Of a stretch of DNA of 64,000 nucleotides, positions 1-64,000 are shown in pieces. The position numbers and the translations under genes are program-made. Source of the stretch: Liolophura sinensis (taxonomy: Eukaryota; Mollusca; Polyplacophora; Chitonida; Chitonidae); contig NC_088301.1 in assembly GCF_032854445.1 (NCBI RefSeq), positions 11,156,281-11,220,280 on the forward strand, read 5' to 3'. Position 1 is the stretch's first letter, and each line of letters opens with the position of its first letter. The notes under the pieces were generated by a model. It ran no database searches, was not told where the DNA came from, and worked only from the letters and a program-made list of their open reading frames with translations.

Positions 1-2050
1 CAGGACTCCTTGTAATAGCTGACACTGTGGGGTGACTTCAACACTGAGCATGTGCTATGGGTAAAGTGATATCACAAGATTCATTGCTGGAGAAGTCAAA
101 ATTTTGGGCATGGTGATATCAGGAGCCTCATTGCAGGAGCAGTACTCACTTTGGGTACGAGGATATCAGGAGCCTCATAGCTGGAACTGTCTTCGCTTTG
201 GTCATAGTGATATCAGGAGCCTCATTGCTGGAGCTGTCTTTGTTTTGGTCATAGTGATATCAGGAGCCTCATGGCAGGAGCTGTACTCACTTTGGGCACG
301 GTGATATCAGGAGCCTCATAGCTGGAACTGTCTTCACTTTGGTCATAGTGATATCAGGAGCCTCATTGCTGGAGCTGTCTTTGTTTTGGTCATAGTGATA
401 TCAGGAGCCTCATTACTGGAGCTGTCTTCACTTTGAGGACAGCGGTATCAGCAGCCTCATTGCAGGAGCAGTACTCACTTTGGGCACGGTGATATCAGGA
501 GCCTTGGCTCAGTTGGTTAGTGCACTAGCGCAGCGTAATGACCCAGGAGTCTCTCACCAATGCGGTCGCTGTGAGTTCAAGTCCAGCTCATGCTGGCTTT
601 CTCTCCAGCCGTATGTGGGAAGGTCTGTCAGCTACCTGCGGATGGTCGTGGGTTTCCCCCGGGCTCTGCCCAGTTTCCACCCACCATAATGCTGGCCGCC
701 ATCATATAAGTGAAATATTCTTGAGTACGGCGTAAAACACCAATCAAAAAAAAAAAAGGATATCAGGAGCCTCATTACTGGAGCTTTCTTCACTTGCTCA
801 TTGTGACATTGTTATGGAGCAGCAATCACTCTGGGCTCGGTGATATCAGTAGCCTCATTTCTGGAGCAGCACTCACTCTGTGCACAGTGATATCAGTGGC
901 CTCATTTCTGGAGCAGCACTCACTCTGAGCACGGTGATATCAGTAGCCTCATTTCTGGAGCAGTACTCGCTTTGGGTACGATGATATCAGTGGCCTTATT
1001 GCTGGAGCAGTCTTCACTTTGGTCATAGTGATATCAGGAGCCTCATTGTTGTAGCTGTCTTCACTTTGGTCATGGTGATATAGGGGCCTTTTTGCTGGGC
1101 TGTCTTCACTTCGGTCATAGTGATATCAGCAACATCATTTGCTGAGCAGTCTTCAGTTTGGGCACAGTGATATCAGTAGCCTAATTGCTGAAGCAATCTT
1201 TACTTTGGCCACAGTGATATCAGCAGCAGTATTGCTGGAATAGTACTCAGTTTGGGCACAGTGATATCAGTAGCCTAATTGCTGAAGCAGTCTTTACTTT
1301 GGCCACAGTGATATCAGCAGCAGTATTGCTGGAATAGTACTCAGTTTGAGCACAGTGATATCAGTAGCCTAATTGCTGAAGCAATCTTTACTTTGGCCAC
1401 AGTGATATCAGCAGCAGTATTGCTGGAATAGTACTCAGTTTGAGCACAGTGATATCAGTAGCCTAACTGCTGAAGCAATCTTTACTTTGGCCACAGTGAT
1501 ATCAGCAGCAGTATTGCTGGAATAGTACTCAGTTTGGGCACAGTGATATCAGTAGCCTAATTGCTGAAGCAATCTTTACTTTGGCCACAGTGATATCAGC
1601 AGCAGTATTGCTGGAATAGTACTCAGTTTGAGCACAGTGATATCAGTAGCCTAATTGCTGAAGCAGTCTTTACTTTGGCCACAGTGATATCAGCAGCAGT
1701 ATTGCTGGAATAGTACTCAGTTTGAGCACAGTGATATCAGTAGCCTAACTGCTGGAGTAATCTTTACTTTGGCCACAGTGATATCAGCAGCAGCATTGCT
1801 GGAATAGTACTCAGTTTGGGCACAGTGATATCAGTAGCCTAACTGCTGGAGTAATCTTTACTTTGGCCACAGTGATATCAGCAGCAGTATTGCTGGAATA
1901 GTACTCAGTTTGAGCACAGTGATATCAGTAGCCTAATTGCTGAAGCAGTCTTTACTTTGGCCACAGTGATATCAGCAGCAGTATTGCTGGAATAGTACTC
2001 AGTTTGAGCACAGTGATATCAGTAGCCTAACTGCTGGAGTAATCTTCACC
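1..2050. repeat. 47-bp satellite with 94-bp dimer structure
   Basis: About 38 copies of a 47-bp unit built around GTGATATCAG. From about 1150 the array resolves into a regular 94-bp dimer of two monomer types. It runs off the left edge and is interrupted by a SINE at 504-758. Confidence 0.93.
504..758 (+). mobile_element. tRNA-headed SINE (family 1), near full length, within the satellite
   Basis: 5' head with box A-like TGGCTCAGTTGGTTAG and box B-like GAGTTCAAGTCC, the family body, then the 3' segment GGCGTAAAACACCAATC and a poly-A tail. Flanked by a 13-bp direct repeat (491-503 and 759-771) that is itself satellite sequence. Confidence 0.92.
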
Positions 2051-2995
2051 CGTTAGATAAGAATCCAGCGCTCACCTGCGTCATTTCTTCGAGAAGTCTG
2101 TCAGGTAGTCGGCAAAGTAGCCAGCAAGGTGCAGATGTTTTCCACTGGCCCTTTCTCTTAACAAGGAATGGAGGCCTTCACCAGCTCATGCAATCCAGGC
2201 AATAGTCACAATGTGACATCTTTAGGACCAAGGAGGTTTTAGGCTTGAAACCAATTCTCAGTGGCTCACCTCCAGCTAGGAATGTGTGCAGGGGTGCAGG
2301 TTTGTCAGATACCTGATGAACGATAGTGGTTTATTCCAGTTTCTGTCACCCATAAACTTGACAGTTGTTGCACGTGTTAGAAATTCTTAAGTACAGCGTT
2401 AAATATCAATCATATACAAAAATGAATAAAGGGACAAGCCTTTGTACATGTACATTGGGTCATAATCACCTGTGGAGGACACTACCTTTCAAAGTGGCCA
2501 AAAATCCAAGAAAAGTAGGTAATTAAAGACTTCTCAGGAAGGAAAGATGGTTAAAAATCATATAGCAGTGAGAATTAAATGGTGTATCTGATGACAGTGG
2601 CTGCATGATGACTCCAGTTGGTGCGAGAACATTACATACAGGATTTGAGAACACAAATTACAGATCCTACCAGACTCCAGACTGCTTTTCCCTGCAGTAA
2701 ATTAAGATTAGCAGGGATGATTGTTGTATGTGTACATGGTAAATGGTTTACATGGATGACAGAGTAAAAAGGAAGCTAGGAACATTCTTGTGAGTGAGAT
2801 TTTCATCATGGGGTAAGGTCATGACCTTGAATTCTTTGTATGTAAATGTACATAATGTTTCTGAAATGTAGTAAATACTATAAACTTTGCAGTCAAATTT
2901 CTTGTGTTTTTCCTGCCTTCCCGTTATCGTTTTTCCATTATTCACTTGGGTAATGCTTTCCTATTAAGGCACAGATCAGTTTCATTTTTTTTTTG
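2051..2995. other. Intergenic, no gene supported
   Basis: Unique-looking sequence. A minus-strand stretch at about 2070-2170 is open and followed by GCAG|GTGAGC, but no product could be assigned. A degenerate SINE tail lies near 2380-2420. Confidence 0.5.
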
Positions 2996-3004
2996 TAGGG
3001 AATG

Positions 3005-3213
3005 TATATTTATTTGATTGGTGTTTTATGCATTATGTGGGAAGAAACTGGGCAAGACCAGGGGAAACCCACGACCATCCGCAGGCTGCTGGCAGACCTC
3101 ATGTACAGGCAAAGAGGAAGCCAGCATGAGCTGGACTTGGACTCAGTGACCACATTGGTGAGAGACTCCTCTGTCATTACGCTGCTCTAGCACATTAACC
3201 ATGGAGGCCTTGG
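3005..3213 (-). mobile_element. SINE family 1, internally deleted
   Basis: Reverse orientation; tail (TTTGATTGGTGTTTTA), body and head with the ACATTAACCATGGAGGCC end are present. The segment before the GGGAAGAAACTGGGC core is missing. Confidence 0.85.
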
Positions 3214-3384
3214 TAGGGAATTTCAAGATTCACTTGCTTCCAATTTCGTGGACGCAATACGTGGTCAATAGCTCTTTCGTGTACTGTAGTCTTACATGAA
3301 GTTTCTCCAACCACTTGATATCCACTGATAAACTGGCCATGATGAAATAAATGAAAAATTGCTGGTGTTAAACAACAGTCCAAT

Positions 3385-3570
3385 ATTTATTTATTTATTT
3401 ATTTGATAGGCGTTTTACACTGTACTCAAGAATACTTCACTTATACGACGGCACCCAGCATTATGGTGGGAGGAAACTGGGCAGAGCCTGGGGGAAACCC
3501 ATGACCATCCACAGGTTGCTGCAGACCTTCCCACACACGGCCGGAGAGGAAGCCAGCATGAGCAGGAGTC
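3385..3570 (-). mobile_element. SINE family 1, 5'-truncated
   Basis: Starts with a (TATT)n tail and carries the body to AGCCAGCATGAGC; the tRNA head is absent. Confidence 0.88.
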
Positions 3571-4439
3571 CATTATTAATCCATGTGTAGTAAAACCTTA
3601 AGCAAATATTCTTTTTGAATTCCAAATCCACTGATGTATGGTATGTTCTATCTCGGTGTCATTGACTGTCTTTCACTAGATGTGAAGAACATATTCCTAT
3701 TCTATCTGCCATTTTTCAATTCGAATCATACACCCTGGAATATGAAGTCCATTGCTCATTTCTATGAATGAATGATTATCACTTAAGGCCACTTATGGCA
3801 ATATTACCGCCATGTCAGGGCGAGAACATGGTTAAGCTGATCAACCTCTAACAAATAAGGTGACAGCCTTGAATCTAGCTATAAAGAAGCATAGCTCAGG
3901 TAGGTGGCTAAGGGCTTTCGTTCTCCAGTTCCTCCTCACACATGTACTAACCCAAAGACTGATGGAGTGAACAATTCTTGACTTCAGACTTTAACATCAT
4001 CAAACACATAATCACAGTTTGTGACAAGCTGTCAAGTATCAGCCGTATGTCAATTGCTTTCTCACACACTGAATACACGACAACACCTCATATAGTAGTA
4101 CAGAATAAATAATTCATTACAACTGATACATATCTGAGGTCAAAGTGCATATACATGTATGTACAAAATGTTTTGAGACAAGACAAAGTGTTTTTTCTCA
4201 ACTGTAATGGAAAACACAGGTGTAATAATAAAGTTGTGATATCAAGAAGAAACACAAATCGGGACAGATGACGACTGACTGAAACTAGTACAATCTGTGT
4301 ATATGGAAATTGAAAAGTGAAGAAAGCTTCATTTATATATACATTTATGTGTGGGTGTGTAAAACCCTGCTTTCTCACGAAATTATATCAACGAAAAATA
4401 AGAGGTTCGAGCAAGCACACAAGACTGGCTGGCCCTCTG

Positions 4440-4612
4440 TCAGTATAATGTGACGGAGTGGGATGTCATATCTGGTGTCTTCGGCATGATACTTTAGTGG
4501 CAACAGGCACAACAGCATGCTGAAAACAGACACCCTATATGCACATTTGTAATCATCACAGGACTAAAAATTGTAAAGCACAACGTAAAAACCCAATCAT
4601 ACATACATGTGT
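4440..4612 (+). repeat. Dispersed repeat family 3 copy
   Basis: Shares TGGTGTCTT-GGCATGATAC and flanking sequence (in complement) with 15960-16160 and 26710-26870. Confidence 0.55.
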
Positions 4613-4890
4613 GCCATGACCTCATACAGACCTCATTCATGCCATAACCCCAGACAGACTTTGTTCATGCCATGACCTCATTCAGACTTCATTCATGCCA
4701 TAACCCCAGACAGACTTTGTTCATGCCCATGACCCCACAGACATTCATGCCATAACTCCAGACAGACTTTGTTCATGCCATGGCCTCAGACATCCCATTC
4801 ATGCCATGAAACTCATTCAGACTTCATCATGCCATGACCTCAACTAGACCTTGTGCATACCGTGACCTTGCATAAACATCATTGAGACTA
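4605..4890. repeat. Degenerate 29-bp tandem repeat (57-bp dimer)
   Basis: About 9 units around TTCATGCCATGACCTCA and CAGACAGACTTTG, with variable lengths. Confidence 0.8.
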
Positions 4891-5102
4891 TGCTAAGGCG
4901 CTGAGGGTTAAGCAGTGTGTTTGATAACCATGTGACATTCGATAAAAGATTCTCCAAATAAACCCCTTGTGAAGAAAGGTGGTGGTTTATGGCTTTTGTG
5001 ACACCATAACATGGGCAGCTCATTCACAAAAAAAAAACATTACAACAAATTTGATTTACAAAGTTTTGTGAAAGTGGCTGATATTCCAAGTGCCAAAGAT
5101 AA

Positions 5103-6277
5103 CAAATGTCTAGCACACTGCTCAGTGTAACAAAGTCTAACACACTGTTCGGTGTAACAATGTCCAACACACTGATCAGTATAACAATGTCCAACAGGCT
5201 GCTAGGTGTAACAATGTCCAACACACTGCTCAGTGTAACAATATCAAACACACTGCTCAGTGTAACAATGTGTAACACACTGCTCAGTGTAACAATGTGT
5301 AACACACTGCTCAGTGTAACAATGTCTAACACACTGCTCAGTGTAACAAATGTCTAACACACTGTTCAGTGTAACAATGTCTAACACACTGCTCAGTGTA
5401 ACAAATGTCTAACACCACTGCTCAGTGTAACAATGTCTAACACACTGCTAGTGTAACAATGTCCAACACACTGCTCAGTGTAACAATGTCCACACACTGC
5501 TCAGTGTAACAATATCTAACACACTGCTCAGTGTAACAAAGTCTAATACACTGCTCAGTGTAACAATGTCTAACACACTGCTCAGTGTAACAAAGTCTAA
5601 CACACTGCTCAGTGTAACAATGTCCAACACACTGCTCAGTGTAACAATGTCCAACACACTGCTCAGTGTAACAATATCTAACACACTGCTCAGTGTAACA
5701 AATGTCTAACACACTGCTCAGTGTAACAAATGTCCAACACACTGCTCAGTGTAACAATATCAAACCCACACTGCTCAGTGTAACAATGTGTAACACACTG
5801 CTCAGTGTAACAATGTGTAACACACTGCTCAGTGTAACAATGTCTAACACACTGCTCAGTGTAACAAATGTCTAACACACTGCTCAGTGTAACAATATCT
5901 AACACACTGCTAGGTGTAACAATGTCCAACACACTGCTCAGTGTAACAATGTCCAACACACTGCTCAGTGTAACAATATCTAACACACTGCTCAGTGTAA
6001 CAAAGTCTAATACACTGCTCAGTGTAACAATGTCTAACACACTGCTCAGTGTAACAAAGTCTAACACACTGCTCAGTGTAACAATGTCCAACACACTGCT
6101 CAGTGTAACAATGTCCAACACACTGCTCAGTGTAACAATATCTAACACACTGCTCAGTGTAACAAATGTCTAACACACTGCTCAGTGTAACAAATGTCTA
6201 ACACACTGCTCAGTGTAACAATGTCTAACACACTGCTCAGTGTAACAAATGTCTAACACACTGCTCAGTGTAACAAC
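5103..6277. repeat. 27-bp palindromic satellite
   Basis: About 43 copies of a unit containing ACACTGCTCAGTGT, whose ACACTG/CAGTGT arms form a perfect 6-bp hairpin stem in each unit. A block beginning at 5511 recurs from 5975, showing a 464-bp higher-order duplication. Open frames here on both strands are artefacts of the 27-bp period. Confidence 0.95.
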
Positions 6278-6721
6278 CCTCACTGTTCCACAATATTCAG
6301 GCATACAAAACACCAGTCAACTAAATGTTTTACACAATAGGGTGATATCAGTCAGATTATTCCTGTTGAATATCTCAAGGTGCCTACAAATCACAGCGAA
6401 GACAGGAAATAGAATACTGTAGCTAAATACAGTTTGAAGCATATTTGTACAAGTTCTTCCTATACTTCCATTCATGTTTGTTGTCAAGAATTTAAAAAGG
6501 AAAAAAAAATGTTTGGTTTTGTCACAAAAATTTCACCAATTTCAATTTGTGATTGCTGAACAAAGAGCTTAAAATTATGAGTACCATTACTTACAAATGT
6601 TATATGTGTGTTAAAAATCCATTACAATTTCTATTTTCTTTACCAAAATCAAAACCACCAGTTTTCAATTTTGGCTGATGTCAATAACGGCTTTGTGGGA
6701 CTGATCCCAGTACTTTTGTCT

Positions 6722-6968
6722 TGATGTATTTGATTGGTGTTTTATGCAGTACTCAAGAATAATTCACTTATACCACCACCATGGTGGTGGGAGGAGACCG
6801 AGCAGAGCCCTGTGGAAACTTGTGACCATCCGCTGGCAGAATGCCCTTGGTACAGGTGGAGAGGAGGTCGGCATAAGCTGGTCTTGAACTCACACGGATC
6901 GCACTGGTAAGAGGCTTCTGCGTTATTGCACCATGCTGACACATTAACCACCTCGGTCACGTAGGCCC
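6722..6968 (-). mobile_element. SINE family 1, nearly complete
   Basis: Reverse orientation; all parts from the TTTGATTGGTGTTTTATG tail to the ACCTCGGTCACGTAGGCCCC head, with an altered middle. Confidence 0.85.
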
Positions 6969-7120
6969 CCAGTACTTTTGTGACTGAACGATTGACTGAC
7001 TGAGAGCTGATTTGTAAATGCTACAGCACAGCGTTTACGAAGTATAACTACATCTAGGTTTTTGGAATAAAATTCACACTGACACAGATCACGCACAAGA
7101 TCACAGCCTTGGGATATCTC

Positions 7121-7162
7121 CTAAGTTGTCAAATTACCCTCCTCATAAAGTTTGTAGATGAG
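7121..7162 (-). CDS. CCDC17: CCDC17-type exon 28 (terminal, with stop)
   Basis: Encodes LIYKLYEEGNLTT and TAG. It is short, but the acceptor is excellent (TATCTCTGCTTTTCAG) and the phase is correct. This is the basis for ending the gene here. Confidence 0.75.
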   Translation of the reverse strand, partial: LIYKLYEEGNLTT

Positions 7163-10100
7163 CTGAAAAGCAGAGATAAAATATTGATATTATAATTTGT
7201 TAAAATATTTGATGTGTTTATCATCTCCAACATATGAATGACATAGACTCATGTAAATGACTCAAAACAAAATAAACTTTTCATCATGATCAAATATACC
7301 CAACTTGAATCTAAACTTCTTTAAAACCATTATAACAAGTAGAGAAATCAAATCCTGGATCTTCAGTGCTATTTTCGTTTAAAATAATAACTAATCCTAG
7401 ATATATGTAGAAACTTACACTTTTGAATTTAACACCAAGGGTTTTTGCAAAGTCTCTAAGGTTTTTCCCTGCAGGAATAAGAGATTCCAGTGTCTTGCCG
7501 TCTATTCTCTTATTGTAGCTCTCCTCCAGCTGTGGTGGGATGTAGTCGAAATTGATCTCCAACTGGTATCAGAAAATGAAACAGAAAACCATTATGACTT
7601 TTACAAAGGCTAAAGAATTTCAAACTTGTGGTAAATGACCTAAAGTTTCGCCCTGGGACTTGGAAAGTGCATCGTAGGATTCCTTGTGTTGATACTGACT
7701 GAGCGCCCCAAAAGAGCATCAAGGGTGGTCAGGGGATTATACTGACAGTTTAGGAATGTAACAAACAAGCTCACGCTTCACTGAGCAGTTTGTCTATGCC
7801 CCTACAACTAACAGTTCATTTTTTCCTCAGTTTCAATCATAATAATTTTTTCTACATGCACTTTGCAAGAGGTTGATTATTTTATTATTGTTATTTTGTG
7901 ATAAATGGGAATTTGGGAGAAAACTCTGTGGAGATTAAGCATTAACTACCCAGTAACTTTATGCATGTGGAATGTCATGTCAAATACCCATTTCTAAACT
8001 GCAGGGCTCTCCGTAAACAAAGCTGTAGCAGAATTTAGCACACCACGAATCCATAATTGCAAACTAGACCTGCAAACGGGATGAAATTGCGATCAAAGCA
8101 ACACCTACACATGTGCATTTGTACCACTACAGCTAAACATTTCTTGTTCATTCTGGCGTAATTTCTGCCCATACCTCGCAAACATGAAAACTTACTTAAT
8201 ATTTAATCGAGTCCCCTCAGATGAAATCTTAGTCATACAGATCGATTTTATTTACATGTAGATAGATACAAGCCATTTATAATCACAGGACTCGAAATTT
8301 CCCCGTGTCTACCCATCAATCACATGATTTTTGCTGGCGAAAGGCAAAACAGTAATCTTAACTGTCACTAGCGACACATAAATCACATCTGGGCAAAACT
8401 GTATACATGAAATCATAAAACATTTTGTTTATAAAGCCAGTGATGGTGTTGTGCAAACTCTGAATGGGATAACAACTCAAACAATTCGATAACAACTCAA
8501 ACAATGCGATAACAACTCAAACAATGCGATAACAACTCAAACAATGCGATAACAAATCCTCTCTCCCAATATGCTGGACTCCCATACAGAGCTACTGAAA
8601 AGGGGTAAAAGTAAATTGTGGGAGTTTCTGGCAACCTCATGCAGATTTTTTTTGTGTGTGTTTAGTGGAGGTACCCAATATAAAAACACGTAAAAAGGAA
8701 CTCTTCCGCAATAGGAGGACAGTTCCGCCTGTGCATGTAGACTGCATGTAGACTGACATACTAAATTGGAATTACATGGATACAGGAAGCTTATGACAGA
8801 TATTTCTCAGTGAATTCGTTTTTAGCCAAAATACATCTGTACACGTGTTCGTTGAGGGCTTTCAGTGGACAACCCTTCACCAGATAATGGTGTTTTAACT
8901 TCCACATAGGCCTAACCCAAACAATCAGTTTGTGTATAGTGTACTTTCTTTGATTTCATTCATGGGTATATTTAGAGATGTACATGTTGGCCTACTAGTA
9001 GGGAGGCCTGCACCTCGCTGTCAGTGACTTGACCCCATGTGGGGAGGATTAATAACCAGAGCCATGCAGGGTAATGAAACGGGCAGGGGTAGCTAACCAC
9101 TCTCTTCTGTCATCTTACCGCCAACTCAGATTGTGCAACAGTAAACGACAGTAACTCATGTTCGAAACTTCGGGTCATTTACCGTAATCATGCATGAGTT
9201 TTTTTTCTTTTTAGAAGAATACCTTTTATTTTTCATTTAAAATGCCTTGGATTTAGTATGGAAGTGCTAAAAATGACAAAAATTATGAGGTTTTTCTCCA
9301 TCACCGTGCCTGTCTCATCAATGACAATGTCTTTTGTCATTTGTAACACCTGCATGCATACATGTAATGGAGCAGCCGAGAGCATTTGGATTGTTGTCAG
9401 ACTTGCAGAAAATTACACTAGAGACATACCGGCCCCTGTCAACTAAAGTGGATGTTTATGGTCACTTTTTGCAGAAAATCAAATGCAGTTTTCAAGAATT
9501 TCAGGAAGTTACAACTGTTACAAAGGAAATATATTTTTTCCATAATTATGGATGCAAAATATCAAGAGAGTAGTAAATCTGATTGAAATCTTGTGCGATC
9601 TACATACATGTATGGGTTATAGCACGAAATCCTCTTTAAATCAGAAGGTCAGAATAACAGTGCAGAAAATCTCGCAATTCAAATACCTTTCCTGATTCAG
9701 GAACATTTTCTGGAAATTCCTCGTCCCGTCTGCCATCACACAGTCGCACAAACACTGATGCACCTTCCAGTAACTGAATCTGTGGCAGAAAGAACACAAG
9801 TGTATGTACGTATATATGCGAGGTTAAGGGTTAAATGTGTAATATACTCGAAGCAAAGAAAAAGCAGACAGAGAGGACGACCTGGAAAGAAATGATAGTG
9901 GTATAGCCTTTTTTTTGCATAAAGATGAATTAGAGACATATTTCTTTTCCCAAAATCTATCCCTTTTCCTATTATCCAGTATTTACTTATTTATTTATTT
10001 GATTGGTGTTTTACGCCGTACTCAAGAATATTTCACTTATATGACAGCATCCAGCATTATGGTGGGAGGAAACCAGGGGAAACCTATGACCATCCGTATT

Positions 10101-13100
10101 TTGCTGGCAGTGTTATCCAGTATAAACAGATTGAAGAACAACAGAGTGGAGATGAAGATGCTGTACTCTAGACCTGACTGTAAACATACATGTATATGAG
10201 GTCTGTGTAAGGCATTCTACACATAGTTTACATATACGTATCCAATCTGCTACAACATTGTTTTATGATGTGCATGTGTACATCATAACATCTCCCTTTA
10301 TAAAAAAAGCAAAACTTATCTTTGACCTTAAAGAACGATAGAAGAGTCTTTAAAAATAAAGTTCAGTGAAATTCCTTTTTTTCTCTTACAGGATGGCAGA
10401 AAGTATGCACGGCTCTAATGGAGAATGTGTAATTGGCAGTGGTGTTTTATTTCATTGACTGAACAACATTCGTTGGAAAGGGGAAGTAGTTGAATCCTCA
10501 ACTGGTGTGTTCCTGATGTTCGCTAATGCCAGGAAAGGATCAGTATTGGAAAATGTCGCTTTCTTGATAATTCGCTTTGTGGTTTTCACAGTGGCTTTGT
10601 CGTTTGAACGAAAGTATCCTGGGGAAGAGGTGATGTGTGAAAAACCACACTGGTTTGCTAAGGTTGCTGTTCAACGGTGGACGATTGTCAGACATAAACT
10701 AACCAGGAATACCATGGCAGGCGAGGTGTGCTTTGAGAATGAGGATGACTTACGATGAATGAGGATGTTTTCGAGGCTCAACTTCAACAGAGTCGCTGTA
10801 ATAGTCAGTGGTTAGCAGGAAATCCTGGGATTCTTTGTTTTGAGTCTCTCTTTGTTGTTTGGCTTGGTAGGAACAACATGTTTCACATGTGGAGATGAAG
10901 TCACCAATTTCACTGTTCATGGTGGGACAATAAACACATTACCTTGCTCAACGGGGCCTGGATTCAATGCCAGTATGAGAACTGTGAAGACGTTCTAGGA
11001 TGTCCAGTTGGAGGGACTTTGGAATCACGCAACGGTGACCACGAAAGATAATTCCATTTTCTACGGACATTTCATCTCTCATGTTCAAGTAGGGAAGTGC
11101 AACTGATGGAACTTCTTCCTTGCGCAGTGGCCAACCTTGTAGAATCATTGGTTTGGAGGCTTGTATCTTTCTGTGTTGCTGATTGAATTTCTTGCACTCG
11201 CACTTCAGATATAGGTAGATAGTCTGTCATTTTTTCCATGGCAGATTTCTTCCTCAGCCACAGGTATTTCCTCATGGTCAATTTGTCCTTCTGTAATTTG
11301 GAGGTAAGCCCGAGAGAGGATATTGGTGGTGAGGTAGCTTGGTTCTGTGTCTAGAGGAATATGCCAAAAGCTGTGACATACATCGATTTTTGAGAGGACT
11401 TTAGCATTAGAAAGTTCCGATAGTAGATCTTCCATTAATGGCAGTGGGTATTGGCTACCTTTCAAGGCTTTGTTCAGTGGTTATGGGTTGATGCAGATTC
11501 TGAGCGATCCATTGGGTTTCTTAGCGACCACAAGACTTGAAACCCAATCAGTAGGCTTGTTGACAGGAGTGATGATATTTTGCTCTTCTAGAAAGTTCAG
11601 TTTTGAAAGTCTTTCGCAGAGCAACAGGCACATGCCGGAGAGGTTGTCAACTTAAGCGCACAGATTTATCAATTTCAAAGTGCTCCTCCTCTTCCAGAAG
11701 TTCAACTTCATCAGAAAAGACATCAATTAAAGTTGAAAGAATGATGTCCTTTGTCATAGGTTTTGAGACTAAGCCCGCATCAGGCTGGTTGACAGTTGAA
11801 GACACAGTTGAAGTTGGGACAGTGGATGGAAGGGCATTAATTGTAGAGCTACAGGTGTCCAAAGGGCACTTAAGTGTTCTCTTACAGAATTTCCAGTGGC
11901 TGCATTTGTTGAGCAGCTCACATGCCAAGAGGTGTTGCTTTGTTCAACAACAACAGCAAAGTGCATTTTGTAAACTTCTTATGGTCTGTCAATTGATACT
12001 TCAGTGGGAAGATCTGTTCAAGAAATCACACTGCACATATAGCATCAGAGTCTATTTGAAACTTCATTTTCTCAGATCCAAGGAGAAGAGTAGCAAAGAC
12101 CTTGTCAGTAAGAGAGTTCACACTTTCCACAGTAAGAATACTATCAGAAAATGAGTCATCATACGAGGTGTCAACATTGTGTACAGATTGTTTCTTTTTG
12201 TCTCTGGTAACTTTCTTTGACAGACAATGAAAAGCAAAGTGTGAGATTTGGCCACATTTCGAGCATTCTTTGCCGTAGACTGGACATTTTGTCCTGTCCT
12301 GTTCATGTTTTTTTCCCAAAGAACTTACAACTAAATTTAAGGAAAGGTGGGGTCGAAGTCAATTAGAAGACTTGTGACGTTGTTGTGTGGTACTTTTGGT
12401 CACCGTATGAATATCGTCCTTCCCTGACATAAGTTTGACTTGAGAGGTTCTAGTTTCTGCATATCAGCATATGTCAATACAACCGTTCAAAGTTAGTTTT
12501 TGTTCCTGAAGCAATTCCATTGTCCAAAATCCCACACACAATTCTTTCCCGAAACAGTTTACTTTGTAGCGTTCCAAAGTTGCAGGTGTAAGTTGAGTGG
12601 TGTAAGTGTCGATATTCTCTTCTTCCAGCTGAGATCTGTTGTTGAAAATGTATCTCTCATAGATAACATCAGTTTCTCCGAGACAGCGAGTTGCAATAAG
12701 AGTGAGAACCCGTCCCACATTGCCTTTCTCTTCATCTGACTGCAAAGGGAGGTCACTGTAGAATGCAAGAGCGTCAGGTCCTATGCCAGTAATAAATGTG
12801 GCAACGCTGTACTTGTCAGGTTGTTCTGCCAGTCCAGTAACTATTTCATATATATCCCAAACTTTTCATTTTTTCCATTTAGCGCTGAAATTTCCCTTAA
12901 GCTGCAGTTTTGACAGAGAGGGATACTGCTCCTGATCCCCAATCGTGGAGAATCCCCACTGACAGTAACTGGTCCCGTTCCTCTTCACTCATTGTGTATT
13001 TAAATCAATTTTTTTGTTACTTGTCTCCTTGTTACGGATGAAAAGTGTCAGTAAATTACAAAAATGTCACACATGGAGGTTCTTCTGGGCTTAAATAGTT

Positions 13101-16100
13101 TTAAAATTTGGCTGGTGGGTTATATTATAACAGCAGTGGTTGGGATTGCGAAAGTTGCAATAGTAATAGTTTTCTGGCATATAATGAGTAGAAGTTGAAA
13201 GCAGTTGTGATGACGAGCATATAGTCAGCAGAATTACATTTAGAAGAGTTTATGGCCGTTATTTACCGTTTTAACAAGGTAAAGAACAACATGGCAACTT
13301 CAGAAACAGTATCAAACAGATCGGTTAGTGTATGGTGACAAGCGTAGCAAATAGCAGAGCTCATACTGTCACAGAGAAAGTCCATAAAAGTCTGTAAAAC
13401 TGCAGTAGGTTCAGTAGCAAGACTGCCAAGAGCCCTGACCGCAAATACCAGCAGGAGTTAGATCAAAGTTTTCCAGTTAAACTGGCTGTAAAAATCTAAA
13501 GTACACCCACACAAATGTACAGAGAGTTCAAGTCAGTTCTGACACCATGTTTTATTAGATGTGTCTTATCCAGTTTAGATAGACTGAAGAACAACAGAGT
13601 GGAGACGGAGATGTTGTATTCTAGACCTGGCTGTAAACATATAAGTATATAAGGCCTGCATAAGGCATTCTACTCACAGCTTACATATACATACGTGATG
13701 CGCTACAACATTGTTTTATAATGTGTATATACAAACACTTGTGTCAAAAATGCGGTACATTTACACAGGTATGCAGGGTATGTTTAGATGGAAGAAACAT
13801 TCAGTCTCATATAGCCTTATCCTAATCCCATAATGGTCAGTAAGCTTATTTGTGGACTGGACATACCTTCTTATTTTCCACACTCCTCGTCAGCCAATCT
13901 TTACATGGCTCTTTAGCCAGTTGTCTCAGCATTTCTGGTTTAGGTGCTCCTCTGAACAGTGGAAGCTGGAACACGCTGGAGACCGCATAGTTGTCTGTGA
14001 ACACCTGCACTGCCGTCCACGCCTGAAGACACACAGACAGAGGTAAAGAGCGCTATACAGATTTTATTTATTTACTTGATTTATTTGATTGGTGTTTTAG
14101 GATGTACTCAAGAATATTTCACTTATACGATGGCAGCCAGCATTATAGTGGGAGGAAACTGGGTGGACCCTGGGGGGAACCCACGACCATCTGCAGGTTG
14201 CTGACAGGCCCCATTGGTGGGAGGTTCCTGGGTCATTTATTTTATAGATTTTCCAGTGAATTCGAAACAACTGTGACATGCAGTCTAAGATGAGTACCTT
14301 CTTAGACTAAATTTTTATTTATTTATTCGGCTGGTGTTTTACTCAAGAATATTTAACTTATACGACGGCGGCCAGCATTATGGTGGATGGAAACTGGGCA
14401 GAGCCCGGGGAAAACCAACGACCATCTGCAGGCCTTCCCACGTACGGCCGGAGAGGAAGCCAGCATGAGCTGGACTTGAACTCAGCGACCGCACTTAGAC
14501 CGAATGGATATATGACCAAAATCAACCGCTGGACATTCAGACATACTATTATCCAGGTGGCTATAAATGGCAGAATCAATTTTCAGAAGTCAAAAAAAAA
14601 AAAAAATTGGGCATATGATTCCATAGCAGCAACACTACAACATAAAGGTAGTACAAGCCTCCTATGAATAAAAGTTTTTCCTTGAGAAAAACAAAGTCCT
14701 CAGCAATCAAAGCACCTTTAAAGTTCAATCACCAATCTTTTAACCCATTTCCATTTAAATAGCCCTCTTTGGGTTTCCGTCTGCATAATACCAGGCTTCT
14801 TCTCCGGTCATACATGGGAAGGTCCTTCAGCAACCTGCGGATGGTTGTGGGTTTCCTCCAGGCTCTGCCCAGTTCCCACCCACCATAATGCTGGCTGCCG
14901 TCGTATAAGTGAAATATTCTTGCGTACGTCGTAAAACACCAAACAAATCAATAAATAAATAAATAAATAATACCAGGCCTTCTGACATCTAACCACTCAG
15001 GAGAGACATCAGTTGTATTGTATGTCAGATAGATGACATCATTATAGAACCATCAGTGTATAGTACATTTTTACAAGACTTGCAGTCCACTGTCCCAGAT
15101 ACTGCACCCCAGAAAACAACATTATCTACAGCAAAAGATGTGTGCCCTGACTACAGTGTTCAGGGCACCACATACCTGATCCAGCAAGCCGTACTTGTAG
15201 TTCTGTTTCTCCAAGGTCACTCCGACCTCTTGTATGTGGATGATGACTGTCAAATACTTGTGGAAAGAGCGGTTAGGGAAGTGCTGCAGTAAAGACAACA
15301 GACAAAGTCAAGAGGAGAGTTCAGGGACGTTAGCACTTAATAATAATCTGTGTCCATATCCGTAGAGTGTATACACATACCAAAAGTCATATTTTTAATG
15401 ATGGCAATCCATTACTTGTGAGTAGGAAGGGTCACAAATGTGATGCCTCAATAACAAACAAAGATAGGAAAGTGTACTGTGCAATGATGTTCTGCCAAGA
15501 CTTGTCCAGAAAAGAACATTTACTGTGCAATAATGTTCTGCCAAAACTTCTCCAGGAAAGAACATTTACTGCACACTAATGTTCTGCCAAAACATCTCCA
15601 GGATAGGACATTTACTGCACAATATTTATTCACAGAAAAAATATTATCAGGCTAAAATGTTTTGCCAAGACTTACTCATATGGTTAAAACTTTTGAAACG
15701 AAAACTGTCAAGATTACAATGGGCTATCTCTGCTGTGGCAATTTTTCAGTTACAAGTTAACTGATCTTTATTGTCACATGGTTGTCCACATTCAATGCGA
15801 AGGAAGGTTAATAATAGGGTACAATTTTCCGCCCAGTGGCAACCCCAGTAATAGCAGAATTTACCACTGTTTTCTTGCAAAACGTAAGTGGAGGTTTCTC
15901 TCCATACGAGAGAAGCAGGAGCCTCCCATGTGGTCGATGTGAGTTCAAGTATGTATTTATGCTTGGGGTTTTACATCGTACTGAACAATTTTGACGAAAA
16001 ATGACGATGAGCAGTCACTGGGTGTGTGTACATATAAATGTACATATAATACATTGTTTTCTTGTGGCATGATTGAGTCCATGCCACTAAAGTGCTGCTG

Positions 16101-19100
16101 CCACTGATGTATCATGCCAAAGACACCAGATGTGACAGGTCACCCAGTCACAATACCACAACAGATTTATGAATAAGCCTCTCTTATTCTGGTACACATG
16201 AAGACAGCTATAGCGGCCCGCTTCACTGACATATCCTCACTATTTACCTTGAATCCATCCATCCAGACAGGAGCTGTAGTGGTACTGGACAGTTCAAGGT
16301 CATTCACAAAGGTCAGCTTGTCGTAAGTAGCCAGGTGGGCTTCCTGAAAACAGACAACTTGTTAATACCTTAAACGGGTAACCATACAAACGTGAGTAGA
16401 ATAGTTTGCACAAAAACAAAACATTTTGTTTTTATTAAAGGGGTATTGGACTGATTTGTTTTTCTTACATCTTCCAAACATTATTCTGTCAATTTAATGA
16501 ACATTACAGCTCTTATAGCTTTTATATGCGGACGCATGATACATGTATCAATGCGGTGTTACTTTTAAGTACTGCTCGTTTGTTTCAGCCAAACAAATTT
16601 TTGATATGCTTTTGATGGAATAACTTCTAAGCCCTTAACAGTAATCTGAATAGCTCAATTTCATTTAATTCTACGTTCATAAACTCACAAAAATTCGTTG
16701 TAAAAAAAAAGGCTGTAAAAAGACAGTGACTTCATTTGAATTAACCTATCAAATTATGACAGTGTAATTCAAATTTGAAAGTTTACAATTTGTCATACTT
16801 TACTGTCAATTATCTGGGAAAATAAGCTGGTCATGCAAAATGTTGAGGTCATTGTCTCAAAAAGGTAATGGGTCTAATAACATTTCCTGCCATCACAAGC
16901 CAGTTCCTAGCTGTGTTAGAACAAAAATTCTCCATTACATTTATATTGAACACTCCATCAAGCCTATTTCACCCACTGAACTCACCACATACTAGACCCC
17001 ACCATGCACCAGATCCCACCATACTCACTGTCTACAAGGCCCCATCATACTCACCAGGTCGAAGGCCCCACCATACTCACTGTCTACAAGGCCCCATCAT
17101 ACTCACCATGTTAAAAGGCCCTACCATACTCACCGTGTACTAGGCCTCACCATACTTACACATAAGAGCCCTAAAATACTCATCATGTAGTAGGCCCCAC
17201 AACTCACCATGTACTATACCCCATCATACTCACCATGTACTAGATTCCACCATACTCACCATGTACCAGACCCTATCATACTCACCCCCTAGAAGACCCA
17301 ACCATACTCACCACCTACAAGGGCCGACCATACTCACCATGTAGAAAGCACCAGGGGGGTTCAAACACACACTGGCCTCGCTAAAGTTTGACCAGGGAAT
17401 GTTACAGGCACCATCCACAGCTACCTGGAAAATAAAGCATTCATGTATCATAGGTTCATATTTTAAACTTAATAGGGGGTTTCAGTAGGCCTAACTACAC
17501 AGGTGATGCAAAATTATCAAATGTACATGTAATAGGGAAAAGCTGAGAAAAGCTTAGAAAAACATCACAATTTTGTTGGTCCTGTTGTATTAATTACAGT
17601 ATTAATCACCTTTAATTTCATAGGATTTTTCAGACAGTTAAATTATGAAGTACATACTTTAAGTCCATGCACAGGGCTGTAAGTAGATATAAAGGTCAGG
17701 TCCTGATCTAAGGGACGGCTGTCAGCCACGCGTGTCAGCTGATTCTGCAAAAGAAACATGGTTTCCAGACATCAAATATTTAAATATGGAAACAGAAGCA
17801 TATTTCTAAACACTGCAGCCGATGCCACAAGCATCTGATGACTGATTCCTTTCGTTAGGCTTAAATTGTTCCTCTGCTAAAACACTGGCATTCTCGCAGC
17901 AGTTTTTAAAAAAGTTACAGCAGAAATAAAAATCTTGCGGGTTGTTTCTTATGTGCTGAACTATTAGCCAACCAACTATTCCCACTGTGACTAAAAGCCT
18001 GATATGACAACAACACAAAATGATGTTGTTTATTAATTTGATTGGTGTTTTACATCGTACTAAAGAACATTTCACTTACACTACAGCAGCCAGCATTATG
18101 GGAGGAGGAAACAGGGCTGAGCCCTGGGGAAACCCATGACCATCCGCAGCTTGCTGACAAACCTTCCCATGTACAGCAAAATAGGGTTGAGTGGTAACAT
18201 TATCTCCCCTTTGCTTTCAGAAATCATATGCGCGCTATGGAGTTTGACTCATTACTGTATTCCAAAATGGAATCTAACTTTCAAGCCATAATTATATGTC
18301 AAGAATCGTACTAAATCAGTGTACAGGCCCCGAGATGATGAAGCAATCTTAGATTAACAAGTAAGTCATAATTTCAATCTTTAAAGTTGGTATCTTCCTT
18401 TCAACTGTTTTAGTTGAGATTTGTGTTACAACAAATTTACCCAGAATTTTCGCTACATAGCAATATTGACCTTGTTACATAAGAAATAACAATTTTAAAG
18501 TGATTTGAAATTTTGACTTAAGTCAAAGATCCTCAGGCTATAAATTATACTCACACGTATATACTGAGCCAGACTCTTGTCATTGTCCAGTGAGATGTCC
18601 CGTGACAGAGCCAGTCTAGTGACCACCTGTCTCATAGTGACCACTGGTCGTCGGGCCAGGGCACACAGGAGCTGAGTCTCCCCCCGGGATGGCCGACACT
18701 TCTCAGAGTAGTAGATCCTGTCAGTGTAGGCAGGGCGGGGCTGCCACAGCCCTAACCTTACCCAGTCTGACTCTGGCACCCTGGAACACTAGAAAACAAT
18801 GTGAAATACAAGGAAATTAATGTGATTTCCCAACAAGTAATGCCTAACGGCATCGATGGTATTATCTGATTTTATTTATTTATTGTTTGACACTATAATA
18901 ATGATTTTTTACTCACATGATGGTTCTCAGCTTTATGGATGGAAAAAATACAAGTGCCTGAGATAAAACCATCAATCTTTGGCAGGTTACAAACACACTT
19001 TACCGTGTGAGACATGACTTAAACCACAATCCTCTCACAGGGAGTCCTCTGTAGCTTGCTACCAGTACACATGTAGCTGGCTTCTGACATTCCACCACCA

Positions 19101-22100
19101 TTCACGCTAACTGTTATCATTTACCCATAATAATGTCATTGCTTGTTTCTGTCGGTGAATTCTGGGGAAAAGTCTGGTGTGAAGGCACCATTTTTGTTTG
19201 TTTTCTTGTTTATATGTCCACATGTTAACTATTGTGTGGCAAACTGTCTGTAGGTGACTTGAAGAACTCCTTCTCAACAATGCCGTGTTATGATGTAATT
19301 TATTTATTTCACTGATGTTTACAGCCTATTCAAGAATTTTTTACTTATACAATGGCGGCCAACTGGGCAGAGCCTAGACAAAACCCACGACCATCCGCAG
19401 GTTGCCGGAAGACGGATTCAGTACCCCATTACAACTCCTGTTTTTCAGGAGGGATGAATGTAATTCTGTGTATTTTAGGGTATAAAGTCTTTTTTTGCTT
19501 CCAGGTCGCCATTTTTGGTGTACAGGTGCATGCTTGGCATTAAATACATAGAAATTGTCTAAACTTTGAGGAGGTATGAGCTTTATTGATGAAAGTTTGA
19601 AACTGCTGGCGAGGGGACACTAGGTATGAGGTAGTGATGAGGCTGCAAATGACATTCCCTTTATGTTGCTAGGCACCAAGCAGAAGGCATAGGAAGGTCC
19701 AAATTTTGATGGTCAGCCTATGTCAAATTTTTATGGCTGCTTTCTCACAGATTGGGCAAAGTAGGCACCAAAGCTTACTGGCCACAGAATGTTTGGCGTC
19801 GAGATATAATGCTAAACGTTAACATTGTCACTTATGCAAAATTAATAGGTGTCTGCCAGAGAGGCAACCGAAGTACATACAGCAGAGAGGAAGCCAGCAT
19901 GAAGTGGACTTAAATTCATGACCGCATCAATGAGATGCTCCTGGCTCATTGCACCGCGTTGGCATGCTAACCACCTCTGCCACTTCGGCCCCTGGTAATT
20001 TGGTTTTAGGGTAATTATACCAAACTCAAATTACAGGTACCTGATAATGGCTTGTTAAAGTCTCTGCTTTACTGACAGTTTTCATTGACAGAAACTGTTA
20101 AAAGCTACTTTTCAACACACATCAGGAAGTTATATTCGTCAGTACCTCTAATGGTCGGCCATTCTTCCCTCTAACCACCTTCACCAGCCGGACAAGGATG
20201 GAGGCAGCGGGGATATAACGGGTGTGACTTTCTCTCAAGCAACGTTCCGAGACGGGTTCGTCCCCATCAGGGCCTCGCTGGTACAGTCGCAACTGGTGGG
20301 CGCCTTCATTCAGTGACACCTACAATACACAAATCAGGAATTAGACAAGAACAACAATAAATGCAAACATTTTTTTTTTTCGATAATAAAGCAGGGTTTC
20401 CAATCATTTTTCTTCGGCAATGATCTATCTGCAACTTACATTTTAGTACTGATTGTATATATATATATATACACTTTTGATTGATTTGAATTTATCAGTA
20501 TAGGTATGACATCAATATGAGACTAAAGAAATTCAGTAACCATACACACTTTTAACCGCACATACATCTATATGTACATCGTAGAAATGCAGTATTGTGT
20601 TTATCTTATAAAATCTAAAACATCATGGCACTGCTGTTCTTCAGAAAGCCAACCATTTCAGGCAAACTTCATGTATCAGACATTACAACCATTGTATCCA
20701 TGAACAACTGTGAAACAGTCATAATGTTTCACTTATCGGGCTCACGCTTCATACTACATTGATATCGCATAATCCCCTACAAGCATTTTAACTGGACATA
20801 ATACAATGAAGACAAATACAATGATGACAAATACAATAATGACAACTGAATCTTAATATTACGCTTGCTCGATGCTTGAAACTTTTTGATGTGAGAAGCT
20901 ATGGAATAAATGATATGTACAGGTTAGCAGCACTAAGGTAAAAATTCCCACTGCTCAATTTGACATCAAAATTTTAAGATTTTTGACAATGATGATGAAC
21001 ATGTTTCCGGGTAATACAGAGCTTATCTGGATACCTTATACTGCTTGGCAAACCTGATAAATCCTGTACCACCCAGGTACGGCAATGTAACGCCTTTATT
21101 TCAGTGAAAGACAAGTTACTTCAAGTTACAGTACCTAAACAGAGACAATGATGATGAACATGTTTCCGGGTAATACAGAGCTTATCTGGATACCTTATAC
21201 TGCTTGGCAAACCTGATAAATCCTGTACCACCCAGGTACGGCAATGTAACGCCTTTATTTCAGTGAAAGACAAGTTACTTCAAGTTACAGTACCTAAACA
21301 GAGACAATGATGATGAACATGTTTCCGGGTAATACAGAGCTTATCTGGATACCTTATACTGCTTGGCAAACCTGATAAATCCTGTACCACCCAGGTACGG
21401 CAATGTAACGCCTCTATTTCAATGAAAGACAAGTTACTTCAAGTTACAGTACCTAAACAGAGGCTAACTGCCGTTAAGGTCTGAACAACAGGGGAATGTT
21501 AAAAAATCTTTGTACAAGGCTGGTGTTGAACTGTACTCCTTTTTAAGTGACCACACACTGCCTGCTATTCTAGCTGATCTGTACCTGTACACCTGAGTCC
21601 ACCGTAGGCTGCCTTTCGGTTCCGCTCTCCACAAAGATGTTCAAGAGGCTGTACCCCACGCATGTTAACTCCTTGTAGAAATTATCCATTGTGTACAACT
21701 GTCAACAGCATAAATATTGAAACACTGGCATTTGAATGTAAACATCCAACACTTGCCTTGCAACTTCAAGCTGGTTGAAAACATAACACTTCAGCGTATT
21801 AGAGGTGTAATCTCATAAAAGGCAAGGTGTGCATCTCTAGCATGGAAATGAATTTGTCCTTGTTGCACAAAAATCATTTCAGAGGTAAGGGCAAAAGGAA
21901 GAGACAAGTCAGGGATTTCTTCAACTTATTATTAAAAAATAACACATTGCCTGCTGTTTGTCTAAATCAAGCTTTTTATATGACAAGTACCAGTGATAAA
22001 CTTAAAATCAGGTTTTGAAATACTAAGCCTAAGTGTATACAAGACAGGTGTATATGGTTGGCCATGTCTCAGTTGATGTCTTATTTTTAGCCAATCATAC

Positions 22101-25100
22101 TTCCTAAATTTTCAATCTTCTTGACAAAAGCTCAAGTTGACTGTTTCCTGTTTTAAGTATTTGGACCCAACCCATGTGTTTCACTTGGAGCATCCAATGA
22201 CACAATTAATGGTTGCTCCCACAACTTTCCAAGATAGAGAACTGATAGTGTATACCTCGCTTTTGATATTTATTTGTTTGAGATTGTAAACAACACCTTT
22301 TTATGCACAGCCATTTTTGATTAGGCAGAGTTTGTACCTTTGCTTTGTTTTTCTTGAACTCACAATCACCACACAGATGTTCATTATGATTTCAGTTTAG
22401 ATGGGCAGAGAACATAGTTCTAAAAAAGAGCATAGTATGAAAAACAAGCCTGCAATAACTGAATTCAAAGATGGACCCTACAAAGGTTGGATGTCTGAAA
22501 TGAATTCTGCACTCTAACAGAAAGTTGATATAAGCCCCTCTACAAACATTTATCTAAGATTATCTCTATCAGGAGGGAAAGTGATCTCCAATGAACTTCA
22601 TGCAAGACCACGTCAACCACCTCAGGGACCGCTGTCGTGAGGGAGACTGAAATTTTCAACCACCAGGCCATGATCTCCCTCAGAAAATTAAGTATTATTT
22701 AGTATTATTATTATTATTATTATTATTTTTACGGCCTGCCTCTCAATATGACTGAATGTTGCATCACCAATATATTATTTATTTATTTGATTGTTGTTTG
22801 AAAAAAAGATGCCACTCTCAAGAATTGTTCACTTACATGCTAGCGGTCAGTTGCTTGGGTGGAGGAAACTGCAGTGCCTGGTGTAACCCACCAATCTGTG
22901 TTATAAAGTTACTGATAAACCTTCCTAATCATCACATACAGATACGCACACCATATTTGGTGGAAGGCAAGTGGTCTTAATAACACTAGACAGTACTAAC
23001 AGCCACATCAGCAGTAAAAGTGGGGAAATTAAAAATTCAATGTCCAAAACCAGTTTTGAAGTGAAAGATGGCCAGCTTCTTGTAAATGTAAACCAAGCTA
23101 AACCAAGCTAAACCCAGGTTCATCTTACCTTGAGAACAAGAGTTGCAGTGGCAGGTATATCGGGATCACGAATTTCCTCCTTGTGTTCGTACACAGGGTT
23201 GTAAATATCACTGTCCAGCTTGAACCCAGTCACCATGTCCTGACCGCTGATGGTGTAAGCCCTGTCCATTATGCGGCCAGCCACCTACAGACCAAAAATA
23301 ATGGAAATGTAACCTTCACATCACATTAAAACAGTATTCAGGCTGAACTATGTTCAATGCAATTCTTCAACCTTTCCCCATGTTTGCAAGATGTTTATTT
23401 AAGCATATTCTGAAGGCATTATTCTGTGTAGACTGATAAAATCATACTTTTTGTGAAGCCCTGAAACTGGCCAATACAACCAATATAGTTTGTCTTCAAA
23501 ATCTAACTACAAATGTGCATAATTAAATTGCACTGAAAGTTGATCTTTCAAATATGAAAAGGTTGGGGTATTAGGGTAACCCATTTTTCAAGAATTTTCT
23601 TGAAAATGGTTATCATATAACTGAAAAATTGAATCATATATGGCTTTTTACCATTTAGTGGAAAACTACCTTAAATCATTCTAAAAGCATTAATTCATGG
23701 CAAACTATCCGCCATCATAACTGCAACTTAGATAGGAAAATCACCTTGTCCTCGGAAAAAAACAATTAAACGAAAAATAATGTTGAAGTCAAAGTCACTA
23801 ATTAAAAATCAAGAAATACATTGAAATGAGTACATAGTTTAACATGTAACAGTGATAATGTGTTCATAATGATAAATGAGTAGTATAAGACTTAACTCTT
23901 ACCCGTGAGAATGTGACAGAGTCTGGCAAAAATCTGCCGCCGTCAATATAGATGTCAAACCCATCTCCCGTTGTGAATGGCTCTGATGGGGAAACCTTCC
24001 TGTCTAGTGGCAACCATGCGTCCTAACCGTGACAACAAACAAGGAAACAATCAGAATGCATTCTGCATGTGCCTAGACCGTGACAACAAACAAAAAAACA
24101 ATCAGAATGCATTCTGCATGTGCCTAGGCTGTGACAACAAACATAGAAACAATCAGAAAGTGTTCTGCATGTGCCTAGACCATGAAAACAAACAAGAAAA
24201 CAATCAGAAAGTGTTCTGCATGTGCCTAGACCGTGAAAACAAACAAGAAAACAATCAGAATGCATTCTGCATGTGCCTAGGCTGTGACAACAAACAAAAA
24301 AACAATCAGAAAGTGTTCTGTATGTGCCTAGACCGTGAAAACAAACAAGGAAACAATCAGAATGCATTCTGCATGTGCCTAGACCGTGACAACAAACAAG
24401 AAAACAATCAGAAAGTGTTCTGCATGTGTCTAGACCATGAAAACAAACCCTGAAACAATCAAAACGCATTCTGCATGTGCCTAGGCTGTGACAACAAATA
24501 AAGAAACAATCAGAAAGTGTTCTGCATGTGCCTAGACCGTGAAAATAAACCCTGAAACAATCAAAACGCATTCTGCATGTGCCTAGGCTGTGACAACAAA
24601 CAAAAGAAACAATCAGAAAGTGTTCTGCATGTGTCTAGACCGTGAAAACAAACAAGAAAACAATCAGAACAAATTCTGCATGTACCTGGAACATGAAAAC
24701 AAACAAAAAACAAGCAGAACGTATTCTGTATGTGCCTGGACAGTGAAAACAAACAAGAAAACAGTCAGAATGCCTTCTGCATGTGCCTAGACCATGACAA
24801 TAAACAAGGAAACGGTCAGAATGCACTCTGCATGTGTCCGTGAGTGAAAAGAATAGGACCCCTGCTCTCTAAGCAAGCTTGGTGCAAAGAAAGACTAACA
24901 ACACTCTCCTGTGCAGACATGGTGGATCAAGTTAACTGAATCAGTTCATTTTGCTCTCAATAGCCCCCAAGCCTGACAGCTGCCATAAAATTTCAATTAT
25001 TTTACAGCTTTGCTGGCTATCAGTGGTGTAGTTCAATATTTAAAAGATATTCCCAACATATATGGATATTGTACACAAACTGGGTTTGAAAGCATCTGTG

Positions 25101-27203
25101 TGCTACATTTATTTTCTTGGAGCTTGGAGGTCATCATTCTCATGACAAAAAGACAACTGTTTCCTTGTTCTAGCGGTTAGAGGCATTTGTCTATTTGACT
25201 GCTCTGGCCGTACAGGGGAAGATCTGTCCGCAAACTGCGGAGGGTCATGGTTTTCCCTCAGGTTCTGCTCAGTTTCCTCCCACCATAATGCTGTCTGCCA
25301 TCGAATAAGTGAAATATTCTGGCATAAAACACAAATCAAATAAATAAATAAATCTATTGAACTTCTAGAACACATTGGGTGCGGGTTCAAACCTGGCCAC
25401 GAGCATGGAATTTGCTTACTGGACCTTGGTGACAACATGCAGTCGACAACGCTCATGCAGCTTTTGGTACAATCTAACACTTGATGAAGGCCACTTCTCT
25501 TCCACAAATATCTTGTGCTAATCTGTATGTCACACCTGGGAAAGCTCATTAGTGATTAACATTCCACAGGTCAGCAGTACAAGCAAAAAATTTCTTGAGC
25601 CTGGCATTCAACAACAACAAAATAAACAATAAATGTATTTTTAAAAATTCCAACCTGTGGGAGCCCCTCTTCCTCCTCGTCTGAGTCTTCGCTGGGTGTC
25701 AGTGACCCGGGCCGTGCCACTTCCTGGAAGATATGGAAGCGAAGAGTAGCCTCCCAGTACCGCACCCATTCCCGCAGCTGCAGAGTAGAGTCTCGGGGCA
25801 CCTGCCCAGGGCTGGGGACAGGTGGACGGTAAAGCCGTAAGCTGTGGGTACCAGTATTTACCTGAGGAAAGCTGGGGTCATATGATAAACGGGAGCGGTC
25901 AGTCAGAGAACCTGTCAACCAATTAGAAGAATTTATAGAGTATACGTCCAATAAATTTAATCGGATCACCTTTCCTCAAAGTTAATCAACAAAGGACTTT
26001 TTAATACATGTGTATATACTGACAATTCAACTGATATTGAACGCAATCCTTTGACATAAGTTTGGCGAAGCGAACGCTGGACTTAGCCTTGGGTTAAGGA
26101 CCATTCCATTCAATTCTGGACTTTTTTTTAACTAGAACGAATGGATAGAACGGAAATAGAAAGTATTTTCCACTTGTCTGTAGCTGGGGAATTTGCATAT
26201 TTTGCCATGAGGACAAATTCTGATTATCTATTTATTTGACAATTTCTAATGTTTAAATCAAAGCTATTAGTAGACAGCATTTCTGTGGTTCAAGCTATTT
26301 TTCTGGTAGTGATAATCTCATTTCTGGTTGAACACATTTTGTCTTCATTCATTTCAATATCGAAAGGTGTTACTCTAATGTCTCTCTGATTATTTGCACC
26401 AGGAGATATGATCAATTCCAGCGTTGATAAAACCTTGATACTAATTATATCCATCTGTGTACCTGGACGAGCCAAAATGTAAAATGAAACTGCACAAAAA
26501 GAGCACAGAGCCAAATGCTTAAAATTTGCCATCCATACATGTGCCATTCACTTTCATAAACATAATACATTAAGTTCAGACCACGCAGCGAAAAGAATTA
26601 TTGGATACTGGTGGTTTTGCATTGTACATTTGATCAACTGCTCATAGTCTCCAACCAAAAGAATACAATGTTGCACAGCTCTTTCCATGTACCTGCTATA
26701 ATCTGCAAAGACTAGTTTCATGCAGTCTTGTATAAAGCCCCATCAGATGGGTGTACATATACTGTGTCTTCTTGTCGCTGGGCGAGTCCATGGTGCAAAA
26801 ATGCGGTTGCCACTGAAGTATCATGCCAAAGACACCAGACATGATAGCCCACCCTGTCACACTTTACTGACACCAGGCCCACTAGTCCTGTTTCCTTGCT
26901 CTCACCTATGTTAGAGAAAGTGTCTCCCAGTTTCTAACCATTTGGGCACCGAGATGGTCCCAAATTATTTTGTTCACAACCACAAGAAAACCTCTTGTCA
27001 CAGTGAAAGAAAATTTGCAAATTAATAATTCTGATATCAAAGTGCTCTAGATAACATTTTAAACAGTTATTAGAGTCGACCTACATTTGTTTTTATTTTC
27101 ACTGGTTAGCCAAACACTCATTTGAATAACAATCAAAACTCGAAAAACTACAAATCTTTTTATGATTGACCACTTTAGGTGGATGTGCAACACAGTTTTG
27201 CCG

Positions 27204-27241
<38 letters not shown>

Positions 27242-30200
27242 CCTAACAGATACAATAGAGCTTCCAGCCAAAGGCTTGAACCCCTTAAAATACATTTTAC
27301 TTTTACATATATACATACAAATAACATGTACCAGTAGCGTGAATATCTACAAGTATATAGAAGAAAATGCTGATGGCATCTGTAATGCCTGCTAGCCATA
27401 TGTGGGAAGGTCTGTCAGCAACCTGCAGATGGTTGTAGGTTTCCACCGGGCTCTGCCTGGTTTCCTCCCACCTTAATGCTGGCCACTGTCATATAAGTGA
27501 AATATTCTTGAGTGTGGCGTAAAACACCAATCAAATAAATAATGCCTGGTGTGTTTACCTGGTTTGTTGGTGGTGACCAGTGGCATGGCCGCCCAGGCCA
27601 CCAATGTTTCCCCTGTTGCCTTGTCGTCATCAAATTGAGAAGCCCTTGTGTTGTCATGGTAATCCTCATGGATGAGGTAGAAGCGAGCGATCAAGACAAC
27701 ATCTCCCTTCAGGTCTGCGTCAGCAAACGTAGCCTCCTGCTGGCCGAACACATGGTAACGGTGCTTAAAGTCAGAGCGGACGGCGGTGGTGCCGCAAGTG
27801 ACTGGGCTGGTGCTGGAGTGCACCACCTGGAGAGAGATATACGACAGGTTTACCTCCATTCAGTATGTTTATGTACAGGTGAAACATCATTAAAGAAAAT
27901 GACAACAACAATCACAACTATTATTCTGATGAAAAGTTTTGTGAATAAACAAATGCATATCCCAGGAGGAAAACCTACCTTCATACCAGCTAAATTATCA
28001 CCCTTTTACCTCATAGTTTAATTGTTATTTTTGGTCCTGAAAATTACATTTTTCCAGTTGGATGTCATCCTACCTTCCAAACAAATTTCAAACCTTTTCT
28101 AAGATAAACAGACTTATCATAATAAGGCAATGTGTGCAATTTAACTACGGATGAAGTCATTTATGTTTCATCCTGACCTCACCTTGCCAGAGGAGGCGTG
28201 GTAAGCTGTCAATCTAACCTTGCCCCGCCCTGATTCTGCCCCCTTCACTCGATCCACCTGGAAACCAATTGTTCTGCCTGAACTGGAAGGCCTGTCAGGG
28301 CTGCTGCCATGGAAACAGAAATATAAATCTGGGTGAGGGATAAATAATGAAAACAAAAACTGGCACAATATTGATTTGAACTTACATGTTCCACTTGTGA
28401 CATGGGTAGCACATGCCAGTGACACTAGATGCTGAGCTGAACGTCCACTTGTGACATGGGTAGCACATGGCAGTGACACCAGATACTGAGACAAACATCC
28501 ACTTGTAACATGGGTAGCAGATGGTAGTGACACCAGATACTCAGACAGCGTCCACTTGTGACATGGGTAGCACATGGTAGTGACACCAGATACTGAGATG
28601 AATGTCCACCTGTGACAGGGGTACACACGGTAGTGACACCAGATACTGAGACAGCATCCACTTGTGACGTGGGTAGCATATTCTAGTGACATCAGACACT
28701 GAGATAAACGTCCACCTGTGACAGGGGTACACATGGTAGTGACACCAGACACCGAGATGAATGTCCACTTGTGATATGGTATCATCGCTGAATAAGCCTC
28801 TGTTGTTTATTCTATGGTAACTGACATTTTGATTGGGTAGCACGGCTATATTAAAATGACAGGCTATTAAATGAATTACACTGCTTTGAATAAAGGCAGA
28901 TATTATCAAGTGATAATACAATATTGCAGGTTTTTTTAGCACCCTAAATGTGATTTACATTTGATTGAGACTATTAACTTATACATGATGGGTATCAGGT
29001 TGGTTTGTTTGTTTATTTATTTATTTGGTTTGTATTTTATGCCGTACTCAAGAATATTTCACTTATGCAACGGCAGCCAGCATTGTGGATGGAAGAAACC
29101 ACTAGGAGAGCCAGGGGGAATTACTAGACAAAAGATCATCAAACACTGTCCAGGAAAATATTTTTTTCTTCAACAAAGAAAAATACATGTGAAACATAAG
29201 ATTCTATGGTGGCCTTTTCTGACCATATGTTGTGTTACCAGATTTGCCACTTCTAAATACACACAGCTATATTTGCATTCAAAGAGAGTTTGAATGCATT
29301 TGCTAAATGAACATAGAAACAAACTATGGATCTGAGGCCTCAACAAACCACCATGATGGGAATGTAAATCATTTAACACAGTCGGAAAACTTACAAAAAA
29401 TGCTTCATTAGCATTATGGTTTCCTCTCACCATAATGCTATCTGTCGTCGTATGAGTGAAATATTCTGAAGTATGACAGAAAACACCGATCAAATAAATA
29501 AATGTTTTCATACTAAACATATTTCCATGCTATACCAGACACTTCCCCTCACTAGACATTCCCCCATGTCCTACAAGCCAGTCCATCACTAGACATTTAT
29601 CCATGCAATACCAGACACTTCCGCCCCCCACGCAATGCAAGACACTTTCTCCACTATGTCTTTTTGACAACCAACACTTTAAAACCAGAGAATAAAACAA
29701 AGACAATTATACAAACATAAAAAGTATAATTATTTATTTCAGATTATTACAAAGTTTATAAACAAAAAAATTCATGTAAAATTGTCACAGCCAAATATCT
29801 GCAAAGTAATGCCATTGTATTCACTTTAATATACAATGTATGTACATGCTGAAAACACCACTGACTACTTTTATAAACCTAATATAAATATTAAACAAAT
29901 ATGGCACCAAAGCTAAATGTGATGTCACAGCCAGGGTGACTTGCCTAATTCACTGACTTTAATACTGGTGACATTTCAGGCCCAAAAGTCATGTATGATA
30001 TGTGCACATTTATAGCAGAACACTCTCAGCTGACACAACCTGCGGATGGTCGTGGGTTTCCCCCGGGCTCTGCCTGGTTTCCACCCACCATAATGCTGGC
30101 CGCCGTTGTATAAGTGAAATATTCTTGAGTACGGCGTAAAACACCAATCAAAAAAAAAAAAAAAAAAAAAATCTCCGCTGACACTCATATATAAAGTTTG

Positions 30201-33200
30201 GTTCTTTTTTATAATGGAAATTTGCATATCCTGTGTTGACAAACTAATTAACAATTATCTGTGTATTACATTTCATACAGCAGGGTTATAATACATGTCC
30301 TTAGTCTCCACAGGGTTATAATGGAAGAAATGCAATAATATGTGAGTTTTGAATACCTTCTACAACATTTAATACATCTACACAGAAGAAATAGCACTAA
30401 CACGTTTTGGTTATAAAAATACAGTTTACACAGATGAAAATGAGTCAAAGTTAGAAAAATGATTCCTTGACAAAAGCAACCACACAAACAAGACAGTTCT
30501 TAAATTTTACAGCTGCCATTTAAGAATATTACCTTTTGCACCCAACAAAAGCCAAAATCAAAAACAAGACTAATTGCAAAAACTGAATACATATGATGCC
30601 TGATTACTATCTAGTTGCAAAAATGTATAAATATACCTGATATTAATGCTTGCTTCAAATAATGCTTAGAACATGAGGTTCTGTAGAAGATATTGAAAAT
30701 GTGAACAAAAATTGCACCTTCTATTCACTGAGGATCCATTGACAATACTAAAAATGTTCACAATCTGATCAACCCTCAGCAGTGGTTCCAGATAAGACAA
30801 TGCAATCATGGGCAATCTGACCTAGAATCAGCAGAGATTCCCAGGATATGGCACAAAATTATGAACAATCAGGTCATGAACCATCAGCAAAAGTTCTCTC
30901 TAAGATACTGCAATTATGAACAATCTGACCAAGAATTAGCACAGGTTCCACAAAAGTTACTGCAACTGTGAACAATCAGACTCTAAATTAGCAAAGGTTC
31001 CGCAAAAGATGCTGCAAGTGGGAACAATCAAATCAGCTCTCAGCAAATTTAATGCAATCATGAGTAATCTACCCAACCCCTACCACAGATTCTGCTGAAA
31101 ATAATACAGTTGACTTGTGAATAATCTGACCAAGACTACAAGGTACTGTAATCACGAACCATCAGACCAGGAAACCTCAGTAGAGGTTCTGCAGAACATA
31201 TTGCAGTTGTGAACAATTTGACCAAGAGACAGCAGGAGGTTCCCAGGAGGTACTGTAATCATGAACCATCAAACCAGGAAACCTCAGTAGGGGTTCTGCA
31301 GAACATATTTCAGTTGTGAACAATTTGACCAAGACACAGCAGGTGGTTCCCACAAGGTACTGTAATCATGAATCATTAGACCATGAACCCTCAGTAGAGG
31401 TTCTGTAGAACATATTGCAGTTGTGAACAATTTGACCAAGACACAGCAGGGGGTTCCCAGGAGGTACTGTAATCATGAACCATTAGACCATGAACCCTCA
31501 GTAGAGTTTCTGCAGAACATATTGTAGTTGTGAACAATTTGACCAAGACACAGCAGGGGGTTCCCAGGAGGTAATGTAAGCACGAACAGTCAGACCATGA
31601 ACCCTCAGTAGAGGTTTCTTAGAACATATTGCAGTTGTGAACAATTTGACCAAGAAGCAGCAGGGGTTCCCAGGAGGTAATGTAAGCACGAACAGTCAGA
31701 CCATGAGCCCTCAATAGAGGTTTCTTAGAACATATTGCAGTTGTGAACAATTTGACCAAGAAGCAGCAGGGGTTCCCAGGAGGTAATGTAAGCACGAACA
31801 GTCAGACCATGAGCCCTCAGTAGAGGTTTCTTAGAACATATTGCAGTTGTGAACAATTTGACCAAGACACAGCAGGGGGTTCCCAGGAGGTATTATAATC
31901 ATGAACCATTAGACCAGGAAACCTCAGTAGAGGTTCCGTAGAAGATACCGATCAATGAACAATCTGACACAGACACAGGAGAGGTTCTCTAGAAAATACT
32001 ACCGACATACCCAGTAGGTAGTGCATTAATTCTGCTTATTTCAGGACACTCTTAATCAAATATCCCCACCATAAAACTTCTTTGCTTGAAGAAATCAAAA
32101 AGAAAAAAAAAAGCCACAAGTATGGCACCACTGTGCACTATCTTTCACTGTACAATTTTTTATCAGGGTTATTATGCCAAGAGTGAAACACTGTACACGT
32201 AGTTTAATTAATTTAGTCAGTATGAGTTATCTGTCAGTGCTGAGTGAGCTGTCCTTGTTTTAACTCACTCAGGCATATACTGCTTTGTGTCGCCTGAAAT
32301 AAAATATTAGTGTCAATATTACAGAGTTATTAGTATTACAACTGCAAGGGTTACAAGACTTAAACATATGATAAATAAATATACACACAGACGAGGAGTT
32401 CATCAGAAATACAATGAACAAGCATCGGGGATAAAAATGAGGATACGTTGTTTTGATCTTTTAACTTCACCCAACAATATGGCGATACAACATGTAGACC
32501 TGACATTTTGTGGCACTGGCAAAGACTGATTTTGACTGGATGTGTCTGAGGAGTGAGCTTTTTTTTTGAATGAATGATTATGCTTTAGTGCCATGTTGGC
32601 AATACTTTTGCAACCTCCTGACGACTATTTTAAATCCAGAATCAGTATATGGTTTCCCTATCTGACCGGAGTTTGATGTTAAATCATTACATAGTGAACA
32701 AAGATCTCACTACTGATGTTTTGTACTTTAGGTCATGTTGGATCTGTAACAAAAGAATTTTCAAATATCTCTCGTGGAGTGTGAATTTTATTATGTGCAA
32801 TGAACTATGAAATTCTTTGGATAAATTTCCAACATGGCTGCCAGTGTGTAAGTCATCCAAAAAAGACGAGTGTAAAGTTCAGCTGGTTAAATACAGATGT
32901 TGGCAGGAAAAGTGTCAGTGAGTGTTAAGTTTATCTTACCTCTGTGGACGAGGGATGGCCTCTGTACCTGGGCTGCTTGGGGGCGTGGCTGAAGGCGGGG
33001 GTGGGGGTGTACTCACTTTGCTTACAGACTGCCAGTTCTGAAAAACAAGTGTGAGCATTAATTTTAGCTGCGTATTAATTTATTGCTGTGTGCAGAGGGA
33101 AGAAAAAGCTTGAAACGGTGTGATTAAGCTCAGTGATGCATCAATTTAACTAATGAGGACCAAAACATTCCTTTCTGTTTAGTGGTTCTAAATACCATAT

Positions 33201-36200
33201 AAATTAAATGACATCTCTCTTAAATTTAGGAGTTCCATATGCCCTGTTGAATTTTGGAAGTTTTGTTGGCTGCGAAGACTGGTCCGAATATCAACATAGT
33301 CACAGCCAAGATTTCTCGGCTATAGAGATTTATTCAAGAACTTTATGAACTGATATTTCATGCTATGCTCAAGAATATTACACTTCTGTGATTGCAGTCA
33401 GGTGAAAGAGTGTCGGTAATCTGGGCAGAGGTCAGGTGAAAACTACCACACCCCACTAGGTATCAGAAATAAAGGTGACACCATACCACTGGAGCTGGTC
33501 TGTAGGAAGGGGCATACTGGAGACCCACAGGAGCCCTAGACTCGGTCAGCACATCACGCGCATGAGCAATTCGATAATACAACTGAGCATCCCCAAACTG
33601 TAAACACAATGATAAGAACAATAGTAATTTATATATGTACTTTTCGCTTTGAAGCATGGTTTATTGTTATATGACCGAGTGAATATAACAGTAGGCCTAC
33701 TGCTTTCATGTAAGAAGGATTTCTTGTTACCCTTCCACAACATTTTTGCATGTGGAAGAGCAACCTTCAGTGCAATTTATGCACATTTATGATTTGATTT
33801 TGGAGACAAAACTACACTTCTTGGATTGGCCAGTTTAAGGGCTTCACAAAAAGTATATTTCTAGTCTACACAAAACAATGCCTTCAGAATGTACCCCAAT
33901 AAACACTGTGCAAACATGCAAAAGGGTTGAAGAAGTACAATATGTGCATGTACATAAAGCTGAATTTACATCCAAAAATTGCTTTTGTTTCTGCAATCTT
34001 ACTGAAAAGTAACTGACATTACCTTAGGCAATGCTTCCCCAAGGTAGTGATTACCTGAGGCAATGCTTCCCCAAGGCAGTGATTACCTGAGGCAGATTAC
34101 CTGACTTCTCAATGCTGAGAGCCAAGCGAGATAACAAGTACCATTTTTAAAGTCTTTATGACCTGACTTGGGTTTGATCTCAGGTCTCCCTCCTTCAAGG
34201 CAGATCAACACTCTAACCATTAGGCCACCAAAGCAGTCCCCTAAATAGTGTTTACCCTAAGGTGATATTACCAAAGGCATTCACTACCTACACGTAGGGT
34301 AGTGCTTATAACTCATAACTCTAGACAGTGCATATTCCAGGCAGCCCTAGAAAATACTTCTCCAAGATCGTGGTTACATTTTAATTTGGTTTACTTGATT
34401 CATGTTCAAGAATATTTCACTTATACGATGGCAGCCAGCATTATGGTGGGTGGATACTGGGCAGAGCCGGGGGCAAACCCACGACCATCTGCAGGTTGCC
34501 GCCAGACCATTCCACTTACGGCCTTGGTTACATTTGCCTAGGCCAAGCTTTACACACTATATAGCTTAGTGCTAACCCAAGATCAAGCTTAAGGTAACCT
34601 GTACATATACTAACCCTGGGCAGTGTTTCCATGTCTCTGAAGGACAGCAGAGGGCTGATGGGCAGAACTCTGAACTGGATATGAAAACGGCCTGTAGTCA
34701 GCTGACCATAGTCATTGAACACACTAATCTTCGTCCAAGCTTGCGGCACCAGACTATTACGTTCAGAGGTCACAGCGGACGGCGAGGTCAGCTGCAGTTC
34801 CACCACTATTCCAAGGTCACCTTGAACATGACATCTGTACCAAGGACAGAATGTTTGCAATTTGATTGACACATGCTTATGTTGATTTGCCTTAAGTTAA
34901 GATCACATGCAAATGCAATATGCCTGACTGCGAGGACATGTCAACAAATGTTATTTGGTTGTAATCATACACATATTCTAATTTCACACAGAGCGAATAA
35001 TGAACAAAAAACACTGTTCTGCACAAAAGAGTATAATATCCAAGCTCCTGGTTTGTGCATTTGGCCACTCCATCAGATTTGTGAATTTGAGAGTATTTCG
35101 TCAAGGATTGTCACTGCTTATTAGATGTCAAACAGACTGTTTTTTGAATGAATGACAATGGGTTTAAACCTCATCACCTATTTCTTAAATGAATGACAAT
35201 GGTTTTAGGCCTCATCAGCTGTTTCTTAGATGAATGACAATGGTTTTAGGTCTCTTTGGCCAATTCTTAAATGAATGACAATGGTTTTAGGCCTTGCAGC
35301 AGTTTCATGAATAAATGACCTTGCTCTTAGGCCTCATCTGTTGTCTCTTTTTCTGAATGACCTTGCTTTTAGGTCTCTTTGACCATTTCTTAAAAAAAAA
35401 ACCTAATCCGCTATTTCTTGAATGAATGACAATGATTTAAGGCCTAATCAGGTGTTTCTTATAGTGAATGACATTGGTTTTAAAATCTCATTAAATGTTA
35501 CTTGAATGAATGGCAATAGTTTCACGCTTTACCAGCTGTTTCATGAATGAGTGACATTGGATTTAGGTCTCAATTCTTAAAGGAGAAGAAAACATAAAAG
35601 TGATGCCAAAAGCAGATGACAGAGCATCTTTTATTAGCAAATTAGCAAAAATGGTTGTTAATATTTTTTCGATTTTTTCTTTCAGAAGAAAAGGGTGTTT
35701 GTAATTTTGTATGATGGGTATTTTGGACCCTTCTCCTCATATGACAACAGTAAGAGTCACAGCAGTAAGAGTCACAGCAGTAAGAGTCACAGCAGTAAGA
35801 GTCACAGCAGAAATGTACCACATGAACATAAAATTACCACCTCAGTATTCATGAGCACTAATCAGACTTACCGTGGGACGGGCTGTTTAGCTCCCACCAC
35901 AGCCCCACAGTTACCATAGTGATGATCTCTGTACAGAGAGCTGACCTCCACATCCACGGGGGGTAAGATGGCTGCATCCCCTACCCTGGCCTGTGAATCA
36001 TACAGACCCACCACCAGACGGGCAGCCAAGGACCTCGGCAACAGTCCCGTGACAAAGTCGTAGAAGATCACGAAACCCCGGCTACAACAGAAAAGTACAC
36101 ACAATTTATACAAGTTACTTAAATCTCCCTCAAATTTTTTAAAACGATTTGTTTGGAATTTACGTTGTTATTATATTTATTTATTTATTTAATTGGTGAT

Positions 36201-39200
36201 TTACGACGTACTCAAGAGTATTTCATTTGTACGATGGTGGCCAGCATTAAGGTGGGTGGAAACCGGGCAGAGTCTGGGAGAAACCCATGACCATTCCCAA
36301 GTTGCTGTGTGATGTGTTCTACTGTCATCTGGACCTTCTGTGAAGACATAGCTTGTCCTCAAGTCTCCCATTAACCCACAACTGACTAACGCAGTGTGAA
36401 TTATCTATTCCTCTGGGAACCCAGTGAGTATAAAGCATGTCACAGTGTTTCTTATCGCACACCAGAGTAACTCTCCTCTAAACAACAAGTTGGAGTTACA
36501 GCACAAATTTTCTTCACAAACATGTCAGAATCACACCTTACTCCTGACTCATTTCTCTTTCAATTTCACTCTTAAAGTCGCAGCAAGGGAAATGAGTATA
36601 AATTAACATAATGCATGCTCCGTTTATAAGGATCTTAGAAGAGTGCAGAATTTTCCTGTGCCCCCGTCAATCTTTGGAAATACTCAGGAAATATCCAAAC
36701 CAAATCAATCAAACAAATCTCTTTTTCGCAATTTCACACACAAAGACAGTTTCTTTATGATGAAGTTTGCCCACTGTGCCAGACAGGGAATAGCTCACAT
36801 ATTAACTAACGCTCACATTCAAATTTGCATCCCTTTATTTACAAAAAAAATTAGCTTACAAAGTTACTACTAAGCTACATGTAATACTTGCAACTGAATT
36901 TTTCTTAAATTACAAAGTCTTTTTTTGATATCTAGCCACTGCAAAACTATCATGTTAAAATATATTGATTTCAATACTCTACAATGTATATGTGTGACAC
37001 CATACATTTAAGATCCAAAAAAAGCTACGATAATCTGCGTAACTGTAGGAGATTGTTACAAAGTCGTAAGGATATTGCCATTTAAGTCCAGATTGCATAT
37101 CAAGTATAAAATACATCAGAGCTGGCACCACAGACATGTAGGGACTCAGTACTGCATTTACATATGTGTGTACACAACCTAACAACATAGACTTTCAAAA
37201 CAACTGGCTTGTTCAGCTAAAGTAGTGCACTGGCCCTTGGTGAACAAGGTTTCAGGTTCAAATCCTGCTATTGCTTTGGATTTTGCTGCAAACCTAGATG
37301 TCTGACATGCACCTGGCAAAGAGTAAATGTCAGGTTACTGTTCTTGTTCAACTATAAACCTGACTGTCACTGCATACTGCATGAATGAAAAGTTCTTCAA
37401 CACTCAAATGTTGCTAATTTCAATGATGAAAACCATACATAATTTTTCTACATCCGAGTCAATCAATGTCCCCTATTCTCTCCCTTATTGAGATGTACAT
37501 ATAGATCTGCAAGAATGACTACAAAAGACACATCTTCATGTGTACGCATTAAATGGTTAAAACTCACTGACTCCATATAAATATTCTGTAAAAGCAGACA
37601 AGCATTCCTGAAGTATTGCTTCCCCAATACATGAAACCTGGCTAATCACATTATTAAAGCCTATCACATTATTAAAGAGCTGAGTGAAAGTCTATGACAT
37701 AACAAAAACAACCATAATTTTCATGAAATTGGGTATAATGCCCAAAAATTTGAACGTGTCTTGATGAAGCCGGTACAATGTTTCAATTCAGGATTACTTT
37801 AGTCAGCTATGGTACAAGTAAGCCAATCAGACAATACAAAATAGCTGCACCAACTTTTGCCTTGTCAAACCATGTTTGGCAATGTTATTTTGTACAACAA
37901 GTGCATTATCAACTTTCTGGTCTATATTTCATGGTAACCAGTCACTGGTCAAATTTATGAGCTCACAACTAACACTGACACTAAAGTGAAATTGTTCACT
38001 CAACCATAGCTGGGAAAACATTCATAAATATCTGCTACCGTGGACACAAAACTGTTGTATGCTTTGAACAACTGTAGTAACCTACAGGTGTGATGGCCTA
38101 CGCAAAACAACCATAGTAAGAACATCTGGTCAAAAGAAAAAATGTCCAGTGTGCAAATGGTTACTACGGAATGTATTACAAACTGCACCTAGAGTCTACC
38201 AGAAACCATTACTGATATAAGCCAAAGCGGCACACAAATGTATCTAGCGTAATTGGTGCAAGATACGAGAAAAAATTGTTTTCGGCAAGAAAACATGTAT
38301 ATTGCAAATCAGGCTTGTTCCCTTCAAAATACAAATAATTACACCTGAAAATGTTCAAAAAAAGTCATAAACTTGTTGCAGGAATAGTACTGACAAAAAC
38401 ACAGAGGTATCAATTTTTTGAAATGACACTGTTCACTCCAGCATGGGTGTGAAGACTTCTGCAAACATGGACATGAAATAACAAGGGGAAACTACTGTAT
38501 GTCATTAATGACCACAGTAAATCAAAAACTGCACACAGAAAACGGTATCCTTTGTAAATATGAACACTATGGATTTTTATTTCGCAAATGCTGGGTCCAC
38601 CAGGTATCAAATCACCCAAAAGTCATATTAAAGTCAAAAAAGTTGCTTGCAGGGACAGTATTTACAAAGCCGGGATGAAAAAATTGAAACCTTACACGTG
38701 GCTTTGCTACAACCATAATATAAACGTCATGAGCTTTAGTTTTAGCTTAACAGATTTATCAGTTTAGTTTCTGAATCATCATATATAATTAACAAACAAT
38801 TACTATCTCATGCCTAAAAATTTTTTTTAAAAATGATGTTCCGAACAAAAAAAAAAGAAAAAGAAAAGAACAAACAGAAATTTTTCATCAAAAGCAATAA
38901 AATATTAATGTTATATATTTTATACAGTAAAATATTAAATTTATGTTCCTAGACAGTGTTAAATTTGTTTTAAGATTATAAGTATCCTATAGATGCATGG
39001 ATAATTTGAGTGCATATGTAAAGCTGTGGATTTTCATTCCTTTCACTCAGTGGTGCGCATCATATTTGCTTGTTTCCATAGCAACATCAGGTAAAGTCAC
39101 CATCCTGGGTAAGGGTGTCCATAGTAATCACTGTAACAGAGCAGGAATGGAGGCCAATAAGAGGGGCGTAACAAATTAGTCTTACTTATGTAATTTTAAA

Positions 39201-42200
39201 CTGATGGTTTGATCTTCCTAATTCTCCACGGGTAAAAGTTACATGTAATACTGTGCAGGTATTCTGAAGGTGTGTTCTGGGAGTTAACAATGTGCTGCAT
39301 GTGACCTGTATTTATAATTTAAACACAGAGGAGAGGAGATCAGCAGCTATGAAGCAGCTACATGTATGAATGGAGAAACTAAAATGCATTTCTAAATTTC
39401 AGAAAATAGAAAAAATTTGTTTTTTAAGGAATCAATCATACATGTAAATTTAGCGATGACTGTGTGTCCAGGATTTTTATGTGACAGTTACAGGCCTTTC
39501 AGAGGATGCCATTACCATTAATAATACATACAAATGAAGATATATGAACAGTCGCAATTGTCATCTTTATTGATGCAGGCCAACTATTTACACTGTACAT
39601 TTTAAATGTCCCTGTATATCATCTTTCACGTGTGAAAATTTCCTGCCTGTATTTAATGCCTGTCATAGCAACAGTAGCTGTTGTCAGGCTATTAAAGGAT
39701 ACATGAAAAGGTATTACAAACAATCAGGGGCCACTTGCACAAAACTTCGTACATTCAATTTTTGGTAACTTTTTTCGTAAATGACGTCACCTTATGGCAC
39801 TATAACCCACACGTCTTTTAGGAAAAAAGTTATGAGAAATATGACTTGCGAAATTTTATGAATGTGGCTCCAGAAAAATGTATGGTTTTGAGGGAAATGA
39901 AGAAAGATATGGCAAAAACACAAATTTTAATTTCTGAGGCATGTTTTATATTTCCTTATAGTTCCTCTAGTTTATGCATATGACATCATTTATAACCATA
40001 CTGGGAATTCAAGACCATATTAGCACACCCAATTCAACTCTGCGAACAACAATGTTGTTTTGATAGCTATTGCTGTTGAAAACACCACAACAGGCTACTT
40101 ATATTTCCAGGCTGACCTCTGGGGCCTTAAGAAAAAGTAATTTTAAAGACATATTTATCTTGCTAAGAAGATAGCTGAGAAACCTGCCACATAAGATACC
40201 ACTGTCAACATCCAGCAAGTATACTCTGCTCCATGAGATAATAACGTCAATATCCGACTCAATGTCTGTTCCATCACATAAACAATCAAAATGCACTAAT
40301 TATGTTTGTTCCCCGAGACAGGATATCATCCCTTGTACTAATCAACATCAAAACACCTTTCTACAAACAACCGAACTGTCAGACTCAGGGAAAATGTTTA
40401 ACTTGGGTCATTCGTGAAATTTTCAGTCAAATACAGTATTCCGTGAGCACATCAGATCTAAGCGCTGATTTTTGTACACTGTGCAATTCACAACATCACA
40501 AACATCCCAAATATCTGTCATTTACACAGAAGTGGCAGGTGTTTCTATGCACAGGATCATGAAGCCATGTTATCATTTACAGATATCCTGGATTTGCTTA
40601 AAAGCAAATTGTAAATACTTCTAGTCAGTGAGTGGTTGGAGTTTAACGTCGTACTTAACAATTTTTTTTTCGTCATATGACGACGAAAGAATCCTTAGAG
40701 TGCTTGTAATGTGCCTCCTTATTGCAGGACAGATTTCCACCGCTATTTTATCTAGTGCTGCATCACTGAGGCGCCTTACCGAAGGAAAGTAAGCCGCCCT
40801 GCCCAAGCCATACTTATACGGGTCAACCAGTCGTTGCACTATCCCCTTCATGCTGAACGCCAAGCGAGGAAGTTATAAATTCCTCTTTAAAAGTTTTACG
40901 TGTGACTTGACCCAGGATTGACCCTGGGTCTACCGCTCCTGAAGTGGATGAAACACTTTGAGTGTACACCAAACCTGCCCCCACCCAAATCATATACAGA
41001 CTTTTGTTTTCTTGGTGCCAATGCACTAAACAGGATTCTTCTGTCCAGGCTACAGTACAAATACGTGTAACATGCTATCAGTAAAGATAACATCGACTTC
41101 ATTTTATACTTAAAGTCGTACAAAAAGCACATGTAAAGCAAACCCTCAACATCTGTGGCCATGAGTGACTGCAGCCAGCAAATAGCCACTTCAACGGTTC
41201 AAATCTTCTGATATCATCCCATTATCATTGAAACATAATGAAGAAGCTACATATTTATCTATTTATGTATTTGATTGGTGTTTTACCAGCATTATGGTGG
41301 GAGGAAACTGAAGAGCGCCTAAGGGAAGAGCCAGGTTGCTGACAGACCTTCCCGTATATAGCCAGAGATTCAGAACAGAGATTGAACTCACAGCGATCAC
41401 ATTGGTGAGAGGCTCCTTTGTCACTGGGCTTCACTGGTGTGCTAACAACTTTCGCCAAGAAATTTACGTAAAACAAACATTAGTATGCACATAAAGTGAT
41501 ACATGTGACACTTACTGAGGGTCATAGGAGGCTGGTCCCAGTGGGTTCACTTCATACGGGACTGGTCCCATGGGATTCTGGGGGACGTATTGGACTGGAA
41601 CTTTCTCTGGACTCACAACCTAATCAATACAGAACATCAGATGTCAAGTCATTTGGTCATAAGAAGCTTTATGAGAGATTTAAATAAATGTAAGTTTATT
41701 TTTTTTTGGTGCTTTGATTATCATCACTTCCTGTTTCTTTTCAACCTTTGCACATTTGCAAGAGGTTAATTCCAGCATTAATTATTTCATGTAGACAGGT
41801 AAAATTATCCTTTTTTGTCACCCCCTGAAACTGGCAATGACCCCACCAATATAGTTTTGTCTCCTAAATCAAATAAAAAAGGTGAAAGTCGGCTGCTCTT
41901 TCATAAAGCGAAAAAGTTGATAAATTCAGGCAAACCAAACAGATTTATTAGCAACTGAGAACAAAACGATTTAAGTATTTGCAGATGATCTGATCTACCT
42001 ATTCCGTAAATGTCTTGAGCAATTAATTTAATGGGAAAGACTGACAATGTTTTTCAAATCTGTTATAGAATGTAACATTTACAGACTGACCAAGGCTAAG
42101 ATACAGGATTCTTCTAACACCAGTCTGGGATGACAACTGACAATCTTACCTGTATAGGTTGTACTTTATGTCCAGAGTGACGAGCAAAGTCCTCTGCCAA

Positions 42201-45200
42201 CTCCCGTTTGTATTTCTCCAGCTCCCCCTGCTGGCGTAGTCTCTCTATCTCTAGATGTAACTCAGCCATCTTTCTACTGTGCTCCAGTTCCAACTTGGAT
42301 ACCTGCTTCTCTAGTTCACCTGATTCACACACAAATTACATATTTAATTATGCGTTTATTCAAAGATTATTATTTCTTTTAGGGTTTCAAGATTTCTATT
42401 ATAATAAATAATTAGTCTTATTTGTCTTAATTTGTCTACACTGGTAACTGTTTGCCTATTGCTCACCGCTGCTACATGTAGTGGGTCCAAATGTACTAAC
42501 ATGTTTGACCCACAAGGTCTCCCAGCCGTAAATTTCTTCTACTACCTATAAACCAATCACAACCATAAGTACTGTGACTCTTCAACCTTTTCATATGTTT
42601 GCAAGATGGTTATTCAGGCATAAATAACACCCAATGTTATTTACATGTGTATACATGTAAGGTTTGTCAGACACCACTTCATAATACATTTGTTTGTATG
42701 TACTGTAATTCTTCAAGCGTTACACAAGTTTACCAGGTGTTTATTCAAGTAGACTGGTTATAATCCTGACACATATACCCAGGTCACAACAGTACAACAA
42801 TACAGCTAAAGAGAGTTACACAAAAGGGACACAAGTCATGATGATATAATTTAGCTATAGCTAATAGCAAATCTTAGTGACTGGATACAAAATTCAGCTA
42901 CAACGTAAAAGTGCCTGAAAATCACACGACTCATCAGTCACATGTCGTCAACATCACAAGAACTGGGAGAATTTAACAGCAACAAGGAAACTAGCTTTTT
43001 ACCATGGTGATGGTCCTGCGGGTACCGGAGTCTGTCTGTGACGTTCTTCTCCTGTAGGAGTAGCAGCTCCCTCTGTAAGCGGGCATTCTCCAGCTCCATA
43101 GCCTGAGTCTCAGGGAACAGAGTTGGGGGTTTCACTGAAAACACACCCACATAGATATTTGAATTTAACATGCACCTACACAAACTATGTGTAACACAGT
43201 TAAAATGAAAGAAAGCTAAAAAATGTAAGTAAGGATCATAATATAGACAGCTGAAACTGAGACAAATATACCTTCGAATGTGTGAATTATTTGGTGGGCT
43301 TTATGAGCTATATGGACAATATTTTGGTATTCTCACATCAGAAAAAGTTTCTCCCACTCTAAATACAGCTTAGAACGTAGTAATAAGTCTTGTTACTCAA
43401 CACTGAAAGTTTACTTGAATAATATTTTGAAAAGTAAATACATGTATGTATACGTATCTTCTTACTTTCCGATATTTCAACATTTTCAAGCACTACCTTT
43501 TCTGGATTACTGTTCACTACACTTCGCTCTTCATGGTTGATCTTTGATAGTTTACAGACCAGAGGCAGCTTGTACAAAGGGATCGTAAGTCTGAATTCAT
43601 TGTAAATCACTAAGATCACGATCATGGCTCGCACTTACAAATGACATCCTCTTTCCTGAAGGGATTGTAAGTGATGATACTCGCAATTAACAAAGATAAA
43701 TTACCATCAGGTTGATCCTATTGTCAATATTTACATTCGCTCCAAAATAAATGTCGAGTACAAATACTTGCCTTACATAGACTTTAGTTCATAATTTTTG
43801 ACTTGACTTGCAAAGATGTGCAATTTAATTGTCTTAAAACTATGCTACGAGAATTTGTTCGCACACAAGTGGGGGTTAGCAGCTGAATCCTTATAATGAT
43901 GTAGAACTCTTTTGAAAATGAAAGCAATAAAATGTTACTCATTGGTACATTTTCCATTTATACAGGCCACCGTTATGTAAGAATCATCTTACAATTCTTT
44001 TAATTCCTTTAATCTATTTTAGCTATGATCTTTCTGTGCAAGCGCTATATATTACCGAGATACTGGCTTCACACTTCCAGCACCAATAAAGTGTATGATG
44101 ATGTGAACAGCTTACCTTTTGTGGGAGGTTCACAGTTTACCTTTTGTGGGAGGTTCACAGTTTACCTTTTGTGGGAGGTTCACAGTTTACCTTTTGTGGG
44201 AGGTGTGAACAGCTTACCTTTTGTAGGAGGTTTCGGTTTGTCACTCTTCTTTTTATCATCTAACGTCTGAGCCTCACTGATCATGTCTGCCAGCTGTGAC
44301 AGAATTCCTGGGTCATTTCCGCCCAGATGCAGGTAATTCTGACGCAAAGCTCTGAAGGAGGAATTATACAGATGCATCAGAATCCGAAGATACATAAAGG
44401 TGGATTTATTTATTTGATTGCTGTTTAATGCTGTGCTATTTCACTTATACAACGAAGGCCAGCATTATGGTGGGAGGAGACCGGGCAGAACCTGGGGGCA
44501 ACCCACGACCATCTGCAGGCTGCTGGCAGACCTTCCCTCTTATGGCCGGAGAGGAAGCCAGCATGAGCTGGACTTGAACTCACACGGATTGCACCAGTGA
44601 GAGGCACCTGGGTCATTGTGCTGTGCTGGCGTGCTAACCTCCTCGGCCATGGAAGTCCCCTGTACTGAGACATCAGTCATATATAAAAACATTTACCTCT
44701 ATGATAAAATGAAGACTAGAATGCATTTGAGCACTAGTCTACTAAACAGAGAATTGAATCCTTACATGATTGCATAATATTTCCTGCAAAGGAGCGCTGA
44801 ATGCTTTGCAACTTTCACACGCAATCCATTTACTTTAAATAAGAGAGCAAATAAATATCATGTGTTCACATTTAAGACAACAGTGTTAGTTACATCAAAA
44901 CTGAATCTCTGTGGTTAGGGGATCTAATGATTTACCTGAATTGTGTTCTACTTTTACCTGATTTCTCCTGCCAGACTGTTGTCTGTGTTGTACACCACAG
45001 GGAGGGGCAGGGTTTTCTTCTTTCCCTTCTCCCTGTTGGCAAAAAAGTTCTCTACGTACTGTATTTCATCTAAAGTAAAATGGTCTTTCAAAAAGGCACT
45101 TTCAGAAACACAAAAAAACCTTAAAGGCAAAGAATTCACTAAAATGAAGTGCATGTACATATCAGATAAAAGACCACCAAAACCTGTCCAAGAAAATACT

Positions 45201-48200
45201 TCAAGTTAGTTTTGTAGAATTTTTTCAACTAGGTAAAATGGTTTAAAAACATCAGATTACTTGCTCTAACCTCTCATTGCTGAATCAACAACAAGTACCA
45301 TTTTTAAAGTCTTTGGCATGTATAAAGATCTATACTTACTCTATACCATTCAGCTGTGTCCTCAGTTGCTCAAGGGTCTGTTGAGTTTTTGCTTCATGTT
45401 GTTTGAGGTCGTTCAGAATTCGTGACGTTTGAGAAGGTTCATTATTCAGCTCCATCAGCCGTCGTCTGATATCTGACAATATAACAGCGGACCAGTAAAT
45501 TACAACTTTGCTATGTTAAAAGAGAATAGTTCCCTTTAGTACACTATTAAACTAAAGGACTGATTATGTTTACACTGTCAGAAGATGATGAAAATGAAAA
45601 TGAAACCAGGTCCTATGAAGCAATCTTAGACTTGACTCAAAGCTTCAATCATTAAATTTGGTATGATCCTTTCCGTTATTTCAGCTGAAATTTGTATTTA
45701 CAATACCTTACCCACGATTTACATTGTAAAGTGATATTTTGACTTTGTTAGGTAAAAAAAAATAACAATTTTAAAGTGATCTGAAATTTTGACTTAAGAC
45801 TAAGATCAAGGAATAAGATAATAATCTTTAAAAAAACTTAAGTATTTATAATGATCAAGGAATGAGATAACAATGAGGTGCCATGTTTTTTAATCCCATG
45901 AGGTGGCACTAGTGTGAAGCAACACCTCAAACCATTGTTACATCAAGGATGGATTGAGGCATAATGTCTACACCGCTATAATGTTTCAGTTTCTGTTGTA
46001 ATGTCGTACTGTCTTTAATGTGACATAATCATGATGACGAGCTGGGAAAGGAACATTTGATGTCAATAAAATGGTGTCAAGGTCCTGCTGCCGGGCATTT
46101 GACAGGTGTCCATTACTGATCGCCTCATTCTGTTTCTAATGCGAGGTACAAATTATTTCAAACCGCTGTTGTAGTTTACATGTCCTGCTCCTGGGACGAT
46201 TATCTGCATATATGTACAATGTTCACACTTCACCACATGAAATAATGCAAGCCAGGAAATAGGAGGTAGGACAAGGACAATGTCCTGCACCAAACAGTGT
46301 TCTGACAGGGACCAAGTGTTTGTACAGATCAAAACTCTTATTATGTTAACAACATCATAACTTTTTAATGAAGTGGGTAGATGGAAGTTTTGACAGTTAT
46401 GTTCCTTGTTTCAAATGTTAAGAATACCAGGACAAACTCTAAAGTTCTCAACTCACCATTTTTCTGTCGTTCCAGATCAAGGCTCTGAGCAGTCAGGTTA
46501 GCCATGTTTTTCCCATAAGTCTCTGCCATAAGCCACATTTGAGCATCTCTCCTGGGCTCTTCGTAAGGGGAGACAGCCTGGATAGAAAAAAGACGCAAGG
46601 CTACTTTTTAGATAGTATTTAAAATATTATAAGAAAGAGCTCATTGTAAGATTTAATTCCTCTGAACAAAATCCACATCCCTGGTTGAGAACAAAATCCA
46701 CATCCCTAGTTCAGAACAAAATCCACATCCCTAATTCAGAACAAAATCCACATCCCTAGTTCAGAACAAAATCCACATCCCTAGTTCAGAACAAAATCCA
46801 CATCCCTAGTTCAGAACACAATCCACATCCTAGTTCAAAACAAAATCCACATCCCTGGTTCAGAACACAATCCACATCTATTGTTCAGAACAAAATCCAC
46901 ATCCCTAGTTCAGAACAAAATCCACATCCCTGGTTCAGAACAAAATCCACATCCTAGTTCAGAACAAAATCCACATCCCTGGTTCAGAACAAAATCCACA
47001 TCCTAGTTCAGAACAAAATCCACATCCTAGTTCAGAACAAAATCCACATCCTAGTTCAGAACAAAATCCACATCCCTGGTTCAGAACAAAATCCACATCC
47101 CTGGTTCACAACAAAATCCACATCCTGGTTCAGAACAAAATCCACATCCCTGGTTCACAACAAAATCCACATCCCTAATTCAGAACAAAATCCACATCCC
47201 TAATTCAGCACAAAATCCACATCCCTAATTCAGAACAAAATCCACATCCCTAGTTCAGGACAAAATCCACATCCCTAGTTCAGGACAAAATGCATTTTTC
47301 AGAAGCCATGCATATATGCATTATCACGGGAGGGAACTGAGGCCACAATGGTAGGATCATAACACTGTCTTAAGATGTAAGTCAAATTTATTCTTAACTT
47401 TAAAGAATCAACTACCCTTAAATTGTGACTTAACTTATGAATTTTCAACTTAATACTAAGAGTTATCTCAGACTTTCATGACAAAATGGACATGAAAGTC
47501 TGATTTAATCCAGAGTAAGATGACTCCGTGATCTTGGCACCTTATGTAAAATGGAGGACATAGTCAGGTAAATATCAAGAGAGGCTGTGTAAATATATCA
47601 TGAGTAAATGATCCAAAAAGTCAAAACAGCAAATTAGGAATATCAATTAAGTAAAAAGTCAAGTAGTCACTTGTTATTCCTTTATGACCCATGAGCCTCT
47701 CACAAGTGTGGTCGCTGTGCGTGAGAGGGTCTACCAGCAACCTGCAGATGATCTTGGGTTTCCCCAGGCTCTGCCAGTTTTTCTCCCACCATAATGCTGG
47801 CCATTGTCGTAAGAGTGAAATATTCTCGAGTACCGCAAAAGACTTCAAATTACTAAATAACATATCATACAACACGTGTGTACAAAACATTTTCATTACA
47901 TTATCACCTTTCACCTTGGTTTTTTGTCTGCTGGCTACTACATGTAATCACTCGTGTTTTGTACAGGCTCACCCACCCAAAACAAATACAAGTTCTCCAT
48001 GGAGAGAGTAAACACTGACCACATGCCACTATTCAATACCTAATCATTCAAACCGTACTTTTGCCCTGCCTTAGCTTCCACTAACATTAAACACACACTC
48101 GGCAGACGTAATCACAATGTTCCATACATATGACCTCGCAAATTTTGGATTAATCTTCAGACAGTATTATTTTCCATGTTTATAAGTGATATCAGGAGTC

Positions 48201-51200
48201 CATTATGTAGAAATAAGCAACTTCTCTATAGCTAGTCTTCACAGCAATTTACACTTTTCTTCCATCCCTAACACATTATGTGACGTATCTGTTCAGCCAT
48301 ATATTTTTTTTCTCTCTATTGCCCAGCTAACGCTTAAGAAACGGCTGATGCAAGGTGGAATCCAAGCGCAGTTGTGTTGAAACACCCTTAAAAAATTAAG
48401 ACAACAGAGTATTTTGTAAAAGGACAACAATGTCTTTGATAGTAATTGTTTTAAAGCTGCTTGGAAATATAAAAATAGTCGATGGGTTTATAAGTGCATA
48501 CCAACAATAATAGAAATCGCAGTTTTTAAATATGGAGTTTCCGTTTCAAGGTGTGGCCAGTTCTTGGAGCAGCAGTTTATAATCAGATTTCCTATGATTC
48601 CGTTCACAATTTCTACCCAAGAGGTTGGCATATTTCTCCATCAGGTGGCGTGAGATTCTACAGATGACATAACATGTATACCATGCCATGGAGACTAGCT
48701 ATAGGGAAGCTGAGTACTTCTAGGTAATGGACTTCTGGTGATATATGATATTCTACAAGAGTTGTGTTTGAGTGTGTTTGTGAAATAGAGTGTAATACTA
48801 AATTCTAAGTTCATTTGACCAGTCAGTCCTTCTTAAGCATGTTTATACATGTGTCACATACAAATACAAATCCAGATGAGGTTACACTGTTTTGATGGCA
48901 TGGGTCATTGTAGTATTTTAACAGAGCCCCATTGCCCAGATAGTGCAAATACATGTACAAAGGTGCCCAAAACAAATCTTTCATTTCAAGGCACGCATAA
49001 AGGAATTCAAAGTAAATTCACCAACATTATAACAACATGTATGCTCACGATATGTAAAATTAATACAAGTTACAGTTGTTGATTTAAAAAAAAAATGACA
49101 ATGCCGCTAAATCTGTGTTTTATATGCTTCAATATTATGTGCTGCATGTGACTATATATGGTGCCACACAACTGTGCATGATATAAGTGTTTATGGTCAC
49201 ACACAACTGTGTCATGATGTGACAGTGTTTATGGTGCCACACAACTGTGTCATGATGTGACAGTGTTTATGGTCACACACAACTGTGTCATGATGTGACA
49301 GTGTTTATGGCCACACACAACTGTGTCATGATGTGACAGTGTTTATGGTCACACACAACTGTGTCATGATGTGACAGTGTTTATGGTGCCACACAACTGT
49401 GTCATGATGTGACAGTGTTTATGGTCACACACAACTGTGTCATGATGTGACAGTGTTTATGGCCACACACAACTGTGTCATGATGTGACAGTGCTTACAG
49501 TCACACACAACTGTGTCATGATGTGACAGTGTTTATGGCACCACACAACTGTGTCATGATGTGACAGTGTTTATGGTCACACACAACTGTGTCATGATGT
49601 GACAGTGTTCATGGTCACACATAACTGTGTCATGATGTGACAGTGTTTATGGTCACCACAGTTGGTCCCATACAACCAGGTCACAGTGTACATGGCCCCA
49701 TACAACCAGATCACAGTGTATATTGTCCCACACAACCAGGTCACAGTGTATATGTCCCACACAGCCAAATCACAGTGTATATGGTCACACACAACCAGGT
49801 CACAGTGTATATGGTTCCACACAACCAGGTCACAGTGTATATGTCCCACACAGCCAAATCACAGTGTATATGGTCCCATACAACCAGGTCACAGTGTGTA
49901 TGTTCCCACACAACCAGGTCACAGTGTATATGGTCCCACACAACCAGGTCACAGTGTACATGGTCCCACACAACCAGGTCACAGTGTGTATGTTCCCACA
50001 CAACCAGGTCACAGTGTATATGGTCACACACAACCAGGTCACAGTGTATATGGTCCCACACAACCAGGTCACAGTGTATATCGTCCCACACAACCAGGTC
50101 ACAGTGTATATGGTCACACACAACCAGGTCACAGTGTATATGGTCCCACACAACCAGGTCACACCAGGAGTGCAGTACCAACACAATGTGTCAGTGAAAG
50201 CATGTTTCCTCACTACTGTATCATGAAACAATGATCATGTGACTTGAAAAAACATATAAGCTTCCATAATACATGAACAGATATGGTCCCACACAACCTG
50301 GTCACAGTGCATATGGTCACACACAACCAGGTCACAATGTATATGGTTCCACACAACCAGGTCACAGTGTATATGGTCACACACAACCAGGTCACAATGT
50401 ATATGGTTCCACACAACCAGGTCACAGTGTATAAGGTCACACACAACCAGGTCACAGTGTATATGGTCACACACAACCAGGTCATAGTGTATATGGTCCC
50501 ACACAATCAGATCACAGTGTATATGGTCCCATACAACCAGGTCACAGTGCATATGGTTCCACACAACCAGGTCACAGTGCATATGGTCACACACAACCAG
50601 GTCACAATGTATATGGTTCCACACAACCAGGTCACAGTGTATATGGTCACACACAACCAGGTCACAGTGTATATGGTCCCACACAACCAGGTCACAGTGT
50701 ATATGGTTCCACACAACCAGGTCACAGTGTATATGGTCCCACACAACCAGGTCACAGTGTATATGGTCCCACACAACCAGGTCACAGTGTATATGGTCCC
50801 ACACAACCAGGTCACAATGTATATGGTTCCACACAACCAGGTCACAGTGTATATGGTCACACACAATCAGGTCACAGTGTATATGGTCCCACACAACCAG
50901 GTCACGGTGTATATGGTCCCACACAACCAGGTCACAGTGTATATGGTCCCACACAACCAGGTCACAGTGTATATGGTTCCACACAACCAGGTCACAGTGT
51001 ATATGGTCACACACAACCAGGTCACAGTGTATATGGTCACACACAACCAGGTCACAGTGTATATGGTCACACACAACCAGGTCACAGTGTATATGGTCAC
51101 ACACAACCAGGTCACAGTGTATATGGTCACACATAACCAGGTCACAGTGTATATGGTCCCACACAACCAGGTCACAGTGTCTATGGTCACACACAACCAG

Positions 51201-51880
51201 GTCACACCAGGAGTGCAGTACCAACACAATGTGTCCGTGAAAGCATGTTTCCTCACTACTGTATCATGAAACAATGATCATGTGACTTGAAAAAACATAT
51301 AAGCTTCCATAAGACATGAACAGATTAATATTCTTACAATAACATTAATTAATTTATTTATTTGGTAAATGGTATAAGGTTCAATTACTCTAAAATATTT
51401 CACTTTTTTTCACGAGTGATTTGACTGCGGCCAACTTTATGGTGGGAGGAAACCCCCAACCCTCCAGGGTCAGGCTTTCCTGTGTTGGGGCATCCAAGCA
51501 GTACCACACTGTGACAATGTCCTGAGCTATGTCTCTGCTCGCACGTGAACAAAGCCATGTTTCTAAGTATCAGCACACAATCCTGTGCATTTAAGAAAAA
51601 CAAACAATCTAAAACACGAGTCAGATTTTTTCTGATGTACCGTAACCATATAATCAGGTGACATGATGAGAAGCTGTGACTTACTCACCCTGGCAGCTGG
51701 AATGATAGGTTTATTTTTGTACGTATATTTCTTGTCCGTCTTCAACCCCTTCCGCAATTGCAGATCGTGAGGGTCCCCGAATTTCCCACCCACACAGAAT
51801 TTCTGCTGATGTTTGGCAAGAAGAGCTGGTGACTTGAACACCATGTGACATTCTACACATTTCAGGGGCAGATCCGCCAT
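7121..51880 (-). CDS. CCDC17: CCDC17-type zinc-finger/coiled-coil protein, 28 coding exons
   Basis: Full-length gene model of 1331 residues, built by hand from splice signals. All 27 junctions keep the reading frame and the sum is 3996 nt including TAG. Residues 8-29 form a CX2C...HX4C zinc finger like the N-terminus of vertebrate CCDC17. About 64-340 are charged heptad-rich coiled coil. Residues 376-556 carry the vertebrate-like C-terminal block (GFVIFYDFVTGL, then QPVPR, then an A-R-D block). A proline-rich linker near 567-580 follows, then about 740 residues with recurring beta-rich motifs (H-x-LRLY) that have no counterpart I know in the roughly 620-residue human protein. The start at 51880 has A at -3 and G at +4. 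CCDC17 is poorly characterised; a link to ciliated cells is from memory of expression data, not from this sequence. Homology of the N-terminal half is secure. That the C-terminal half belongs to the same transcript is inferred from unbroken phase and the lack of a stop or start between the halves. Confidence 0.85.
7419..7562 (-). CDS. CCDC17: CCDC17-type exon 27
   Basis: Residues 1271-1318 (LEINFDYIPPQLEESYN ... FAKTLGVKFKS). Acceptor TGATACCAG, donor AGT|GTAAGT. Confidence 0.86.
7630..9184. mobile_element. 1.5-kb terminal-inverted-repeat element, copy 1
   Basis: It starts GGTAAATGACCTAAAGTTTCG and ends with the near-complement, giving inverted termini of about 21 bp. No coding potential is visible, so it is a non-autonomous DNA transposon. 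It lies in intron 26 of the CCDC17-type gene. A 20-bp unit is expanded about 4.5 times near 8468-8555. Target duplication unclear (possibly TA). Confidence 0.8.
8468..8555 (+). repeat. 20-bp tandem repeat
   Basis: About 4.5 copies of GATAACAACTCAAACAATGC inside TIR element copy 1. Confidence 0.85.
9687..9779 (-). CDS. CCDC17: CCDC17-type exon 26
   Basis: Residues 1240-1270 (IQLLEGASVFVRLCDG...). ASVFVRL repeats the ASILVRL segment of exon 19. Acceptor CTGCCACAG, donor AAG|GTATTT. The preceding intron contains the Ty3/gypsy remnant. Confidence 0.86.
9983..10111 (-). mobile_element. SINE family 1, interrupted by the LTR element
   Basis: The 3' half is intact up to ACCATCCGTATTTTGCTGGC and then stops at the LTR. 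The missing half is not found at the far side of the retrotransposon, which implies a deletion. Confidence 0.85.
10112..10290 (-). repeat. 3' LTR of the Ty3/gypsy remnant
   Basis: On the minus strand it begins TGTTATGATG right after a purine tract. Its other end abuts the interrupted SINE near 10111. No clear target duplication survives. Confidence 0.8.
10291..10300 (-). other. Polypurine tract
   Basis: AAAGGGAGA on the minus strand immediately before the 3' LTR, the expected plus-strand primer position. Confidence 0.6.
10750..11281 (-). pseudogene. Integrase N-terminal (H2C2) fragment
   Basis: Family-typical RDEMSVENGIIFRGHRCVIP and LDILERLHSSHTGIES, followed beyond a stop and frame changes by an HHCC-like CETCCSYQ segment. 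The DDE core is not present. Confidence 0.78.
11330..11606 (-). pseudogene. Reverse transcriptase fragment (interrupted)
   Basis: Shows the start of a Ty3/gypsy RT: VVAKKPNGSLRICINP, an in-frame stop where K or R is expected, then PLPLMEDLLSELSNAKVLSK and FWHIPLD. The frame then leaves the family pattern, so the catalytic YXDD region and RNase H are missing. Confidence 0.85.
12026..12319 (-). pseudogene. gag CCHC zinc knuckle and protease remnant
   Basis: Contains C-x2-C-x4-H-x4-C (CSKCGQISHFAFHC) near its N-terminal end. Near its C-terminal end FQIDSDAICAV resembles the aspartic protease active-site region, but with SDA where a functional enzyme has SGA. Confidence 0.65.
12464..12745 (-). 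pseudogene. gag-like fragment
   Basis: 93-codon open piece (TLIATRCLGETDVIYERYIF...) with the helical, Q-rich look of a Ty3/gypsy gag core. No start context; decayed. Confidence 0.5.
13537..13547 (-). other. Primer-binding site (tRNA-Leu type)
   Basis: TGGTGTCAGAA directly follows the 5' LTR. It is complementary to the 3' end TTCTGACA-CCA that I recall for animal tRNA-Leu(CAG). The tRNA assignment is from memory. Confidence 0.65.
13548..13735 (-). repeat. 5' LTR of the Ty3/gypsy remnant
   Basis: Shares an approximately 150-bp alignable core with the copy at 10112-10290 (ATCCAG ... GAACAACAGAGTGGAGA ... ACAACATTGTTTTAT). It ends in CA on the minus strand directly beside the primer-binding site. 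Its outer end has diverged. Confidence 0.82.
13867..14022 (-). CDS. CCDC17: CCDC17-type exon 25
   Basis: Residues 1188-1239 (AWTAVQVFTDNYAVSSV...). VFQLPLFRGAPKP resembles the LRLY motif of exons 15 and 19. Acceptor TGTCTTCAG, donor AAG|GTATGT. Confidence 0.87.
14068..14238 (-). mobile_element. SINE family 1, internally deleted
   Basis: Tail and body run to GGTTGCTGACAGGCC, then jump to ATTGGTGGGAGGTTCCTGGG of the head. Confidence 0.85.
14312..14492 (-). mobile_element. SINE family 1, 5'-truncated
   Basis: Tail, body and AGCCAGCATGAGCTGGAC segment present; no tRNA head. Confidence 0.88.
14795..14970 (+). mobile_element. SINE family 1, 5'-truncated
   Basis: Forward copy from ACATGGGAAGGTCC to the (AAAT)n tail. 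Confidence 0.88.
15176..15283 (-). CDS. CCDC17: CCDC17-type exon 24
   Basis: Residues 1152-1187 (HFPNRSFHKYLTVIIHI ... YKYGLLDQ). Acceptor TTACTGCAG, donor CAG|GTATGT. Confidence 0.86.
15483..15640. repeat. 46-bp tandem repeat
   Basis: About 3.5 copies around AATGTTCTGCCAAAACTTCT. It lies 200 bp upstream of the exon 24 acceptor. Confidence 0.85.
15960..16160 (-). repeat. Dispersed repeat family 3 copy
   Basis: Contains GTATCATGCCAAAGACACCAG as in 26710-26870, plus a 3' piece (TTTTACATCGTACTGAACAA) like SINE family 2. Confidence 0.5.
16248..16343 (-). CDS. CCDC17: CCDC17-type exon 23
   Basis: Residues 1120-1151 (EAHLATYDKLTFVNDLEL...). Acceptor GTTTTCAG, donor AAG|GTAAAT. Confidence 0.86.
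16978..17345 (-). repeat. 26-bp minisatellite built from the exon 22 splice donor
   Basis: About 14 units. On the minus strand the consensus is TACATGGTGAGTATGGTGG plus about 7 bp. The last unit is the real exon 22 end, so each unit carries a GTGAGT donor. Confidence 0.92.
17338..17424 (-). CDS. CCDC17: CCDC17-type exon 22 (donor copied into a minisatellite)
   Basis: Residues 1091-1119 (VAVDGACNIPWSNFSEA...). It ends TACATG|GTGAGTATG. That junction sequence is the repeating unit of the array that fills the next 350 bp of intron 22. Confidence 0.86.
17658..17744 (-). CDS. CCDC17: CCDC17-type exon 21
   Basis: Residues 1062-1090 (NQLTRVADSRPLDQD...). Acceptor CTTTTGCAG, donor AAA|GTATGT, symmetric phase 0. 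Confidence 0.85.
18025..18185 (-). mobile_element. SINE family 1, 5'-truncated
   Basis: Tail and body to CTTCCCATGTACAGC. Confidence 0.85.
18330..18540 (+). repeat. Dispersed intronic repeat, copy A
   Basis: About 210 bp shared with 45620-45810, including AATAACAATTTTAAAGTGAT and GAAATTTTGACTTAAG. In intron 20. Confidence 0.75.
18555..18788 (-). CDS. CCDC17: CCDC17-type exon 20
   Basis: Residues 984-1061 (CSRVPESDWVRLGLWQPRP ... RLALSRDISLDND). Acceptor GTTTTCTAG, donor CGT|GTGAGT. Arginine-rich, no recognised domain. Confidence 0.86.
19297..19412 (-). mobile_element. SINE family 1, 3' part of a split copy
   Basis: Tail and core to CCATCCGCAGGTTGCC. The remaining part resumes at 19862 after about 450 bp of other sequence. 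Confidence 0.75.
19862..19996 (-). mobile_element. SINE family 1, head part of a split copy
   Basis: Begins in the body (AGAGGAAGCCAGCATGAAG) and runs to the head end CCACTTCGGCCCC. Collinear continuation of 19297-19412. Confidence 0.75.
20146..20319 (-). CDS. CCDC17: CCDC17-type exon 19 (LRLY motif 2)
   Basis: Residues 926-983. Second copy of the motif, AHQLRLYQRGPDG (932-944), followed by ASILVRLVKVV. Acceptor GTATTGTAG, donor GAG|GTACTG. Confidence 0.88.
20985..21461. repeat. 159-bp tandem triplication
   Basis: Three almost identical copies start at 20985, 21144 and 21303. Only a few differences appear, in the third copy (for example CTCTATTTCAATG). It lies 125 bp downstream of the exon 18 donor, in intron 18. 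Confidence 0.97.
21585..21698 (-). CDS. CCDC17: CCDC17-type exon 18
   Basis: Residues 888-925 (LYTMDNFYKELTCVGYSLL...). Acceptor GTTGACAG, donor CAG|GTACAG. A 159-bp direct triplication begins about 125 bp downstream. Confidence 0.85.
22704..22728. repeat. (ATT)n microsatellite
   Basis: About 8 trinucleotide units. Confidence 0.85.
22778..22880 (-). mobile_element. SINE family 1, degenerate
   Basis: Recognisable TTTATTTGATTGTTGTTT tail, CTCAAGAATTGTTCACTTA and GGTGGAGGAAACTG, then lost. Confidence 0.55.
23129..23284 (-). CDS. CCDC17: CCDC17-type exon 17
   Basis: Residues 836-887 (VAGRIMDRAYTISGQDMV ... TATLVLK). Acceptor CTGTAG, donor AAG|GTAAGA, phase 0 on both sides. Confidence 0.87.
23370..23500. 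repeat. Dispersed repeat with CCTGAAACTGGC core
   Basis: Shares the GCCCTGAAACTGGCCAATAC and AATATAGTTTGTCT region with 41745-41865, and in inverted form with 33790-33930. Confidence 0.65.
23903..23995 (-). CDS. CCDC17: CCDC17-type exon 16
   Basis: Residues 805-835, with GDGFDIYIDGGRFLP. The acceptor AGGAAG at 23996 is the only one nearby that gives phase 0. A 51-bp minisatellite starts within about 30 bp of it, where branch point and pyrimidine tract are expected. Donor CGG|GTAAGA. Confidence 0.78.
24022..24836. repeat. 51-bp minisatellite abutting the exon 16 acceptor
   Basis: About 16 copies of a 51-bp unit (17 codons), so open frames persist on both strands (158 and 182 codons). These frames have no start context and simply follow the period. 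On the minus strand each unit reads as a pyrimidine-rich run followed by TCTAG. Confidence 0.95.
25200..25353 (+). mobile_element. SINE family 1, 5'-truncated
   Basis: From GTACAGGGGAAGATCTGTCC to AATCAAATAAATAAAT. Confidence 0.82.
25655..25911 (-). CDS. CCDC17: CCDC17-type exon 15 (LRLY motif 1)
   Basis: Residues 719-804. It holds the first THSLRLYRPPVPSP motif (741-754), then WVRYWEATLRFHIFQ and an acidic SEDSDEEEEG tail. Acceptor GGTTGACAG, donor CAG|GTTGGA. From this exon onward every intron is phase 0. Confidence 0.88.
26710..26870 (-). repeat. Dispersed repeat family 3 copy
   Basis: TGAAGTATCATGCCAAAGAC and ACACCAGACATGATAGCCCA as in 15960-16160. Confidence 0.6.
27208..27239. repeat. 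(AAT)n microsatellite
   Basis: About ten trinucleotide units, in intron 14. Confidence 0.9.
27390..27542 (+). mobile_element. SINE family 1, 5'-truncated
   Basis: From CATATGTGGGAAGGTCTG to AACACCAATCAAATAAAT. It ends 17 bp before exon 14's 3' end, so it occupies the start of intron 14. Confidence 0.9.
27559..27826 (-). CDS. CCDC17: CCDC17-type exon 14
   Basis: Residues 630-718. Beta-rich (DVVLIARFYLIHEDY, TLVAWAAMPLV). Acceptor CTCTCTCCAG, donor CCAG|GTAAAC. The 268-nt open frame is uninterrupted. Confidence 0.88.
28183..28303 (-). CDS. CCDC17: CCDC17-type exon 13 (NAGNAG acceptor)
   Basis: Residues 589-629 (SSPDRPSSSGRTIGFQVDR...). The acceptor is CAGCAG, so one serine can be gained or lost by alternative choice. 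Donor AAG|GTGAGG. Confidence 0.82.
28395..28790. repeat. 54-bp minisatellite
   Basis: About 7 copies around CCACTTGTGACATGGGTAGC. It begins about 90 bp upstream of the exon 13 acceptor. The period is a multiple of three, producing a spurious 205-codon frame that also reads through exon 13. Confidence 0.93.
29013..29122 (-). mobile_element. SINE family 1, truncated
   Basis: Tail to AGCCAGCATTGTGGATGG, then divergent. Confidence 0.8.
29413..29504 (+). mobile_element. SINE family 1, 3' fragment
   Basis: From TATGGTTTCCTCTCACCATA to AACACCGATCAAATAAATAA. Confidence 0.8.
30036..30172 (+). mobile_element. SINE family 1, 5'-truncated, long A tail
   Basis: From ACCTGCGGATGGTCGTGGG to CACCAATC followed by an uninterrupted A run, which suggests a recent copy. 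Confidence 0.9.
30700..31960. repeat. 106-107-bp minisatellite
   Basis: About 8 well-preserved copies from 31100 (CAGTTGTGAACAATTTGACC recurs every 106-107 bp). More decayed, shorter relatives extend upstream to 30700. In intron 12. Confidence 0.92.
32940..33037 (-). CDS. CCDC17: CCDC17-type exon 12 (proline-rich)
   Basis: Residues 557-588, with a run of prolines (STPPPPPSATPPSSPG), probably a disordered linker between the conserved half and the extra C-terminal modules. Acceptor GTTTTTCAG, donor AG|GTAAGA. Confidence 0.8.
33487..33597 (-). CDS. CCDC17: CCDC17-type exon 11
   Basis: Residues 520-556 (FGDAQLYYRIAHARDV...). It corresponds to the last conserved block of vertebrate CCDC17, a strand pair followed by A-R-D. 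Acceptor GTTTACAG, donor GTG|GTATGG, phase 0 on both sides. Confidence 0.85.
33790..33930. repeat. Dispersed repeat with CCTGAAACTGGC core, inverted copy
   Basis: Complementary to 23370-23500 (GGGCTTCACAAAAAGTATAT and TTGGCCAGTTT). Confidence 0.65.
34020..34092. repeat. Short tandem duplication
   Basis: Two and a half copies of a roughly 33-bp unit with GGCAATGCTTCCCCAAGG. Confidence 0.85.
34097..34235 (-). mobile_element. SINE family 2 fragment (tRNA-like head)
   Basis: ATGCTGAGAGCCAAGCGAG matches 40850-40870. It carries GGGTTTGATCTCAGGTCTCC, a box B-like stretch, and TCTAACCATTAGGCC. Confidence 0.55.
34388..34527 (-). mobile_element. SINE family 1, truncated
   Basis: From the tail fragment to GCCAGACCATTCCACTTACGG; the first few tail bases are decayed. 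Confidence 0.85.
34615..34834 (-). CDS. CCDC17: CCDC17-type exon 10
   Basis: Residues 446-519, a beta-rich C2-like stretch (LGIVVELQLTSPS ... AWTKISVFNDYGQLTTGRF ... LPISPLLSF). Acceptor TTGGTACAG, donor AGG|GTTAGT, a slightly weak donor. Confidence 0.85.
35145..35575. repeat. 41-bp degenerate minisatellite
   Basis: About 10 units around TGAATGACAATGGTTTTAGG. In intron 9. Confidence 0.85.
35748..35812. repeat. 15-bp tandem repeat
   Basis: About 4.3 copies of AGTAAGAGTCACAGC, 60 bp from the exon 9 donor. Confidence 0.95.
35872..36081 (-). CDS. CCDC17: CCDC17-type exon 9 (conserved block)
   Basis: Residues 376-445. It contains GFVIFYDFVTGL, then LVVGLYDSQARVG, and ends GNCGAVVGAKQPVPR across the junction. 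These are the segments by which I recognise vertebrate CCDC17. Acceptor TCTGTTGTAG, donor ACG|GTAAGT. Confidence 0.93.
36172..36308 (-). mobile_element. SINE family 1, truncated
   Basis: Tail to AACCCATGACCATTCCCAAG. It starts 90 bp upstream of exon 9. Confidence 0.88.
36320..39720. other. Intron 8 interior, nothing recognised
   Basis: AT-rich, without an open frame backed by splice sites. A tRNA-like scrap (CAGGTTCAAATCCTGC near 37252) may be an old SINE head. Confidence 0.5.
39727..39873. mobile_element. MITE-like inverted-repeat element
   Basis: About 147 bp. The left end GGGGCCACTTGCACAAAACT and the complement of the right end (GGAGCCACATTCATAAAATT) match at roughly 18 of 25 positions. 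No coding capacity. In intron 8. Confidence 0.6.
40621..40960 (-). mobile_element. SINE family 2, long copy
   Basis: 3' end GGAGTTTAACGTCGTACTTA and a T run, a GTCATATGACGAC palindrome, then a body matching 63838-64000 and a head with GACCCAGGATTGACCCTGGG. Its 80-codon open frame is not considered a gene. Confidence 0.65.
41256..41450 (-). mobile_element. SINE family 1, internally deleted
   Basis: GATTGGTGTTTTACCAGCATTATGG shows a deletion joining the 3' end to the core. The head is partly preserved. Confidence 0.8.
41516..41619 (-). CDS. CCDC17: CCDC17-type exon 8 (proline-rich linker)
   Basis: Residues 342-375, rich in proline (VQYVPQNPMGPVPYEV...ASYDP). The YDP-H-RGF transition into exon 9 matches the start of the conserved C-terminal block of CCDC17 proteins. 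Acceptor ATTGATTAG, donor CA|GTAAGT. Confidence 0.87.
41745..41865. repeat. Dispersed repeat with CCTGAAACTGGC core
   Basis: CACCCCCTGAAACTGGCAAT and CCAATATAGTTTTGTCTCC as in 23370-23500. Shorter relatives lie near 42580 and 56850. Confidence 0.6.
42150..42319 (-). CDS. CCDC17: CCDC17-type exon 7 (coiled coil)
   Basis: Residues 285-341, a continuous coiled coil (GELEKQVSKLELEHSRKMA...) ending HSGHKVQPIQ. Acceptor GAATCAG, donor CAG|GTAAGA, ends in phase 0. Confidence 0.88.
43003..43134 (-). CDS. CCDC17: CCDC17-type exon 6 (coiled coil)
   Basis: Residues 241-284 (VKPPTLFPETQAMELEN...). Strong leucine heptads (ARLQRELLLLQEKN). Acceptor GTTTTCAG, donor ATG|GTAAAA, phase 1 on both sides. Confidence 0.85.
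44104..44222 (-). repeat. Tandem copies of the exon 5 splice donor
   Basis: On the minus strand CCTCCCACAAAAG|GTAAACTGTGAA is repeated at 25-bp spacing (27 bp for the first step). Including the exon's own end there are five usable GTAAGC or GTAAAC donors. The first and last share GTAAGCTGTTCACA; the middle three share GTAAACTGTGAA. Confidence 0.95.
44218..44351 (-). CDS. CCDC17: CCDC17-type exon 5 with tandemly repeated donor
   Basis: Residues 196-240 (RALRQNYLHLGGNDPG...KPKPPTK). Acceptor CTCCTTCAG. Donor AAAAG|GTAAGC. The same exon end plus donor is repeated four more times just downstream at 44191, 44166, 44141 and 44116. Confidence 0.85.
44404..44660 (-). mobile_element. SINE family 1, nearly full length
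   Basis: All parts from tail to head (ACCTCCTCGGCCATGGAAGTCCCC), in intron 4, about 50 bp upstream of exon 5. Confidence 0.9.
44958..45098 (-). CDS. CCDC17: CCDC17-type exon 4
   Basis: Residues 149-195, including DEIQYVENFFANREKGKKK and a PLPVVYNTDNS stretch. The acceptor GTTTCTGAAAG was chosen because it is the only upstream AG that joins exon 3 in frame without a stop. The better-looking TTTACTTTAG 40 nt further in would need the weak alternative donor of exon 3. The donor is CAG|GTAAAA. The 5' boundary is therefore less certain than the others. Confidence 0.7.
45340..45472 (-). CDS. CCDC17: CCDC17-type exon 3 (coiled coil)
   Basis: Residues 105-148, helical and charged (DIRRRLMELNNEP...). 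Acceptor ATTGTCAG, donor GA|GTAAGT, leaving two bases. A weaker donor 7 nt earlier (G|GTATAG) would change the phase; see exon 4. Confidence 0.8.
45620..45810 (+). repeat. Dispersed intronic repeat, copy B
   Basis: Counterpart of 18330-18540. In intron 2. Confidence 0.75.
46457..46577 (-). CDS. CCDC17: CCDC17-type exon 2
   Basis: Residues 65-104 (AVSPYEEPRRDAQMWLM...). The acceptor TCTATCCAG and donor ATG|GTGAGT are clear. It leaves phase 1. A 25-bp minisatellite begins about 100 bp upstream of this acceptor. Confidence 0.85.
46675..47290. repeat. 25-bp minisatellite
   Basis: About 24 copies of TTCAGAACAAAATCCACATCCCTAG-type units with 24/25-bp variants. It lies upstream of the exon 2 acceptor in intron 1. 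Confidence 0.96.
47469..47502. other. Perfect 12-bp hairpin
   Basis: CAGACTTTCATG and its exact complement, separated by 10 bases. In intron 1, within about 180 bp of the 25-bp array. Confidence 0.85.
47688..47850 (+). mobile_element. SINE family 1, degenerate
   Basis: CATGAGCCTCTCACAAGTGTGG head remnant joined to the AACCTGCAGATGATC body and a decayed tail. Confidence 0.8.
49190..49645. repeat. 38-bp minisatellite
   Basis: About 12 copies around TGTGTCATGATGTGACAGTG, which contains TGTCA/TGACA arms. Confidence 0.95.
49646..50165. repeat. 30-bp minisatellite, block 1
   Basis: About 17 copies of ACACAACCAGGTCACAGTGT plus about 10 bp, directly continuing the 38-bp array. All six frames are largely open because the period is ten codons. 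Confidence 0.96.
50166..50282. repeat. Spacer duplicated at 51208-51325
   Basis: About 117 bp of non-repetitive sequence (AGTGCAGTACCAACACAATG ... ATAAGCTTCCATAA) that recurs almost unchanged after block 2. Confidence 0.95.
50283..51207. repeat. 30-bp minisatellite, block 2
   Basis: About 31 copies of the block 1 unit. Open frames of 328 and 330 codons on opposite strands come from the 30-bp period. No start context, codon bias or splice support; not regarded as genes. Confidence 0.96.
51208..51325. repeat. Second copy of the 117-bp spacer
   Basis: Nearly identical to 50166-50282 (for example GTCAGTGAAAG versus GTCCGTGAAAG). It shows that array plus flank was duplicated as one block. Confidence 0.95.
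51352..51485 (-). mobile_element. SINE family 1, degenerate
   Basis: TTTATTTATTTGGTAAATGG tail, AATATTTCACTT and GGCCAACTTTATGGTGGGAG core. Confidence 0.6.
51689..51880 (-). CDS. CCDC17: CCDC17-type exon 1 (zinc finger)
   Basis: Encodes residues 1-64, beginning MADLPLKCVECHMVF. C8, C11, H24 and C29 are the probable zinc ligands. It ends on a complete codon at AGG|GTGAGT. The exon probably extends upstream to a 3' splice site at 51960 (TTTTCAG), giving a 79-nt 5'UTR segment with short upstream ATG frames. Confidence 0.9.
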
Positions 51881-51959
51881 GCTTGATTTTCACATGCTCC
51901 TCTGGTACTAGGGAGAACTTTGCCGCAACAGCATTTTCAATTACACCCTCATTTTTTTC
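51881..51959 (-). other. Probable 5'UTR part of CCDC17-type exon 1
   Basis: It lies between an acceptor-like CATTTTCAG (ending 51960) and the start codon. It contains three tiny upstream ATG frames (3, 9 and 2 codons with stop), so translation may depend on leaky scanning or reinitiation. The leader exon beyond this splice was not identified. Confidence 0.45.
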
Positions 51960-54251
51960 CTGAAAATGACATGAAAAACTGCATATGATATCTAGTTGAT
52001 GAAATGAACACTGGTTTAACATAATCAATAAGCAAAGTAACTCTGACAAAGTTTATTTTGACGATCTCAAATATTTCAAGTCATGAAAAGAACTATCTAA
52101 TAGTTAGTTGGCATATTTATTGCATATATACAGCGTACATTAAAAGTTGCTGTTAATGCAAAAGAAATGTAAATGGTATATTACAATGCTACAGTAGTTA
52201 TAATTCCTTCACAGATCATAACCATTCAAAAACTACTGCAATTCAACATGCCTTTAGAAGAAATAACAGGTTGTTAGACTGATTAATGTCTAAAATAAAC
52301 TTCAACATTATCATTTTAATATCGCCATTTACCACAGACTTTACTACCAGTAGTTTTACACCTGTCTGTGTTCATTTTTTTTTTTTTGGTCATGTTCAAA
52401 TTATAACACTTTGTAGTAGGTAACAAGAAAATATTTTCACATGCCTAGAATTTCAATAACCATGGAAGATTACAAGTTTACTATTTCAAATTAATGCACA
52501 TCCCACTGCTGATTTTGCTTCCATCTTCCAGAGCCCTTGATGGCGATAAGCAGCATACAAATAACCAGTGGTGCTTTCCTACACATCTTAAGTCTTCCAT
52601 AAATTTCACATCATATGACGACCTCTTGCCTTCCACCAATATGATGTCACACATGGGAAATTTTGGCAAAGACAACCAATTTACCACCAAACATTTTTTT
52701 GTGTTTTGGCAGCTACGTATCTTGTTATAGAATTACTTGAAGAATTAAGCGTCAAAGTAATCAGATTTTTTCGTGTTCATTCATCTGTGATGCAGTAACG
52801 TATATACCGGTATCCAAGTATACATCTACACTGTAAATCTACCTAAAGAATATACCTCTTACCTGGCTATAGCACCTGATCAGGTGTGTTCACTGGAGGT
52901 TAATCTGAGATTTCTGCTGAGTGAGTTACGGCTTGCAAGACTCAGAGGTTCAGATTGTGGAGGGGTGAATATTTGATGAACTCTCCTTAATAACATGTTC
53001 TATTTGTCCCCACCCTGCCAACGCCTGACATGCAGTCAACAGTAACTGTCCGAATCTCTCTGAACAGTTCACAACAGTGAGCATAGCCAATATAGAGCAC
53101 TTACTACTGGTCTATTCAACAGACAGCATGGATCAAGTCTATTTTATTAGCCAGGGCCACTGAACCAGTTCACAATGTTATGTACACAAAGGCTATAACT
53201 TCCAAAACGCCAAGAACTATTTTGGCATGTCACAACATGTCACTGCAAAGAGTAAGTGACCCTTCACATCCGTCATTTTAGACACAGAATGTGGATAGTG
53301 AAACTGTGCAAAAGAGTTCTCAAACATCTCAGACCACAAACAAACTTTTACACAAGGTGGTAAAAGGCATCTTGGGAGGGCAATGTAATTTTGCAAGCTA
53401 ACACGAAGTTCTCGTTCAGTTTCGTTGCGGGTGAAAACAGTAATCCTGTCTGGTTACTCAAATGAAATCTAGTCACAGCATTTATAAAGTTAGTTTTAAT
53501 TCCAGACATCTTTTCTGCATAATTTCAGTCACTGTAACAATAACAAGATCTTGCAGTTGATTCTCCGACCGTGAAAGACGTCATCGTCGTTGTTGTTGTG
53601 AGTTGCAGGCCATGTGATTTTCACCCATAATAAATACACTAGTGGGAGAATAAGCAAAGCTACTGGTAGATGTGACTCTCGCAGGATATAAACGACTAAT
53701 TTGTCCTACATGTCTCAGAGATGGCTCTGCCCAGTTGTCTCAGATATAAGCTCTTCCATTGGCATTTGCCAAGTTGTCATTCGAGTGTATACATTGCAAG
53801 CACGGTGTTCGTTCCTATATAATTTGTGCACGTGCTTCGCTCGTCATGAAAACTTACCATAGAATCTTGCTCATGGACGCAATCGGTTATTCTCATAAGA
53901 GCGGAATTTGAAAACCCTGCTAGCTGACAGCCGTCATTGCCGTTGAACAGCACTAGGTGTGCTGTTTAGAAATGTGACACTGACATGTACTGTAATTTGC
54001 CACCACGGAGGTTCACATCCACCAGTGGAAATCATATTACAGTAAGCTTCAGAGTTAGTACTTGTGCCAGTATCTGAAGTATAGAGCCTACGTATTGACA
54101 TGACAGGCATCAGGTTGCCAGTATTCGACTCCACATTGATATAATAAATGCCAAAGTTTTCTAAAGTTATCTTGCAAGGCATTATGTTTACTTCAATATG
54201 CCTTACAGTGCTGTCTCACTGGAACTCCATGCAAAAGACACCATACAGGAC
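51960..54251. other. Upstream region of the CCDC17-type gene, no gene recognised
   Basis: No exon or repeat family could be assigned. It must hold the promoter and any leader exon of the CCDC17-type gene. AAGACGTCATCG near 53576 resembles a CRE half but is weak evidence. Confidence 0.5.
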
Positions 54252-54267
54252 ACTCCACCCACTTGAT

Positions 54268-54536
54268 TTATTTATTTATTTATTTGATTGGTGTTTTACG
54301 CCGTACTCAAGAATATTTCACTTATACGACGGTGCCCAGCATTATGGTGGGTGGAAACCGGGCACAGCCCGGGGGAAACCCACGACCATCCGCAGGTTGC
54401 TGACAGACCTTCCCACTTACGGCCGGAGAGGAAGCCAGCATGAGCTGGACTTGAACTCACAGCGACCGCATTGGTGAGAGGCTCCTGGGTCATTGTGCTG
54501 CGCTAGCGCGCTAACCGACTGAGCCACGGAGGCCCC
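54268..54536 (-). mobile_element. SINE family 1, full-length reference copy with target duplication
   Basis: Complete 269-bp element: (TTTA)n tail, GGTGTTTTACGCCGTACTC 3' end, body, and tRNA-like head with GGACTTGAACTCACAGCGAC (box B complement) and GCGCTAACCGACTGAGCCAC (box A complement). Flanked by a perfect 16-bp duplication ACTCCACCCACTTGAT at 54252-54267 and 54537-54552, the signature of LINE-assisted insertion. Confidence 0.96.
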
Positions 54537-54784
54537 ACTCCACCCACTTGATGTACTATATGTTAACATAATGACGAAAGGCTAGAACACCTTTTAAAGT
54601 CATAAGCATGACAAAACTCAACCAGATCGGTTGTTTCTGATGAATCATGTGGATACCTGGTGACAATGATTAAGTGGTAGACCTACTTCATGTGGCCATA
54701 TAAGCAGTCTAACATTCGTTGAGACGGCAGGTGTACCGTCATGGGGAAAGCTTGTAACAACTTGCCAAAGGCCAGTGGTCTATG

Positions 54785-54880
54785 CCACACACTCCGATTA
54801 CCTCGGCTCATAAAACTGGCCCCCATTATATAAGTGAAAAATTCTTGAGTGTGACATTAATCAACAACTGAATAAATACA
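54785..54880 (+). mobile_element. SINE family 1, 3' fragment
   Basis: ATATAAGTGAAAAATTCTTG and a decayed tail. Confidence 0.65.
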
Positions 54881-55134
54881 GGAGTAAATCTAATCCTTCC
54901 GGTATCACAGTGTTGCATATTTAGCACATCATCAAGGTACACATGATGCATACGAACAAAGAGTGGGTAAAAAAATTGGCCATTATGGTAAACAACACTA
55001 TGTAGTCAATAATAAATCAACATAGCTTCACAGATATTGTGATTAATGCTGTGTCACGGCATACAAGAAGTTTTTAAGTTTATGATGCTCATGACTGGTT
55101 TTGAAAAATGTGAAGAGTCAGACAATGAAGCATT

Positions 55135-55295
55135 TTTCGCTTACGACAGCAGTGAAGTTTACAGGTTGAAGAAACAAGGCAACACCTGCAGACCTTCCTA
55201 CATAAGGCCGCCAGCATGAGCTGGACTTGAATTCACAGTGACCGCATTGATGAGAGGCTCCTGGGTCATTACGCTGCACTAGCGCGCTAACCAAC
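55135..55295 (-). mobile_element. SINE family 1, head-containing fragment
   Basis: ACTTACGACAGCAGT core scrap, then AGCATGAGCTGGACTTGAAT and the GCACTAGCGCGCTAACC head. Confidence 0.82.
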
Positions 55296-55537
55296 AAGAT
55301 TAAAGTCAAGTCTGGTGTTAAGTTTTACAACAGTTTTGAACAACTGGACCCTGGAGGAAACCACTGTCCTTTACGGGGTACAAACTGAATGATCCAATGC
55401 CACAGCCAAACTGCAGCAAGAGTTGGATTTAAACACATGGTATATGTAAAACTTAAAGGCCAGCAAACTTCTGTTGATAAAATCATTATTTCTCTTGGCC
55501 GGAGAAGGTACATGCACCCACAATATATGCAGGGGCA

Positions 55538-55790
55538 ATGGCCGAGGTGGTTAGCGTACCAGAATGAGGCAATAACCAAGGAACCATTCAACAATGCGGT
55601 AGCTGTGAGTTCTATACCAGCTCATGCTTGCTTCCTCTTCAGAGGCATGTGGGAAGGCCTTGGGCAACCTGCAAATGGTCGTGGGTTTCCCCGGGCTCTG
55701 CCCGGTTTCGTCTCAATATAATGCTGGCCGATGTTGTGAACGGGAAATATTCTATAGTACGGTGTAAAAAAACAATCAAATATATAAATA
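55538..55790 (+). mobile_element. SINE family 1, nearly full length
   Basis: Head GGCCGAGGTGGTTAGCGTAC through AAAACAATCAAATATATAAA, just downstream of the MAGOH 3' end. Confidence 0.88.
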
Positions 55791-55799
55791 AGTCAATAT

Positions 55800-56236
55800 A
55801 CATGTATGTAACATGAAGTACAGACTGTGTCCATTTTCCTTGTACACATTAATGAAACTTCACGTGAAGTCAAAATATGGTTATTACAGTTTTTATTCAT
55901 GATTCACAAATACACAGCTAAAAACAAAATGAATGTTCGTTAAAAGATCGTGAGTACCCCAAGAATGAACTTTTCTTGTTTATCCACGTTAATTATTCTG
56001 AACTTTTTTGTGCAGTTCAGAAAAAACACATGGAATGGCAATGCATGATGGATGGAGAAAAACAAAATGAAGAATAGCAGCAAATTGCATGTGTTGGAAA
56101 ATAACAGATATTGTACACAGTTATAACAGTGACTGTCATGATCTTAACCTACAGTAAGTGTCCTTAAGCAACAATGGAGATGTCCTTCCAATAAACACTA
56201 CTTCTTTTCACAAAATTATTGACGTGACCATAGTCT
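55800..56236 (-). other. MAGOH 3'UTR and flank
   Basis: Non-repetitive. Minus-strand AATAAA at 55897-55892 is the best polyadenylation signal; the true cleavage site is not visible from sequence alone. Confidence 0.5.
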
Positions 56237-61017
<4,781 letters not shown>

Positions 61018-61559
61018 GCTTTCTTTCCTTTCGTCGTCCAAACCCTTTAGACTTTTGCAGTTAGAACAGACGTATTCCGCGAGGTTCGGATTAAGAGAGT
61101 TATTCCCCTTGTTTCCTGTATCTTTAAAATTCTGTGTATGGTATGAAATTCACATTTAATGTGTCAAGTAATTGGACTAATTAAAAATCAAGTTAAATAT
61201 TTCACAAAACGTCTATACCCTTGGGTGAATGCCAACGAGTTTGCGGTTTTATGTGAAATTAGGTCAAAACATTACATTTGTTAGGGTAATTTGAATTTTG
61301 AAGGTTATTGGGGTTTGTGGCTAAAAACGGTCACAGACTGTTGAAATTATACGGCCACGAAATGCATAGAATTCATGGTTATTTTTGTGGATTTGTTTTT
61401 GAAAGTACATGTCATTTCTCAGTTAACCCAAGTAAATTCATGAAATAAACTGAATTTCAGTAAACAATATGTGTTCTATTGCAAAGCCAGTTTTCGTCAC
61501 CTAAAAGTCTCCAAAGCCTCAGCCCGAGGAAGGCAACAAAGCCTACGGATCGAAGAAAG
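61018..61559. promoter_or_regulatory. Head-to-head MAGOH/WDR83 intergenic interval
   Basis: 542 bp separate the two start codons, so both transcripts must start here and a bidirectional promoter is likely. I see no convincing TATA box. No transposon or minisatellite has invaded it, unlike almost every other non-coding stretch of this size in the window. Confidence 0.7.
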
Positions 61560-61641
61560 ATGACAGGAACGGCACTGCCTGAGAAAAGGGTCAATCTTAT
61601 TGACTGTAAACAAGGCGCTGTGCGAGCTGTTAGGTTTAATG
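61560..61641 (+). CDS. WDR83: WDR83 exon 1
   Basis: MTGTALPEKRVNLIDC through AVRAVRFN plus one base. Donor ATG|GTAAGT. A short upstream frame starts at ATG 61469 (11 codons) and may lie in the 5'UTR. Confidence 0.93.
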
Positions 61642-62671
61642 GTAAGTCAGACGGAATGAGATGGGGAGTGAAATATTTTCGTGGGATTGTTCTTTAAATT
61701 ATTAAATGTTTGCCGCAAGTGGGCAGAATTTTTTTTATTGTTTTACGAAAACAACGACCACATATTTACGCTAAACACAGGACATATATATGGGGTATAG
61801 GAAACTTTAGTGATCTGACAGCAGACCTCATTGTAGTAGGGCAAAAGAAGGCAGGACGTGATTAAACGGAGATGCGGGGAGCTTCAGCATGACTACCATG
61901 TGATGCGGGAAATATCCCACAGACCACTTAACTTTACTTGTCCCTAACTCAACTGAGTTAAGATTTTATTGCGCATTTGGCTTTAAATGTTTGATTTTTT
62001 GATTTACAGTGGATGGCAATTATTGTATAACATGTGGAAGTGACAAAAGCCTAAAGTTATGGAACCCACACCGCTCTCTTTTGATAAAGACATATGCAGG
62101 TCATGGTTATGAAGTTCTGGATGCTCAAGCATCATGTGACAACAGTCAGATCTGCTCGTGTGGCCTGGACAAAACAGTCATCCTGTATGATGTAGCCTCT
62201 GGAAAAGCCCTGAAGAAGTACCGAGGACACGTGGGTGGGTATACAAATTAGCTCTGGTGTTAGATCAGGGTGTATAATCATAGATTGGCAGTTTAATTTG
62301 CCTTGAACCCATGCAGCCAGGTTTTTGTAATGCATCAAATTTGCTTTTGGTTACATGAGTTGAAACATCTGCAAACAAGTAAATAGATCAATAAGTAAAT
62401 AAATCAAATGATTAGTATTGAGTAAACAAGTCACAGTTTTGTCACAGTGAAGAAAGTGACCATCTGTGCACCTGTCATAACTGTTTCAGGTATCAGCATG
62501 ACTAGCATCTTATATACTTACCTGAGGGCAAAAATGTGTGTCTCTTTTGTGTTGTTAGGTCAAGTGAACTGTGTCCGATTCAATGAGGAATCCACTTTGA
62601 TCCTGTCTGGTTCTGTGGATGGCAGTGTGAGGGTATGGGACATCAAGAGCAGGAAGATGGAACCAGTTCAG
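61560..62671 (+). CDS. WDR83: WDR83 (MORG1) WD-repeat protein, first three coding exons, partial
   Basis: Conserved seven-bladed WD40 protein. WDR83/MORG1 is known as a scaffold for ERK-pathway proteins, a PHD3 partner and a spliceosome-associated factor. The window has 140 codons covering the first three blades: GAVRAVRFNVDGNYCITCG, SDKSLKLWNP, GYEVLDAQASCDNSQIC, then VNCVRFNEESTLILSGS and VDGSVRVWDIKSRKMEPVQ. The ATG at 61560 (A at -3) matches the usual N-terminus just before LPEKRVNLIDC. No later exon was recognised up to 64000, so the gene continues beyond the edge or after a long intron. Confidence 0.95.
62010..62234 (+). CDS. WDR83: WDR83 exon 2
   Basis: VDGNYCITCGSDKSLKLWNP through KYRGHV. 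Acceptor GATTTACAG. The donor G|GTGGGT at 62235 is set by the phase of exon 3. Confidence 0.95.
62559..62671 (+). CDS. WDR83: WDR83 exon 3
   Basis: GQVNCVRFNEESTLILSG through MEPVQ. Acceptor GTTGTTAG, donor CAG|GTTTGT. Next exon not found in the window. Confidence 0.94.
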
Positions 62672-63317
62672 GTTTGTGTATAAGGACTTTGTTCATCCCA
62701 TGGAGAGACACATACAAATTTAAATCTATGCCTTGTTTCACGTGCCATAGTATTTCCCCCAAGAGATATTTCTGAATTGCTTGTTTCTTACAAAACCAGT
62801 TGTTTGCTTAAATTAGTAGCATGATAACTGTTTTCCTTGGGCTGTTGCTTGCTCAATAGTCTCCAGTACAAGAGAATACAGGCCATTGCCTCAGGAGGTG
62901 TCAAGCGATCGCTGGCCCATCCATACCTTTTATGTAAAGACCCAGAAACTCCAAATCGCGACAGACTTACCTTACCGTACCTTCTCAATAATTACAGACA
63001 CTCGCTAAGTGAGACACACTAAAAGTAAGCGGGTAGATCAAAGGAGTCGCCCACGGGGCACTAGCAGTGGGTGCTATAAGCATGCCAGCTGTAGTATATG
63101 CCTGACCAGGCCTACACGTACATGTATAATGCCAGTCTTTCCCAACAGCTTATATACGACAACTCACAATGTCCTTTTTTAATATACACACTTGTTTAAA
63201 AGGCAAAAAAAAAAAAGAAAAACCAAAAAAAAAACACGTTTTTCTGACTGTGTTCTACAAACTATGCTATCCAATATTTGAAGTGGTGGTTGTGTGGTCT
63301 TTATCAGTGTCGAGATC
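62672..63317. other. WDR83 intron 3, nothing recognised
   Basis: No next WD40 exon found. The sequence is unique-looking apart from A runs near 63210. Confidence 0.5.
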
Positions 63318-63452
63318 AGGCAGCAACCTGCGGATGGTTGCGGGTTTCCCCTGGGCTCTGCCCAGTTTCCTCCTATCATAATGCTGGCCGCGGTTGTATA
63401 AGTGAAATATTCTTGAGTACGGTATAAAACACCAATCAAATAAATAAATAAA
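63318..63452 (+). mobile_element. SINE family 1, 5'-truncated
   Basis: From GGCAGCAACCTGCGGATGG to AATCAAATAAATAAATAAAT. Confidence 0.9.
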
Positions 63453-63837
63453 TATTAGTGTCAAATCTATGGGTAGTTGATATGTAATGTGAATACTTTC
63501 TAATATTTTTAAATTGTCGTCTAGAGTCAAGTCATTTGAGCCAGTCAGTAATATAGATGAATTACTGAGTACAGGATACCCGCAGGATTGTCTTGAATCT
63601 ACCCACCTCTTGTCTTCCTCTCCACTTGTGTATGGAGCCTATATAAGAATGGAACATGGATGATTGTCATCCAAATCATTGAATTAACAATGCTGCCTAA
63701 CGTAAGTGCATAAAGCACCTGTGGCAGTAAAGCACGAGTGCCCGACTTGTAGGCAGACTTTCCATTTATTACTGACCACGTGACTGTTTTGGCAGGAGCA
63801 TGACTTGCATCTGACAGCTAGTCTCAGTGAGGAAGGA

Positions 63838-64000
63838 AGAGGAAGGTGTAACTTTCTCGTTTGGCGTTCAGCATGAAGGGGATAGTGCAACGACTGGTTG
63901 ACCTGTATCAGTATAATGGCTTGGGTGGGGCGGCTTACTTGCCTTCGGTAAGTCGTCTCAGTGAAGCAGCACTAGATAAAAGAGCGGTGGATATCCGTCC
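63838..64000 (+). mobile_element. SINE family 2, cut by the window edge
   Basis: GGCGTTCAGCATGAAGGGGA and CTAGATAAAAGAGCGGTGG match the complement of 40700-40870. Confidence 0.7.

Follow-up and report, generated by a model that had tools for sequence, protein, structure and literature searches.

Tandem copies of intron–exon boundaries, known as mirages, have been described in amphioxus in Adh3, TnC, the globin genes BflGb6 and BflGb9, and PGBD5 (PMC3087553, PMC3902484). These mirages occur at donors and at acceptors, have units of 10–72 bp in Adh3, and are reported to be unstable in length and to leave splicing undisturbed (PMC3087553, PMC3902484). They have also been put forward as a route to new introns (PMC3087553). 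In man, the repeat units of the IFI6 (6-16) minisatellite are reported to be used as donors (as cited in PMC4526556). The intronic minisatellites described in earthworms are not presented as junction-spanning in the portions at hand, and excerpts of work on human internal tandem repeats, a C. elegans minisatellite and gastropod haemocyanin introns offer no closer precedent. Among the matches listed from the open-licence PMC literature, no title announces a junction-spanning array in a mollusc.

How does the array at exon 22 of a chiton gene compare with these systems? The window, that is, the whole stretch of 64,000 nucleotides of Liolophura sinensis DNA analysed here, contains a gene predicted on the minus strand as a self-trained exon chain, for which 23 donors and 24 acceptors were scored. 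We retain the exon numbers (5 and 22) of the earlier note. The predicted gene product, which may resemble CCDC17, has no Pfam family above the cut-off, and an 835-residue part of it has no match in the PDB. The 87-nt exon 22 (17424-17338) is predicted to encode the peptide VAVDGACNIPWSNFSEASVCLNPPGAFYM; its real junction reads TGGTGCTTTCTACATG|GTGAGTATGG, with 17338 as the final exon base (table 1).

Table 1. Positions in the window of exon 22, its donor and the junction-derived arrays of the predicted gene.
Feature	Position	Strand	Basis
Exon 22 (87 nt)	17338..17424	-	Splice-site scores at both ends; open frame in predicted exon chain
Real donor junction ATG|GTGAGT	17337..17338	-	9.8 bits, generic donor matrix
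26-bp minisatellite, real junction unit then 14 copies	16977..17353	-	TRF; unit cut and wrap-around alignment
Copied donors: 11 GTGAGT, 1 GTAAGT, 1 ATGAGT, 1 lost	16985..17312	-	Unit cut, alignment
Donor-derived array, exon 44351-44218 (exon 5), five units of ~25 bp	44102..44232	-	TRF, alignment, sequence
Acceptor-derived array before exon 24022-23903, 16 units of 51 bp	24022..24836	-	TRF, alignment

TRF calls the exon 22 array at 17000-17343, with a period of 26, 13.3 copies and 72% matches. The 26-bp segment that straddles the donor is found 15 times, the first being the real exon end. The 14 copies that follow are mostly spaced at 26 bp; donor-like copies end at 17312, 17286, 17260, 17234, 17208, 17184 (ATGAGT), 17160 (GTAAGT), 17134, 17107, 17081, 17055, 17029 and 16986, and one donor-less copy sits between the last two. 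At 13 of 16 positions the consensus of the copies agrees with the last 16 bases of the exon, a score equalled by one of the 127,146 other 16-mers in the window; the 10 exon bases that precede TACATG attain a score reached by 0.19% of the window's 10-mers. We conclude that the repeated segment comprises 16 exon and 10 intron bases, so that more of the exon takes part than the earlier note recognised. TRF and alignment thus bear out the earlier note in its description of a 26-bp minisatellite of about 14 copies of the exon 22 donor, with a unit that spans that donor. The run of strong decoy donors that it described is also present: most copies are still strong by the generic matrix, and seven of the 14, at 9.8–10.5 bits, equal or exceed the real donor (9.8 bits). 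On the other hand, its statement that most copies keep GGTGAGTATG holds for only half of them (7 of 14; GTGAGT is present in 11 of 14), and the real boundary, which it assigned to the last unit, is in gene order the first.

Judged from its sequence, the exon 22 array has the anatomy of a mirage. The unit holds both exon and intron sequence of the junction (16 + 10 bases), and a recognisable splice signal (GTGAGT or GTAAGT) is found in 12 of the 14 copies. Like the amphioxus mirages, the array consists of minisatellite-like boundary copies, many of which, though not all, retain the splice signal. The chiton array differs in its mollusc host and in having about 15 units of 26 bp, and it is known here from the genomic sequence of one haplotype. 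The IFI6 minisatellite has a 12-bp unit. Like the chiton array, it lies at an exon end and has donor-bearing repeats; however, its repeat donors are reported as used, whereas use of the chiton copies is predicted to break the frame. The Rogers model, in which introns are gained by tandem duplication of AGGT-containing segments, has in common with this locus a local duplication that multiplies splice signals, but here no new intron is seen and the copies sit within an existing one.

What would happen if one of the copied donors were used? In the predicted frame, use of copy 1 shifts the reading, and the joined sequence then stops at residue 48; each later copy brings an in-frame TGA at residue 39, no more than 30 nt from the real donor. 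Since copy 1 frameshifts and all later copies read TGA, a useful extension of the exon by multiples of about 26 nt, proposed in the earlier note, is unsupported. The coding isoforms that the downstream donors of an IFI6-type array would give are not obtained in the predicted frame.

Exon 22 is not the only junction of this gene that lies in an array. The second donor-derived array, at exon 5, is present as had been claimed, and one derived from an acceptor was found in addition (table 1). The last copy of the exon 5 array extends into unique intron, as expected if the array arose from the junction, and the final unit of the acceptor array at 24022 is the real acceptor. Altogether, arrays include two of the 23 donors and one of the 24 acceptors of the gene, whose body contains 14 arrays spanning 3881 of 32,711 bases. 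An array at 34018-34104 (CAG|GTAATC) was left uncounted because no convincing exon end is modelled at that place. Donor-like sites were present in the consensus units of seven of 48 arrays on the sense strand and of two of 48 on the antisense strand. By eye, the first extra donor at exon 5 (44218) would add 27 nt in frame, unlike those of the exon 22 array, and is a candidate for real alternative splicing. The whole window is very array-rich by TRF, with large intronic or intergenic minisatellites at 5100-6276 and 49157-51206 (27 bp × 43, 38 bp × 13 and 30 bp × 52). Broken retroelement-like polymerase fragments were recognised by eye on the minus strand at 10400-12000. Elsewhere in the genome, on C8, eight haemocyanin units of molluscan type follow one another, as befits a mollusc, and one of them matches haemocyanin structures such as KLH1.

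Are arrays favoured at exon ends in other genes? We surveyed exons located by profile in dynein, myosin and kinesin genes (261 exon matches in all); the gene in the window, having been picked for its arrays, was left out of these counts. Donors scoring 3 bits or less (30) and acceptors scoring 2 bits or less (17) were dropped before counting. The first round drew on 81 of 86 dynein matches (after five from one locus at C1:14.95 Mb had been set aside), on 50 of 81 from myosin and on 66 of 132 from kinesin. It omitted exon matches in long open frames (nearly all the dropped myosin rows lay in frames of over 300 aa), and this sample was biased, because a stop-free array beside an exon itself makes a long open frame. 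The second round added 64 matches, namely the other 31 from myosin and 33 more from kinesin; the remaining 33 kinesin matches carry internal stop codons and were unused. Expected numbers were taken from a birth-unit null, in which each array is represented by one unit placed randomly in introns. We preferred it to a coverage null because an array of n copies stems from one birth unit.

In the first round, arrays were found at 5 of 173 donors and 3 of 184 acceptors, eight observed against 4.4–5.6 expected, and this was read as no excess at exon ends. That reading was overturned by the 64 omitted matches, among which arrays occupy 7 of 58 donors and 3 of 60 acceptors (10 of 118 sites against 2.0–2.6 expected). 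Combined, the two rounds give 12 of 231 donors and 6 of 244 acceptors, or 18 of 475 sites against 6.4–8.2 expected (P 0.0001–0.002). Three cases are doubtful: L033 is, by eye, merely adjacent to its junction, and the called donors of L140 and L143 are uncertain. Without them, 15 junction arrays are left (P 0.003–0.02). The excess is found in myosin (9 of 152 sites against 2.6 expected, P 0.0015) and in kinesin (7 of 181 against 2.5, P 0.013), and is absent from dynein (2 of 142 against 1.4). There is moderate support for an excess of arrays at exon ends, by a factor of about two to three, seen in two of the three gene families. The recurrent formation of arrays at exon ends suggested by the earlier note gains support from myosin and kinesin and none from dynein; the search for donor-spanning repeats in other genes that it called for has been carried through for these three families, with 12 of 231 donors in arrays.

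Arrays span 11.1% of the non-exon bases, so that junctions are less covered than intron DNA: raw coverage is 6–7% within 60 bp of donors against 11% beyond 300 bp, and 3% against 14% over the same distances from acceptors. By the coverage null, the junctions of the first round look depleted (binomial P 0.0001 for donors, 2e-6 for acceptors). When arrays are collapsed to their birth units, coverage is flat downstream of donors (1.3–1.8%, out to 450 bp) and drops towards acceptors, from 2.2% to 0.2%. Donor 24-mers recurred nearby in 8 of 113 first-round cases, compared with 0 of 113 after shuffling and 1114 of 9124 intron positions. We also counted two donor words over the whole genome (609,464,459 bases in 632 contigs), with matches clumped by array, and the two gave opposite answers. 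For GGTGAGT there were 2660 triples against 1724 for the reversed word, and 112,676 singles against 63,367, which is no excess of triples per single site. For AGGTAAGT, 482 triples against 258 reversed, with 26,582 singles against 29,090, amount to an excess of about twofold.

If the copied donors had a function, would they be better conserved than the rest of the unit? In the exon 22 array, with the real unit included, mismatches fall in 3 of 84 cells of the donor hexamer and in 60 of 280 elsewhere (p 0.0046), and the hexamer is the best conserved of the 26 rotations. Special conservation of the copied donors was suggestive when six donor arrays were combined (p 0.025) and vanished at eleven (Fisher p 0.14, or 0.56 without the exon 22 array); four acceptor arrays combined give p 0.48. 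Across these arrays we see no general conservation of copied donors. A 31-bp donor array of 18 units in a myosin gene (L119, G000:C12:682920-685310) has weakened donors such as GTCAGT and GTCACT in 16 units, GTGAGT being kept by the first and last; such decay is as expected of copies that lack function.

Taken together, these observations lead us to regard the exon 22 array as a junction-spanning minisatellite, a mirage in the amphioxus sense, probably born by duplication across the donor and most likely near-neutral. The 26-bp segment would first have been doubled across the junction by slippage or a similar event, and afterwards amplified within the intron by further slippage or by unequal exchange. 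Duplicating a segment across a donor keeps the upstream copy attached to an intact exon, and the message can therefore stay unchanged as long as the first donor is used. This donor would be expected to win, since it is transcribed earliest and adjoins the exon's own enhancers; leaky use of later copies would produce frameshifted or stop-bearing messages, to be removed by nonsense-mediated decay. Several lines of evidence argue for such an origin and for near-neutrality: the composition of the unit, with its 13 of 16 matching exon positions; the frameshift or stop in every predicted decoy product of exon 22; the want of special donor conservation over eleven arrays; the undisturbed splicing reported for amphioxus mirages; the run of the last exon 5 copy into unique intron; and the 18 junction arrays among 475 sites, where 6.4–8.2 were expected. 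Against this account stand the well-kept hexamer of exon 22, which would not be expected of every neutral array, the in-frame 27 nt predicted at exon 5 and the use reported for the IFI6 donors (PMC4526556). The last of these provides the precedent for supposing that the chiton copies, too, serve as alternative 5' splice sites, and seven of them score no lower than the real donor; nevertheless, the frameshift of copy 1, the TGA in every later copy and the normal splicing reported for amphioxus (PMC3087553, PMC3902484) make this unlikely. Still less credible, indeed highly improbable, is that selection keeps the copies as a cluster of U1-binding sites reinforcing the exon end or protecting the intron: the p values of 0.0046 for exon 22 and 0.025 for six arrays speak for it, but the signal was lost with five more donor arrays, and the donors of L119 have decayed.

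Compatible with the mirage explanation is the further proposal that the minisatellites of this genome are born preferentially at splice junctions, chiefly at donors, for instance through transcription-linked DNA structures or repair. Such arrays do seem to arise or persist at junctions here at some two to three times the rate of random intron birth. The survey totals, the myosin and kinesin counts, the 12 of 231 donors beside a collapsed density of 1.3–1.8% downstream, the twofold excess of AGGTAAGT triples and the seven sense against two antisense arrays with donor-like sites all point this way. Pointing the other way are the dynein result, the three doubtful arrays, the lack of excess for GGTGAGT, the minimum of raw coverage close to splice sites and the modest first-round count; moreover, longer survival or easier detection could account for the excess in place of birth. 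We hold this proposal to be a reasonable possibility that falls short of probable. Slightly more doubtful is its stronger form, in which junctions, donors especially, are hot spots of minisatellite birth, with some 3–4% of sites in arrays of their own making, two to three times the random figure.

The presence of junction arrays in a mollusc suggests that mirages also occur outside the lancelets, and adds a phylum to their distribution; the survey supplies a frequency, 15–18 of 475 splice sites. With a null that counts one unit per array, not coverage, the preference for exon ends can be put to the test in any fully annotated genome. Should the excess prove real, it would point to mutation at exon ends as a source of material for alternative splicing and for the gain of introns; if junctions are indeed hot spots, ready-made extra splice sites would keep arising, a standing source of isoforms and introns. 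In addition, the arrays offer natural experiments on the choice that the spliceosome makes among many near-identical donors.

The myosin and kinesin matches include very long open frames across introns, up to 1870 aa, which are probably stop-free tandem arrays. Such intron-crossing frames distort surveys of exons and may lead gene prediction astray. An acceptor array at L129 (G000:C1:67511240-67513180) has a unit of 95 bp, about 50 of which belong to the exon. In a kinesin gene (L087, G000:C1:4570460-4571600), a 63-bp unit contains AG, then 36 nt of open frame, then GT, so that this array may be a row of possible whole mini-exons.
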